A stretch of DNA of 47,711 bases from a virus, in the IMG/VR virus record IMGVR_UViG_3300031885_000028, positions 1-47,711 of that record; one strand, 5' to 3'. Made by a program: the position numbers and the translations under genes. Under the pieces are notes generated by a model. It saw nothing but the letters and a program-made list of their open reading frames with translations, ran no database searches and had not been told where the DNA came from. Shown piece after piece: positions 1-47,711 of this stretch; position 1 is the first letter of the stretch, and each line of letters begins with the position of its first letter.

Positions 1-145
1 CCGGGGCCGCCGCGGCGCCCGGAGCGGTCTGAGCCGTGACGCCCAGGGTCTTGGTAGCCGTGCTCTTCGTGCCGGCAGAGGCCTGGGTGAGGATCCCCAT
101 CAGATCGCTTGGAATCCCCTCTCTCTTCCCAGCATAATATCCCAT
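1..145 (-). CDS. N-terminal fragment of the Cys-rich virion protein (continues at 47532)
   Basis: This is the first 48 codons of the gene annotated in full at 46301-47677, present a second time because of the terminal overlap. The start codon is at 145, preceded by a strong ribosome binding site (AGGAGG). The reading frame runs off the left edge of the window. On the circular map this and the full gene are a single locus. Confidence 0.9.
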   Translation of the reverse strand, partial: MGYYAGKREGIPSDLMGILTQASAGTKSTATKTLGVTAQTAPGAAAAP

Positions 146-179
146 GGCTCCCTCCTAACCCAGCAATCTCGACAGGTCG
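1..179. repeat. Terminal direct repeat, left copy (circular overlap)
   Basis: These bases recur at 47533-47711. The only difference is position 128 (C), which is T at 47660; on the coding strand this is GGG versus GGA, both glycine. The repeat starts inside a gene and ends inside the next one. This fits an assembly overlap of a circular or circularly permuted genome better than a defined packaging terminus. The implied unit length is 47,532 bp. Confidence 0.95.
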
Positions 180-526
180 GCTTTCCCCTTGACGATCTTC
201 CCACCGCCCATGTTGCCGGATTTATAGCCTTCGAGGAGTTTGGGCCATTCGCCGCCAAGTAGGGCGAGCATCTGGTCGATCCAAGACGTGTCGATCTCTT
301 GGCCGGCCGGCCAGCCCCAATTCGCTCCTCTCTTCATGTTCTGGGAGAGCATCTGCGTCATCAGCGGGTCGAGGAGCCCCACCAGCGGGGATTGGTAGCC
401 GCTCGCCGGGGTCGTGACGGTCCTCGTCTGGCGCCCTGACGTCGTCATGTCTTGGCTACCACTTTTGTTCCCGCCAAAGAGCATCGGCCCGAGAATAGAA
501 ATTAAGAAGGGAAGTATGGCTCCCAT
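155..526 (-). CDS. Small virion-associated protein with hydrophobic N-terminus, hypothetical
   Basis: This encodes 123 residues. The first 19 residues are hydrophobic (MGAILPFLISILGPMLFGG) and could be a membrane segment. The rest is polar with a Gly/Lys-rich C-terminus. A perfect ribosome binding site (GGAGGTGATG) lies just before the start at 526. It sits between a small one-TM protein and the internal virion protein genes in the same direction, so it is probably a minor virion or DNA-ejection component. I do not recognise a family. Confidence 0.75.
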   Translation of the reverse strand: MGAILPFLISILGPMLFGGNKSGSQDMTTSGRQTRTVTTPASGYQSPLVGLLDPLMTQMLSQNMKRGANWGWPAGQEIDTSWIDQMLALLGGEWPKLLEGYKSGNMGGGKIVKGKADLSRLLG

Positions 527-530
527 TTCA

Positions 531-812
531 TCACCTCCGGTCCTTTAGCAAGTCAACGACTTGCTCTTGGATAAATGTCAATTTCTCAAGGCATTTTGCC
601 ATATCGTCCGTCCTTCCGTCTATGCGGTGGATGGCCTCCCGGGCAAGAATCTCGTCCTTACATGTTTTTGGGGACCCGGGTCCATTGTCCTTCGGCCGAA
701 GTCTATTTACAAGGGTGACGACCTGGTTGGCAACGAAAAGGCCAAGCCCCACGGTCGCCCCGCCGGCCCCTATGTCAAGAAGCCATTTTGGAATTTCCGG
801 GCTTATTTGCAT
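531..812 (-). CDS. Single-TM small membrane protein, hypothetical
   Basis: This encodes 93 residues. One membrane segment is visible at about residues 11-36 (glycine/valine-rich, ending VTLVNRL). A charged C-terminal half with heptad-like spacing (about 55-93) could be a coiled coil. The start has GGAAGGAT upstream, and the gene follows the tail fibre stop by one base. The topology resembles small holin or XhlA-type proteins. A clearer lysis cassette exists at 37144-38603, so a virion or membrane-docking role is equally possible. Confidence 0.7.
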   Translation of the reverse strand: MQISPEIPKWLLDIGAGGATVGLGLFVANQVVTLVNRLRPKDNGPGSPKTCKDEILAREAIHRIDGRTDDMAKCLEKLTFIQEQVVDLLKDRR

Positions 813-813
813 T

Positions 814-3800
814 TTATGATCCTTCCAATTTCCTCAGCCTCGCCTCGATGTCCTGAAGTGCGTCCACGGCACAGCTCAACATGGCCGACACGTTCCGGCC
901 TTGCGATATTTCCTCAACGTCCGAGTTTGGCTTTTTCGTTCTGGATTCATGCCGAACAAACGGGTGTAATTGAGCATGGTCGATCCCGCCCTTGCCGTCG
1001 TCCCGTTGCGAGAGGATCGCGGCCCATGCCTCGGCCCGATTTTTCGGCGCGGGCGTACGGTCGGTGAAGGTGAGAGCGGAAATATTCCCGTCACCATAAA
1101 TCTGCCCGACGACCCGTAGCATCTCACTCCCTACCAACGCCGTCGCGCCGATGAGGACGGAGCCGTCACTTTTTATATACACCCGACTTACCGAATTTGT
1201 TGATAAAATAAGATTTTGCGCTCCTTGCGTTCCTAAGACAATATCATCAGCCACATCCCCCAGCACGAATGTTCCAGCACCACCAGACATACCTAGTAGC
1301 CCGAATGACCCACCGCCCGTTGTTCCTGTAGAGGCGAACCGAATGGAAGTATATTTATTAGCCGCACCAGTTCTAAGAAATATTGCAGGGTCTACATTTG
1401 CTCCAAAAACTTCCAATTTACTATTTGGTCCCGTCGTCCCGATGCCGACGTTGCCGCCCTGGAAATAAACCCCCGCTGTGCTACTCGGGCCAATCCACGA
1501 TTCAGCCGCTGTGTAAATTGCCGCAAGGTCGGAAATATGGAGGTGGGCAAGGGTGGGGCCGTCCGCCGTGGTCAACCCGCTTACGTCAGCCTGGGCTATG
1601 GCGAGGCTCGCTTTGAAAGTGGCATAGGACACAGAGGCGAGTGCCTTCCCCGCGCCGGTGACGACAGGAACGGAAGCAGTCAGGCCGGAAAGCGTCAGGC
1701 CGGTCAGTGTTGGGCTATCCGCTGTCGTCAGTCCGGCAACGGCGGCCTGGTTGAGCGTGGCCCAGGCCGGGTCCGTTCCGCTTGCCCAATACGACCCAGC
1801 CGCCACCGTAGGAACCCGCGTCCATTTGGGCGTAGTTCCGACCCCAACGATCATGTCCCCGCGCACGACAGCGGCGGCAGTCGTGTCGTCATGCGTAGAA
1901 GAAAGAATTGCATGAGCGGCGCCGGCCGCGGAAGAGGCAATCGTAACGCTTCCGGCAGCATGAGTGATCGTGACGTTCGTGCCTGCTATGAGGTTCTTAT
2001 ATTCCCAAGAGTTCCCGGCCGCGTTGACGCCGACGGTGTAATTCGCCGTTCCGATCGAGCTCAGGCCGCCGATCGAAGCCGTGTTCGACGAAAGGGCCAG
2101 GGGGCTGGTCCAGGTATCGACCCTGTTCGCATAGGCCGTGTCCCAATTCGCATGGCTGTCCGTGATCACTGTGACGGCGCCGGCGGTCGCGATGAGGATC
2201 CCGGACAGGGCGGCGATCGTCAGCGAGACCGTGCAGGTCACGACGCCCGTTGGCGCAATCCTCAAATAAGCCGCGCTCGCCCAGGACGTGCCGTCATGAT
2301 GCCAGCATTCAAAGGCGTAGGGCGTCGGGCTGGCCCCGCTCGCGCGCAATGACCAAATCCAGGTTTTGTCTCCGCCGGCGTTCCGCACGGCAATGTCGGC
2401 GCAATAGGCCGCCGTATCCTGGCAGACGCCTATGACGACATTCGAACTCGCCGGGTTCCAGACGGTGAAATGCCAGGTCGCCGGGTCCGTCACGCCGGCC
2501 GGCCCACCGATGGAATAAACGGAAGCGCTCACCCTGTAAAACGCACTGTTGGCCAAGGATCCGGCGCCGCTTGCATACGGGAAGGTCGGCGCCGTGAGGG
2601 CCGCATTGACGTTGAGGTATTCCGACGCGTCAACGACGGCGATCCGGCTTGCGGTCAGGGATGCAGCATGAACGCCATCGACCATGTCGGCATTAAGATT
2701 CGTACATTTCGTCGTCGAGGTCACGTTGACTGGCATGGTCCCGGTTGGCATCCAGGAGATATATTGACCGCTGACCCTCGCATTTCCGACCAGGTCGAGT
2801 CTCTCGTTGGCCAGGTATTGCCCCAGGGCTAAATATCCGTCGGACGTGAACCGCCCGACTTCCTTGACGATCCCCTTTTTGGCGACATTGAAAGCCAGGT
2901 ATGAATTGAATTCCAGGAAATAGGTCGAGAGGGTTTCAGCGATCACGCGGACCATAATCCGCTGATTGCCGGTATCAGATATGTAGATCAGGTTCTCTTC
3001 GATAAGAATTGACGAGGGGGCGTTGAGGTTATCATCCCCGCTTCCCGAAGTCCCGTATTTGGATTGATAGGAGTAGTCCGTTTTCAAGAATTTTTGGATA
3101 CGATAATTGTCCGTATCGGCGACGTAAATATATTTGTCGAAAACTGACACGTCTCTGGGCGAATCGAGTTGTCCGATCCCGGTGCCTGAACTTCCGAACT
3201 TCCCGACGTAGGACAGATCTGAGCATTTTCGGATATGGATCCGGTTGTTGCCAGAATCTGCCACCCAGAGATAAGTCCCGTCCGTAAAAAGGCCCCGGGG
3301 GTAGTAGAATTGATCGTTGCCGCTGCCATAGGATCCTACTTGGCTGACGTAAGTCAGGTCAGAGGCAAGGCGTTTTACGATCCGGTAGTTGGAACCGTCT
3401 GAGACATAAACATAAGTCCCGTCGCAGGCTATTCCAAGAGCCCCATTGAGGTTATCGTTGCCGCTGCCATAGGTCCCGTATTTGGTGACGTAGGAAAGGT
3501 CATTTGCGTTTCTCTTTACAACCCGGTCACTATTCCCACCGCTGTCTAGGCAATAAATATACCCCCCAGCGTAGGCAATATCTCTCAGGCTGCTAAATTG
3601 GTCATTTCCGGTGCCCGATGACCCGATCGAGGTGACGAATGTCAAGTCAGAACGGAGGATCTTCTTGACCCGGTTGTTTGTCATATCCGCGACATAGATG
3701 AAGGTTCCGTCCGAGCAGATCCCCATTGCGTTCCAATAATTTTCCGGGCCCGTGCCAAGGCTTCCGGCTTTTTGAAAATATTGAAATTCGTTATAAGCGG

Positions 3801-4266
3801 TCAGCGACCAGTTGGCTTCCATGGCCACCGTGACGCCGCCGGCAGCCGCCTGGCCCTCAACTTCCGGGTGTTTGAAAGTCCAGAAGAGCATCGACCCCGT
3901 GCCGGCCATGTCGATCGCGCTGGCCGTATTTCGGATCTCCGAGACCTTGGAGACAGATCCGGGGTTCGCGCCCCGAGAGGCGGTGAACGTGGCCCCGAGA
4001 ACGGAAGGTTCTTTCGTATTGACAAGGACCCGGCCGCCTTGGTTTTTATTGAAGATCGCGTCTCCGGCCTTTTCCCAGAGGCAATCCTTGGCATCGCCCA
4101 CCTGGGTCCCCACTTGCTGCGCCTCTTCGGCTACCGCCGTGTCCAGCATGTCGTCGATCTGCGGCGTGGGATCCAGAATGCAGGTATTGAAGGACGGATC
4201 GAGCCAGGGGCTCAGGGGATAGGTATTGTCCGCCTTCCGGGCCAAGAGAGTTTGGACATCAGCCAT
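814..4266 (-). CDS. Tail fibre / receptor-binding protein with NHL-type beta-propeller
   Basis: This encodes 1150 residues. Residues 1-160 probably attach the fibre to the virion. Residues about 165-445 hold six NHL-type repeats of about 47 residues, each with a GSGxxQ/N core, a Y(I/V)xVxD strand and an NxRI turn, consistent with a six-bladed propeller. After residue 510 comes a typical fibre motif (LNADMVDG). Low-complexity Thr/Ala/Gly shaft sequence follows. The C-terminus (about 1030-1150) has a 'DGSVLIG...GDGNISA' segment and a helix ending EARLRKLEG, like the chaperone end of many fibres. I see no certain S74 catalytic residues. The start overlaps the stop of the upstream stabilisation gene by 8 bases. 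Confidence 0.85.
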   Translation of the reverse strand: MADVQTLLARKADNTYPLSPWLDPSFNTCILDPTPQIDDMLDTAVAEEAQQVGTQVGDAKDCLWEKAGDAIFNKNQGGRVLVNTKEPSVLGATFTASRGANPGSVSKVSEIRNTASAIDMAGTGSMLFWTFKHPEVEGQAAAGGVTVAMEANWSLTAYNEFQYFQKAGSLGTGPENYWNAMGICSDGTFIYVADMTNNRVKKILRSDLTFVTSIGSSGTGNDQFSSLRDIAYAGGYIYCLDSGGNSDRVVKRNANDLSYVTKYGTYGSGNDNLNGALGIACDGTYVYVSDGSNYRIVKRLASDLTYVSQVGSYGSGNDQFYYPRGLFTDGTYLWVADSGNNRIHIRKCSDLSYVGKFGSSGTGIGQLDSPRDVSVFDKYIYVADTDNYRIQKFLKTDYSYQSKYGTSGSGDDNLNAPSSILIEENLIYISDTGNQRIMVRVIAETLSTYFLEFNSYLAFNVAKKGIVKEVGRFTSDGYLALGQYLANERLDLVGNARVSGQYISWMPTGTMPVNVTSTTKCTNLNADMVDGVHAASLTASRIAVVDASEYLNVNAALTAPTFPYASGAGSLANSAFYRVSASVYSIGGPAGVTDPATWHFTVWNPASSNVVIGVCQDTAAYCADIAVRNAGGDKTWIWSLRASGASPTPYAFECWHHDGTSWASAAYLRIAPTGVVTCTVSLTIAALSGILIATAGAVTVITDSHANWDTAYANRVDTWTSPLALSSNTASIGGLSSIGTANYTVGVNAAGNSWEYKNLIAGTNVTITHAAGSVTIASSAAGAAHAILSSTHDDTTAAAVVRGDMIVGVGTTPKWTRVPTVAAGSYWASGTDPAWATLNQAAVAGLTTADSPTLTGLTLSGLTASVPVVTGAGKALASVSYATFKASLAIAQADVSGLTTADGPTLAHLHISDLAAIYTAAESWIGPSSTAGVYFQGGNVGIGTTGPNSKLEVFGANVDPAIFLRTGAANKYTSIRFASTGTTGGGSFGLLGMSGGAGTFVLGDVADDIVLGTQGAQNLILSTNSVSRVYIKSDGSVLIGATALVGSEMLRVVGQIYGDGNISALTFTDRTPAPKNRAEAWAAILSQRDDGKGGIDHAQLHPFVRHESRTKKPNSDVEEISQGRNVSAMLSCAVDALQDIEARLRKLEGS

Positions 4267-6919
4267 TGATCTTTCCCTCTCTCCATTTCTTCTGCTCGAA
4301 GAGAGTGCAGGAATTCAGCTTGAGCGCGCTGCCGACAGCTTCGGCATTGGTGAATTTGCAGGAGATATATTGAGCGTTGCCGAACATTTCGGCCTGGTCC
4401 TTGATCGGGACCCGAATATCGAGATCCACCGATCCGCTCGGCGTCGCCCCGGCATGGACAGATTGGCGGAAGGCCGTCTCTGCCTGGTCGATGTAAAAAT
4501 CGACGGTCAGGTTAAAGCTCGATGGGAGTTCATATTCGAGTTCGAAATGATCGAAGATGAATTTGACCGGCATCTTGATCCACGGCGTCCTGGCCGTAGC
4601 TGTGATGTTGTTCCCTACCCCATCGACATCCGCGCCTTCGCAGAGATAGATAAACCCGTCCTGCGTTCCCATGTAGAGTTGCAGGACGCCGTTGGAGTCC
4701 CGGGCCTCTCCGATCCAGGACGGCGCCTTCTTGAATTGGAAGAGGAAGAAGCATTGCCCTTTCAGGTAATTGCAGACGACAACCTGCTCCGCGCCGCTCA
4801 ATCGGTCGGAGATAAGCAGCCAGATCTCGTTGAATTGCTTATTGTGAGCGCTGATATTCAGGGCGTACTTGGTCTTGTCTAGAGTCGCCAGAGTCTTCGA
4901 GATCGGCAGCGAGAACAGGGTCGAGAATCCTTCGCAGCCGTTAAAAACCTCCCATCCACGGAAAGATAGGAAGGTGAGTAGGCCGTAAGTTTCTTGAAGA
5001 GACGCCGGAGCGACACATCCGAAATCCTTGCAGACCTCGTATCTTCCGTAATTGCCGGAAGACTTTTTCCGAATGACATAAATGGAGTTTCTCTTGAAGA
5101 CATAAAGATCCCCCTTATAAACGATCAGGCCGGTCCCGGTGTCGCTCTGTTCTCCCATGCGGACGGAGACGAATCTGGAGTCGATCGAAAAGTGCTCCGG
5201 CCGGTTCGTGTCGGAATAATAGACTATGTTTTCATCTTCATCGAGGACCCACAGGCGATCGTCCCACCAGGCCGAGTATTTTCCCTTGGGAACGATGTCG
5301 CAATCCCAGCGCATGGCTTCGCCGAGCGCGGATTGGGAACTGTTATCAACGAAGGTCGTCGTGGCGTTCGGGATAGTGGCGGCAAGGTAAAAATCGGTCC
5401 CGCCGGCCGTCGTCCGATAGATGTTTTTGTAATCCACCTGGCCCTGGCCGGGTCCGGTATCGCTGGAGACCGGGATCGAAGAAAGGGTCACTTTCTGATG
5501 ATTCGTCGAGACGGCCATAGCCGTGCAGGTGAAGGTCCAGGTATTGGTAGCGGTGTGCCCGGTCGTGGCCGCCCAATTGAGAATGATCCCGTAAGGGAGA
5601 TAGCATTTCGCGAAAAGGATGTTCGCCGTTGAATTCCAGGTGACCCCGCCGTCTTCGGACCACTTGAAGGTGTCGGGCGTCCCCGTACCGTCTATATTTA
5701 TGACGAAGGTTCTCGTTTTGTCTCCCGTATAGACGCCCGTGACGGTCATATCGTTTAGACCAGGCGCGACGCTGAAAGCAACGGTCCCGATCTTTGAGAT
5801 TATCGGATTCGAGTATCCGCCGTAGTTGCCCGAGCGAATGTAGCAGACGGCATAGCGAACCTGCCCCAGGATGTTCCCGCCAGCGGTCGTGCCGACCGTG
5901 AAATTGTCGATCTTGACGTCGGTCGCGTAGGTGTACCCCTTGGCGAGAAGCTGGATCTTGCCCGTGTAGGCCTCGGTCTTATAATTGCAAAAGTAGTCGC
6001 CATACCCGTAATCGTCCATGTAGATTGAGACGTACTCTTCCCCGGGGTCTTTGGTGTTGATGTAGAATTTGAAGCGGTGCCACTTGTCCAGGTCGATCTT
6101 CATGCCGGCGGCGACCCAGCCGGTCCCGGAATACACATAGAGATCGTTCTTATCGACCCGGATCTGGCAGCAGATTCTCCCGTTATAGGCGTTCATCTGG
6201 AAGTAGTTGGCTCCCTGGTAGCAATCCATGGCGTCAAAATAGATGTCGAGCTCGATGCCGAGTTCGGGGCCGAATCCGGCGATCGTCCTGGTCCTCTGGG
6301 CTAGGTCTCCGTTGACGCCCGTGCAGAGAAGCTTCATGCAAGATTTGCTGTCGAAAGTCTCCGGGCTCGAAACCCCCAGGCCGGCGTCTTCGCTGGCCCA
6401 ATCCGTGATGACGGCCATGTCGTCGGTGCAAAGAGAGGCGTCATAGCTCGCCGCAATGGTGGGCAAGGTCGTCGGCGCGGTGATCCCGGCCTGGACCTTG
6501 GTCCCATCCGAAAGGATCATCACGTTCTCAATTTCCGAAAGGACGTAGATCCGATTTTGGAGCTCTATGATTTTGACCGGGTGAGCGAGCGTCGAGGCCC
6601 AGGTGTGGATAGCCGTCCAGGACCCGCTGCCGACCTTCCGCCAGATCTTCGCTTCTGTGACGGCGATGTAGCAGAAATTCGCCGATGCGTCATAGTAGGT
6701 CCCAAAGGCGAAGACATCGACGTTGTCCGTGCTGGCGAAATGCGTGACCTCCAGGAGGCCGCCGCGCTTCTCGATTCTCTCTCCATCCTTCGCAATCCGC
6801 CAATTGACCATCTTGAGAAGGTTCTTGATCGACATCCCCGTCGTGGCGGACATTTCGTTGATCCCGCCGGCGATGACGAAATCGATCTGGCTAAGGTCTC
6901 TCGCGGTTTCAAATTGCAT
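4259..6919 (-). CDS. Tail stabilisation / nozzle protein (P22 gp10-like), putative
   Basis: This encodes 886 residues. The N-terminus carries the pattern 'MVNWRIAKDGERIEKRGG', typical of podovirus DNA-stabilisation and tail-nozzle proteins. A later core has WWDDRLWVLD, YYSDTNRPEHF and a 'KGDLYVFKRNSIYVI' strand at about residues 530-600. Large beta-rich Gly/Thr/Asn segments fit a propeller with inserted domains. Its place between the adaptors and the fibre supports a role in closing the portal channel and holding fibres. Its ribosome binding site is weak, so translation may be coupled to the upstream adaptor gene, which ends 9 bases before. Confidence 0.75.
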   Translation of the reverse strand: MQFETARDLSQIDFVIAGGINEMSATTGMSIKNLLKMVNWRIAKDGERIEKRGGLLEVTHFASTDNVDVFAFGTYYDASANFCYIAVTEAKIWRKVGSGSWTAIHTWASTLAHPVKIIELQNRIYVLSEIENVMILSDGTKVQAGITAPTTLPTIAASYDASLCTDDMAVITDWASEDAGLGVSSPETFDSKSCMKLLCTGVNGDLAQRTRTIAGFGPELGIELDIYFDAMDCYQGANYFQMNAYNGRICCQIRVDKNDLYVYSGTGWVAAGMKIDLDKWHRFKFYINTKDPGEEYVSIYMDDYGYGDYFCNYKTEAYTGKIQLLAKGYTYATDVKIDNFTVGTTAGGNILGQVRYAVCYIRSGNYGGYSNPIISKIGTVAFSVAPGLNDMTVTGVYTGDKTRTFVINIDGTGTPDTFKWSEDGGVTWNSTANILFAKCYLPYGIILNWAATTGHTATNTWTFTCTAMAVSTNHQKVTLSSIPVSSDTGPGQGQVDYKNIYRTTAGGTDFYLAATIPNATTTFVDNSSQSALGEAMRWDCDIVPKGKYSAWWDDRLWVLDEDENIVYYSDTNRPEHFSIDSRFVSVRMGEQSDTGTGLIVYKGDLYVFKRNSIYVIRKKSSGNYGRYEVCKDFGCVAPASLQETYGLLTFLSFRGWEVFNGCEGFSTLFSLPISKTLATLDKTKYALNISAHNKQFNEIWLLISDRLSGAEQVVVCNYLKGQCFFLFQFKKAPSWIGEARDSNGVLQLYMGTQDGFIYLCEGADVDGVGNNITATARTPWIKMPVKFIFDHFELEYELPSSFNLTVDFYIDQAETAFRQSVHAGATPSGSVDLDIRVPIKDQAEMFGNAQYISCKFTNAEAVGSALKLNSCTLFEQKKWREGKING

Positions 6920-6927
6920 GGTGGGCC

Positions 6928-7644
6928 CTAATCGAAAAACCCGTACTTGTCGAAGAATGCCGGATCCTGGCTGTCATACCGCATCTTGTCCACAGCCGAC
7001 CCCTTGACGAATTTCGGCTGTTGCTGGATGACGCCGCCCAGGATGTCGGTCACCCGCTTCATCGTGTAGGCGTACATGTCTTCCCAGCCGGCCCCCTTCT
7101 TTACGCCGAAGGTCTTGGAGATCAGGACGCAGGCCATGATCGGGATGAGCCTCTGGGCCATCCGCGGGATATAGGTCGGCCCTGCGCTCGGAATCGAAGC
7201 TGCCTCGGGCACGATCAGGTAGGCGATCGCGTAGTTCGTTCTGTTGGCCGAAGCCTTGGGAAAGAAGACGATGGAGTTTCCCTTGAGGGTCCAAGCGTCC
7301 GGGTCGCTCTTGGTCTCGCCGGTGGTTTGAAGGAAAGCCTCGTCGTTGTAATCAACGTAAGGGATAAGGGTCGGGTTCTCGCCCGAGACGTTTCGCCGGA
7401 CCCCCCAGATCCTCAGAAATTCCGTGGTCAGGGCGTACTCGGTCTTGGTCGTGTCGAGAGAGATATTCTCGGTCTTCATGAATTGGTGGGGGATCGATTC
7501 GCACAGATCCAGGACGACGAGTTCGGCCGCGTTGTTGATGAAGAAATCCAGCAGGTAATTGGAAGCGTCGAGCCTGGCCGTGGCCTCGCTCGAATAATCG
7601 TGCAGAAGATTTCGGACAGAAAGCCTTAGTTCGTCTAGGGTCAT
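6928..7644 (-). CDS. Head-tail adaptor-like protein, copy 2
   Basis: This encodes 238 residues. Its N-terminus (LRLSVRNLLHD..., then YLLDFFINNAAELVVLDL) matches that of the neighbouring gene at 7660-8583, so the two are tandem paralogues. The helical N-terminus followed by beta sequence fits podovirus adaptors that sit below the portal (P22 gp4/SU10 type). The start at 7644 has AGGAGG six bases upstream. Unlike its neighbour it lacks the glycine-rich insertion. The name rests on pattern and position. Confidence 0.7.
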   Translation of the reverse strand: MTLDELRLSVRNLLHDYSSEATARLDASNYLLDFFINNAAELVVLDLCESIPHQFMKTENISLDTTKTEYALTTEFLRIWGVRRNVSGENPTLIPYVDYNDEAFLQTTGETKSDPDAWTLKGNSIVFFPKASANRTNYAIAYLIVPEAASIPSAGPTYIPRMAQRLIPIMACVLISKTFGVKKGAGWEDMYAYTMKRVTDILGGVIQQQPKFVKGSAVDKMRYDSQDPAFFDKYGFFD

Positions 7645-7659
7645 GGAGACCTCCTACCG

Positions 7660-8583
7660 TCAAACCTCGCCTTTTTGGGTCGGGACATCGGCCTCCGAGA
7701 CCTGGGTTAAATTCTTCGGTTGGCCGAGGACCGGAATCGAGAGGATGGCCACGGTCTTCGTGATCTGCAAAGCGTAGAGCTCAAGATACTTCGAGTTGTC
7801 CACCTCGAGCATGGCGCCGATCTCGATCGCAGCCATGAGAGCGATCAGGGGTTGGGCCACGGCCGGAATAAGCGTTGGGCCATCCGTTCCGATCGGATCC
7901 GTCTCGGTCGCGATGTAATAGACCGAAGCGTAGGTCGAGAGGGCCGCCGAGACGGTCGGGAAGAAATAGAGGATCTTCCCGAGCAGGGTCCAATAGGCCG
8001 GCGCGGCTGCGGCCGCCGTTGCCAAGGCCCGGGCCATGACTTCGGGCGACCAGGGGACATAAGGGATCGGTGTCATATCGCTCTTCTTGAAGATCTGCCA
8101 GATCTGGAGCCAGGCCGCCGAGAGTGCGACCGCCGGTGAAGCATTGCAGAGTACGGTGACGTTGACCTTGGCCCCCGTCCCGCCGCCCTGCGTTGTGGCT
8201 ACCCCGGTCGCGACCGCATAGCCGGATCCGACCGCGATGACGGAGTTTATGACCGAAAGGGCGTTGCTGGCGATCGTGACGTGCAGCTTCCCGCCGGTCC
8301 CGGCGCCGCCGACGGCCAAAACCTGGTCGCCGTTGGTGTAGCCGGTTCCCGCCGCATTGATCGTGCAGGTCTTCAAGCCTCCCGCCGAAAGAGGAAGGCT
8401 CACATCTTCGGACGCGATGAAGCTCTCCGGCGTGTTCTTCGCGAGATCTAGGACAACGATCTTGGCCGCCGCGTTGATGAAGAAATCGAGGAGGACGTTG
8501 TCGGAAGGGAAGAGGGTGCCGACATCGCTCGATTGAGACTTGACCAGGTTTCGGACCGCCGCCCGGATTGCCGCTAGGTTCAT
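7660..8583 (-). CDS. Head-tail adaptor-like protein, copy 1, with inserted beta domain
   Basis: This encodes 307 residues. The N-terminus (IRAAVRNLVKS..., VLLDFFINAAAKIVVLDL) is paralogous to the next gene downstream. Between about residues 70 and 150 there is an insertion with two 'GTGYxNGDxV...GGAGTGGK' units (GYTNGDQVL, then GSGYAVATG), a repetitive beta-sandwich pattern common in phage structural proteins. The C-terminal part (YVPWSPEVMARAL...) resumes the shared fold. The start has TAGGAG upstream. It is probably a ring or adaptor subunit. Which copy contacts the portal cannot be told from sequence. Confidence 0.7.
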   Translation of the reverse strand: MNLAAIRAAVRNLVKSQSSDVGTLFPSDNVLLDFFINAAAKIVVLDLAKNTPESFIASEDVSLPLSAGGLKTCTINAAGTGYTNGDQVLAVGGAGTGGKLHVTIASNALSVINSVIAVGSGYAVATGVATTQGGGTGAKVNVTVLCNASPAVALSAAWLQIWQIFKKSDMTPIPYVPWSPEVMARALATAAAAAPAYWTLLGKILYFFPTVSAALSTYASVYYIATETDPIGTDGPTLIPAVAQPLIALMAAIEIGAMLEVDNSKYLELYALQITKTVAILSIPVLGQPKNLTQVSEADVPTQKGEV

Positions 8584-8592
8584 CGTGTTCTC

Positions 8593-9021
8593 CTACGATA
8601 TGGTGTGCCTTCGATTGTATTTGTAGTCTTCAATGAATCCTTCCGCCATCTGCTCCTGCCCGAGCTCGATCTTCTTTTTCTTGGCTTTCTTGTTCCGGGC
8701 GATGATCTCCCGGAGCTCCGCGTCTTCTCCGCCAGGACGGTTGGCCGCGATTCGTCTCCTTCGCCGAAGATCGTCGAGAATGCTGTCGATCGGGTGATCG
8801 AAAACCGCCACGGTCGGATCCTTGATGCGCATTTTAAGAGATACGCCTTTCATGATGACGCGGTTCCTGCCGTCACTCGTCACGGATCCCGGAATTTCGA
8901 CTTTCCTCGAAAAATTCATTCGCACCTTGACCTCATAATAGCGGTACTCTTCGTTGAAAACGACAAAGTAACGCGGGTCGATGAAAGAAAGCTCCTTGCA
9001 AAACCAATCAGGCACACGCAT
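8593..9021 (-). CDS. Hypothetical protein in the head-tail module
   Basis: This encodes 142 residues. A beta-rich N-terminal half (YFVVFNEEYRYYEVKVRM) is followed by an Arg-rich segment (LRRRRRIAANR, about residues 85-95) and a Lys-rich helix (KKAKKKKIELG). It begins after a GGGGGC ribosome binding site and ends 10 bases before the adaptor gene. Its position suggests a structural or assembly role. No family is recognised. Confidence 0.65.
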   Translation of the reverse strand: MRVPDWFCKELSFIDPRYFVVFNEEYRYYEVKVRMNFSRKVEIPGSVTSDGRNRVIMKGVSLKMRIKDPTVAVFDHPIDSILDDLRRRRRIAANRPGGEDAELREIIARNKKAKKKKIELGQEQMAEGFIEDYKYNRRHTIS

Positions 9022-9126
9022 TTAGGCCCCCAATCGGCTTATCTTTTTCTTCGCTTCTTCGGAATGATGCCATCCGACAGGCCTCCTCATTGGCTTCCGT
9101 CCATGGAAAATTTCCGAAACTCCCGT

Positions 9127-9621
9127 TCAAACCACCTCGGGACCATCTGCCTTCTCGGCGGGAGCCGGAGTCTCTTCGTGAGGCTGGCCGTACTTGATCA
9201 TCTTGTAGGTCCCCAGGTCTTCCCGAGAAATCCTCTCTTCCTTGTCCAGCTTATCGACTAGACCCTTGAGGAAGGAAATCTCCGATTCGGTGAAATGGAA
9301 CGGTCTCGGCCGATCATTCTTGTCGTCCCAGCGCCATCCGAGTTGCGGGAGTGGGTCCCCCTTCGAATCCTTTGGGACTTCCCAATCCCCGTTTTTGTCT
9401 TTTTTCGCCTCGATTCCGCCCTGATAATTCGGGCGCCAATTGAGGTGCGTGATGTCTCCCTGGGTGACTTTCACCTTTTCCTGGATGTCCGCGGAAAGGA
9501 TCTGGGCCACCAATCCGGCCTGTTGCGGGAGAAGCTCGACGATCGTCAAGCGGTCCTTCATCCTCAATTTGAGGACGGCTCCCGTGATCGTTGCCGGCAC
9601 TCCGGGTTTTCCTTTTGGCAT
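9127..9621 (-). CDS. Hypothetical structural-module protein
   Basis: This encodes 164 residues from the ATG at 9621, chosen because GGAGG lies six bases upstream; an ATG five codons earlier (9636) has no such site. The protein mixes charged strands and helices (WRWDDKNDRPRPF) and ends with an acidic Pro/Glu tail (EETPAPAEKADG). No known family is evident. A 105-base gap separates it from the next gene downstream, and I see no gene in that gap. Confidence 0.65.
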   Translation of the reverse strand: MPKGKPGVPATITGAVLKLRMKDRLTIVELLPQQAGLVAQILSADIQEKVKVTQGDITHLNWRPNYQGGIEAKKDKNGDWEVPKDSKGDPLPQLGWRWDDKNDRPRPFHFTESEISFLKGLVDKLDKEERISREDLGTYKMIKYGQPHEETPAPAEKADGPEVV

Positions 9622-9643
9622 ATCTGCCTCCTTCATAAAATTT

Positions 9644-9668
9644 ATAAACCGGGGCTTGCCCCGTTTAT
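9644..9668 (-). terminator. Imperfect intergenic hairpin (weak terminator or processing site)
   Basis: On the minus strand this reads ATAAACGGGG-CAAG-CCCCGGTTTAT, a stem of about ten pairs with one bulged base. It spans the stop of the gene at 9665. It is followed by AAATTTT rather than a clean T-run, so termination would be weak at best. Confidence 0.4.
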
Positions 9669-10201
9669 TTCAAATAGACGTACACAACCGTGCTTGACGA
9701 TGTGATGGACGCAAAGACCAGGTTCCTGAATTCGAATCCGGCCGGCCCGAAGTCGATCTCTTCCATCTTCGCGCTCGTCGCCTGGGAGAGGAGTTGGATC
9801 GCTTTCTGCGGGGTGATGATGTCGAAGGTGTAGGCCGCCGCCGCCTCGTTCGTCAAGGTGTCTCCGGCGCAGATGATCGCGTCATCGCTTGTCCGGGTCG
9901 TGACCCGGAATAGGCCGATGTTGTTTCCGGTCGATGTGTTGCGGATGACGATGAAGTCTCCGACCGCGACATTGCCGGTCGTGAATGCCCCGACGCTCGT
10001 GATCGTCGTTGTGAGCGTCACGGTGCACGTTGCTTTTGCTCCCTGGGACTTCGGCGTAGCGCCCAGGTTGACGACATCGAAGCGGCAGGCATCGGCGGCC
10101 GCGTTCGGGATGAGGATGATTTTCCTGACGGTGACGGGGACCTTGAAGAGGGTCGCCGCCGTGTCCAGGACAAGCGGATTTACTCCGGTGAGATTCGCCA
10201 T
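9665..10201 (-). CDS. Hypothetical beta-rich structural protein
   Basis: This encodes 178 residues. It is dominated by Thr/Val/Ala beta strands (TCTVTLTTTITSVGAFTTG) and ends in a short beta segment (STVVYVYLK). The start has AAGGAGGGA just upstream. Size and composition suggest a head decoration or head-tail joining protein. There is no recognisable catalytic motif. It is flanked by hairpins at 9644-9668 and, one gene upstream, 10415-10440. Confidence 0.65.
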   Translation of the reverse strand: MANLTGVNPLVLDTAATLFKVPVTVRKIILIPNAAADACRFDVVNLGATPKSQGAKATCTVTLTTTITSVGAFTTGNVAVGDFIVIRNTSTGNNIGLFRVTTRTSDDAIICAGDTLTNEAAAAYTFDIITPQKAIQLLSQATSAKMEEIDFGPAGFEFRNLVFASITSSSTVVYVYLK

Positions 10202-10210
10202 ATTCCCTCC

Positions 10211-10396
10211 TTATGCGGGGACTTCTGGGATTTGATAGGTAGCGAATGTGCAGTAGCCGACCAACTTGATCTTTTCCCCTAAACAGACAGGGCAGGGAAC
10301 TTCCGTCATGGTTGGCCCAGCCCCGACTGGGGCTAGAATCGTCCCGTCTCCTCCGCAAGTCAAGCAGATGTTGTAGAGCTTATAGGCTTCTGCCAT
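10211..10396 (-). CDS. Small zinc-ribbon-like protein
   Basis: This encodes 61 residues with two CxxC knuckles (CLTCGGDG and CPVCLGE) about 20 residues apart, the spacing of a DnaJ-like or rubredoxin-like zinc ribbon. A third Cys follows at about residue 49. The start has AAGGAGG upstream. It is the only small Cys knuckle protein in the head module. Confidence 0.65.
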   Translation of the reverse strand: MAEAYKLYNICLTCGGDGTILAPVGAGPTMTEVPCPVCLGEKIKLVGYCTFATYQIPEVPA

Positions 10397-10414
10397 CTTG
10401 ACCTCCTTTTGAAA

Positions 10415-10440
10415 GGAAGGGAGCCTTTCGGCTCCCTTCC
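10415..10440 (-). terminator. Perfect 11-bp stem with GAAA tetraloop downstream of the beta-helix gene
   Basis: On the minus strand: GGAAGGGAGCC, loop GAAA, GGCTCCCTTCC, then TTTC. It starts 10 bases after the stop of the gene at 10451. The stem is very stable and has a GNRA tetraloop, but the T-run is only three bases. It could be a partial terminator or a 3'-end stabilising structure. Confidence 0.55.
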
Positions 10441-10450
10441 CAAAAGATCA

Positions 10451-11383
10451 TTAGGTGATTGCGATGGCGGTTATCCCGAGATAATTCCGTCCCGCGTACC
10501 CCGTTCTCTTGCTGATGCAGGCGGCATCGTTGGCGAAGTAGTTGAACTGATTTCCGTCGATGAAAAGATACCCCGCCGTGGGCGTATTCGTAACCTTGAT
10601 TCCAATGGCCGCCGAATTGTCGGGAGTGGTGAACCGGTTGTCCAGCAACCAACCGTACGGCCGGCTGGTGCCGTTCGGGATATACTCGATCCCGATCGCG
10701 GAAGCGTTGACCTGAAAGTGGCATCTTCGGATCGTGCTTCCATACCCGCAATTCGCATAGATGTTGCAAGTCACGTAGCCTTGGAAGTAGCAGTCCTCGA
10801 TGACCGTACAGGGCGCGTCCGTCCCGACCCCTCCAACCGTGATGGCCTTCAAGGCATCCCCATTTCCGCCGAAGTAACAGTCGTGGATGTGCGTCCTCCA
10901 GCCGTGGAAATTCGCAGAGTCCGGGGCGATCTCGATGCTCGTCCCCGCACCTTGGTGATGGATGCCGAGATGAGCGATCTCAACCATGTGGGCCTTGATG
11001 ACGAACAGCGAAGTCGTTGCGTGTGTGTGGATGGACGGAGATCCCCATTGGAATTGGGACGTCATCCCGCCGATGATTTTCAGCCCGTTCTGGGTAATGG
11101 TGATCGGAAGGTCCGTCTCCAGCATCGCCGGCATCGTGGTGCCGGATGCGGGAAGGACGACAATTACGTCCCAAGCCGCGGCCTTCGAATGCACGGCATA
11201 GGCGAGCGTAAGGAACGGTTGGCTTGGAGACAGCCCGTCGTTGGAGTTGGACCCTGTGTTTCTCACGTAATACGTCTTCCCGACCGGATTCGAGGTGTCA
11301 AACAGAACGTCCTTCCCAAACCTGACGTTCCTGGGAATACGAAAATAGCCATCTGCTTCTGTAAATCCTCTTAGATTCGGCAT
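10451..11383 (-). CDS. Right-handed beta-helix (pectate-lyase-like) protein
   Basis: This encodes 310 residues. Residues 37-65 hold the entry motif of parallel beta-helix proteins (YYVRNTGSNSNDGLSPSQPF, then TLAYAV). The rest is a series of short coil repeats such as IEDCYFQGYVTCNIYANC and IRRCHFQVNASAIGI. No certain catalytic residues are visible, so binding or weak glycan hydrolysis are both possible. It is far from the tail fibre and directly downstream of the capsid genes, with a terminator on each side. This suggests a capsid-attached spike or decoration expressed at its own level. AGGAGG precedes the start. Confidence 0.7.
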   Translation of the reverse strand: MPNLRGFTEADGYFRIPRNVRFGKDVLFDTSNPVGKTYYVRNTGSNSNDGLSPSQPFLTLAYAVHSKAAAWDVIVVLPASGTTMPAMLETDLPITITQNGLKIIGGMTSQFQWGSPSIHTHATTSLFVIKAHMVEIAHLGIHHQGAGTSIEIAPDSANFHGWRTHIHDCYFGGNGDALKAITVGGVGTDAPCTVIEDCYFQGYVTCNIYANCGYGSTIRRCHFQVNASAIGIEYIPNGTSRPYGWLLDNRFTTPDNSAAIGIKVTNTPTAGYLFIDGNQFNYFANDAACISKRTGYAGRNYLGITAIAIT

Positions 11384-11409
11384 TTTAGCGCCCTCCTAAG
11401 GCGCGTTTG

Positions 11410-11453
11410 AAAAAAGCGGGGCCTGCCGCTCTAGGGGGACGGTCAGGCCCCGC
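11410..11453 (-). terminator. Rho-independent terminator after the capsid genes
   Basis: On the minus strand: a perfect 10-bp stem GCGGGGCCTG / CAGGCCCCGC with an 18-base loop, followed immediately by TTTTTT. It begins nine bases after the stop of the gene at 11463. This is the clearest intrinsic terminator in the window. It should limit transcription from the capsid genes into the tail genes. Confidence 0.85.
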
Positions 11454-11462
11454 AGATCGGCC

Positions 11463-11831
11463 TTACGCGACCGCGCAGACCTGCGCGTCTCCGAGAAGGG
11501 TATTCCACTCGCCGAAGAGGAATATCCCATGCCATCCTTCATTGACGTCCGTGAAGGTGATGGTGTTCCCGTTGCGAAGGTTCGCAGGCGTTACGGCGAC
11601 CGTACCTCCCCCGTCCGTCATGAAGAAGAGCCACTTGAGTTGACCCTCGTATCCGTTTGCCAGGGTTCTGGTTTCGGCCGCGGCGGCGCATTTCAGCGCC
11701 GTCACGGGGGTCGTGAGAGAGATCGCGCTCGCATTCGTCTCGTTGAGGTCGCCTCCGACCTGGACCTTCTGGGTGAAGATCGCCCGGAGCGCCTTGATCT
11801 TGTTGAGAAGCGGGTTTGCTCCTTGGTACAT
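11463..11831 (-). CDS. Small capsid-associated protein, possible decoration protein
   Basis: This encodes 122 residues. A helical N-terminus (NPLLNKIKALRAIF) is followed by beta-rich sequence with WLFFMTDGGGTV and WHGIFLFGEWNTLLGD. It lies 10 bases downstream of the major capsid gene, with TAGGAG before the start, and upstream of a strong terminator. It would therefore be expressed at capsid-like levels. Position and size suggest head decoration or stabilisation; no family was recognised. Confidence 0.65.
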   Translation of the reverse strand: MYQGANPLLNKIKALRAIFTQKVQVGGDLNETNASAISLTTPVTALKCAAAAETRTLANGYEGQLKWLFFMTDGGGTVAVTPANLRNGNTITFTDVNEGWHGIFLFGEWNTLLGDAQVCAVA

Positions 11832-11841
11832 AGCGTTTCTC

Positions 11842-13125
11842 CTATGTGCTGGAATGCTTCACGGCGGTAAGAACGCCGAGAGCTCTGGGTTTGGTCGTCC
11901 CGAAGTTGTCGTACTTGACCAGGGACGCCACCCATTCGTCCTTGCCGTGGACGCGGGTCAGGATCCCGGAGTCTCCGGGGATCCAAGTCAGGCCGCCCTC
12001 CATCGGGGAATAGACCTGGAGAACATCGTCATCGACGGCGAAGACCTTGTTGTCGGGGCAATCCGTGTCGTAGATGATCGGAATCTTGCCCTTGCGCGCG
12101 CCGTAGAAGACGAGCCCTTCCATGCCGCCCCAGAGGACGGTTTCCTTGGCGAGCCCCATGCTGTCGGCCGCCAGAATCTTGTACCAGGCCCTCCAGATGA
12201 CGTCGTTCGTCAGGAGAACCTTGATCCGGCCCCATTTATCGCAGGCCATGATGAGCTCGAGCAACTTGTCGTCCGTGATCGGCAGGGAGCCTGCGGAAAT
12301 GCTCTGCGCCTGGGCCCAGACATTCGCGGATCTCTGGACGCCCTGGAAATAGACCGGGGTGATGCCGATGTAGGGATCGCTGGCCGAAATGATGCCGTTG
12401 ATGCCCATCGGGACGCCGATGCCGGCCGCGTGCGCGGCCCCGTAGGTGTCGTGGTCGAAGATGTAGGCATCGTTGGATGCCGTGACGGCCTCAGCCATGA
12501 CCAGCGTCGCGGTTCCGTTGAGGTTGTCGGTGATGGTCGTGATCTCGACTTCCTCCGCCTCTAAGACACCCGCGGCGCTGTAAATATCGACGTCCATGCC
12601 TTCATCGAGGTAGTTCGCCGGGTTGGTGTACTTGGCCGAGTCCTGGCCGAAATAGGGGCCGTCGATCGTGACGATCGGCGAGTTGGACGAAGCGGCCGAA
12701 AGCTGGGCCAACCGCCCGGATCCGTCACCCCAATACATTCTGTTGAATTTGTTGGAGATCTGGATCAGAATTCCGTTGACTTCCGACTTGACGATTTCCA
12801 TGACCGCGCCCTTGCCCTTCGCGCAGGCGTTGGTCAGGCCGTCGAATTGAAGCTGGGCGTACATCGACCTTTTCATGTAGAGGTTGAATTCGTCGTATTT
12901 GCCCTGCTTGGCGGTCGGCAAGCCGCTCGTGGACGAGGGCCTGGCGCTCTTGGGGCTTCCCGTCTGGCACTTGAACGTCGCGTACTTGCCGACGACGTGT
13001 TCGGTGTCCGTCTGGAAGCGATCGGCCAGGGTCGTGTTTTCCCGGATCTGGACGTTCATCCCGGGCAAAACAAATTCGAGAAAGATCTTGTCGGTAGCTC
13101 CTGTACCGAGCTGGAAAACAGACAT
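11842..13125 (-). CDS. Major capsid protein, HK97-fold candidate
   Basis: This encodes 427 residues. It follows the scaffold and portal genes in the usual order and has the usual length. The N-terminal arm is charged (MNVQIRENTTLADRFQ). Later come a long helix region (YAQLQFDGLTNACAKGKG), beta segments and a C-terminal 'VASLVKYDNFGTTKPRALG' strand. These fit HK97-type capsids, but no single signature proves it. GGAGGC precedes the start. The terminator at 11410-11453 ends its transcript with the small gene downstream. Confidence 0.75.
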   Translation of the reverse strand: MSVFQLGTGATDKIFLEFVLPGMNVQIRENTTLADRFQTDTEHVVGKYATFKCQTGSPKSARPSSTSGLPTAKQGKYDEFNLYMKRSMYAQLQFDGLTNACAKGKGAVMEIVKSEVNGILIQISNKFNRMYWGDGSGRLAQLSAASSNSPIVTIDGPYFGQDSAKYTNPANYLDEGMDVDIYSAAGVLEAEEVEITTITDNLNGTATLVMAEAVTASNDAYIFDHDTYGAAHAAGIGVPMGINGIISASDPYIGITPVYFQGVQRSANVWAQAQSISAGSLPITDDKLLELIMACDKWGRIKVLLTNDVIWRAWYKILAADSMGLAKETVLWGGMEGLVFYGARKGKIPIIYDTDCPDNKVFAVDDDVLQVYSPMEGGLTWIPGDSGILTRVHGKDEWVASLVKYDNFGTTKPRALGVLTAVKHSST

Positions 13126-13144
13126 GTTAGCCTCCGCTAGAAAA

Positions 13145-14275
13145 TTATGCGGAAGCCCGGGCTCTCCTCCCTACTTTGCTGATTTCTTCTGAGATCTCCG
13201 GGTCTTTCTCGCACGCCTTCATATAAGCATCGAAGGTCTTGAGGGTCTTCTTGTCTCCCGGAGTATCCGCCTGTCTCGCTTCGGAATTCGATGCCTGGAT
13301 CGTAGGCGGTAGCCCTTCCTGGCCTCTCAAGTAATTGGCGATCGCCGATTGCTCGATGGCCTTGATCACGTCTGGGTGAGACTTCCTGAGGGATTCCACA
13401 TCTATCGGTCCGCCGTTCCCGCCCGTAGAGCGAATATGCTCGACCCATTTGTTGATCCGCCTGGCAGAATCCTCCAGGACTCCTCGCATATTCTTCTTTT
13501 GATAGGTAGGATCGACTTGTTGGCCTAATTCGTCTCGATTCGCGAGAACAGACACATACCCGGCCATGATGTCCAGGGGCACGTTAGCCTGTGACTCTGG
13601 ATCTATAAAATCTTCGAAGGGATACTTGGTCCTTGCTTCCGTGGCGAGATTTTCGATGATGGATTTGGCCTGGGTGAATCTTTCCTCACCTTCCCTGAGT
13701 TCAATCTTCTTGGCGACTTGCCGCAATTGTTCGTTCTCTTTCTCGATCGTCTCGAGTTTTTTGCGGATGCCAGGGTGAACGTCCTCCATATCGATCTCTT
13801 CATCTTTTTCGATCGGCGCCGGCTTCGCGGCGGCCGCCAAATCTGGCAACTTCCCCTGTTCGATCAAGGTGACGAGCTTTTGAAGCGGAGCGGACATCGC
13901 CGCAAACTTCGTCTCGCGTTCGGATTGGTCCCGGTTCCAAGAGAGGGCAGCGTCGTACTCCTCCTTGGTGTTGAAGACAAACTTCTTCCCTTCGACTTCC
14001 AGGACCTTAAAGGGTTTGTCGGATTGGGCCGCTCTCTCCGCAGCCAACTTCGTGGCGGCGGCTTTATCGGCCTTGTCTTTATCGCATCCGGGACAGGGCG
14101 CTTCGGCCTTTTTCTCGGGCACGAGGGCGGCGGCCGGCGCGGATCCTGCTTCGAGGACCCCGCTTTGTTCCGCCCATTTGAGCATGCTGTTCCCTTTGAA
14201 GGCATCGCTTTTCAGGGAAGGATGAACAGGTGTCTCGACCGCAGGCTTCGCTTCGGTCGGTTTCACATTATCCAT
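13145..14275 (-). CDS. Scaffolding protein, putative
   Basis: This encodes 376 residues. It is highly charged and mostly helical, with long Glu/Lys coiled-coil segments (about 165-215) and Ala/Lys-rich stretches. The N-terminal 60 residues are low complexity and include an isolated CPGCDK knuckle (about 59-64). The C-terminus is basic (KVGRRARASA), as in scaffolds that bind capsid. It lies between portal and capsid genes, the normal place for a scaffold. AAGGAG precedes the start. A candidate promoter lies just upstream. Confidence 0.75.
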   Translation of the reverse strand: MDNVKPTEAKPAVETPVHPSLKSDAFKGNSMLKWAEQSGVLEAGSAPAAALVPEKKAEAPCPGCDKDKADKAAATKLAAERAAQSDKPFKVLEVEGKKFVFNTKEEYDAALSWNRDQSERETKFAAMSAPLQKLVTLIEQGKLPDLAAAAKPAPIEKDEEIDMEDVHPGIRKKLETIEKENEQLRQVAKKIELREGEERFTQAKSIIENLATEARTKYPFEDFIDPESQANVPLDIMAGYVSVLANRDELGQQVDPTYQKKNMRGVLEDSARRINKWVEHIRSTGGNGGPIDVESLRKSHPDVIKAIEQSAIANYLRGQEGLPPTIQASNSEARQADTPGDKKTLKTFDAYMKACEKDPEISEEISKVGRRARASA

Positions 14276-14298
14276 TGCATTTGGCTCCTTCTATAGGA

Positions 14299-14325
14299 AA
14301 TATACGCTGCGCACGATTTTGTCAA
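14299..14325 (-). promoter_or_regulatory. Candidate sigma-70 promoter upstream of the scaffold and capsid genes
   Basis: On the minus strand a perfect TTGACA (14325-14320) is followed 15 bases later by TATATT (14304-14299); a 17-base spacer would give the poorer TATTTC. It sits in the 53-base gap between the portal stop and the scaffold start. Its -35 differs from the TTGG-type promoters of the early region, so it may serve the unmodified host polymerase. Confidence 0.4.
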
Positions 14326-14328
14326 GGA

Positions 14329-16389
14329 CTATTGTATTAGGGGCTGCATCGACCCTCCGCCCGGAGCGGGGATTTGCTGCGCTCCCGGCGCTCCCGGCAT
14401 GGGCCCGGGGGTTTGAGCGACCCCGGCTTCTTCGGCCGGCGTTTGGGCCGGGATGGCGGTATTCGATATTCCGGCCATGGCCTCTTCGGGCGTCTTCCCC
14501 GCCTGGAGGAAGGACAAGACCAGAAAATGGTCGTTGATGTGCTCGTCCAGGCCGTTGAAGGTCGCCTCTTTCCATTGCGTCGCCTCTTCGGATTTGATCA
14601 GGCTCGTATGCTCGTCCAGGTGCAAGGCATGATCGTCGTGGATATAAATCCTTACGCCGCCATCCTTCACAGACTTGTCCCATTTGCCGTCGATGAATGC
14701 CTGATTTTCCCGCATGGCCTTTTCGTAGTCGGCCATGTCTTCCCGGAGTTCGTTTTCGGCCGTGCCGAGATTGAGGATTCGAAGGATCTTCGGCTTGTCC
14801 TTCTGGTCGAGAATTCCTTGGGCGTAAAGCTCCGTGATCATGCGGACCTGGATGGTCGGGCTCTGGCTCAGGCTGACGCCCTGCTCCAGGCGGACATCGA
14901 AGTTCTGGCTGAGGTCTGCGGATTCGAAATAGCCGATCGTGGCCGATTTGTTCTTGCCCATGATTTTGACCAACCTGGGCATTTTGTAATGCTTGTCCAT
15001 GAGTTGGAGCCGGAATTGATCCATGTCCAGGAAGGTTGCGTTCATGGCCGCGACCAGGGGATCGAGCTTGGTGCTCTCCTGCTCGAGCATCATCTGGTAG
15101 AGGCTCGCGGGAGCGCGCGAAGCGTATTGCGGCAGCCTGGCGTAGGAGACCTCGTGGACGTTGGAGACGCGGTCGATCGAGCCGATGATGAAGTCTCGCA
15201 TGGCTGCGACTTGGGGGGAGAGTTCGGGCATCGGAATGGGGCGCGGTTCGCCCTTGGTGAAATCGACCTCGACCATTTCGAAGGGGTCGATCGTGAAGGC
15301 CGCGGCCGTCTTGATCGCGCCTTTGCCGACCGCCATTTTGGGCTTCCAGGCTTCGATGTGCTCGAGTTCCATGGAGACCAGGCGGTTCGTCTGGCGCTGG
15401 AGATCCTGGATGTAGTAGAGGGGGCCGTGGCTCCAGAAGGAATAGGGGTTTTTCTTGTAGAAGAAAAAGAAATAGGGCAGGCGAGCCTTCGGAGAGGGGT
15501 TCGCGTCCTTAAAGAGGACCCGATTCTGGCAGCAGACGATATACCGCCCCTTGGGATAATTGGCGCTTGCCCTTTCCCAAAATTCCTTGACGATGTAGGT
15601 CTTCATGGCCTTGTCTTTTTCGTCTTCTTTTTCGTTGGTCCCGACGTACATGTCTTTCGCGCCCGGCTGGAGCTCCTCGATCAGCGCCTTCGCCTTCGGA
15701 TAGGCTTTCAGGAGATCCTCTTCCGTGACCTCCATTATTTCGATCACCCAGCGAAGGTCGGCCTGCTCCTTGGCGGTCGGGTCCGGCCTGACGTTGAAGA
15801 TCGGGACGACCTTGGCGACTACGTCACCCTTCTCTGTCGTTTTCTTCTCCATGTCGATGGTGCCGTCTTCTTTCTTGGGGGCAACCGCCGCGGATCCGAA
15901 TTCCTTGTCCCATATCCATTTGATGCAGGCGTTCCCGGGCCGCAGAAGGTCGTATTTCATCCTCTCAAGGACGGTGTCGATTTTAACCGTGTAGTCATTG
16001 AAATTCACCAGCCTGGTCGCGACCTGGGACCCGAAGATGTCCTTATTTTCGCCGGAGTTCGGCGTCCCGACGACCTGGTGCTGGACCTGGATCTTCGCAT
16101 CGATCGTCTCGATCAGGGGTTTCATCATATTGACGACACACTTGACCTTCCGAGTGACAAGATCGACCGGGCTCATCCGGCGCTTGGTGTCGTTCCAAAG
16201 GGAGAATTGGTCCCCCTCTTCCCAGGCGATCAACTCTTTCCAGCTTCCGTGGTGCTGGGTGACGACCGGGTGTTTCGTGACCTGGTCCTGGGCCCATTGG
16301 GCGAATTCAAGTTCGCCGAGGACCTTCCCTTCGATGATGAACCAGGATTTTGTGGGGGCCTGGGTTTCCCCGTTCTTTTCTTCTGGCAT
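14329..16389 (-). CDS. Portal protein
   Basis: This encodes 686 residues, the size of podovirus portals. The N-terminal part has the typical early helix region (LIAWEEGDQFSLWN), and 'MKPLIETIDAKIQVQ' is followed by 'YDLLRPGNACIKWIWD'. The middle contains 'YKKNPYSFWSHGPLYYIQDLQRQTNRL', the stem segment in which portals pair a gly-pro-leu turn with a long helix. The C-terminus is Pro/Gly/Ala-rich and ends in a Gln-rich tail. It lies downstream of the terminase gene and upstream of the scaffold, completing the DNA-packaging order. Confidence 0.85.
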   Translation of the reverse strand: MPEEKNGETQAPTKSWFIIEGKVLGELEFAQWAQDQVTKHPVVTQHHGSWKELIAWEEGDQFSLWNDTKRRMSPVDLVTRKVKCVVNMMKPLIETIDAKIQVQHQVVGTPNSGENKDIFGSQVATRLVNFNDYTVKIDTVLERMKYDLLRPGNACIKWIWDKEFGSAAVAPKKEDGTIDMEKKTTEKGDVVAKVVPIFNVRPDPTAKEQADLRWVIEIMEVTEEDLLKAYPKAKALIEELQPGAKDMYVGTNEKEDEKDKAMKTYIVKEFWERASANYPKGRYIVCCQNRVLFKDANPSPKARLPYFFFFYKKNPYSFWSHGPLYYIQDLQRQTNRLVSMELEHIEAWKPKMAVGKGAIKTAAAFTIDPFEMVEVDFTKGEPRPIPMPELSPQVAAMRDFIIGSIDRVSNVHEVSYARLPQYASRAPASLYQMMLEQESTKLDPLVAAMNATFLDMDQFRLQLMDKHYKMPRLVKIMGKNKSATIGYFESADLSQNFDVRLEQGVSLSQSPTIQVRMITELYAQGILDQKDKPKILRILNLGTAENELREDMADYEKAMRENQAFIDGKWDKSVKDGGVRIYIHDDHALHLDEHTSLIKSEEATQWKEATFNGLDEHINDHFLVLSFLQAGKTPEEAMAGISNTAIPAQTPAEEAGVAQTPGPMPGAPGAQQIPAPGGGSMQPLIQ

Positions 16390-16397
16390 TTTCGTCC

Positions 16398-16730
16398 TTA
16401 AAATCTTTTATCGTCCTCTGACGGTTCGAGGGCCGGCGTTGCCGCTCTCTTCTCCATTTCCTTGATCTCAAGATCGAAATACTTGGTCATGCTTTTGACA
16501 AAGAGTTCGTTGAGACGAAGGAATTGGGAGAGGGCCGCCGTGTTCTCTTTTGTGGCCGCAATCAGCATGGCGTTCCGACCGTTGGCGCTGGTCTCGAATA
16601 TGACTTGTTGTGCTCGGGCCTCATCCATTTCGTGGACAATCTCTTCCTTGCTGCCGACGACAATGTTGGAGACCAGGACCGCATTTTTTCTCATCGCCTC
16701 GACCAGAGACCTAAAAATTTTCATGTTCAT
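16398..16730 (-). CDS. Small helical protein between terminase and portal
   Basis: This encodes 110 residues and is predicted mostly helical (FRSLVEAMRKNAVLVSN, later LNELFVKSMTKYFDLEIKEMEKR). It ends in an acidic tail (EPSEDDKRF). AAGGGG lies upstream of an ATGAACATG start. It is probably a packaging or head-assembly accessory. No family was recognised. Confidence 0.65.
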   Translation of the reverse strand: MNMKIFRSLVEAMRKNAVLVSNIVVGSKEEIVHEMDEARAQQVIFETSANGRNAMLIAATKENTAALSQFLRLNELFVKSMTKYFDLEIKEMEKRAATPALEPSEDDKRF

Positions 16731-16741
16731 TTCCCCTTTCT

Positions 16742-18241
16742 TCAGAAGAAGGCGTCCATATTCTCCCTTTTTTCGATGTTGTTTAGACGGTCCCGGACTC
16801 CGTTGATCTCGGCCAGGAAGTCTTTATCTTGCACCGTGTCGCGGTCTCGCTCGATCTTCTTCGGAATGATCATGACCCGCGGGACATAAGACAGGCAAAT
16901 GATCAGATCGTCGTGGGCGCAGGCGGGATAATTGAGGACCTCTGAGATCAGGTCTTCCTGGCCCGGGCCAAAGAGGATCCGGCCGGTCTCGAAGAATTGT
17001 TTAAGGCGGTGGACGCGATCTTTCGGATCCTGATTGCGGTGCTCGACGAAAGTGAAGTTAAATTGGGGGGCCAGGTGCTCGACCGTGTCGGCGATCGTGA
17101 TCGAGTATTTTTCCTTCTCGATGTAGGTCTCGTCCGGTTGGAAGGCTTGCTGGAGCGCTTCGGCGTGTTTGAGCATCCGATAAGGCGCCAGCCAAAGGTG
17201 CTCGGAGTAGATGACGTAAATGTAGCCAAGGTGGTCGATGTCCACGATCAAATATCCGGTCGGATCGTTCTTCTTGTTGGCGGTGCCGGCGGGGTCGATC
17301 ATGAGGATCCGGTAGTAGTATTCGGGGAGATAGACCCATTTCCTGATCCATTTCTCGGTCGCAATCCGGTCGGCGTCGTCCAGGACCCGGAGCTCATATT
17401 GCGTAGCGAAGAGACTCTCCCCCTGGTCCGATCGTATTTCTTCGAAGTCTTCCCAGGTGAACATCTCCGGGAAGGTCAGGATCTCCGATCCGTCATCCAG
17501 GCGGAGCTTATAGGGCATGATAAATTTATCGTAGTTCTTGACGTTCTTGATGATGTGGGCGATCAGGTCGGAATGATGGAAGGGCGTCCCAACGTCGATC
17601 TCCATCCCGATTTTCCGCTTTTTATACTTGGTCAAAATCGACTTTTGCAGGCGCCATTTTCGCAGGACGTTTTCTCTCTCTACCTCAGAAAATGCGTTAT
17701 CGTCATTGACCAAATCGTCGTTGATGTAGTTTTTGAAATGCCGGCTGACCTGTCTTGTCTCGAGAGACGAGACCTGGAAGCGAGCGCCCTTGTAATGGAC
17801 CTTCCATTTCGTCCACTTGTCGTACCCCTGGAAAGTCTGGGGAATCTTGAAGAGCCAATGCAGGACTTGGCAACGGAGAAGAGTCTGGCGAAAATCGTCC
17901 ATGAAGCCTTCGGCGTTCTCGCGGGTTGCCGTGTTATAGACGATGCTGATCGATTCCCCCTTAACTAGGGCCCAGCAAAAAGTATAGAGGCAATAGGCCA
18001 AGAGGATCGTCGTCTTGTAGGATCCGCGGAAGATCGATATGAATTTCCTCTGGCTCGGGTTGACGGTGGGATCCAAGTAGCGACACAGGTGGTAATGAAG
18101 GCGGCCAAGGTCGTGGAATTTCTCTTCCCAGGCGCTTTTCAGAAGATGGGTGAAAAACCAGAGACCCGCCGCCCAGGACAGCCATTTCTCGCGCTGGAGA
18201 CCCGGCGGAAGGGAGTCAGACCTGATCAGCCTGGTCTTCAT
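16742..18241 (-). CDS. terL: Terminase large subunit (packaging ATPase and nuclease)
   Basis: This encodes 499 residues. The ATPase half has a Walker-A-like loop FRGSYKTT at residues 71-78 and a Walker-B-like INDD at 173-176. The nuclease half shows DPAG at 316-319 and the C-terminal HDD at 443-445, in the RNase H-like order. It would cut the concatemer and translocate DNA into the prohead through the portal. The Walker A loop has Ser-Tyr between Gly and Lys, slightly off the usual G-K-S/T. The start overlaps the small subunit gene by 26 bases, with GGAG about 10 bases upstream. Confidence 0.85.
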   Translation of the reverse strand: MKTRLIRSDSLPPGLQREKWLSWAAGLWFFTHLLKSAWEEKFHDLGRLHYHLCRYLDPTVNPSQRKFISIFRGSYKTTILLAYCLYTFCWALVKGESISIVYNTATRENAEGFMDDFRQTLLRCQVLHWLFKIPQTFQGYDKWTKWKVHYKGARFQVSSLETRQVSRHFKNYINDDLVNDDNAFSEVERENVLRKWRLQKSILTKYKKRKIGMEIDVGTPFHHSDLIAHIIKNVKNYDKFIMPYKLRLDDGSEILTFPEMFTWEDFEEIRSDQGESLFATQYELRVLDDADRIATEKWIRKWVYLPEYYYRILMIDPAGTANKKNDPTGYLIVDIDHLGYIYVIYSEHLWLAPYRMLKHAEALQQAFQPDETYIEKEKYSITIADTVEHLAPQFNFTFVEHRNQDPKDRVHRLKQFFETGRILFGPGQEDLISEVLNYPACAHDDLIICLSYVPRVMIIPKKIERDRDTVQDKDFLAEINGVRDRLNNIEKRENMDAFF

Positions 18242-18734
18242 CTGGCTCTGGCTCCACGTCTATCACATCGTCAAGGTCGGTCTCTATAAAAGCGTCTTCC
18301 GGGAGCAGGCCGACAATGTCTTCCCCGGTGATGATCTCAGCGTCCTTGAGGGTCCCCATGGACAAGTGGACGACCAACTCCCTTTTCTCGATCTCAAGTT
18401 TGGGATTCGGGAAAGCCCCCATAAGCTCATAGGCCGTTTTAAGGGCGGCGTTCCTCTGGGCATTGTCCGGCATCAGGGGGTGGGCCGGGCTCATACATTC
18501 AAGGAGTTCTTTGTTTTTCCCAACGAGATAAGGGACAGGCATCGACCGGGCCATTTCCTTGACGATCAAGAAATTGACCGACTTGGCGATCTCCGCACCC
18601 CGGGCCTTGATCTGGGGCTCGGCATAGCCGGCCTCCCGGAGACTATCGTTCCTTCGGACCGGGTCGAATCCGGTCTTCGCCCATAAGCGGTAAAAGTACC
18701 GCTGCATGGGCGAGATCGTATGAAGGCCGGGCAT
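18216..18734 (-). CDS. Terminase small subunit, putative
   Basis: This encodes 172 residues. An N-terminal helix-turn-helix pattern (RRNDSLREAGYAEPQIKARG, residues about 27-46) matches small terminases that bind pac or cos DNA. An oligomerisation-like middle and a very acidic C-terminus (about 140-172) follow. It overlaps the large subunit gene by 26 bases and starts in a TAATG junction with the gene upstream. Together with the terminal overlap it suggests headful packaging, but no pac site could be identified. Confidence 0.7.
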   Translation of the reverse strand: MPGLHTISPMQRYFYRLWAKTGFDPVRRNDSLREAGYAEPQIKARGAEIAKSVNFLIVKEMARSMPVPYLVGKNKELLECMSPAHPLMPDNAQRNAALKTAYELMGAFPNPKLEIEKRELVVHLSMGTLKDAEIITGEDIVGLLPEDAFIETDLDDVIDVEPEPDEDQADQV

Positions 18735-19264
18735 TAGACCGTGTCAACGACGGGGGAACGCGGCTTGTTGGCCGGGCTGATCTTCCTGAAGGATTGGCCT
18801 TTCTTCTGGTCCAGGTCCCTGGCGAGCTCGCGTTGGATCTGCTCGGGCGTCATCCGGTCCGCTTCCCCGCCGATGTTCGGATCCGGCTTGAAGTTGACCG
18901 GCGTTTCCTCGTAGGGGGTCGATTCGACCTCGATCACGGGGACGGAGATCGGAAGCTTGGCCCTTTCGGAAGCCTTGCCGGCGGACCCGATCTGCTTCTC
19001 GAGATCTTCGATCCGCTTGAGGGCCGCGGTCAATTGCTGCTCGAGGGACATCGGCGTCCTGGGCTTCTCGTGGGCCTCGAAATAGAGGGCGATGTCTTCC
19101 TTGGTGATAATGAAACCCCGATCCCGGTGGATGATTTTGTAATCTTCCTTGAGGTCGAGAGAGGCTGACATTTGGATCAGAAGATCCTCTAGGCTGAACC
19201 GGCTCCCTGAGCCGATCTCCGCCCAGAGTCTTTCGATGTTGACAGGCTTGAATTCGATAAGCAT
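18734..19264 (-). CDS. Hypothetical protein upstream of the terminase genes
   Basis: This encodes 176 residues. An N-terminal domain has phage-antirepressor-like spacing (FSLEDLLIQMSASL...DRGFIITKEDIALYF). A short coiled coil (LEQQLTAALKRIEDLEKQI, about 73-92) follows, then a Pro/charged tail. AAGGAG precedes the start. The N-terminal pattern could be DNA-binding. No firm family. Confidence 0.6.
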   Translation of the reverse strand: MLIEFKPVNIERLWAEIGSGSRFSLEDLLIQMSASLDLKEDYKIIHRDRGFIITKEDIALYFEAHEKPRTPMSLEQQLTAALKRIEDLEKQIGSAGKASERAKLPISVPVIEVESTPYEETPVNFKPDPNIGGEADRMTPEQIQRELARDLDQKKGQSFRKISPANKPRSPVVDTV

Positions 19265-19518
19265 TACTTCTCCTTTTTTTCTTTTTTTGGATTGGCGTGA
19301 ACGTACATGGCTTTTTGTTGCTGCCTGGCGTCCGCTTTGGTCGGATGGCAGCCGTGCGTCTTCCCGCTATCGGTCGAGATAACACAGAATTTGCTTCCGC
19401 GTTTAACGATGTTATATGGCGTGGGATGCCTCCTTATGCGAGCGGCGCGGCCCTTTCGAGCCGCCTTGAAGGTGGCCGCCTTGCGACCCTGCCCAACTAA
19501 GGGCGCTCTACCGCTCAC
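19264..19518 (-). CDS. Small basic protein, hypothetical
   Basis: This encodes 84 residues from a GTG start at 19518. It is strongly basic, and its central strand pattern (IVKRGSKFCVISTDSGKTHGCHPTKADARQQQKAMY) recurs in small phage proteins near packaging genes. It overlaps the gene upstream by four bases. The first 40 bases of the coding strand resemble a tRNA D-arm; see the rejected list. Its function is unknown. Confidence 0.65.
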   Translation of the reverse strand: MSGRAPLVGQGRKAATFKAARKGRAARIRRHPTPYNIVKRGSKFCVISTDSGKTHGCHPTKADARQQQKAMYVHANPKKEKKEK

Positions 19519-19799
19519 AAGTAATCTTCAGTTTTTCCGGGGCCCTTGTCAAGCCCCAATTTTTCCCTGGCCTCTTCGGCCTTCTTCTTGAAGGCGGCCT
19601 CGTCAAACCCCGCGGGGCGGACCCTGATGTTGGCGGGTATTTCTTCCGGCCGCACCGGGACCCGGCGGTCCGGTGAGCTTCCGATGAGGATTGTCCTGAT
19701 GTCGGACAGGATCTCGAAAATGATGAGTTGGTTTTGGATAATACATTCAGGCTTTGGCGAGAAATTCAACGAGGCTCGGAGCGTTTCGATTGATCTCAT
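19515..19799 (-). CDS. Hypothetical protein with charged helix
   Basis: This encodes 94 residues. The C-terminal half has a Lys/Glu helix (AAFKKKAEEAREKLGLDKG). AAGGTGG lies upstream of the start. It overlaps the gene upstream (19747-19992) by 53 bases in another frame. Both look plausible, so I keep both; this one has the lower certainty of start. Confidence 0.55.
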   Translation of the reverse strand: MRSIETLRASLNFSPKPECIIQNQLIIFEILSDIRTILIGSSPDRRVPVRPEEIPANIRVRPAGFDEAAFKKKAEEAREKLGLDKGPGKTEDYL

Positions 19800-19992
19800 T
19801 GTGCACCACCTTCATTCCATGGCTCGGGATAAATCTAGTGACGAAGTCCTCGATGATCAGGGCTTGCCAGGGTCTAATTGACTTTGAGGTCCCGATTGTT
19901 CGGGAGTATGTCGCGTAGAGCCTCAGAAGGTCCCGGATGTCCACGAGTCCATCCTTGTTCTCCCCTGGGGCGGATAGCGTCGTTTTTAACAT
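19747..19992 (-). CDS. Hypothetical protein
   Basis: This encodes 81 residues. It contains a mixed helix pattern (LVDIRDLLRLYATYSRTIG, IEDFVTRFIPSHGMKVVHN). AAGGAAAA precedes the start. It overlaps the next gene downstream by 53 bases. No family was recognised. Confidence 0.55.
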   Translation of the reverse strand: MLKTTLSAPGENKDGLVDIRDLLRLYATYSRTIGTSKSIRPWQALIIEDFVTRFIPSHGMKVVHNEINRNAPSLVEFLAKA

Positions 19993-20053
19993 GGATTTTC
20001 CTTAAAAAACTCAAGATTATCACGGCAAAAAAGATCTCAATGGCTGTCATCAT
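19874..20053 (-). CDS. Possible small membrane peptide overlapping the next gene
   Basis: This encodes 59 residues. Its ATG overlaps the TGA of the helicase-loader-like gene (ATGATGA), which would couple translation. The N-terminus is hydrophobic (IEIFFAVIILSFL), then Arg/Lys-rich. It overlaps 19747-19992 by 119 bases in another frame, so one of the two may be spurious, or this product may end in practice near the membrane segment. Confidence 0.3.
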   Translation of the reverse strand: MMTAIEIFFAVIILSFLRKIHVKNDAIRPRGEQGWTRGHPGPSEALRDILPNNRDLKVN

Positions 20054-20583
20054 TTGGCACCCTCCAACCGTTTTGGCTTTAAAGCCTCAAGCATCTTTCT
20101 GTTTTCTTCCAATTCCTTCATCATTTCCCTCTCGCCGACCATCCTGGCGGCTGCGATCTTATAGGCTTCGATGAACCTGGCCCTGTCCCTGGCCTCGTAT
20201 GTCGTTTCCGTCTCCCCAAAGGCTTTCCAGCCTCCAAAGGCGATCCTAACGGCCTCTGCCGCGACGAGGTCTTTCGGCTTTCCCCCGCCCTGAACCGTAT
20301 CAAGGTCCTTACACGCCCTGGGCCAAGCCTCAAGGGCCTCAACCTCAACGTCTTCCTCGAGAAGATCGAAGGCGGCCTGCCGGATCTCGGCGATCGTCGG
20401 CATGGACTGATAACGCCTAGAGAGGATGATCTTGTCCACGGCTCTTTTAAGTTGTCCTTCCGTAAGGTCTTGTAAATAATGAAAATAAACTTCTACTTTC
20501 CCTTTGGACAACCCTCCTTTTTCGAAAGCCGTCCCGAGAACGGCGATAAACCTGGCAAATTTCTCCTCTTTGTCAGACGACAT
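20050..20583 (-). CDS. Helicase-loader-like replication protein, putative
   Basis: This encodes 177 residues. The N-terminal half (residues 6-70) has the pattern 'FARFIAVLGTAFEKGG...VEVYFHYLQDLTEGQL' and ends 'SMPTIAEIRQAAFDL', the layout of G39P/DnaI-type helicase-loader N-domains. The C-terminal half is helical and charged. It overlaps the initiator gene by 11 bases, so the two probably act together: the initiator opens the origin and this protein recruits the host DnaB-type helicase. No AAA+ motor is visible. Confidence 0.65.
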   Translation of the reverse strand: MSSDKEEKFARFIAVLGTAFEKGGLSKGKVEVYFHYLQDLTEGQLKRAVDKIILSRRYQSMPTIAEIRQAAFDLLEEDVEVEALEAWPRACKDLDTVQGGGKPKDLVAAEAVRIAFGGWKAFGETETTYEARDRARFIEAYKIAAARMVGEREMMKELEENRKMLEALKPKRLEGAK

Positions 20584-21535
20584 CTTCTCCCTCCCTTTCT
20601 TTCAACCATTGCCTTACACCGTCCGTAGCGTCCGGTTTTTGGGCTTTTAACCAAAGTTGGTCCCATTTTTCCCTAAGTTTCGACATGGACAGGATGTTGA
20701 CCTTCCAAAATTGATCTGACTGCGAGAATCTTATGATTAGCTCTATGTCCCGCTCTGTCTTCCCGTCGGACTCACGGAGTAGCCTGCATTCGTCGATCCA
20801 CCTCTTCTGCCGATCAGGGGTGAGTTTTTTTATGATTGTGGATTCCGGGTTGTTCTTCTGCATCAGGTCGATTAATAGCTGGGTAAGTCTAATATCAATC
20901 TCCAAGAAAGATTTAAGATTAAGAGAAGAAGTCCCTCTTAAATCTTCCAAACCACCTTTTGCTGAGGCTTTTTTGATAATTTTGCTAAGCGGTTTGATTG
21001 AAATGTTTGCTTCGATTTTGCTACCAATATTATCTATGGATTCAGCTTCATTATCAGGCGTGGGGTTACCGTTGGGTTTTGCTTCAATTTTGCTTCCATT
21101 CTTTGCTAAAGCTTTGCTGTCGATATTTTTGTAGTTTTGCTTGCAAGCAAAACGCTTTTGCTTACGAGCCTCTACCCCAAGCAGGCCCGCCGCGGATCTT
21201 TTCTGGCTCAATTCCCGATCTCCGCACATACGGCGGTTGTAAATCGTCCCGTCCAGGAAGCGAGAGAACACCTTATTGCGTTCGAGTTCGACAAGTAAGG
21301 CGACGACTTCTATGGGGTCAGCCCCCTCAAGCCTCGCAAGTTCTTCGCTATCAATTTTTCGCCCATTTATGGTCAAGGTTCCCTTGGCGGTAGAGCGCGA
21401 CATTATTCCCAGCATGTCGATCCAGAGACCCCGAGCGGCCAGGCTACATGCCCTGACATCGAAAGACGAGAACCAATCATCCCAAAACCAGAGATCCGCC
21501 GGTCTTTGGTCTTCCTTGAGGCTGTACTTGTTCAT
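20573..21535 (-). CDS. Replication initiator (phage replisome-organiser, lambda O/DnaD-like), putative
   Basis: This encodes 320 residues. The N-terminal winged-helix region (about 14-115) has the recognised pattern WFWDDWFSSF...CSLAARGLWIDMLGIM. The centre (about 125-200) is Lys/Ser/Asn-rich with 'SKIEA' twice and encodes TTTTGCT iterons on the opposite strand. The C-terminal domain (about 205-305) is helical (LRESDGKTERDIELIIRFS...WKVNILSMSKLREKWDQLW) like DnaD-type C-domains. GGAAGGA lies nine bases before the start. It would bind iterons in its own gene, as lambda O does, and hand over to the loader gene that overlaps it. Confidence 0.7.
   Translation of the reverse strand: MNKYSLKEDQRPADLWFWDDWFSSFDVRACSLAARGLWIDMLGIMSRSTAKGTLTINGRKIDSEELARLEGADPIEVVALLVELERNKVFSRFLDGTIYNRRMCGDRELSQKRSAAGLLGVEARKQKRFACKQNYKNIDSKALAKNGSKIEAKPNGNPTPDNEAESIDNIGSKIEANISIKPLSKIIKKASAKGGLEDLRGTSSLNLKSFLEIDIRLTQLLIDLMQKNNPESTIIKKLTPDRQKRWIDECRLLRESDGKTERDIELIIRFSQSDQFWKVNILSMSKLREKWDQLWLKAQKPDATDGVRQWLKEREGEDVV
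20957..21162. other. Iteron cluster inside the initiator gene, candidate replication origin
   Basis: TTTTGCT occurs on the plus strand at 20957, 20980, 21016, 21077, 21088, 21135 and 21156, with an inverted copy (AGCAAAA) at 21146 and near matches at 21005, 21101 and 21112. The segment is markedly AT-richer than its neighbours. A further AT-rich stretch (about 20885-20940) lies next to it and could unwind. This arrangement, iterons in the central part of an initiator gene next to an AT-rich element, is that of lambda-type origins. Confidence 0.6.
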
Positions 21536-21779
21536 GACGAATATCCTTCCGGCGAAGGGAGTATATGCCCTTGCGCCTGTTCCGGTCCATGTGTTTTCGT
21601 GTGGGGCAATCTCGATATGTCTTTAGGCCTGCCGGCACGGGACAGGCGATCAGCATCGAGGAAAAGACATTACAATAGCCGCTCTTCTCCTTGAACAAGC
21701 AATAGTACCTGGCTCTTTTTTTCTTTCCTTCTTTTGGCACGAAGGAGCTTCCTCTTTTTTTCTTTTCTTTTTTCTGCAT
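21477..21779 (-). CDS. Doubtful overlapping ORF with polybasic N-terminus
   Basis: This encodes 100 residues and overlaps both neighbours in other frames. The N-terminus is Lys/Arg-rich because of an A-rich tract, and four Cys lie in the first half (YYCLFKEKSGYC). It fills the otherwise empty 21536-21669 gap, but has no clear ribosome binding site. It could be a separate gene, a frameshift extension of the gene at 21670-22068, or spurious. Confidence 0.25.
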   Translation of the reverse strand: MQKKEKKKRGSSFVPKEGKKKRARYYCLFKEKSGYCNVFSSMLIACPVPAGLKTYRDCPTRKHMDRNRRKGIYSLRRKDIRHEQVQPQGRPKTGGSLVLG

Positions 21780-22068
21780 TGCAAATCCTCCTTTTCTTGA
21801 TCATTTCTCTGCGGAGCGCCTTAATTGCCGCCCTGGATTTTTTGACATCTATGCCGAAATATTTACAGATGAAGATAAACCCGAACGGGTACTCGCTCGA
21901 GTCCCTTGAGTCATCGAAGATGTATTCGCCGGCCGAAATGAATCCGGCGGATCCACCTTTTTGCATAGATTTTGTATATATATTGACCTCTTGGGCAGCG
22001 ACGTTAGCCATGAGCTCCTCGTATCCGCCCATGTCGGCCGTCCCGGAGCCCGTGAAGGGGGTGATCAT
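21670..22068 (-). CDS. Small DNA-binding-like phage protein with polylysine-rich tail
   Basis: This encodes 132 residues from the ATG at 22068, which overlaps the TGA of the gene upstream (ATGA). The centre (about 57-100) has the pattern EYIFDDSRDSSEYPFGF-IFICKYFGIDVKKSRAAIKAL seen in many small phage HTH-like proteins. The last 35 residues are almost all Lys/Arg/Glu, coded by an unbroken purine tract on this strand (21716-21780) that includes AAAAAAG runs. Confidence 0.6.
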   Translation of the reverse strand: MITPFTGSGTADMGGYEELMANVAAQEVNIYTKSMQKGGSAGFISAGEYIFDDSRDSSEYPFGFIFICKYFGIDVKKSRAAIKALRREMIKKRRICNAEKRKEKKRKLLRAKRRKEKKSQVLLLVQGEERLL

Positions 22069-23540
22069 AGTTGGTCCATCCCTCTCTTCATGGCCCGGAA
22101 GATCGCTACCAGGCTGGGTACGTCTTCCGTTTCGCCACAATGCTCCAGGTTGATGCAACGGCGGACCGGCTTCCCTTCCCAGGATCCTTCCGATCGGTAG
22201 GAAAAGGCATGTTTCGAGATCTCGTACCAGGCGGCAGCATCCGGCCGCGGGTTTTGCCCATCGTCCGACAGGCTGAGCCGGATCGGGTGATTGCCCCAGG
22301 CTTCCAGGAAGGCGTCAACGTAGCCCGGCCGGAGCGTATCCTTGGTCCCGTGGACCTCTCGGAGCCAGCAGAGGACGTTGTATTCGCCAAAGATCTTCTC
22401 GGCCCAAGATCTGACCCAATGCTGGGTGTCCATCGTCCAGGAGTACTTGTCGGTTGCCGCGTCGTAGTCCGGCATCTTGGCGCTCGAACCATTGCGGAGC
22501 CTGCTGAAGTCCAGGTTTCTCTCTTGGATGACCGGGAAATAGACGTTCCTGGCGAATCCAACGAAGGCGTCCCAATCCGTTTCGTTGAAGCCCCAGATCA
22601 CGTTCAGGCCGGCGAATTCATCGACGCAGCGGAGCATGAAGCGTTTGGCCTGCGACCAGATCTTCGAATCGTAGAAATCATACCCTCCCTGGATATTGTG
22701 ACACCAGGGAGAAAGGTAGCGCTCGGAGCCGCCCTGGATCTGGCATTGATCGATCCAATCAAAGAGGAAGGCCGCCCCGAGAGAATTGGTGATCTCGATC
22801 GCTCGGCGGCAGATCGGGAAGTAGTAGTCGTTGAAGGCGTCAAGATCCCAGACCAATTCATCCGGCATGAGCTTAAAAGCCTGGAATTGCCTGTCCCGGG
22901 GGATCCCCGGCGGCCCATAGACGCTCCAGCCGAAGGCCCGGACCGAATCCGCGCCGGCGCCGATGATCGGGGCCAGATGGGCCCGGAAGGCTTTTTCGTC
23001 GAGATACCAGCTTCCGTCGTCTTTCTGTCTGACAAATTTCAGGTCCCCGAAGAGATCGAGCATCCCATAGGTCAGCGCCCCCTTCTGTTGCTTATCCGGC
23101 CAGCAGGTCGAGCAGGTAGGCGGGAAGGCGTCAGGGCAAAGTGACTTGACGATAGACCCTCGACAGGTATTCGAGAACAGGTTGCTCGAGATTCCGCACA
23201 AGGAGGTGGCCTTCTCGACGCACTTGCAGGCGATACAGGTAGCGGTCGGGACAAAATCTTCCCGGAAGGTTCTTTTGACCGTCTTGCAATACTTTCCGGG
23301 GAGCCAGCCGGTCTTCTCGCAGACGTCGATCGTGACGCCTGGACAGGACCAGCACTTGACGGTCGGGACCGGCTCGAAGTAGAAGATGCGGTCTTCCGTA
23401 AAGCAAAAATCGGTCGGCAAAAGGCCGGTCTTCTTGCAGACAGTAGCCGTCTCCTCGTACCTCTGGCAATCGCAGGCCTTGAAGAACCAGGATCCGTGCT
23501 TCTGATGACGGCAGATGGCCTTTCGAATGTTCAGGGCCAT
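22065..23540 (-). CDS. Cys-rich repeat plus clan GH-A-like glycoside hydrolase barrel, putative
   Basis: This encodes 491 residues. Residues 20-147 hold about 18 Cys in three units of C-x2-TGxLPxxxC type (C35-C46, C74-C85, the third degenerate at C115-C126) followed by VPTxxC, a pattern known from penicillin-binding protein C-termini. Residues 155-470 look like a TIM barrel: RAFGWSVYG (about 201), an FNET at 318-321 with Asn-Glu as in the acid/base strand of clan GH-A, and a candidate nucleophile Glu395 in WLREVHG. A later LSDDG (about 424) also recurs. The likely substrate is a glycan; none can be named. It lies among replication genes, not beside the lysis cassette. No signal peptide is evident. 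Confidence 0.6.
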   Translation of the reverse strand: MALNIRKAICRHQKHGSWFFKACDCQRYEETATVCKKTGLLPTDFCFTEDRIFYFEPVPTVKCWSCPGVTIDVCEKTGWLPGKYCKTVKRTFREDFVPTATCIACKCVEKATSLCGISSNLFSNTCRGSIVKSLCPDAFPPTCSTCWPDKQQKGALTYGMLDLFGDLKFVRQKDDGSWYLDEKAFRAHLAPIIGAGADSVRAFGWSVYGPPGIPRDRQFQAFKLMPDELVWDLDAFNDYYFPICRRAIEITNSLGAAFLFDWIDQCQIQGGSERYLSPWCHNIQGGYDFYDSKIWSQAKRFMLRCVDEFAGLNVIWGFNETDWDAFVGFARNVYFPVIQERNLDFSRLRNGSSAKMPDYDAATDKYSWTMDTQHWVRSWAEKIFGEYNVLCWLREVHGTKDTLRPGYVDAFLEAWGNHPIRLSLSDDGQNPRPDAAAWYEISKHAFSYRSEGSWEGKPVRRCINLEHCGETEDVPSLVAIFRAMKRGMDQL

Positions 23541-23544
23541 GGGG

Positions 23545-23835
23545 TCACCCCAGCCTTTCGATGATCGAATCGAGCACCATGACGAGCTTCTCGTTCCTCG
23601 AAATAAGCATGTCCAGCTTGAGGGTGGTGGCCGGCAAGAAGCCGCTCAATTCTTTCGTTTTTTCGTTTCCCGGGGAGACATCTGGCGGGATCGGACCAAA
23701 GAACCGTTCGTTAAGGTTCACAATTCTCTGGCCGATCTTCTGAGCCAGATCGCCCAGGGCCTCGACCTTTTCGTCGAGAATATTGAGGACCGAAGTCTCC
23801 TTGACCCGCTGAGCCTGAGCCTGATTTGAAAGCAT
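23545..23835 (-). CDS. Small coiled-coil protein, hypothetical
   Basis: This encodes 96 residues. It has an N-terminal helix with heptads (LDEKVEALGDLAQKIGQRI, about 20-38) and a C-terminal helix (LDMLISRNEKLVMVLDSI). A Pro/Gly segment links them. It ends five bases before the Cys-rich glycosidase-like gene. Possibly a partner or adaptor; unknown. Confidence 0.6.
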   Translation of the reverse strand: MLSNQAQAQRVKETSVLNILDEKVEALGDLAQKIGQRIVNLNERFFGPIPPDVSPGNEKTKELSGFLPATTLKLDMLISRNEKLVMVLDSIIERLG

Positions 23836-23857
23836 TTACGTCTCCTTACAGAATAAA

Positions 23858-23917
23858 TTACCCGCCCTCAGCCGCGGCAACGACGGCAGCGATCGCGATC
23901 AGGGTCGTTTTGTTCAT
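23858..23917 (-). CDS. Tiny membrane peptide, 19 residues
   Basis: The product MNKTTLIAIAAVVAAAEGG is a positively charged start followed by a hydrophobic run. Its start is coupled to the stop of the previous gene in a TGATG junction, with GGTGG upstream. It is short but fits a small membrane protein or leader peptide. Confidence 0.35.
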   Translation of the reverse strand: MNKTTLIAIAAVVAAAEGG

Positions 23918-24099
23918 CACCACCCCAGCTTCTTCGAGATCTCGGGCGTCATTCCGCCCTTCTCCCGAAGGGACGTTTTGAAATAGTCCCCGACTTCGCC
24001 AACGAAGAATCGGGATCCGGGAATCGCGAACCGCCAGAGGCGGCACATGTCCTCTTGGCTCATTCTGTCGATCAGGTCCTTCGTCTCCTGGTCGATCAT
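23917..24099 (-). CDS. Hypothetical protein
   Basis: This encodes 60 residues from the ATG at 24099, which overlaps the TGA of the radical SAM gene (ATGA); a longer upstream extension in the same frame has no ribosome binding site. The sequence is mixed charged helix (MIDQETKDLIDRMSQEDMCRLWRF). No family. Confidence 0.55.
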   Translation of the reverse strand: MIDQETKDLIDRMSQEDMCRLWRFAIPGSRFFVGEVGDYFKTSLREKGGMTPEISKKLGW

Positions 24100-24791
24100 T
24101 TCCCGACCAGCCTCTCGAGATTCGTCTTTTTGCGGATCTTCACGCCAGCCTCGTTGAGAAGATCGATGAATTTCAAGACCTTCTCGCCTTTCGGTTCCGT
24201 CAGGCCACAGCCCTTCGAATCCGCCCCGATCGTCACGAATTCCGGCAGGATCCCGACGATCCATCCGGCTAATATCTCTGGGTCAAAGTCCATGATCGGC
24301 TCGATCGTCACGAAACGGCGAATTCCATGCCGGCGCAGGCCCATCAGAGCCTCTTTTCGCTCCGCCGTTGAAGGCGCGTCCGAGCAAGAGACGGGGGCGT
24401 TTGTCTCTATTGTCGTCCCGACGATATAGTCCCGGGGGAATTTCATCCAAACCAAAAGTTTCAGAAGGCGTCCTGGATTTTTCGTCTGGAAAACATAGGA
24501 GTTTTCGGGGAATTGATTACAATGGTCTAGGATCCTGCCGATCATGCGGTCAGAGACACCATGGGAGAACATGTCGTTCATATGCTCGATAAAGATTGTC
24601 TTCCCGCTGCCGTACTTTACGTGCAATTCGGCTTCGATCAGCCGGATCGGACCGGTGTATTTCTGAGGCCGGCCCTGGCGGGATCTCCCGACGTAGCAAT
24701 AAGAGCATTTGTAGGGGCATTCCCCGCCCAGGTGAGAATGAACGTGCGTCACCCAATCGTACATGTTTCCGTGAGACATTTTAAGGGGCAT
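24096..24791 (-). CDS. Radical SAM protein of the phage Gp37/Gp68 (DUF5131-like) type
   Basis: This encodes 231 residues. The cluster-binding motif C25-x3-C29-x2-C32 (ECPYKCSYCYVG) is that of radical SAM enzymes. 'TIFIEHMNDMF', 'FQTKNPGRLL' and 'RFVTIEPIMDFDPEILAGWI' match the Gp37/Gp68-like phage family. The substrate and reaction are unknown; DNA or nucleotide modification is a reasonable guess. It is the first gene after a TTGG-type promoter (24809-24837), with AAGGAG immediately upstream of the start. Confidence 0.75.
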   Translation of the reverse strand: MPLKMSHGNMYDWVTHVHSHLGGECPYKCSYCYVGRSRQGRPQKYTGPIRLIEAELHVKYGSGKTIFIEHMNDMFSHGVSDRMIGRILDHCNQFPENSYVFQTKNPGRLLKLLVWMKFPRDYIVGTTIETNAPVSCSDAPSTAERKEALMGLRRHGIRRFVTIEPIMDFDPEILAGWIVGILPEFVTIGADSKGCGLTEPKGEKVLKFIDLLNEAGVKIRKKTNLERLVGK

Positions 24792-24808
24792 TTCGTTCTC
24801 CTTGCCCC

Positions 24809-24837
24809 ATTATTGCACGAGCCGGGGGTTTGTCCAA
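24809..24837 (-). promoter_or_regulatory. TTGG-type promoter for the radical SAM gene
   Basis: On the minus strand TTGGAC (24837-24832), exactly 17 bases, then AATAAT (24814-24809), preceded by TGC (extended -10) and followed by GGGG. The start codon of the radical SAM gene is at 24791, so the transcript leader would be about 11 bases and consist mainly of the AAGGAG site. It is one of five matching sites. Confidence 0.65.
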
Positions 24838-24844
24838 ATGCCCG

Positions 24845-25030
24845 TCAATCCCTGGGGTCAATTTCAGGGCCCGTGCCCTTGATTTTTCGCTTTTCATCCT
24901 CAAAAAACCAGGTCCGCGTGGCTATCCACCCGGCGACAAGAAAGCCGGCCAAAAATCCGAACGCAGCCAGGATGAACGCCTGCCATAGGGCTACATTTGG
25001 CATCCCGAGAATTGTCATTATGTGCTTCAT
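24845..25030 (-). CDS. Small membrane protein
   Basis: This encodes 61 residues. A hydrophobic segment spans about residues 14-36 (LWQAFILAAFGFLAGFLVAGWI). The C-terminus is charged (FEDEKRKIKGTGPEIDPRD). One TM segment, N-out or N-in unknown. It lies between the radical SAM gene and small hypothetical genes. No family. Confidence 0.6.
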   Translation of the reverse strand: MKHIMTILGMPNVALWQAFILAAFGFLAGFLVAGWIATRTWFFEDEKRKIKGTGPEIDPRD

Positions 25031-25042
25031 TTTTCCCTTCCG

Positions 25043-25270
25043 TCAAAACGGGAGATTCGCCGGTTTCCTGGCGCGCTTCCTCTTCTTGGCCTGCGGGTAA
25101 TAGACGAACATCCCAGCCCTGAAAAGCCGGTGCAAGATCTTGGCGCTTAGCTGCATCATGAAAGCGGCCGGAGACGCCTTCCCTCCCCAGATTCCCCTCT
25201 CCGGGCAGATGACGGACTTCTTCTTCCGGGCCAGGTTTTCAAGATGTTCGAACGTAGCCACCTTTCTCAT
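25043..25270 (-). CDS. Hypothetical basic protein
   Basis: This encodes 75 residues, with a basic N-terminus (LENLARKKKSV), a central helix (FMMQLSAKILHRLFRAG) and a basic tail (KKRKRARKP). Its stop lies 13 bases before the start of the next gene. Possibly nucleic-acid binding; unknown. Confidence 0.5.
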   Translation of the reverse strand: MRKVATFEHLENLARKKKSVICPERGIWGGKASPAAFMMQLSAKILHRLFRAGMFVYYPQAKKRKRARKPANLPF

Positions 25271-25273
25271 GAC

Positions 25274-25486
25274 CTATCCTCCATTCCTCATGAATTTATG
25301 GCTACGCGGTTTTCCGGGGCACATGATTTCTCCGTTGTGATACCATTTGTCCCGATCTTTAACGGCCTGGTCGAAGGCTTTCATGCAACCCAGAATAAAA
25401 TTAGCTAAAATATAATCCGGGGTGTTGGAGACATTCTCCTGAGAATATTTGTTGATAATGTGTTCTAATTCTTCGTGAAACGTCAT
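25274..25486 (-). CDS. Small phage protein of a common hypothetical family
   Basis: This encodes 70 residues. The N-terminal pattern 'FHEELEHIINKYSQENVSNTPDYILANFILGCMKAFDQAV' is a frequently seen small phage protein of unknown function. GGAG precedes the start. Confidence 0.6.
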   Translation of the reverse strand: MTFHEELEHIINKYSQENVSNTPDYILANFILGCMKAFDQAVKDRDKWYHNGEIMCPGKPRSHKFMRNGG

Positions 25487-25501
25487 GTTTTTTCTCCTTG
25501 T

Positions 25502-25657
25502 CTAGCGGTCACGTCGAGCCTCGAAGATGGCCTTGAGTAATGGGATAACATCAGAACCCTCCTGTCTTAAATTTCCCGTCCGGCCCCGAGAGGCCATCCA
25601 AAGGACGGGCGCAATCGCGTCTTCGGCGCTCCTGAGCATGCGCCACGCGGGAGCCAT
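25502..25657 (-). CDS. Possible small ORF in the leader of the 25486 gene
   Basis: This encodes 51 residues, starting about 70 bases downstream of the promoter at 25733-25761. AAGGGG lies only two bases before the ATG, too close for a good site. The composition is plausible (DAIAPVLWMASRGRTG, KAIFEARRDR). An overlapping 22-codon frame with a better site (AGGAGGG) also ends in ATGA at the next start. At most one of these is likely translated. Confidence 0.35.
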   Translation of the reverse strand: MAPAWRMLRSAEDAIAPVLWMASRGRTGNLRQEGSDVIPLLKAIFEARRDR

Positions 25658-25838
25658 GGCCCCTTAGTGGAACCGCGTCTGCCGTCTGCGAAGGCCAGAT
25701 CTTATCAGCCCAGGCTTCCCTGTTCGCACTCCACTATTGCCTAACCCCTCCCCTTTTCCAAATCCGGTCGGGGCCGCCGAAAAAAGCCAAATCCTAGTGC
25801 AATGATAAGCCCTGCCCCTGCCCTGCCAACCATTGCAA
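25658..25838. other. Short leader and intergenic region upstream of the left-arm small genes
   Basis: It contains the TTGG-type promoter at 25733-25761 and two CAATG-type words (near 25798 and 25830). No convincing gene is seen. The right part borders the stop of the methyltransferase gene at 25839. Confidence 0.6.
25733..25761 (-). promoter_or_regulatory. TTGG-type promoter for the left-arm small genes
   Basis: On the minus strand TTGGAA (25761-25756), 17 bases, AATAGT (25738-25733), followed by GGAG. The usual TGC before the -10 is GGC here. The first downstream frame starts 76 bases later, so this is the only one of the five sites without an immediately adjacent gene start. Confidence 0.55.
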
Positions 25839-26768
25839 TTAGGGGACCAGGGCCAGCTGTACCCATTTAACCCTACGTTCCGCCATCCGGCAATATTCGG
25901 GATTCAGCTCGATTCCGATAAACTCCCGCCCTAATTTCATGGCGACAAGTCCGGTAGTGCCAGCCCCGAAGAACGGGTCGAGGACAACGCCGCCCTTTGG
26001 GCACCCCGCCTTGATACAGATTTCCGGTATCTCCGGCGGGAACGTGGCGAAGTGGGCTTCCTTGAACGGCTTGGTCGTGACTGTCCAGACGCTGCGTTTG
26101 TTGCGCGTGTTGCCCTCCCAAGGCACGCTACCGGCCACGGCGCCAGCACTCTTTCCGTCAGTATCGACCGGGACGCCGCGCGCGCTTGCTGGCTTGCGTT
26201 CCTTGTTCCCGGATTTTCTTAAGTCACCGCCGCCTCTGTCGTGGCCGTTGCCTCGATCATCCACCTGTCCCGGCGCATATGGCCTGCGAAGATCATCTCC
26301 AGCCGGTTCCTGAATCGCTTCGCTGTCAAAGTAGTACCTCTCCGACTTCGAGAGCAGGAACACGTATTCGTGGCTCTTGGTGCAGCGGTCGCGCACCGAC
26401 TCGGGCATTGGATTGGGCTTCGCCCAAATGATGTCCTGCCGGAGATACCAGCCGTCTGCTTGCAGGGCGAAGGCCACGCGCCAGGGGATGCCAACGAGGT
26501 CTTTCGGCTTGAGTCCTTTGGTTCTCAGCCCATGGTAAGAGTCTCCGAGGTTCAAAAATAAAACCCCGTCCTTCCTCAGCACCCGCCGGACTTCGCGGAA
26601 TACCTCGACCATATTGGCAACGTATTCCTCCGGCGTTTTCTCTAGCCCGAGTTGGCCGGGAACGCCGTAATCTCGCAACCCCCAATACGGCGGCGACGTG
26701 ACGCAACAATGGACCGACTCATCCGGCAGTTTGCGGAGTTCAGCCAGGCAGTCGCCGAGGATGATCAT
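25839..26768 (-). CDS. DNA methyltransferase, beta-class (TSPPYW)
   Basis: This encodes 309 residues from the ATG at 26768, chosen because GGAGGA lies six bases upstream and the promoter ends just before it; an in-frame extension to 27293 runs through the repeat-rich region and is spurious. Catalytic TSPPYW is at residues 24-29 and the SAM-binding DPFFGAGTTG at about 264-273. This motif order (catalytic first) is the beta class, with SPPY typical of N4-cytosine or N6-adenine methylation. It probably protects phage DNA from host restriction. No partner endonuclease is present. Target recognition region about 60-250. Confidence 0.85.
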   Translation of the reverse strand: MIILGDCLAELRKLPDESVHCCVTSPPYWGLRDYGVPGQLGLEKTPEEYVANMVEVFREVRRVLRKDGVLFLNLGDSYHGLRTKGLKPKDLVGIPWRVAFALQADGWYLRQDIIWAKPNPMPESVRDRCTKSHEYVFLLSKSERYYFDSEAIQEPAGDDLRRPYAPGQVDDRGNGHDRGGGDLRKSGNKERKPASARGVPVDTDGKSAGAVAGSVPWEGNTRNKRSVWTVTTKPFKEAHFATFPPEIPEICIKAGCPKGGVVLDPFFGAGTTGLVAMKLGREFIGIELNPEYCRMAERRVKWVQLALVP

Positions 26769-26786
26769 GCAAGTCCTCCATGCCCC

Positions 26787-26815
26787 ACTATTGCATGGCA
26801 ATGCCTCTTTCCCAA
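26787..26815 (-). promoter_or_regulatory. TTGG-type promoter for the methyltransferase gene
   Basis: On the minus strand TTGGGA (26815-26810), 17 bases, TGC-AATAGT (26792-26787), then GGGG. The methyltransferase ATG is at 26768, giving a leader of about 12 bases that starts just before GGAGGA. Confidence 0.65.
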
Positions 26816-26833
26816 ATGCTCCACAAGCCCCAA

Positions 26834-27393
26834 CCATTGCAATAGGATTTATAGCAAAAATACCCCGAAAATAGCGGGGAAATCTAGGACTATGGTATAT
26901 GCGCTGATCGCCCGAATTCCCACATGCCCTTGCCCATTGCAGGGCCGTAACGCAACGGAGGGCAGGGGGGGGGGGGGCTCGCACAATGGCTCCGGGCTCT
27001 GCAATGGCAAGGCCAAGTGCAATGGCTCCAAGGCCCGAAGCATTGCAAGAGCATAGTGCAATGGTGCCAAGCACTAGGTCCATGGCAATGGTGCCCCAGC
27101 TCCAGCTCCAGCCCCAGTCCCAGCCCCAGTCATGGTGCCCGAGGCCCAGAGCGTGACAGGCTGAGCCATTGCAGGCGCAGAGCGGGGACTGGAGCCTAGC
27201 TCCCAGGGGCGGCGCTTCGCTCGTGGCTGTGCTGGCGCAGGCTGGCACAATGGCGCAGGCGAGGTTGGGGCAATGGCCAGAGGCACATAACAAGGCCCTG
27301 CATAGCGTAGCTCTTAAGGCTTAGCTCTTAAGAGTCTTAAGAGCCTTATCTTAGCTCTTAACGCCGCGGGGCCGCGGCCGGCCGGTGCAATGG
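26834..27393. repeat. Dispersed GCAATGG/CCATTGC array
   Basis: GCAATGG is at 27001, 27019, 27058, 27085, 27270 and 27387; CCATTGC at 26834, 26934 and 27166; one-base variants (ACAATGG) near 26983 and 27247, and GCATTGC at 27040. Nine exact words in 560 bp on two strands is far above the roughly 0.07 expected by simple chance. The word shares TGCAAT...GG with the -10 of the promoter family. Function unknown. Confidence 0.7.
27308..27361. repeat. TAGCTCTTAA direct repeats with inverted arms
   Basis: TAGCTCTTAA occurs at 27308-27317, 27322-27331 and 27352-27361. An inverted partial copy (TTAAGAGC) is at 27337-27344, and CTCTTAAGAG (27325-27334) is a perfect palindrome. A GC-rich palindromic stretch follows immediately. 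This could be a protein-binding operator or a second origin-like site. Confidence 0.65.
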
Positions 27394-27402
27394 TTGACCG
27401 AT

Positions 27403-27431
27403 TTGGGTTTTGGCTGAGCTGATGCAATAGT
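27403..27431 (+). promoter_or_regulatory. TTGG-type rightward promoter for the early arm
   Basis: TTGGGT (27403-27408), 17 bases, TGC-AATAGT (27426-27431), then GAG. The first reading frame starts at 27440, nine bases after the -10, so the transcript would be nearly leaderless. Confidence 0.65.
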
Positions 27432-27439
27432 GAGTCGAA

Positions 27440-27628
27440 ATGACAAACGGAAGGCGGCAAGTTCAAGGACGCAGAAACGAGGACAAGAATTCTATCCCCT
27501 GTTCATTTTGTAGTCGATGTGCCAACTATGGTTTCGGCTGCATCGACTACATCACGAAGGAAGATGAGAGAATCGAGAGAGCGTTCTACGGCCAACTCTC
27601 AAGGCCGGATTGCCTTGAGAGGGATTAA
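27440..27628 (+). CDS. Small Cys-rich protein, first gene of the right arm
   Basis: This encodes 62 residues with a compact Cys set (CSFCSRCANYGFGC, about residues 21-34) that could bind one zinc. It has no Shine-Dalgarno sequence and starts within one or two bases of the expected transcription start, so it would need leaderless initiation. It could instead be spurious, with the RadC-like gene the first real one. Confidence 0.5.
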   Translation: MTNGRRQVQGRRNEDKNSIPCSFCSRCANYGFGCIDYITKEDERIERAFYGQLSRPDCLERD

Positions 27629-27632
27629 CGCG

Positions 27633-28124
27633 ATGGAGAACACGATGAGCTTGCCGTTTTCAAAACGGCCGATTAAGATGAAGGCCTTCGAGCGGCCGGA
27701 TTATCCTGACGGGGCGGTCCTGTCAAGCTCACTGGCGGTCTTCGATGCTTTCAAGGGCTATGCCAGGGCGGACCGCGAGTTTTTCTGCGTCTGCTACCTG
27801 GACGCGAAAAACCGGGCGATAGAGGTCATTGAGGCGAGCGAGGGAACGATTAACCAAGCGGCCGTCTATCCCCGCGAGATCATCAAAGGCGCGCTTATCC
27901 TGGGGGCCGTGTCCATCGTGTGCTTTCATAATCATCCGAGCGGGGACCCGGAGCCTAGCCTATGCGACAAGGAGCTCACCAAGGAAATCGCGTTCGCCTG
28001 TAAATTCATGCAGATTCGGTTTTTAGATCATATCGTCTTAGGAAAGGACTGTTTCTATTCATTCGCAGACAAGGGAGTAATGCAGGACTTCGACCTGCAA
28101 TTCCAATCTTTAGCTAGGAGGTGA
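27633..28124 (+). CDS. RadC-like JAB/JAMM-domain protein
   Basis: This encodes 163 residues from the ATG at 27633 (GAGAGGG upstream); a longer in-frame start at 27519 would overlap the first gene. The metal-binding motif HNHPSGDPEPSLCD holds H99, H101, S109 and D112 in the exact HxH-x7-S-x2-D spacing. RadC-family proteins are common in phages and mobile elements; their biochemical role is unsettled. It sits at the head of the recombination region. Confidence 0.8.
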   Translation: MENTMSLPFSKRPIKMKAFERPDYPDGAVLSSSLAVFDAFKGYARADREFFCVCYLDAKNRAIEVIEASEGTINQAAVYPREIIKGALILGAVSIVCFHNHPSGDPEPSLCDKELTKEIAFACKFMQIRFLDHIVLGKDCFYSFADKGVMQDFDLQFQSLARR

Positions 28125-28130
28125 TTTATT

Positions 28131-28349
28131 ATGATTATCCTGGGTAAGATCAAGCGGGGCGTCAAGTGGCTGGTTGTCTCCGAGTACGACGGAGCGGGCC
28201 ATAAGCGGGGCGAGATCGTCAGTCAACATGCCTCTTATGCTGCGGCCAACAAGCGGGCGCGGCAGTCCACGTTTTGGGCCGTGATATCCATCGAGGATGC
28301 TCGGCTCGATGATTTGGAAAAGCGCCGGGCTCATGCAATGGTGGGGTGA
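28131..28349 (+). CDS. Small hypothetical protein
   Basis: This encodes 72 residues. AGGAGGTGATT precedes the start, one of the strongest ribosome binding sites in the arm. Sequence is basic with a possible beta core (GVKWLVVSEYDGAGHKRGEIV). Unknown. Confidence 0.6.
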   Translation: MIILGKIKRGVKWLVVSEYDGAGHKRGEIVSQHASYAAANKRARQSTFWAVISIEDARLDDLEKRRAHAMVG

Positions 28350-28356
28350 GGCAAGC

Positions 28357-28551
28357 ATGGCAAAAAAAACATTTGTGGTCAAGATCAACCTGGACGGCGA
28401 GGCGTTTCATCCCAGGAATTATGTCGAAGTTGCGAGAATCCTCCGGGACCTTGCCATGCGCGTCGAAGGCTACATGGCGGACGCCTTCATCCTTCAGGAC
28501 ATCAACGGAAACTCCGTCGGTGTCGCCAGCTTCAAGGGCGGTGGGCGCTGA
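28357..28551 (+). CDS. Small hypothetical protein
   Basis: This encodes 64 residues from the ATG at 28357 (GTGAGG upstream). A KTFVVKINLDG strand leads a mixed helix. Its stop forms a TGATG overlap with the next gene. Unknown. Confidence 0.55.
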   Translation: MAKKTFVVKINLDGEAFHPRNYVEVARILRDLAMRVEGYMADAFILQDINGNSVGVASFKGGGR

Positions 28552-28856
28552 TGAGCGAAACAAAGCATACGCCGGGACCGTGGAAGCCTTCCACGGATTA
28601 CAGGCTCAGGTCAATCGACATCGTTGCGTGGAACGCGCAAGGGGAATCGATAGCCAAGATAAAGACGGGGATGCCATTGGGAGACGGCGAAGCCATAGCA
28701 AACGCTCGCCTAATCGCCGCTGCGCCTGAACTGCTGGCGGCCTGTCACTTGGCTCATGTCCGCCTAACGGCTGGAAATCTTGCAGAACAGGCTTTCAATA
28801 AGTCGATTGCAGACAGGATTGAATCCGCCATCAGCAAGGCTGAGGGGAACGGCTGA
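28551..28856 (+). CDS. 'HTPGPW' family phage protein
   Basis: This encodes 101 residues. The N-terminal HTPGPW and the later ANARLIAAAPELLAAC are the signature of a very common phage protein of unknown function. Start and previous stop overlap. Confidence 0.75.
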   Translation: MSETKHTPGPWKPSTDYRLRSIDIVAWNAQGESIAKIKTGMPLGDGEAIANARLIAAAPELLAACHLAHVRLTAGNLAEQAFNKSIADRIESAISKAEGNG

Positions 28857-28857
28857 G

Positions 28858-29043
28858 GTGTGCCGCCGTTGCCCTATATGCGATACGACCTGGCCGGAGA
28901 GCATGTTGAACAGCCAGGGGCTATGCCCCTATTGCCGCGGGGAGGAGGACCGGCCGATGGAGGCCCAGCCTGCGCCTACGCCCAAGGTAGAGCCAGGGGC
29001 GAGAGTTATGCAATTAAATTTATTCGAGAAGGAGACAGAATGA
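28858..29043 (+). CDS. Small zinc-ribbon protein, GTG start
   Basis: This encodes 61 residues. The GTG at 28858 lies two bases after the previous stop, with AGGGG upstream. Knuckles CRRCPIC and CPYC are about 20 residues apart. The C-terminus ends in a short Asn/Leu/Phe helix (MQLNLFEKETE). Confidence 0.6.
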   Translation: MCRRCPICDTTWPESMLNSQGLCPYCRGEEDRPMEAQPAPTPKVEPGARVMQLNLFEKETE

Positions 29044-29237
29044 GCGGAGAACGATGCGCATACGCGCTATACACCGAGAACAGGCCGGACATGGGTCCAA
29101 GCGTCGTCGTCAGGCTAAATCTGCGAATGGCCCAGCTTGTGGCGGATGCGCTGGAGATCATCAATCCCGAAGAAGAGATCAACGAGCGGGACGCGAGAGA
29201 GCTCGCCGGGGACATCAGAAAAGCGATGGGAGGTTGA
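29040..29237 (+). CDS. Small hypothetical protein
   Basis: This encodes 65 residues. Its ATG overlaps the previous TGA (ATGA), with GAAGGAG upstream. Mixed helix with an acidic end (INPEEEINERDARELAGDI). Unknown. Confidence 0.55.
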   Translation: MSGERCAYALYTENRPDMGPSVVVRLNLRMAQLVADALEIINPEEEINERDARELAGDIRKAMGG

Positions 29238-29239
29238 CC

Positions 29240-29887
29240 ATGGACAAACGAATCAAAATCCGTTACGAAGGTAAGCGCGGGTGTGGATACCGGAAGAAGG
29301 AAGCGCTCTATATCGTCAATTTCGATGGAGCCATGGCCCCCTGCGGGAAGATGCCCGTGGCCCTGGACGTCTGCCCGGTCTGCGGCGAAGGGATCAAGCC
29401 TGCGCGAGCCGTCTGGACATGGGTTGACGGTGATGTGCTTCTCAAGGAAGCGATTATGAAGACCTGTAGCTTGAAGGTCTGCCCGTCCTCCTGTCCGCTG
29501 TCGGCCAAGGCATTGGTCGGCGGCGAGAAGGTCGGCCAGGTCGGGCTGACCTGGATCGGAGAGAGGCATTATCCCACGCCGGCCGATTTCATGAAAGAGG
29601 CCGCGGCAATGGGAATCTCCAGGCGGATCAAGACCATCCCCAAAGGCTTCGCTCTTGGCAAGACCTGGGCTCTGCTGGCCCACAGGCTGGCGATCCCGGC
29701 CGCGGAGAAGGGCAAGGAGGCCACGGCGGGGATATTCTTCATGTACCGGCCGACCGCCATCGAGTACGTCTGCAAGGGCACCGAGACGAAGGAAGAGATC
29801 GACGCCCTGACCAAGCGGGGCCTGACGCCGGTCATGGTCGAGAATCCGCCGAAGGAAGCGCCGCCCGAGGAAAAGGAGTGGATTTGA
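29240..29887 (+). CDS. Cys-rich hypothetical protein
   Basis: This encodes 215 residues; AGGTTGACC precedes the ATG at 29240. It holds CGYRK, CGKM, CPVCGEG (about 46-51) and a second cluster (CSLKVCPSSCP), enough for two zinc sites. The C-terminal half is Lys/Ala-rich helix, then a Pro/Glu tail. Possibly a nucleic-acid-binding accessory to the recombination genes; unknown. Confidence 0.6.
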   Translation: MDKRIKIRYEGKRGCGYRKKEALYIVNFDGAMAPCGKMPVALDVCPVCGEGIKPARAVWTWVDGDVLLKEAIMKTCSLKVCPSSCPLSAKALVGGEKVGQVGLTWIGERHYPTPADFMKEAAAMGISRRIKTIPKGFALGKTWALLAHRLAIPAAEKGKEATAGIFFMYRPTAIEYVCKGTETKEEIDALTKRGLTPVMVENPPKEAPPEEKEWI

Positions 29888-30075
29888 GCTACTTCATCAT
29901 CCTGGCAATTATGGGGATTGCGCTGGCCCTACAAAAAACCCAGGAGCTTAAGCTACCTGGGGGCTATGAGATAAGCTCACAGCGGAGACAGTTAGTTTAT
30001 AAGTCAAATTGTCCCTATAAGTCAATACCCCAAATAAAAATATTTTATAAAATTGCCTCATCGCTCTTCCCATAG
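29884..30075 (+). CDS. Small membrane protein, start uncertain
   Basis: About 63 residues. GGAG at 29875-29878 is well placed for the TTG at 29884, whose TTGA overlaps the previous stop; GTG at 29878 would be too close. One hydrophobic segment (YFIILAIMGIALAL). A small hairpin (CCCAGG...CCTGGG) lies within it at 29939-29961. Confidence 0.45.
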   Translation: MSYFIILAIMGIALALQKTQELKLPGGYEISSQRRQLVYKSNCPYKSIPQIKIFYKIASSLFP

Positions 30076-30127
30076 GAGACGCGTCTCCCCCAAGAGGACC
30101 AGGCTCGCCAAGCGAAACGGTCATCAT

Positions 30128-30156
30128 TTGGGAAAAACCGACGATCGTGCAATAAT
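30128..30156 (+). promoter_or_regulatory. TTGG-type promoter for the recombination genes
   Basis: TTGGGA (30128-30133), 17 bases, TGC-AATAAT (30151-30156), then GGAG. It drives the 34-residue ORF at 30168 and the RecT-like gene after it. Confidence 0.7.
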
Positions 30157-30167
30157 GGAGAAGAAAG

Positions 30168-30272
30168 ATGCGTAAAGTAAATTGGGATGTTGCGATCAGG
30201 CTAGGCGGCTGGGGCGTCATGCTCCTGGCCGTCGGTTTCTTTTGGGCCTGGATCATAAGTCTAATTTTCTAG
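30168..30272 (+). CDS. 34-residue membrane peptide
   Basis: The product starts MRKVNWDVAIRLGGWGVM and ends in a hydrophobic helix (LLAVGFFWAWIISLIF). It starts 12 bases after the -10, with a purine-rich upstream (GGAGAAGAAAG). It is the first frame of the transcript that also carries the RecT-like gene, eight bases downstream. Too short for most gene callers. Confidence 0.45.
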   Translation: MRKVNWDVAIRLGGWGVMLLAVGFFWAWIISLIF

Positions 30273-30280
30273 GAGGATAA

Positions 30281-31264
30281 ATGGCAGAAGAAAAGACCGC
30301 ACAATTGGTCAAAATGTCGTCCGGGGATGTCGTTGAGCTCTCGCGAAACGTGCCCGGAATGATGGAGCTCGCCAGGGCTCTTTTCAAGTCCGGGATGTTC
30401 CCCGAGATCCAAAACGAGTTCCAAGTCCTGGTCAAGATCGAGTATGGCCGGGAGCTCGGGATTCAGCCGCTCCAGGCGCTCCAGACGATCGACGTCATCA
30501 AGGGGCACCTGGCAATCAGGTCACAGCTTATGCTCGCCCTTTTCCAGCAACGCGGGGGAAGGATCAAGATCACGCAGAAGGACAAACAGGGGAGCATCGT
30601 CGTCTTCTCAATAGGCGACCGCGAGCCCCTTACGGATCAATTCATGTGGGAAGACGTGGTCCGGGCCGGACTCGCCGGGAAGGATACCTACAAAAACTAT
30701 CCGACCGACATGATGTATGCTCGTTGCATATCCCGTGGTATCAAAGCATACGATCCGGCGTCTGTCCTGGGCCTGGTGTCCGTCGAAGAAGCGATCGACC
30801 TGGAGCCCGTCGCGGGGACGGCACCGGCCGCGATCGAAGTCAAGACCTACGCCCTGCCGACCGGTGAGCCCAAGCCCGAGAAGCCGGAGAAACCAAAGAA
30901 GGCCAAAAAGGAAGAGCCCCCGATCGAGCAGACGAAAGCCGAGCCTCCGGCCGCGGCGGGGCCCGAGAAGCCTGCCGAGAAAGCCCAGGCACCCAAGCCT
31001 GAGGACGTCGAGCCCGAGATCGTCAAGCCTATGCTTTCGGCAGATGCCGAGCCCCATCCGATGATCGCCGAACTCCTGGAGAAGATCGCCAAGAAATTCA
31101 ACCGGGCAGACCTCAAGGATAAGCTGATCGCCAAGACCGAAGGCAAGTACCAGGTCAAGATCAAGAATTTCCCCGCAGACCTGACCGAAGATCAAGCATG
31201 GTGGGTCGTCGGGGTCCTAGACAACACCTGGCAGAGAGAAGAGGCGCTCCTGTGCCAACGGTAG
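30281..31264 (+). CDS. recT: RecT-type single-strand annealing protein
   Basis: This encodes 327 residues. Residues about 20-180 are the annealing core: EYGRELGIQPLQALQTI followed by a GHLAIRSQLMLALF segment, and YPTDMMYARCISRGIKAYDP with LGLVSVEEA, all typical of RecT-family proteins. A Lys/Pro/Glu linker (about 190-245) leads to a C-terminal helix region, as in proteins that bind single-stranded DNA partners. AGGAGG precedes the start. It overlaps the nuclease gene by 13 bases, so the two form a recombination pair. Confidence 0.8.
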   Translation: MAEEKTAQLVKMSSGDVVELSRNVPGMMELARALFKSGMFPEIQNEFQVLVKIEYGRELGIQPLQALQTIDVIKGHLAIRSQLMLALFQQRGGRIKITQKDKQGSIVVFSIGDREPLTDQFMWEDVVRAGLAGKDTYKNYPTDMMYARCISRGIKAYDPASVLGLVSVEEAIDLEPVAGTAPAAIEVKTYALPTGEPKPEKPEKPKKAKKEEPPIEQTKAEPPAAAGPEKPAEKAQAPKPEDVEPEIVKPMLSADAEPHPMIAELLEKIAKKFNRADLKDKLIAKTEGKYQVKIKNFPADLTEDQAWWVVGVLDNTWQREEALLCQR

Positions 31265-32298
31265 CTGACAATCTCCAGAAGGCCCTGGACCTTGCGGACG
31301 AAAGGCTTACTCCGCCCAGGCAGATCGACAAGTCGGTCAACCGCGCGTCTTCCGCCGGCTGGCTTTACGATTGCCAGCGGCACCTGGTCTTGATGCGCCT
31401 GGCTCCCGAGAAAGAGATCTTCGGGAAGGATCAGGAGCGCCGCTTCGCCGAAGGTAGAAAGCAAGAAGAGCTCATGCGGACGGATTTCAAGAATGCCGAA
31501 GTCAAGATGATGGAGTTCAAAAAGCCGGGCGACACAAAATCAAAGCTCCCCGAGAAGGCCAGGACTATCACGGAACCTAAGATCAAATTCGAGCCCGACG
31601 ACATTTTCATCCTGGAGAAAGCGCCGATCGTCCCCGTCGATTACAAAAGCTGCTCGTCTGCCATCTTCCGTGAGATCAAGAGATACGAAGTCGGCCCAGA
31701 CCTCAGGAGCTCTAGGCTGACCTGGATTCGGCATTATCCGGTCCAGATGAATATCTATTGCGCCGGCTGGTCGGCCTCGTTTGGGCTCATGCCCTTCAAG
31801 GACAAGGAGAGCGGCGAAAAGAAGATCATCGAATGCCCCTACAATTCCGGGGATTTCGCCTACATCGTCGATGGGTTCAAGGAGATCAACCGGATGGTCG
31901 AGAAAGAGGACGTACCGGCCGTCATCAACAACAATGCGGTTTGCTCGTTCTGCGGATTCCGCGACCATTGCTATCCAGAAGAGAAGCCGAAGGCCGCGGT
32001 ATCGAAGATCCAGGATCATGAGCTCGCCATGAAGGTTCTGTCTTTGCTTGAGCGGCGTCAGGCCATGCTCTCCTCGGGGATCAAGCAGGCGGCGAAGGAG
32101 CTCGAAGAGACCGAGGACGAGATCAAGGGCGAGATCCGGGCCCTGGGCGAAGTCGTCGAGATCGGAGACTACCGCGTGACCTGCCAGAAATCGACTAGGA
32201 CCGAATACGAGATCCCGGACGACGTGAAGAAGCAGTACAAGAAGATCGTCGATTCCTGGAAGCCGATCAAAATAGAATTCTTTGGAGGTCCACTATGA
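31252..32298 (+). CDS. Cas4/RecB-family nuclease with probable Fe-S cluster
   Basis: This encodes 348 residues from a GTG at 31252 (AGAAGAGG upstream). The core motif VDYK holds D130 and K132, and Q165 follows in YPVQMNIYC. Cys41 (WLYDCQRH) and C231, C234, C240 (CSFCGFRDHC) give the four-Cys pattern of Fe-S nucleases of the Cas4/AddB type. It would resect DNA ends to make single strands for the RecT-like protein. Confidence 0.75.
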   Translation: MPTVADNLQKALDLADERLTPPRQIDKSVNRASSAGWLYDCQRHLVLMRLAPEKEIFGKDQERRFAEGRKQEELMRTDFKNAEVKMMEFKKPGDTKSKLPEKARTITEPKIKFEPDDIFILEKAPIVPVDYKSCSSAIFREIKRYEVGPDLRSSRLTWIRHYPVQMNIYCAGWSASFGLMPFKDKESGEKKIIECPYNSGDFAYIVDGFKEINRMVEKEDVPAVINNNAVCSFCGFRDHCYPEEKPKAAVSKIQDHELAMKVLSLLERRQAMLSSGIKQAAKELEETEDEIKGEIRALGEVVEIGDYRVTCQKSTRTEYEIPDDVKKQYKKIVDSWKPIKIEFFGGPL

Positions 32299-32405
32299 TG
32301 CTATTTCTCATGAACAGGCACATGGTATTTTTCAATTGGCGGTTCCCGTTTATCCACATCAGGTTCAGGCACTTGATCCAGAAGGGAAAGCCCCATGGCC
32401 TATGA
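32295..32405 (+). CDS. 36-residue basic/hydrophobic peptide
   Basis: GGAGG lies seven bases before the ATG at 32295, which overlaps the previous stop. The product begins MMLFLMNRHMVFFNWRF and is rich in Phe, Arg and His. It overlaps the next gene by 11 bases. Probably translated; function unknown. Confidence 0.4.
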   Translation: MMLFLMNRHMVFFNWRFPFIHIRFRHLIQKGKPHGL

Positions 32406-32703
32406 ACAGGATGCCGGGATCGATTATTCAAAGCTGATCTGTCCTCTCTCGATGGCGGCCCCCCAGCCCAGCTATTGTCGGACGACCGCCTGCGGCGCCT
32501 GGGTCCAGAAACCAAGCAAAAGGGGCGGCCAGATCCGCGTCTGCGTCATCATAACATTCTTCAATAGGGTCGGCCTTCATATCGGGAATATCGGAGAATA
32601 CTTCAATGACTTAAACTGGGCCAAAAAGAAAAAGGACGGGGACAGGCCCCGAAGGAGAGAGCCAGAAGATGACCAAAAAAGGGACGAGCCGGATTATCTT
32701 TAG
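32395..32703 (+). CDS. Small hypothetical protein
   Basis: This encodes 102 residues. The N-terminal half has three Cys (ICPLSM, YCRTTACGAWV) that may bind metal; the C-terminus is charged (KKKKDGDRPRRREPEDD). GGGA precedes the start. It overlaps the RlpA-like gene by 35 bases. Confidence 0.6.
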   Translation: MAYEQDAGIDYSKLICPLSMAAPQPSYCRTTACGAWVQKPSKRGGQIRVCVIITFFNRVGLHIGNIGEYFNDLNWAKKKKDGDRPRRREPEDDQKRDEPDYL

Positions 32704-33160
32704 CCTTTTTTTCGTCCTCGTCTTTTCTGCGATCGCAGGAGGACAAGATTACATCACGACATCCTATTACGGACCAGGCTTCCATGGCCGGCAGACGGCC
32801 AACAGGGAAGTCTTCGATATGTATAGCCTCACCTGTGCCAGCAGGACGCTGGCCTTCGACACCTGGATCGAGATCCAATGCGACAAGACGATGCGATCGA
32901 TCATTGCGCGCTGTAACGATCGCGGCCCTTTTTGGCCCGGGCGGGATCTCGACGTCAGCTACGCGGTTGCTTACCACCTGGGAATTCTTGAGATTGGCGT
33001 CGCGGATGTCAGGATCAGGGAGATCAAATTCTCGAAAGGAGCTCTCAAATGCCTCGAACGCCTGATGGGAAATGGGTCGATAGAAACGGCCGACAGTTCA
33101 CGATGCACGATTGCGTTCGTGCTCTTCATGCAGGGATTACTCGGCTCACCTGGGAAGTGA
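32669..33160 (+). CDS. RlpA-like double-psi beta-barrel protein with signal peptide
   Basis: This encodes 163 residues. Residues 1-25 form a signal peptide (basic start, IIFSLFFVLVFSAIAGG). The DPBB core has SYYGPGFHGRQTANREVF (about 32-49) and CNDRGPF (82-88), the two hallmarks of RlpA and related lytic transglycosylases, with E47 and D84 in the expected places. It would act on peptidoglycan in the periplasm. Its 3' end overlaps the next gene by 112 bases, and the last 45 residues look poorly conserved. Confidence 0.75.
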   Translation: MTKKGTSRIIFSLFFVLVFSAIAGGQDYITTSYYGPGFHGRQTANREVFDMYSLTCASRTLAFDTWIEIQCDKTMRSIIARCNDRGPFWPGRDLDVSYAVAYHLGILEIGVADVRIREIKFSKGALKCLERLMGNGSIETADSSRCTIAFVLFMQGLLGSPGK

Positions 33161-33327
33161 ATTTCGGCGAGAAGACAAAAGACGATCCCCGCAAGAAGGC
33201 CAACTACCTTCGCGACATCGAGATCCTGGAAGTCATCCAGGACAGCTTCAAATCTTCCGCCAAGAAATTCATCGAGGGGGAGAAGAAGCAATCCGTCAAG
33301 TTGACGATTCCAGGGAACGGTGGATAA
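33049..33327 (+). CDS. Small hypothetical protein
   Basis: This encodes 92 residues. GGAG lies seven bases before the ATG, which falls inside the RlpA-like gene. Mixed helix (MHDCVRALHAGITRLTW..., IEILEVIQDSFKSSAKKF). The strong ribosome binding site supports it despite the overlap. Confidence 0.6.
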   Translation: MPRTPDGKWVDRNGRQFTMHDCVRALHAGITRLTWEVNFGEKTKDDPRKKANYLRDIEILEVIQDSFKSSAKKFIEGEKKQSVKLTIPGNGG

Positions 33328-33647
33328 TGACAAAGCAAACGGCTATTCGGAAATTCTGCCTTGAGTGCGGAGGAGGCCACAAGGACGTTGCCCTTTGCAC
33401 CGATCCATCATGCTTTCTTTGGCCGTACCGCCTAGGATGCGGCCCCAAAAGTAGCGGGGCGAAAGAGATCATGGCGAGAATAAGGGCTAAATATCCGAAG
33501 GACGTGGAAAAGTTAGTCGAATACGGCCTCGAGCCATCCTTTTTCTTCCCTCCCGAGGCGTCGTACAAGCCAAAGAAACGCGTAGGATCGATTTTAGGGC
33601 GTCCGTCAAGAGAGAATAGCCCCCCACGCCAAGCAAAGGCCGAATAA
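33327..33647 (+). CDS. Cys-rich phage protein (CLECGGG...WPYRLGCG type)
   Basis: This encodes 106 residues. The N-terminus CLECGGGHKDVALCTDPSC followed by WPYRLG is a small zinc-binding module found in many phages, function unknown. TAATG overlap with the previous stop. Confidence 0.7.
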   Translation: MTKQTAIRKFCLECGGGHKDVALCTDPSCFLWPYRLGCGPKSSGAKEIMARIRAKYPKDVEKLVEYGLEPSFFFPPEASYKPKKRVGSILGRPSRENSPPRQAKAE

Positions 33648-34135
33648 TGACCAGGAGTGTCCTCGCCATCGACCCCGGCGTCAGCACGGGCTGGGCCTTC
33701 AAGCCGGCGAATTCAGAAGAAGAGGTCATCATCGGGACGCAGCACTTCCCGATCGTCCGCGGTGAGAGCCGGGGGATGCGCTTCATCCGCTTCCAGGCAT
33801 GGCTCGGGACCTTCATCATGGTCTACCGGCCGGACTTAGTCCTCTACGAAAAACCGCATATGCGGGGCGGCGCCACAACCGAGATCCTGGTCGGTATGAC
33901 AACCCTGATCGAGGCCGTTTGTACTGCCAACAAGGTCGAATATACGCCAGTCCGATCGCAGGAAATCAAGAAGGTCATCCTCGGCCGTGGGGTCGGCAGT
34001 AAGCCCGAAATGAAGGCCGCGGCCAATATGATGTTCGGCCCGATTGACATCGAAGACGAGCACCAGGCCGACGCGCTCTGCCTGCTGGGATACGCGATCA
34101 GGAAAAATATGCTGGTCGAAATGGAGTTTGTATGA
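33647..34135 (+). CDS. RuvC-like Holliday junction resolvase
   Basis: This encodes 162 residues. The RNase H-fold acids are in place: D9 in AIDPG, E68 in VLYEKP and D142 in EDEHQADAL. It would cut branched recombination intermediates or trim concatemers before packaging, together with the RecT-like and nuclease genes. Confidence 0.8.
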   Translation: MTRSVLAIDPGVSTGWAFKPANSEEEVIIGTQHFPIVRGESRGMRFIRFQAWLGTFIMVYRPDLVLYEKPHMRGGATTEILVGMTTLIEAVCTANKVEYTPVRSQEIKKVILGRGVGSKPEMKAAANMMFGPIDIEDEHQADALCLLGYAIRKNMLVEMEFV

Positions 34136-34344
34136 GCGACATCCTAGCCGACATCGACGACGCGACGGACGACCGCTTCTGCACCACTTGCGGCGGGAGC
34201 GGTGGCGGTTATCAGCCGTTCCAATGCCCGATTTGCCGCGGCACGGGCCGGAGCGCGTCCGCTACCCAGGAGCAACGGGAGTATGAGGATGAGGTGCGAA
34301 GGGATATGGCGATTGACCGAAAATTAATGGAGGAGGGAAAATGA
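34132..34344 (+). CDS. Small zinc-ribbon protein (DnaJ-like knuckles)
   Basis: This encodes 70 residues. CTTCGGSGGG and CPICRGTG resemble the CxxCxGxG units of DnaJ. ATGA overlap with the RuvC-like stop. Confidence 0.65.
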   Translation: MSDILADIDDATDDRFCTTCGGSGGGYQPFQCPICRGTGRSASATQEQREYEDEVRRDMAIDRKLMEEGK

Positions 34345-34934
34345 GCGATAAAATCTACAACGTTGGCGATTCGGTTTGGGTCGCAAGTTTCGAGCTTCGG
34401 GAAGAGCAAATCCCATGTCCAGTCTGTTTCGGGACATTACGCGTGACCTTGATTTTGGGAAACGGCGAATCGCTGACCCTGCCCTGCGATTACTGCGGCA
34501 AATCGGGATACGAGGGACCGCGCGGATACGTGACGGAATACCGGCGGGAGCCTCGCTGTAAATCCGCGACTATATCCGCCAGGGAAATCCGGGAGAATGG
34601 GGTTGAAACGGAGATTCATTATTCATCCCCGGATTCACATTCATATCGCCCCGCCGATGTCTTTGAAACTCAGGCGGAAGCCATAGCCGACGCCCAAAGG
34701 CGGGCCGACGAAATGGCCAAAGAGGAAGAGACAAGGGCCTACCACATCAAAAAAAATGTCAACCAGACCTACTCATGGAACGCCGGGTATCACCTCCGCG
34801 AAGCCAAGAGGCTCAAGGAACAAATCGCATACCACGAGAGAAAGGCGGTTCTGTGCAAGGCGAAGAGCAAAGAGGCGGAGCCGACCAAGGACCGGGAAAC
34901 AATTAGCGGCGGGGAAATAGAGGAGGAAACATGA
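34341..34934 (+). CDS. Cys-knuckle phage protein, hypothetical
   Basis: This encodes 197 residues. CPVCFG and CDYCGKSG knuckles lie about 23 residues apart in the first 60 residues. A Lys/Glu-rich C-terminus includes a helix (LKEQIAYHERKAVLC). ATGA overlaps the previous stop. Unknown. Confidence 0.65.
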   Translation: MSDKIYNVGDSVWVASFELREEQIPCPVCFGTLRVTLILGNGESLTLPCDYCGKSGYEGPRGYVTEYRREPRCKSATISAREIRENGVETEIHYSSPDSHSYRPADVFETQAEAIADAQRRADEMAKEEETRAYHIKKNVNQTYSWNAGYHLREAKRLKEQIAYHERKAVLCKAKSKEAEPTKDRETISGGEIEEET

Positions 34935-35401
34935 CACCCGAAAAGTTGAGGGAATGGCTGGTTGGAATTGAGAAGGACTTCGCTTGGTCTATCGGGAAAA
35001 GGGACATGGAAGCCCTCGCCCAACTTCACGCCATGCTGGATGCGCAGGGGAAGCCGAGCCAGGTTGTCGGCACGGACCACGGCACGCATATCCATGTTGA
35101 CCGAATTGAGGAACCGCAACGCTTCCCCGTCGATGACAAAATGCTGACCCGCGCCGAAATACTGAAACTCCCCATTGAGAAACGGAGGGAGATATTGGGG
35201 GACATGGCGGACACAGCCTCGGCGACACAGCCGGATATTCGGTTCTGCGGTGCTTGTGGGACGGCGGTGGGAACGATGGGCGATGGGCCGTTCCCCCTCA
35301 AGGAGCCGAGTGAGCGACGAAAGGGACATAGCAAGCTGGTATATGACAAAAGGACACGCACAATCGTTTCCGTTGACCCACACCCGAAGGAGCCAGCATG
35401 A
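34931..35401 (+). CDS. Hypothetical protein, paralogue of the next gene
   Basis: This encodes 156 residues. The first 40 residues (REWLVGIEKDFAWSIGKRDMEALAQLHAMLDAQGK) match those of the next gene (EKWLDDVRDYLA...ALAQLRSMIDAQGK). The rest differs; a CGACG knuckle lies at about 102. ATGA overlap with the previous stop. Confidence 0.6.
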   Translation: MTPEKLREWLVGIEKDFAWSIGKRDMEALAQLHAMLDAQGKPSQVVGTDHGTHIHVDRIEEPQRFPVDDKMLTRAEILKLPIEKRREILGDMADTASATQPDIRFCGACGTAVGTMGDGPFPLKEPSERRKGHSKLVYDKRTRTIVSVDPHPKEPA

Positions 35402-35859
35402 CCCCCGAACCGATGACCAATGCGGAGCTTGAGAAGTGGCTGGATGATGTTCGGGATTATCTGGCGGGTATTGGGCATTGGTTTACCGAGGACGCCGCCG
35501 CCCTCGCCCAACTTCGCTCCATGATCGACGCGCAGGGGAAGCAGGGGCCGGGGGAGGAGGAGCGGAAGGAAATGTTGGTGGCGTGGGGAATCTCTTTCGA
35601 AGCCGTTGATTCTGAGTATCACGATAGCCAGCCCCCAGATGGAGTTTATGAGCCGACACAAGGCGATATTGCGGAGCACGTTCAGTGGCACTTACAGGTG
35701 GATAGGATTCGACTCCTCATCCTCACCCCGCCGTCCCCCAAGCCGGAGGTGACGAGGGAAGAATTATCCGACAAGTTATATGACTATGCGGCAGATAACA
35801 TATCTGAATACGACCTTGTTGTGTGGCTCCGCGCCCACGGAATCCAGGTGACGCCATGA
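35398..35859 (+). CDS. Hypothetical protein, paralogue of the previous gene
   Basis: This encodes 153 residues. It shares its N-terminal 45 residues with the previous gene. The C-terminus is a Glu/Asp-rich helix (VTREELSDKLYDYAADNI). ATGA overlap with the previous stop. Confidence 0.6.
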   Translation: MTPEPMTNAELEKWLDDVRDYLAGIGHWFTEDAAALAQLRSMIDAQGKQGPGEEERKEMLVAWGISFEAVDSEYHDSQPPDGVYEPTQGDIAEHVQWHLQVDRIRLLILTPPSPKPEVTREELSDKLYDYAADNISEYDLVVWLRAHGIQVTP

Positions 35860-36044
35860 CGAAACTCTTGATTGACGTGAAGTGCAAAGCAAAAGAGTGC
35901 GGGGAGTGCGAGAAGATGGACCGTAATTATATGCGCTGTGGCCCATTTAACTGGTATCCCGACCTTGTTATCGGTGGATTCCTCCGCCTCCCCGCCTGTA
36001 TCGCAGCCGAGGCTCGGGCCAAAAGGCTGAAGGAGGAAAAATGA
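35856..36044 (+). CDS. Small Cys-rich protein
   Basis: This encodes 62 residues from the ATG at 35856, overlapping the previous stop (ATGA). Six Cys (KCKAKECGECEKM, MRCGPF, PACIAAE). Possibly a zinc-binding module. Confidence 0.6.
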   Translation: MTKLLIDVKCKAKECGECEKMDRNYMRCGPFNWYPDLVIGGFLRLPACIAAEARAKRLKEEK

Positions 36045-36280
36045 AAAAAGAGACAAGGCCGATTAGTTTCAAGGAAGCAAACACAACGCTGAAAGGGCGG
36101 GAGGGTGTCGATGATTTGCCCGTCCATTTTAACGGAGAGAATGTTACCTCGTGCTGGCGAATACCGTTTTCAAAGAGGATTAAGGTTCTTCTGACAGGAC
36201 GGATATATTTGGTTGTGCGAGGGAAAACGCATCCTCCGTTGTGGATTGACACAGAGGCATTTACTAGGGGGACAAAATGA
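36041..36280 (+). CDS. Small phage protein of a common hypothetical family
   Basis: This encodes 79 residues. The pattern FKEANTTLKG...DDLPVHFNGENVTSCW...LTGRIYLVVRGKTHPPLWID occurs in many phages; role unknown. ATGA overlap. Confidence 0.65.
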   Translation: MKKETRPISFKEANTTLKGREGVDDLPVHFNGENVTSCWRIPFSKRIKVLLTGRIYLVVRGKTHPPLWIDTEAFTRGTK

Positions 36281-36330
36281 CCGCTAGCCACTACCCTGCG
36301 CTGGCATGGGGCGTACTGGCCGCGCGATGA
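36277..36330 (+). CDS. 17-residue mini-cistron upstream of the MT-A70 gene
   Basis: AGGGGG lies 4-5 bases before this ATG. Its TGA overlaps the ATG of the methyltransferase gene (36327), which has no ribosome binding site of its own. This looks like a coupling device rather than a functional peptide. Confidence 0.55.
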   Translation: MTASHYPALAWGVLAAR

Positions 36331-36839
36331 AATATAAAACGATTCTCGCAGACCCGCCGTGGAAAGAGGACGGCGGGAGCCGAGGCGCACAACATCATTA
36401 TCCGCTTATGAGAACTACGGAAATTATCGCCCTTAAAAAAATGGTCGACGACATCGCGGACGTCGATTGTCATCTTTACCTATGGGTTACGAATCGGTTT
36501 TTAGAGGACGGCTTGCGGGTGATCAAGGAATGGGGTTTCCGATATATCCAACTGCTGATTTGGATCAAGCCGTCCATCGGAATCGGGCAATACTTTCGCG
36601 GAGCTTCAGAGCCATGTCTCTTTGCCGCGAGAGGAAAGGCACTCTTCAAAAACCGGGACAACGGTATCGGAATTAGCGATACTCCGACAATTTTCTATGC
36701 TCGAAAATCGGGCCATTCAAAAAAGCCGCAAATGTTTTATTCGATTATCGAAAAAGTGTCCTTTCCGCCATTTATGGAATTATTCGCCCGTCAACGGCGC
36801 GAAGGATGGGACGCTTGGGGGAATGAAATTGAACAATAA
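36327..36839 (+). CDS. MT-A70-family adenine methyltransferase
   Basis: This encodes 170 residues. The catalytic DPPW is at residues 9-12, after the beta strand KTILA, and the sequence continues as typical for phage MT-A70 proteins (CHLYLWVTNRF, YIQLLIWIKPS, FYARKSGHSKKP). The target base is likely adenine in DNA. It is the second methyltransferase of the phage. Translation probably depends on the mini-cistron before it. Confidence 0.8.
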   Translation: MKYKTILADPPWKEDGGSRGAQHHYPLMRTTEIIALKKMVDDIADVDCHLYLWVTNRFLEDGLRVIKEWGFRYIQLLIWIKPSIGIGQYFRGASEPCLFAARGKALFKNRDNGIGISDTPTIFYARKSGHSKKPQMFYSIIEKVSFPPFMELFARQRREGWDAWGNEIEQ

Positions 36840-36906
36840 GCAATCAATCATCCTGGCCTTCGCGGTCCTGGCCGCGCTGACCATCGGGATAAGGAAAGAA
36901 GTGTGA
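36823..36906 (+). CDS. 27-residue membrane peptide
   Basis: MKLNNKQSIILAFAVLAALTIGIRKEV has a single hydrophobic segment. GGGGG precedes its ATG, inside the end of the methyltransferase gene. Likely translated; function unknown. Confidence 0.4.
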   Translation: MKLNNKQSIILAFAVLAALTIGIRKEV

Positions 36907-37256
36907 ACAAAAAAAGATCTTTTATCCGAAAGGCTTTGGTAAATCTCGCGGGCTGGTCGGGTCGGCGCCAGAACAGAAACTTCAAATGGCTACGGGACAA
37001 GGCCATTGCGTTTGACCTTCTGATGGGAATGACGGAAGAGAGCCTCACCCGGATCTACAAGGTCTCGATCGACACGGTCAGGCGCGCTAAGCGAAGGGCT
37101 CCCAAGAGCAACTACATTCGCGTCCAGCAATATCTCACGCAGGCTACTTTGAAAGCAGAAAAATGGCGCCAGCCACAGCTAAGCCTGCCAGACCCAGCTT
37201 CCCTACCGTTGCCTGGAAGCGAAGCAGACCATTCTCCTTCTGGAGAGCCTTTATAA
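36903..37256 (+). CDS. HTH DNA-binding protein, candidate regulator
   Basis: This encodes 117 residues from a GTG at 36903. A helix-turn-helix with spacing TEESLTRIYKVSIDTVRRAKRR lies at residues 44-65; the rest is basic. The C-terminus is Pro/Ser-rich and overlaps the opposing spanin gene by 113 bases. It is the last gene of the right arm and could switch expression toward the late genes. Confidence 0.6.
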   Translation: MNKKRSFIRKALVNLAGWSGRRQNRNFKWLRDKAIAFDLLMGMTEESLTRIYKVSIDTVRRAKRRAPKSNYIRVQQYLTQATLKAEKWRQPQLSLPDPASLPLPGSEADHSPSGEPL

Positions 37257-37815
37257 AATCCTTGGATGCTTTGTTGCCGTCCTTCTCTGCCTGCCATCCC
37301 TCGATCGCCTTATCGTAGTCCAGCCTGAGGGTCGCATAGGCCCTGTCCTTGACCTCGATCACCTGGTTCAAAGAAACGATCTGTTTCCTATACTCGCCGA
37401 TCTCGGTTTCCCTGAGCAGGTCCTTGGTCTTCATGACCGCTACCGCTTCGTGCAATAGGCCGTTCTCTTCCTCGACGGTCTTGGCGTCTTTAATCTTCTC
37501 TTCCAGGCCGGCGATGACCGTGTTCGTTGAATCGATCTCGCCGTGGTAGCCCTCGATCACTCTGTCGCGGTTAGAGATTTCTTCCTGGAGCTCGGCAACC
37601 TGAGCTTTGGTTTTTGCCTCTGCGGCGGAAAGGCCCGTTTGAAGATCCTTGATAGTATAGCCGAGATCCTCGACTTTTTTCTGCGCGGCGTCATATTGAC
37701 CATGCCAATACTCCGTTTTCCGACACGACTTGAGAAAGAAAAAGAGGAAGACCAGGACCGCGGCCGCGGCCGCGATCTTAGCCCAAGGGGGAATCGACTT
37801 TAGGCTGATCGCCAT
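37144..37815 (-). CDS. Spanin-like protein (Rz-like), N-terminal TM and coiled coil
   Basis: This encodes 223 residues from the ATG at 37815 (CAGGAGAA upstream). A TM segment (about 12-28, AAAAAVLVFLFFFLK) is followed by a long coiled coil (residues 40-190, e.g. AELQEEISNRDRVIEG) and a hydrophobic C-terminus (LAGLAVAGAIFLL). This is the architecture of inner-membrane spanin subunits, though the C-terminal hydrophobic part is unusual. It is third in the lysis cassette and converges with the right arm. Confidence 0.6.
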   Translation of the reverse strand: MAISLKSIPPWAKIAAAAAVLVFLFFFLKSCRKTEYWHGQYDAAQKKVEDLGYTIKDLQTGLSAAEAKTKAQVAELQEEISNRDRVIEGYHGEIDSTNTVIAGLEEKIKDAKTVEEENGLLHEAVAVMKTKDLLRETEIGEYRKQIVSLNQVIEVKDRAYATLRLDYDKAIEGWQAEKDGNKASKDFIKALQKENGLLRFQATVGKLGLAGLAVAGAIFLLSK

Positions 37816-38101
37816 TTGAGTTCTCCTGTCCGTTTTTTTTGTTTGCGAAGATCCCCGTGATTCCCTGGACGCCGCGGACGGCAAGAAGAGCGATCGCGAT
37901 GTCCCGGATCGCCTTGATGGCCGCGATGACGACTTCGGCCGTGAGCTCTTTCGCTGTCCTGGCTAGGATGATGAGGATCAAGAGCGCGCCGGCGGCGAAG
38001 ACGAAAGAGATAAGTTTTTGCGAAGTCATCTTGTAAAGGAGCCGGATCGAGCAATCCTTCGGGCCCCATTTTATTTTCGCGGCACCAGGTTTCTTACTCA
38101 C
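37778..38101 (-). CDS. Holin candidate
   Basis: This encodes 107 residues from a GTG at 38101 (AAGGA upstream). Two TM segments (LISFVFAAGALLILIIL and AIRDIAIALLAVRGVQGITG) and a charged C-terminus fit a class II-type holin. Directly downstream of the transglycosylase gene. Confidence 0.65.
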   Translation of the reverse strand: MSKKPGAAKIKWGPKDCSIRLLYKMTSQKLISFVFAAGALLILIILARTAKELTAEVVIAAIKAIRDIAIALLAVRGVQGITGIFANKKNGQENSNGDQPKVDSPLG

Positions 38102-38603
38102 AATTCTTTTCCTTCGTCCAGAGATTGATATATTCACGTTTCACCCGTAAAACGTAATCCCAGTTCCGCAAAAGACCTTCTGGGCCGGGATTTCCAGCGC
38201 TCCCCCCATTATACCGGGCCAAGACGACTTCGTTCGGCCAGCAGCGCCAGAAAGGCTTGGGCACAAGCTGTTCGCGGAGTTGGACCAGGAGCTTGCCGGC
38301 GAGCTCGACGTTATAGACCGGATTGTAGAGATCCACCCCGGGGCCGCGGAAGCCAAGGTTCCAAGCTGTGCTGAACATGACCTGCATTAAGCCGTAAGAC
38401 GCGCTCACTTCTTTCGGGTCGCGGTCCTTCAGGTCTGGAAATTTGGAGCCATACTTTTCCCAAAATTCTTTTTCGTACCTATAGGCCATCGGGTCCATGG
38501 ATGATTCGACCATTGCGATCGCTTTCAGTAAAAGTTTTTCTACCTGGAATTTCTTCGACACCATGCAGAAGACCTTGTCCAGGTCGATCGACCCGTTACT
38601 CAT
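38094..38603 (-). CDS. Endolysin, SLT-type lytic transglycosylase
   Basis: This encodes 169 residues. The catalytic Glu33 is in AIAMVESSMDP; SYGLMQ (69-74) and ARYNGG (about 128-133) complete the SLT pattern. AGGAGG precedes the start. Without a signal peptide it would need the holin for release. It is the first gene of the lysis cassette. Confidence 0.85.
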   Translation of the reverse strand: MSNGSIDLDKVFCMVSKKFQVEKLLLKAIAMVESSMDPMAYRYEKEFWEKYGSKFPDLKDRDPKEVSASYGLMQVMFSTAWNLGFRGPGVDLYNPVYNVELAGKLLVQLREQLVPKPFWRCWPNEVVLARYNGGSAGNPGPEGLLRNWDYVLRVKREYINLWTKEKNCE

Positions 38604-38621
38604 GTATAAGTTCCTCCTTTT

Positions 38622-41600
38622 TTATGGTGACTTGTAACCTAGCCTCGTCTTTGCCTTTGCCGAGACTTGGTCCTTTATTTGCCTTGCTATATATTCCAAC
38701 GTCTTTCTTTTATTTTCGTCATCCATACCGGCCCAGTTCGGCCTTGACATGGCCCTTCCAAAACCCGCCGAGATTTCGGACTTGGTTGTCGCCGAGAGTT
38801 TGTCGTATTCGCCTGGCGGGATCTTGTCTTTCCCGGCGGGTTTCGACAGGTAATCCATGGAAAGTCTGAGCCTATCGAGTTCCCGGCCAGTTGAATCCTT
38901 GGGATTATTCAGGCCGTAGGTTTGGGTCCCGACCCCCATTGCGCTTAGGGCGGTCATGCCCATTATTTTCAATACGCTCATAGGGACTAAATCGGGATTG
39001 TCCTTGGCGACATCCAGGAAGTCCTGCGTGACCATGGGCACAAATAGATTGGCTACTTCCTTCCCTACGCTGAAGGGCTGGCCGATCGCATTTGTGCCCC
39101 GGATAAGGCCGGTGACGAAGGATGCCCAGGGAGCCTCTTTGCTCTCGATGGCCCTCGATAAGATATCTAGCCTGGTCATGGGCCTGTATCCTTCACCGAG
39201 GGTGACGGTTTTTCCCGTGGTCGAACTTACCATCTTGCCTGTGATTAACTGTGCCGTAAGCCGGATGAGTTGCTGGTATCCGGCTATGATATCGACACGC
39301 GTATTCCCAAGTTTCATCTTCCCGGCATCGGCGCTGGTAAGGTCCGTCCCAACCGAAACCCCGGCCAATTTCGCCAAACCCAGGACAGTCAGGGTCTGCC
39401 CGGTAAAGGCGAGAAGGGTCGTGAGTGCTTCTCGCCTCGCAAATGGGTCGAGTTTTACATAGTACCTGGGATTTATGACGCTTAATCGGGCGGCCCAGTT
39501 GCGGGGAGCGAAGAATCCGGCATTTAAGGCAACCGCCGCTCCCTCAAGTTTTCCTAACCCTCCCCTGGCGGTATTTACATTGACGACCTTAGCTATGTCT
39601 TTCGCTAATTCAATGTCGTCATATGGCTCGCGGCCCCTCGCCTCTGCGCTTTTTACGAGATAATCGAAAGCGTCGGCTCTCAACCTATTGGCAAATCCGG
39701 TAAAGGCCCGATTCGATGCGTGAACTATTTTTCCGGGGAGGTAGATTTTATTGAGGGCCGCAGCGATTTTCCCTTTCCCCGGTATCTTTTCTGCTATTGA
39801 GGATTGGTACGGCTCTTCTCTGACCCGGACGTTCTCGCCGATGTCCGTTAAGGCAACCCCCGCCTTCTTCATCAAATCGAACGTCGGCCTTGAGGCTATT
39901 TCAGCCTGGGACGCTTGGAATGCTTTCTCACTCACAAGCCACTTAAATTGTTCGGGGAATGCTTTCCAGAATATACCCGGATGTCTCGCCTCCATCAATA
40001 TCCCTTGTCTTAATGAAAAAGAAACGTCGCCTGAAGTTTTGTATGCCCGGGCAAGGTTCAGCAAATCCAGCCCAACAGTCGTTATTCTCTTGAATAATGT
40101 CGGATCTTCCACCAGGGTCTTTGCGAATTCCGGGCCGAATACTTTTTCCAAAAGGATCGCCCTGCTTGGCGGGGGAATCTTCCCTTGCAATAAGTCCGAA
40201 AACGCCTCTCCGGCATTGATGGATTCAAACCCCTCAAGTTTCGGGCTGTCAATAATCATGTCGTGCAAATAGTCGAAGTCCCCCTGGGTTAATTTGCCCT
40301 TGAGCGGTTCCGTCCCGACTTCTGGATACTTCCCTTTCAATGCGCCTAACTGGGCATAAAACCCTTGCTCGCCGCCAACCCTTTTGCCGGCCGCAAGCGC
40401 CTCCCTTAATCTTCTGCCGGTTTCCTTTGATCTCAATATCTGCTGTTCTCTTCTTTTGGGTCTGGCCTCTTTGATGGCGTCCATGACCTTTTGAACGACA
40501 GGATCAACAGACGGATCGACCCCGATCTCTATGGGTGCGGTATCTGCTGGAGTGGCCCCGGCCGTTTCTTCCGGGACGGTTTCCGGGATTCCCGCCCTTT
40601 TAAGGGCTCGCTTTTCTTGAATGGCCTTAATCGTTCTCCGCACTTCTCCGACAAAGTCATATCCGCCGTAGAATTGCCTTAAATCCTCGCCTTGGGGGGC
40701 ATTCATGTTCTTTAGGTCCGTGAGCAATCTCTTCAATACAGGATCGTCCTTGAGCAATGTCCAATTCTCGCTGACAATTTGGCGGATTCGTTCCCCTGTC
40801 ATGCCCCGCTCTCGGGCCATCTCTTCATTGGTCTTGTTTTCAAGAATGGATCCCTCAAGTATCTTGATGTCCCTTGCCTCGTTTGGCCCCTCTTCTACAT
40901 TTAGGCGAATTCGCTTTTTGATCCCATCGATCGTTGCCCGCCTCTCAAGATTAACCTCTGGCCCTTCGACCTTGCCTTGGAATTCGGCGGCCTCTAGCGG
41001 GATCGTTTCGTCGATCTGGATTTCTTTCTCGACCATCGTCGGGCGCTTTTTGGTCCACGGCCGCTTATCCGTCCAATACGTCAAGGCGATCGTCTTCCTC
41101 AGGTAATTCTCCAGCGGAATACCAAGGGCAGGATCGTATTTGCGAAGGGCTCGTTCAGCGAGTTCGGGCCGGTTTTCCACCGGGACGTTGATTTTGTCAA
41201 GGGTCTTCACAAGCTCTTCGTTGAAGCTGGTCGGCAATGGCGCGGACGGGAGTGCTTCATCGATCGTCCCCTGGCTTGGCTCCGGCTCGACGATTTCCTT
41301 TTGGACCGGCTTCATCCCAAGAAATTCCTGCTTCTGATAGCGGGGGAGGGGGACGTATTCGGCCTTCCCTTCTCCCGGCGCTTTCTTCTCGACGAGTTGG
41401 GCCCAGCCCTGGCCGTCAGATTGCGGGCCGATCTTTATGTGCCATCCGTCATCGAAATATGGCTGCATCTTCGATCGAGCTTCATCGACATCGGCGAAAT
41501 GCCTTACTTTGCGAACATCGAAGCCGGCTTGGGCATCGGTCTCCAACGGCACCTTCGTCTCAAAAAGCGTCGGCTGCTCCGTTCGATCCAGGACGGCCGC

Positions 41601-44453
41601 CTTTTTCGGCTGAACCTTCTCCGTTGCCGGAGCGAATTCCCCGCCGAAGAGAGGCTTCTGTTCCTTGACGGCCGAAGGAATTGGCTTTACCGCTCCCTTC
41701 TCCTCGAAGGCTTTGGCCTGTGCCTCTTCTTCTGCCTTGAGCTCGGCGGCGACCTTCGCCTCCGTGTCCGCCATGATCATCTCTTCCAATCCCGTCATCT
41801 CAGGGGTTATCCGCCTTGGTTGGGGTCTAGTTGGTTCGGCGGGAGCACCTGAGCCGGCCGGATCCCCGGGCGGGGCCGCTTTTGTCCGGTATCCCGGCTC
41901 CCTTCTTACTGCGGCCCTGGTCACAAAATCGACAAACTTCTCCGCATTGTCCTTCTCCCAGGCATCGACCAGGGCCTTGGCCTTGATCCGCTCATCCAGG
42001 GAAAGATGGCGCGGGTCTTCCGTAAATTGTATCATGAGGTAGTCTTGATATTGATCTTCGGTGTTCTCCCTCTCGCGCTGACCGGAGACCCTTTCCTGGT
42101 GAGCCATATCACGATCAACGTCGGCCCTAGTGATCGGATGCTTCCCTGTTCCATGGATCTCGTCCCTGGCCCATTCGATGAAGGTATTCAAGTCATCCAT
42201 CGTGATGTCGGCGCCTTCTTGCTGTGCGAGTTCGGTCAATTGGCTGACCGTTCTACCTCTCTGGTTATTGACCAGCCCGGGGAATTTCCTGCCGAATTCC
42301 TTGATGTCCAGGAGCTCGCCGCCCATGCCGTGTTCGGTCTCCAGGGCAAGGTTGATCCCGCCCTGGTTGCGGATCCAATTTAAAAACGGATATTGGGGGG
42401 CCTTCCCGGTCGAGACCTTCTCGGCCGGCTTCCGGCCCTGCCAGATTCTAATTCGCTCAGGAAGGTCTTCTTTTGGGCCCAGCGGCCGAAACGACCCCTT
42501 GCCCGGATCGCTTTTCGATTCGAGCATAGCCCAGCCGCTCTTCCCAAAATCCTTGGAAAGATAGGTGACGTTCCAGCCTTGGTCCAGGACCGGCTTTATT
42601 TGGACCAAGAATTTGTTGATGTCCTTGATCGGGACAATGCCGCTCTTTGGAAACATGCCCGGAATCTTTTCTCCGAAGGGGAAAGGTTGAGCGGCCGGCA
42701 GGGTCGGCTCATACTTGGCCGGAGTCTCGCCCTTTTCCGGTACGCGCCAGCCGCGGATATTCTCAATTTGTTCTCTCTGTTCTGGGCCGTATTCCATGAA
42801 GCGAGCTATATCGAAGGCCCAGGGCGCCTTCCCAGCCTTGAGGGCAATGCTCTCCGGTGTCTCGCCCGTGATCGCGGCACCGGGCCTTTCGACTTCCCAT
42901 GGATGTAATTCAACGACGGTAAAATTATCGGGCGGCGCGTCATAGCCTTTTACGATTATTGCGTCGTGGCCTTGGGACATCGCCCATTTGCTGAGGGCCC
43001 TGGCGCCTTCCATCCTCTGGCCGCCTTTTGTCGTTTTATATTTGGCTATCAAATTCAGCGCTTCTTCGCCATTTAGGACCAGGGGATTTTTGAATGTTTT
43101 TTGTTCCCTTTGGACAGGTGTCGCATATTGCTTCGCCGTAAGTTCATGGTCTGTCCAATATATCCCAGCGCCAAGGTCTCCGGCGTCCGTCCCATATCCT
43201 TCCGTTGTTTTTGGGCGAGCGCCGCGATAAAGATTCATTGTTATAGGCTTTCCGCTTTCCGACGCGGCGGCCGACACCTCCGCAAGCGGATGGAGTTCGT
43301 CCCATTGCGCCTGAGCCTTAACCATCCCCGCCGCTTTCTTTTCCGCCAATATTTCCGCTGGAGACTTCGGGAAAGCCATTTCAACTTCAGGTTTAGGTTG
43401 AAATTCGGTTGGTATTCCGCGAGCCTCGATCCCGATGTCAAATTGTGGCTGAAGCGGCGCTTCTTCTGGCATTCCAAAAAACTCTTTTCCTGTTATCTTG
43501 TTGATCTCTGATTGCGTGACCCTGTATATTTCCCTGTCCGGCAATTTCTCTATTTCCTGCCGTGCCACACTTGACATTTTGGGATTCGACCGTGCGATAT
43601 TCTTGAGGTCACCGCCCGTAAAAGAAAGGGCCGCAAGCGTTGCCCCGCCGGACACCCTTTCCTCTATCCCGCCCGGAGTCGTAGCCGCACCCAGCCCGAA
43701 CATGGCGGGGATTCTCTGAGACAAGCGAAGCCCGGATGTTAGCCCCAATCCGCCATGCATAATTTGCCCGGAAGTCGCGCCTTTCAAAGCGCCCGTCACC
43801 CCACCTTCCGCTCCACCCATAACTGCGCCATGGGCGGCAAGTTTGAACGGACCGGGGGTAGCCATTATCATCGGAATGTCGAACCCGGCAGAGCCTAGAC
43901 CGGATATGATTTCTTTAAGAACGGGAACCTGAATTCCCTCTTGGGATAATTTGTTCCCGTAATAGCCCCAGTTGTCTTGAAGTTCCTTAATAAGACCTAT
44001 CCTTAATTTGTCCTGGGGAATCCCAGTGACCTTAGAAAGTCCCTTGCCGATTAGGTTTAAATAGAAATCCAGAGCGCTTGCCGTCCTTGCCGCCGCCTTA
44101 TAGAATCCTCCGCCTAAAGTCTTAATCTCGGCCCAGGCGTCTCTCGCAATTTGACCTATTAAGGAGTTCGGAGGATTTATCAGCGTCCTCGCAGTCTCCT
44201 CGTCTTTGGGAACCTGCTCGACCTTGAACCGCCCAATTTGCTTGAAGGGAAAGCCGGACGGGGATGTTTGGGGGACATCCTCCTCATTGACTTGATTAGG
44301 AACATCGAGAACAAACCCCGCTGGAGGCTTCGGCGTAGGGGAGTCCAGAACAAACCCCTTCGGCGGAGTTATTCCCTGCGCTACCGGGGTATCAAGGACA
44401 AACCCCGGCGGTAAGATTATCCTTTCCTGCCCAACCGTTTCGGCCCCATTCAT
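38622..44453 (-). CDS. Giant polyvalent internal virion protein with ART-like and sigma-70-like modules
   Basis: This encodes 1943 residues. Residues 12-53 hold three PPxGFVLDxP repeats. Residues 404-520 resemble an ADP-ribosyltransferase-fold domain of polyvalent proteins (LYRG, then GIYWT, AKQY). Residues 615-660 and 995-1040 are a diverged internal duplication (GW...GWA). Residues 690-770 carry a domain shared by phage internal virion proteins. Residues 1095-1235 look like sigma-70 regions 2-4: RALRKYDPALGIPLENYLRKT, then an EIQIDETI linker, then an HTH (EEMARERGMTGERIRQI). The C-terminal third (about 1450-1943) resembles an LPD38-type polyvalent domain. It overlaps the coiled-coil gene upstream (ATGA). 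It is probably ejected with the DNA. Confidence 0.65.
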   Translation of the reverse strand: MNGAETVGQERIILPPGFVLDTPVAQGITPPKGFVLDSPTPKPPAGFVLDVPNQVNEEDVPQTSPSGFPFKQIGRFKVEQVPKDEETARTLINPPNSLIGQIARDAWAEIKTLGGGFYKAAARTASALDFYLNLIGKGLSKVTGIPQDKLRIGLIKELQDNWGYYGNKLSQEGIQVPVLKEIISGLGSAGFDIPMIMATPGPFKLAAHGAVMGGAEGGVTGALKGATSGQIMHGGLGLTSGLRLSQRIPAMFGLGAATTPGGIEERVSGGATLAALSFTGGDLKNIARSNPKMSSVARQEIEKLPDREIYRVTQSEINKITGKEFFGMPEEAPLQPQFDIGIEARGIPTEFQPKPEVEMAFPKSPAEILAEKKAAGMVKAQAQWDELHPLAEVSAAASESGKPITMNLYRGARPKTTEGYGTDAGDLGAGIYWTDHELTAKQYATPVQREQKTFKNPLVLNGEEALNLIAKYKTTKGGQRMEGARALSKWAMSQGHDAIIVKGYDAPPDNFTVVELHPWEVERPGAAITGETPESIALKAGKAPWAFDIARFMEYGPEQREQIENIRGWRVPEKGETPAKYEPTLPAAQPFPFGEKIPGMFPKSGIVPIKDINKFLVQIKPVLDQGWNVTYLSKDFGKSGWAMLESKSDPGKGSFRPLGPKEDLPERIRIWQGRKPAEKVSTGKAPQYPFLNWIRNQGGINLALETEHGMGGELLDIKEFGRKFPGLVNNQRGRTVSQLTELAQQEGADITMDDLNTFIEWARDEIHGTGKHPITRADVDRDMAHQERVSGQRERENTEDQYQDYLMIQFTEDPRHLSLDERIKAKALVDAWEKDNAEKFVDFVTRAAVRREPGYRTKAAPPGDPAGSGAPAEPTRPQPRRITPEMTGLEEMIMADTEAKVAAELKAEEEAQAKAFEEKGAVKPIPSAVKEQKPLFGGEFAPATEKVQPKKAAVLDRTEQPTLFETKVPLETDAQAGFDVRKVRHFADVDEARSKMQPYFDDGWHIKIGPQSDGQGWAQLVEKKAPGEGKAEYVPLPRYQKQEFLGMKPVQKEIVEPEPSQGTIDEALPSAPLPTSFNEELVKTLDKINVPVENRPELAERALRKYDPALGIPLENYLRKTIALTYWTDKRPWTKKRPTMVEKEIQIDETIPLEAAEFQGKVEGPEVNLERRATIDGIKKRIRLNVEEGPNEARDIKILEGSILENKTNEEMARERGMTGERIRQIVSENWTLLKDDPVLKRLLTDLKNMNAPQGEDLRQFYGGYDFVGEVRRTIKAIQEKRALKRAGIPETVPEETAGATPADTAPIEIGVDPSVDPVVQKVMDAIKEARPKRREQQILRSKETGRRLREALAAGKRVGGEQGFYAQLGALKGKYPEVGTEPLKGKLTQGDFDYLHDMIIDSPKLEGFESINAGEAFSDLLQGKIPPPSRAILLEKVFGPEFAKTLVEDPTLFKRITTVGLDLLNLARAYKTSGDVSFSLRQGILMEARHPGIFWKAFPEQFKWLVSEKAFQASQAEIASRPTFDLMKKAGVALTDIGENVRVREEPYQSSIAEKIPGKGKIAAALNKIYLPGKIVHASNRAFTGFANRLRADAFDYLVKSAEARGREPYDDIELAKDIAKVVNVNTARGGLGKLEGAAVALNAGFFAPRNWAARLSVINPRYYVKLDPFARREALTTLLAFTGQTLTVLGLAKLAGVSVGTDLTSADAGKMKLGNTRVDIIAGYQQLIRLTAQLITGKMVSSTTGKTVTLGEGYRPMTRLDILSRAIESKEAPWASFVTGLIRGTNAIGQPFSVGKEVANLFVPMVTQDFLDVAKDNPDLVPMSVLKIMGMTALSAMGVGTQTYGLNNPKDSTGRELDRLRLSMDYLSKPAGKDKIPPGEYDKLSATTKSEISAGFGRAMSRPNWAGMDDENKRKTLEYIARQIKDQVSAKAKTRLGYKSP

Positions 44454-45703
44454 TTAACGACCTGGCCCGTCCTTATGTCATACCAATTTATCCCATCGTC
44501 CGACCCGATGACTTGTCCCGTGCTTGCGTTCGTTGCCGTCTTTTTATAGGCCGGCCTCGCCAGCATCATCGCCAGAATCGGATTGACCGAATTCGATTTC
44601 GGGACAGGCGTCGCGCCCAGCCAATTACCGTTGCCGAGAGGGGTCGGGAGATTCCCCGTCCCAACTGTTTGGACGGGGGCGGGTAGCGTCGGCGCTGTGG
44701 TTGCGCCTATTGTTTTAGCGGGGAGGCCCAATGCTGGGGTTCTAGGAAGAAACTCCTCGGAAGGGGGGTAATTGAGGGTCTTCGTTGCGTTAATTCTGTC
44801 AACATCCCTAGAGCTATTTATGAAAATCTTGTCATCAGCGGTCAACCCCTTCCCCTCTAATATTTTGTTCCTGATACGGCCCAAGAGATATATGGCCTGG
44901 CTAGCCAACCCTGAATCGTCGATCCCACCTACCTTAATATTTCCAGAATTTCCCGCCTGCCATTGGCCGGTGACGAAGGCTTGGGATTTGTCTATCTCTG
45001 AAATCCAGGTCTTCTCGATGTCGGTCAGTTTCCTTCCGATCGTTCCGCCCTCGGCCGCGAATTTCTTTTCTTCAAGCGCCTGGCTGGCCCTCTTTACGCC
45101 TAACTCTCCGGCTCGCAATCCCATTTCCGGCCTCTTGACCTCCTCGATGTCCTGTGTTTGCCTCATGCTTTGGAAGATCTGGTTGACAATTCCCCGGCTG
45201 GTTTCATCCGACAATTTCATGATGTCGGATATATCCTTGGTCGAGGCCGCGCCCTTGAGGGAATTCATGATGCTCATGGCGTGTTTCTGCTGGATGTCCG
45301 TCATCTGGTCCTGGAGCGGCTTGAGGCTGGCGGGGTCTTCCCCGTCCAGGATCCTTTTGCTGATCATCGCCTGGAGCCGTTGGATCTCTGGCATTTCCGA
45401 GACCTTCATCTTATAGGCTTCTTGGAGCCGGGTCATCACGTCTGCACTCTCGGCTGCCTTTTCTTCCCGCGATAGGGCGCTCTTCCCTGCACTCTCTATC
45501 ATCGTGTTCTTTGATCGAAGGTTCTCGAGCCCGGTGTATCCCTCCTGCGACCTTTCGAGATATTTCATCCGGTTCTCGGATTCCTGTTCGTTCAAGGTGC
45601 GTTGATTCTGGAATTCCCGGCCCATGATCCCCGTTCTCATCAAGTAGTTCATGAGAAATTCGAGGTTCTTGTTGATCTGCGCGTTTCGATCGACGTATGC
45701 CAT
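44450..45703 (-). CDS. Coiled-coil internal virion protein
   Basis: This encodes 417 residues. Residues 1-250 are mostly helical with heptads (MKYLERSQEGYTGLENLRSKN; KRASQALEEKKFAAEGG). From about residue 345 a linker (VGTGNLPTPLGNGNWLGATP...NPILAMMLARP) is shared with the next gene upstream and is coded by a 99-bp repeat. Its stop overlaps the start of the giant protein. Confidence 0.65.
   Translation of the reverse strand: MAYVDRNAQINKNLEFLMNYLMRTGIMGREFQNQRTLNEQESENRMKYLERSQEGYTGLENLRSKNTMIESAGKSALSREEKAAESADVMTRLQEAYKMKVSEMPEIQRLQAMISKRILDGEDPASLKPLQDQMTDIQQKHAMSIMNSLKGAASTKDISDIMKLSDETSRGIVNQIFQSMRQTQDIEEVKRPEMGLRAGELGVKRASQALEEKKFAAEGGTIGRKLTDIEKTWISEIDKSQAFVTGQWQAGNSGNIKVGGIDDSGLASQAIYLLGRIRNKILEGKGLTADDKIFINSSRDVDRINATKTLNYPPSEEFLPRTPALGLPAKTIGATTAPTLPAPVQTVGTGNLPTPLGNGNWLGATPVPKSNSVNPILAMMLARPAYKKTATNASTGQVIGSDDGINWYDIRTGQVVK
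44567..44665. repeat. 99-bp direct repeat, copy A
   Basis: It matches 45815-45913 at 97 of 99 bases. It codes in frame for the linker VGTGNLPTPLGNGN... in the coiled-coil virion protein. Offset 1248 bases, same frame in both genes. Confidence 0.85.
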
Positions 45704-45712
45704 GACGGCCCC

Positions 45713-46291
45713 CTATCCGAGCAATGCTTCCAGAAGTTCCATCGGGGTCATCTGGTCGATCGTCTTCTGCGGCGCGGCCGCCTGCATCTGGCCCTTGAAG
45801 AGATCCGGCATAAGCATCGCCAGAATCGGATTGACCGAATTCGATTTCGGGACAGGCGTCGTGCCCGGCCAATTACCGTTGCCGAGAGGGGTCGGGAGAT
45901 TCCCCGTCCCAACGAGACCGGTATTTATGGCCGGTGGCGGAGCGATGTTCCCGATCATGGGGGCGTTCAATGTGGCGTCCGCGGCCGCTCCCTGGCCCCA
46001 GGGCGAATCATAAAGGGACCCGCCAGGGTAGTAGGCGCTCATGTCCGGGGAGGCCGGTTGACCCGCCGCGGCACCGGCGCCGGCCTTGTTGCCCAGGAGA
46101 AGCGTCAGAATGAGCCCTACGCTACCCCAATCGATTTCTTGCTCGGGCTGTTCGGTCGTGACCGTTTCCGTTGTCGTCCTGGGCCGCCCGGCCATCCTCA
46201 TCTGGTCCATGATCCGGTCCGAAATGCTGTTTCCCGTGATCCCGCTGGCGCTCGTGTCCGGGGTCTTAGATCTTTTCCAAGTTTCGGCCAT
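45713..46291 (-). CDS. Small internal virion protein with shared linker
   Basis: This encodes 192 residues. A membrane-like or Gly/Leu helix is visible (VGLILTLLLGNKAGAGAAAG, about 58-77). The C-terminal linker VGTGNLPTPLGNGNWPGTTP is shared with the coiled-coil gene. AGGAGG precedes the start. Probably an ejected protein. Confidence 0.6.
   Translation of the reverse strand: MAETWKRSKTPDTSASGITGNSISDRIMDQMRMAGRPRTTTETVTTEQPEQEIDWGSVGLILTLLLGNKAGAGAAAGQPASPDMSAYYPGGSLYDSPWGQGAAADATLNAPMIGNIAPPPAINTGLVGTGNLPTPLGNGNWPGTTPVPKSNSVNPILAMLMPDLFKGQMQAAAPQKTIDQMTPMELLEALLG
45815..45913. repeat. 99-bp direct repeat, copy B
   Basis: The partner of 44567-44665, differing in two bases. It lies in the same reading frame of the neighbouring virion gene, indicating recent duplication or gene conversion. 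Confidence 0.85.
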
Positions 46292-46300
46292 GGTCTCCTC

Positions 46301-47677
46301 CTACTTCCAGCCGCTCATGAGGCTGATAAGATATTGAATAAGCATCGCCATCGATTGGTTGCCTTCGCCTCTCCTGGCCGCGTTGATCGCTTCCTTGAGT
46401 TGCTCAAAGGTCATCCCGGATCCGAACATTTGATTCGCCAGGCCACCCCTTTGAAGGTTGATGCTCTGGAGTCCCTGCTCCGCTCCGATCCTCTGCCCGG
46501 CAAGGCCGGAAGCCAAGCCTGTGTAGCTCTCAATATCGCTGCGTTTCTGGGCTTCATTGGCGAGAGCCAGGTCGCGGAGAGTGTTGGAGACATTGCCTTC
46601 CGTGTTCCAGGAACCCTTGTTGATCAATCCCATTCCGGCTCCCGTTCCGAGCATCCCTTCGCTCTGTAAGCTGGAAAGAAGGTCCTGCCGGGAAGCGTTG
46701 CCGGCTCCCCGGATCTTGTCCAGGTTGCTGCCGAGAATGTTGGTCAGCATTGTGTCCGAAAATCCCGGCTTCCGGCCAAGAAATTCCTGCCCCCTGGCCG
46801 TCAGGCCCGTCAGAAGAGTTTGGAGGTCTTCGGGATAGGCGTAGTCCGTCAGCAGGCCCTTCCCCTTGGTCATGAGCATCTTCCAGAAATCCGTCAGGTC
46901 GCCGCTCCAATCGAATTCCCCGCCGCCGTCTCCCCCCTGCTTCAACTTGCTGCATTTACAGACGATTCCGTCAGCCCAATATCCGCTAGGACATTTCGTG
47001 CTGTCGCTGCCAACGTTCCCCCCCGGCATGAGGATCTTTTGACCGCAGGGGCAATCCGCGTCCACCGCGCCGGAATAGATCTTCGATCCCTTGCAATCAA
47101 TCGGTGGGGTAATCGGCGTGATACCTTTGCAACGCCCCGCGACGCATTTCTCTCCGGCAGGACAATCGGTGTCCTTCGTGCATGTAGTCTCCGGCCCCTT
47201 ACAGGCCGCAAGACACTTCATGAGGGCGATTTGGTTCGCAGCGCCGGGATATTGCTTTTGACAATTTGAGGCGCAATCGTCTCCGCCGCCGCCGCCGCCG
47301 CAGGCCGTCTGACATGCCAAATATTTCCGAGCATCATGATCTTGAGCGTATTCGTTCGTACATTTTTGCAGGCAAGACCCCGGATCTTCACCGCCTCCGC
47401 CGCCGCCGGTGCAAACAGGATCCGCGGCCGTACAGGCGACCGCTGGGGCCGCGCAAGGGGTCGGAGCCGTATATCGCTTGACCGCCTTGGTTGCCTCATC
47501 ACATTTTTTGCAGCAATAGAGTTTCCCGCCGGCCGGGGCCGCCGCGGCGCCCGGAGCGGTCTGAGCCGTGACGCCCAGGGTCTTGGTAGCCGTGCTCTTC
47601 GTGCCGGCAGAGGCCTGGGTGAGGATCCCCATCAGATCGCTTGGAATCCCCTCTCTCTTTCCAGCATAATATCCCAT
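46301..47677 (-). CDS. Cys-rich virion protein with tandem twin-CX3C hairpins
   Basis: This encodes 458 residues. Between residues 55 and 242 there are 24 Cys. Two consecutive units have CX3C-x15-CX3C (C102/106/122/126 and C135/139/155/159), the signature of small-Tim-like helical hairpins; they are joined by oligo-glycine (91-96, 127-132). A Dickkopf-like cluster CTKDTDCPAGEKC follows at about 166-178. The C-terminal half (about 260-458) is helical with an internal-virion-like Gly/Leu pattern. AGGAGG precedes the start. On the circular map it is followed by the gene at 45713. Confidence 0.75.
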   Translation of the reverse strand: MGYYAGKREGIPSDLMGILTQASAGTKSTATKTLGVTAQTAPGAAAAPAGGKLYCCKKCDEATKAVKRYTAPTPCAAPAVACTAADPVCTGGGGGGEDPGSCLQKCTNEYAQDHDARKYLACQTACGGGGGGDDCASNCQKQYPGAANQIALMKCLAACKGPETTCTKDTDCPAGEKCVAGRCKGITPITPPIDCKGSKIYSGAVDADCPCGQKILMPGGNVGSDSTKCPSGYWADGIVCKCSKLKQGGDGGGEFDWSGDLTDFWKMLMTKGKGLLTDYAYPEDLQTLLTGLTARGQEFLGRKPGFSDTMLTNILGSNLDKIRGAGNASRQDLLSSLQSEGMLGTGAGMGLINKGSWNTEGNVSNTLRDLALANEAQKRSDIESYTGLASGLAGQRIGAEQGLQSINLQRGGLANQMFGSGMTFEQLKEAINAARRGEGNQSMAMLIQYLISLMSGWK

Positions 47678-47711
47678 GGCTCCCTCCTAACCCAGCAATC
47701 TCGACAGGTCG
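47533..47711. repeat. Terminal direct repeat, right copy
   Basis: It matches positions 1-179 except T at 47660 versus C at 128. It lies at the start of the Cys-rich virion gene and the end of the 155-526 gene on the circular map. Confidence 0.95.

Follow-up and report, generated by a model that had tools for sequence, protein, structure and literature searches.

Promoter-like sites of the divergent early region

The window (the whole stretch of DNA analyzed, 47,711 nt, IMGVR_UViG_3300031885_000028) carries six copies of a two-block element arranged around a 587-base divergent region, three directed leftward and three rightward. With modest confidence, and judging from sequence features, we read the six as sigma70-type immediate-early promoters that host RNA polymerase would probably serve, a phage-specific factor acting on the non-consensus bases and gene cassettes being swapped by recombination. 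Such a promoter would comprise a -35-like TTGGR, 17 bases, and a -10 AATART, usually with TGn before it and G-rich bases after it; each would drive a small early gene cassette, and most leaders would be very short or absent.

The leftward group, all on the minus strand, includes site 1 (24809-24837; TTGGAC-17-AATAAT), which precedes the DUF5131 gene at 24096-24791 and occurs in a sister phage, G001, with one mismatch; site 2 (25733-25761; TTGGAA-17-AATAGT), which is followed by small ORFs and in G001 by different downstream sequence; and site 3 (26787-26815; TTGGGA-17-AATAGT), which precedes a DNA methylase gene (ATG at 26768) and in G001 stands ahead of another gene. On the plus strand, site 4 (27403-27431; TTGGGT-17-AATAGT) precedes the first rightward gene (ATG at 27440) and has a longer leader in G001; site 6 (28314-28342; TTGGAA-17-AATGGT), also present in G001, has TGC before and GGGG after the -10 and precedes a gene with ATG at 28357; and site 5 (30128-30156; TTGGGA-17-AATAAT) precedes a small ORF (ATG at 30168), then a RecT-like gene at 30281.

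An initial annotation had recognized sites 1 to 5, and TTGGRN-17-AATART indeed has exactly these five matches in the window, compared with a mean of 0.04 and a maximum of 1 in 100 dinucleotide shuffles. Those five are real, but the family as then described was incomplete, lacking site 6. The spacing of exactly 17 was borne out, spacings of 10-16 and 18-25 giving 0 matches, and no exact match lies in the structural half, as had been stated. Of the annotated five, four do have a gene start no more than 20 bases away (distances from -10 to ATG of 18, 19, 9, and 12 bases), and a start is near five of all six; the exception is site 2, with only a 51-aa ORF, 75 bases on. TGC before the -10 was correctly given for four of five (five of six overall), whereas the description of all sites as followed by GG-rich bases holds for five of six, with GAG after the site at 27403. 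AT precedes all six, and RAAA, TGC, and TGG predominate in the flanks; the full motif, ATTTGGRAAA-N11-TGCAATARTGGGG, is longer than the one annotated. Scored with a weight matrix derived from these sites, the six reach 33.7-43.4 and the next-best site 15.0, with nothing above 9.8 in 7 distant loci.

The search of relatives suggested at the outset recovered all six sites in G001 (47 kb) and no others at up to one mismatch. Window and sister differ at 7 of 216 site bases, too few to show constraint alone, and behind at least two of the six sites G001 carries other sequence than the window. Among viral contigs, the motif pattern hit 15 stretches, five of them copies of one locus, and formed a cluster only in that of G001; a variant of the pattern hit 9 stretches, one belonging to G001 and 7 of the other 8 serving among the controls of the site-family test below. 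Across 84,980 genomes the pattern matched at 41 loci, always once, the piece around each match lacking a second site. A few of these loci form pairs that, by eye, look orthologous.

Parallel families and mosaic joints

Distant relatives with the same layout (terminase 48-52% identical) carry three further families: TTGAC-N15-TCTTAT in G002 (nine sites), GTTGACTT-N12-TTTGT in G006 (six sites, one cut by the contig end), and GGTTGAC-N15-CGTGATRGT in L099, L100, and L108 (seven sites, 4 + 2 + 1), the L100 and L108 sites being near-copies. A rule of at least four sites, at least three of them with SD and start, was passed by the window, L013 (G001), L024, and L030, and by 0 of 25 other viral loci, most of which are shorter than the test loci; these controls comprised 20 from chance motif matches (four being one locus copied) and five remote terminase relatives (22-26%). 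L099 fails this rule, with five sites and one start. A TTG-anchored test found no gene-start family in 13 of 17 loci, many of them fragments, and among them L100 and L108, later found to carry the L099 brand. Four GTGACA-N14-GCGGTT sites around the divergent region of G005 are indistinguishable from chance. Taken at the level of sequence, the spacing, strand, start-codon position, sister phage, and parallel families give good support to the annotated restriction of this putative promoter family to the divergent early region.

Phage early regions are mosaic, and to our knowledge their joints are seldom visible. Four of nine block edges lie within 25 bases of a site, which was matched by 69 of 100,000 random draws; the edges were hand-listed, as nine interior ones with 28299/28300 counted once and two small secondary matches omitted. 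L100 additionally contains a hybrid promoter, in which the upstream part of L099 site 5088 is joined to the downstream part of L099 site 6239. The promoters may serve as standard sockets for the exchange of the early genes downstream, since recombination at near-identical sockets would swap the cassettes. Several joints at repeated promoters, own brands in some relatives, and a hybrid promoter together yield a testable model in which early genes would be captured already switched on.

Candidate readers of the sites and alternative readings

Compared with sigma70 promoters, all six window sites and all six G001 sites have a 17-base spacing, within the 16-18 range, and A(-11) and T(-7) occur in 12/12, both bases being part of the pattern (containing TTGG, A(-11), and T(-7)) by which the G001 sites were selected. 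The -35 departs from TTGACA, with TTG in 12/12, G at -32 in 12/12, and C at -31 in 1/12, and position -12 is A in 12/12 instead of T. A sigma70 scan listed only site 5, plus site 1 with its register shifted to 16 bases, and its total of 14 was 1.7 sd above shuffles. If +1 is assumed at 7 bases past the -10, the RNAs of sites 4 and 5 would have no Shine-Dalgarno. The T7 consensus, as a contiguous 23-base element, gave 0 matches at up to 3 mismatches, and Pfam scans of the proteins covered returned no single-subunit polymerase gene, the PF00940 search having been run without a positive control.

The likeliest reader is the host RNA polymerase carrying a sigma70-class factor. The modified or alternative holoenzyme initially proposed was drawn from TTGG versus TTGACA, and from that difference alone it does not follow, because A(-11), T(-7), TGn in five of six, and the 17-base spacing are all commonplace in sigma70 promoters and the families of three relatives have plain TTGAC; a sigma70-like segment in a giant protein keeps the option open and proves nothing. 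ATTTGGRAAA, TGCAAT, and GG, which are fixed in the phage and unneeded by sigma70, would most likely also be recognized by a DNA-binding protein specific to the phage.

The giant protein (1943 aa; 38622-44453, minus strand) lies in the virion block. Part of it, residues about 1075-1245 (40719-41231), is similar to the sigma70 family; a link between the protein and the promoters is hypothetical. It is conceivable, albeit doubtful, that this protein enters with the DNA and that its module directs host core polymerase to the promoter brand. We give slightly less credence to a module with its own -35 code, matched to the early-promoter brand of each phage lineage, under which loss of the C(-31)-reading arginine in the window would explain TTGGR rather than TTGAC. 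The initial suggestion of looking for a sigma-like virion module was partly fruitful, the segment being present, weak in the window copy, and clearer in two relatives: in genome searches Sigma70_r4 was above cut-off in the giants of G002 (E 1.8e-7) and G005 (2.5e-7) and below it in the window (7.6e-4) and G001 (7.5e-4). In the Pfam library scan, however, G002 and G005 fell below its cut-off and the window lacked it. NCBIfam sigma70-ECF matched G002 (1.1e-9), G005 (6.1e-9), and the window (0.0053), each match running from late region 2 into region 4, but with all scores under the curated cut-off; Sigma70_ECF was above cut-off in G005. The matches begin at positions 40 (G002), 41 (window), and 29 (G005) of the 165-position sigma70-ECF profile, the structural model of the segment being of low confidence, and no sigma region 2, the part that binds core, was found in the window. 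The top matches of the predicted fold were mainly chains of polymerase initiation complexes, which we take to be sigma; the AF2 model is nevertheless poor (pLDDT 55.6; best Foldseek E 0.26), VIA alignments spanning both regions have rmsd above 10 A, and the best VIA match (Z 7.1, rmsd 5.3, 54 aligned) is of supporting value only. Matches to a virion structural family were obtained for the giants of G002 and G005 but none for that of the window, and the window and G005 modules share no significant BLAST likeness (E 0.092).

According to a review, sigma70 R584 contacts -31, and R584A prefers A:T there. Aligned by eye, the window module has Gly at this place of its -35 helix, and the promoters have G/A at -31 in 11/12; the G002 module retains Arg, and G002 promoters have C at -31 in 9/9. 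This correspondence was spotted after the fact, however, and at the places of 585 and 588 the G002 module carries Gln and Glu, although G002 promoters retain G(-33) in 9/9, unpredicted by a simple code; plain TTGAC in three families is also sufficient for host sigma. Phage N4 carries a polymerase in its virion, and T4 injects Alt; should the module read the promoters, it would act as a specificity factor that is delivered, intermediate between these two.

The intergenic region between sites 3 and 4 (26816-27402, no strand) holds nine copies of GCAATGG, seven of them TGCAATGG, in 587 bases, versus 15 across the remaining 47 kb; in 1000 shuffles the word had a mean of 0.34 and a maximum of 3, and no 7-mer exceeded 7. 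Its 11 CAATGG words are identical in G001 at 66/66 bases (background 391/500), and the array has a common core, TGCAAT-RR-TGG, with the -10 side of the promoters. This shared core, the conservation of the array, and a replication initiator O-like gene would fit sites that are operators or replication elements instead of promoters, the array being the chief binding region, or an origin, and the copies at gene starts outliers. We think this quite unlikely, as a pair of blocks spaced by exactly 17 bases, correctly oriented and mostly sitting just ahead of starts, with TTGAC in relatives, looks like a promoter, and the array words, by eye, have no upstream block. Under the preferred promoter reading, the TGCAATGG array would provide further binding sites for the phage-specific protein. 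Promoter words with up to one mismatch are enriched in the divergent region of three of four phages (shuffles as high: window 0/300, G006 6/300, L099 8/300) but not in G002 (180/300), and exact words are not enriched in G006 either (298/300). No regulator protein turned up: the 16 Pfam families (E 0.01) matched in 90 of 106 early ORFs (three relatives) include no HTH, and none is so named among the PHROGs matches listed (best 25 of 29). A GntR-like match at 36903-37256 (E 0.0055) is below cut-off.

Start-associated translation or RNA elements like Cluster K SAS are a very improbable reading: the sites, like SAS (PMC3203893), do lie by start codons within the non-structural half and often head different genes, but site 2 is away from any start, the block upstream, at a distance from the start codon, is also conserved, and the SAS consensus GGGATAGGAGCCC has 0 matches at up to 2 mismatches.

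TTGGRN-17-AATART having been fitted after the fact, unbiased dyad counts were run. Dyads of 5+5 words were not exceptional, 97 of 100 shuffles reaching 6 copies and 25 of 100 the window maximum of 7. With 150 shuffles of Markov orders 1, 3, and 5, ATTTGG-17-GCAAT was the top non-palindromic 6+5 dyad (six copies, reached by 9/150), and among 6+6 words the motif had the highest count (five copies, two registers; 2/150). In G001 the motif dyad was not the top one, a hairpin-like dyad reaching 7 and others tying at 6; counts for G001, G002, and G005 include overlapping stretches (at most a few hundred bases long) twice, while the site lists are free of duplicates. Chance matches in a GC-rich phage, to which the shuffled 5+5 dyads and the scattered single matches outside G001 in genome and virus scans would lend themselves, are hardly credible given the longer-word dyads, the matrix gap (33.7 versus 15.0), the conserved array, and the parallel families.

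Comparison with known systems

No description of this promoter family was found among open-licence PMC papers. The source is an uncultured bacterial virus, whose host was not identified by terminase, RecT, DUF5131, capsid, or RadC matches: the terminase profile found no prokaryotic relative and no match in the phage collection, RecT, DUF5131, and capsid matches in that collection were all <60% identical, and RadC matched plasmids of many genera at <60% identity.

Polyvalent proteins are described in PMC5512222 as injected multidomain phage proteins, which the giant protein resembles in its virion-block location and possible ADP-ribosyltransferase fold, although the word "sigma" is absent from the main text of that account. 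The Cluster A stoperators (PMC9283540) likewise involve an asymmetric word that recurs in promoters and between genes; here the words are clustered in one divergent region, and the repressor was not found. According to PMC3203893, the SAS/ESAS of Cluster K are short repeats in the non-structural half, at the start codons of genes of different families, and our sites share this placement before differing genes; they differ in sequence, show no 17-bp inverted repeats, consist of two blocks 17 apart, and diverge on both strands from one region. T4, according to PMC2988021, has many early promoters, used by host sigma70, with a consensus beyond the host elements and injects the polymerase-modifying Alt. 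As in T4, there are many sites per phage, with extra consensus regions and a -35/TGn/-10 arrangement; the T4 sites, however, agree well with the sigma70 elements and have UP elements, whereas here -12 and -32/-31 depart from them, and the brand varies between relatives.

Promoter-like sites around the divergent region

The window, a phage contig, most likely carries a real, phage-specific and repeated family of predicted early promoters. From a divergent region (26816-27402), sites 3, 2 and 1 (26787-26815, 25733-25761 and 24809-24837, minus strand) face left, and sites 4, 6 and 5 (27403-27431, 28314-28342 and 30128-30156, plus strand) face right. The pattern proposed in the initial annotation, TTGGRN and AATART separated by 17 bases, was found exactly five times, at sites 1 to 5 only (mean 0.04 in 100 shuffles), and 17 alone among spacings of 10-25 bases gave matches. 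Site 6 has AATGGT as its -10, one base off that pattern, with the remainder common to the others. All six sites have ATTTGG, then mostly RAAA and then mostly TGCAATARTGG; since their spacers are unlike, they did not arise by a single recent duplication. With a matrix derived from these sites, they scored 33.7-43.4, the next-best score in the window being 15.0, at 29884 (+). The latter is a weak seventh match, ATTTGAG...GGCAATTATGGGG (29884-29912), within an ORF.

A gene ATG follows the -10 by 18, 19, 9, 15 and 12 bases at sites 1, 3, 4, 6 and 5, respectively; none lies near the -10 of site 2. By PHROG and Pfam matches, genes behind leftward sites encode a DUF5131 protein (24096-24791) and a DNA methylase (start 26768), RadC, RecT-like, Cas4-like exonuclease and RuvC-like genes lie to the right, and terminase (16742-18241), portal (14329-16389), major head protein (11842-13125) and O-like replication protein (20573-21535) are encoded on the minus strand.

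Because the pattern had been picked with the data in view, unbiased dyad counts were run as well. Dyads of 5+5 bases were unexceptional (97 of 100 shuffles attained six, and 25 of 100 attained the window's seven). ATTTGG-17-GCAAT was the top non-palindromic 6+5 dyad in the window (six copies, attained by 9 of 150 shuffles), and as a 6+6 dyad the motif had the window's top count (five, attained by 2 of 150). In the sister phage G001 (IMGVR_UViG_3300032053_000133, 47,034 bases; RecT 98% identical to that of the window), other dyads match or surpass the promoter dyad. Counts alone are thus only moderately strong evidence, and the case for the family is carried by position, a word array and relatives.

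All six sites are present in G001, one with a mismatch, and no further site occurs there at ≤1 mismatch. Counted by hand, 7 of 216 bases differ, with TTGG, GCAAT, the T at -7 and the following G unchanged, which is too little divergence for proof of constraint. The two phages often cease to be homologous at promoters: four of nine block edges in 23868-33323 (24839, 25731, 26765 and 28300) lie ≤25 bases from a site, equalled in 69 of 100,000 random draws. Downstream of sites 2 and 3 the sequences are unlike, and the site 4 leader in the window is without 14 bases present in G001 as AAGGAAACAAATGC. Elsewhere in G001 (5484-6094), the 12-base word GAGGAAACATGA or its complement occurs four times, spaced about 190-225 bases, and, irrespective of strand, resembles a repeated ribosome-binding site with ATG.

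Parallel families in relatives

Terminase searches recovered relatives at 36-52% identity, plus a few at 22-26%. Some relatives have predicted parallel brands, i.e., promoter sequence families of their own. These are TTGAC-N15-TCTTAT in G002 (n = 9, four leftward and five rightward; AG next in seven), GTTGACTT-N12-TTTGT in G006 (n = 6, one truncated at the contig end) and GGTTGAC-N15-CGTGATRGT in L099 (n = 4), the last also in L100 (n = 2) and L108 (n = 1), which are near-copies of each other. Among 17 loci put through a TTG-anchored test, gene-start families were judged present only in the window, G002, G006 and L099; the result for the G002 locus (L024) was equalled by one of six shuffles, and L103 exceeded its shuffles through an A-rich low-complexity group. 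At least four sites, at least three with SD and start, were found in the window, G001, G002 and G006, not in L099, and in 0 of 25 other viral loci, mostly shorter than the test loci.

Numbered from the first T (position 0), the window, G002 and L099 families have AT at 24-25 and, in most sites, A at 26, corresponding to the central bases of a sigma70 -10 element with a 17-base spacer; the base at 23 (-12) varies by family between A, T and G. The G006 family gave no clean alignment with a -10 hexamer. An identical 17-base word, GGGGTATGGGAATAGCT, lies in the divergent regions of the distant G002 (L024 933-949) and G006 (L030 3778-3794); its best match in the window has four mismatches.

The core of the L100 promoter at 6048 (+) matches the first rightward promoter of L099 at 26 of 30 bases and L099 site 6239 at 18 of 30. 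Upstream, a gapped match to the first rightward promoter region extends over 436 columns (68%); from the -10 onward L100 follows site 6239 (57 of 80 downstream bases, vs 21 of 80), and positions 6068-6076, which form the -10, are covered by both BLAST blocks. This is what recombination of two promoter copies with loss of the intervening genes would leave.

Word arrays in divergent regions

GCAATGG occurs nine times in 26816-27402 and 15 times in the rest of the window, and 7 of 10 window copies of TGCAATGG lie in the same region; in 1000 shuffles the GCAATGG count reached a maximum of three, and no shuffled 7-mer exceeded seven. The 11 CAATGG words of the region do not vary between the window and G001 (66 of 66 bases identical, against a background of 391 of 500; 3 of 20,000 random sets equally conserved), and their core recurs in the promoters, on the -10 side (TGCAATARTGG or TGCAATGGTGG). 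The divergent region of G006 has AGTTAACT five times, its promoter having GTTGACTT, and that of L099 has ATAGTA six times, its promoter containing GATAGTA; all seven ATAGTA in L100 positions 1-9100 belong to the divergent region, six of them flanked by the pair of outward-facing promoters and the seventh within the leftward one. Allowing ≤1 mismatch, promoter-word counts were equalled by 0, 6 and 8 of 300 shuffles in the window, G006 and L099, with no enrichment in G002 (180 of 300). Exact words gave 3 (window), 6 (L099), 44 (G002) and 298 (G006) of 300, so the G006 enrichment depends on allowing one mismatch. The simplest reading is a putative phage-specific protein that binds the array words, which could also be origin iterons.

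Shortly before site 4, the region also contains TAGCTCTTAA as a direct repeat in three copies, accompanied by palindromes (27303-27364; partly lost in G001). Further features are a CCCC-loop-GGGG hairpin (26863-26879; stem retained in G001, loop altered), and a run of 13 G (26965-26977) and CCAGC/CCAGTC tandem units (27098-27133), whose lengths differ in G001.

Candidate factors reading the sites

The predicted promoter features fit a sigma70-class factor, and the sites are most likely read by the host. The modified or alternative holoenzyme first suggested for the family is less likely; a putative sigma-like module in the giant protein of the virion block (1943 aa, 38622-44453, minus strand) keeps alive the directly testable alternative of a virion-delivered sigma. 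A sigma region-2 search of the window gave no match. The region-4 search gave weak matches in the giant protein and its G001 equivalent, and in the genome searches those of G002 and G005 scored above cut-off. This segment is the sole part clearly common to the window and G002 giants (27% over 244 columns, E 1.3e-10); the comparison of the window with G005 was not significant (E 0.092). NCBIfam sigma70-ECF matched it in G002 (1.1e-9), G005 (6.1e-9) and the window (0.0053), all below the curated cut-off. A profile of four modules ranked WhiG (2.8e-4) first among solved structures, then KorA-like proteins and RpoS. For a weak fold model, the best rows were mainly polymerase-complex chains, which we take to be sigma, colinear over model residues about 30-198, with rmsd above 10 Å once both halves were included. 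In G002 and G005 the giant has a match in a family annotated "virion structural protein"; the window giant gave no match to it but occupies the equivalent place in the gene order, ahead of a transglycosylase gene.

No promoter family was found in G009, whose large frame is without a sigma match; a separate 193-aa frame does have one. Small early-region frames with a sigma region-4-like HTH occur in G009 (L110 4485-5063), apparently joined to an XRE-like HTH (by eye), and in G005 (L029 3383-3688). Residues about 385-540 of the window giant include YRG...GAGIYWT, which we regard as ADP-ribosyltransferase-like; in a low-confidence single-sequence model (pLDDT 50.6), their best fold match was the ADP-ribosylating toxin ParT (E 0.079).

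The modules read TGERIRQI in the window and TRQRAEQI in G002, matched to TRERIRQI, presumably the corresponding sigma70 stretch; this places Gly at the R584 position in the window, and G002 keeps Arg. An excerpt of PMC2613000 describes sigma70 R584 as contacting -31, with R584A favoring A:T there, and E585 as contacting -33. Against a virion-delivered sigma, G002 promoters retain G at -33 although the module has Q and E at the 585 and 588 places. At -31, the window family has G/A in 11 of 12 sites (window and G001) and G002 has C in nine of nine promoters, so that the residue at the R584 place agrees with the base in both phages, an agreement between two phages noticed afterwards. A virion-delivered sigma would be an exciting alternative to reading by the host.
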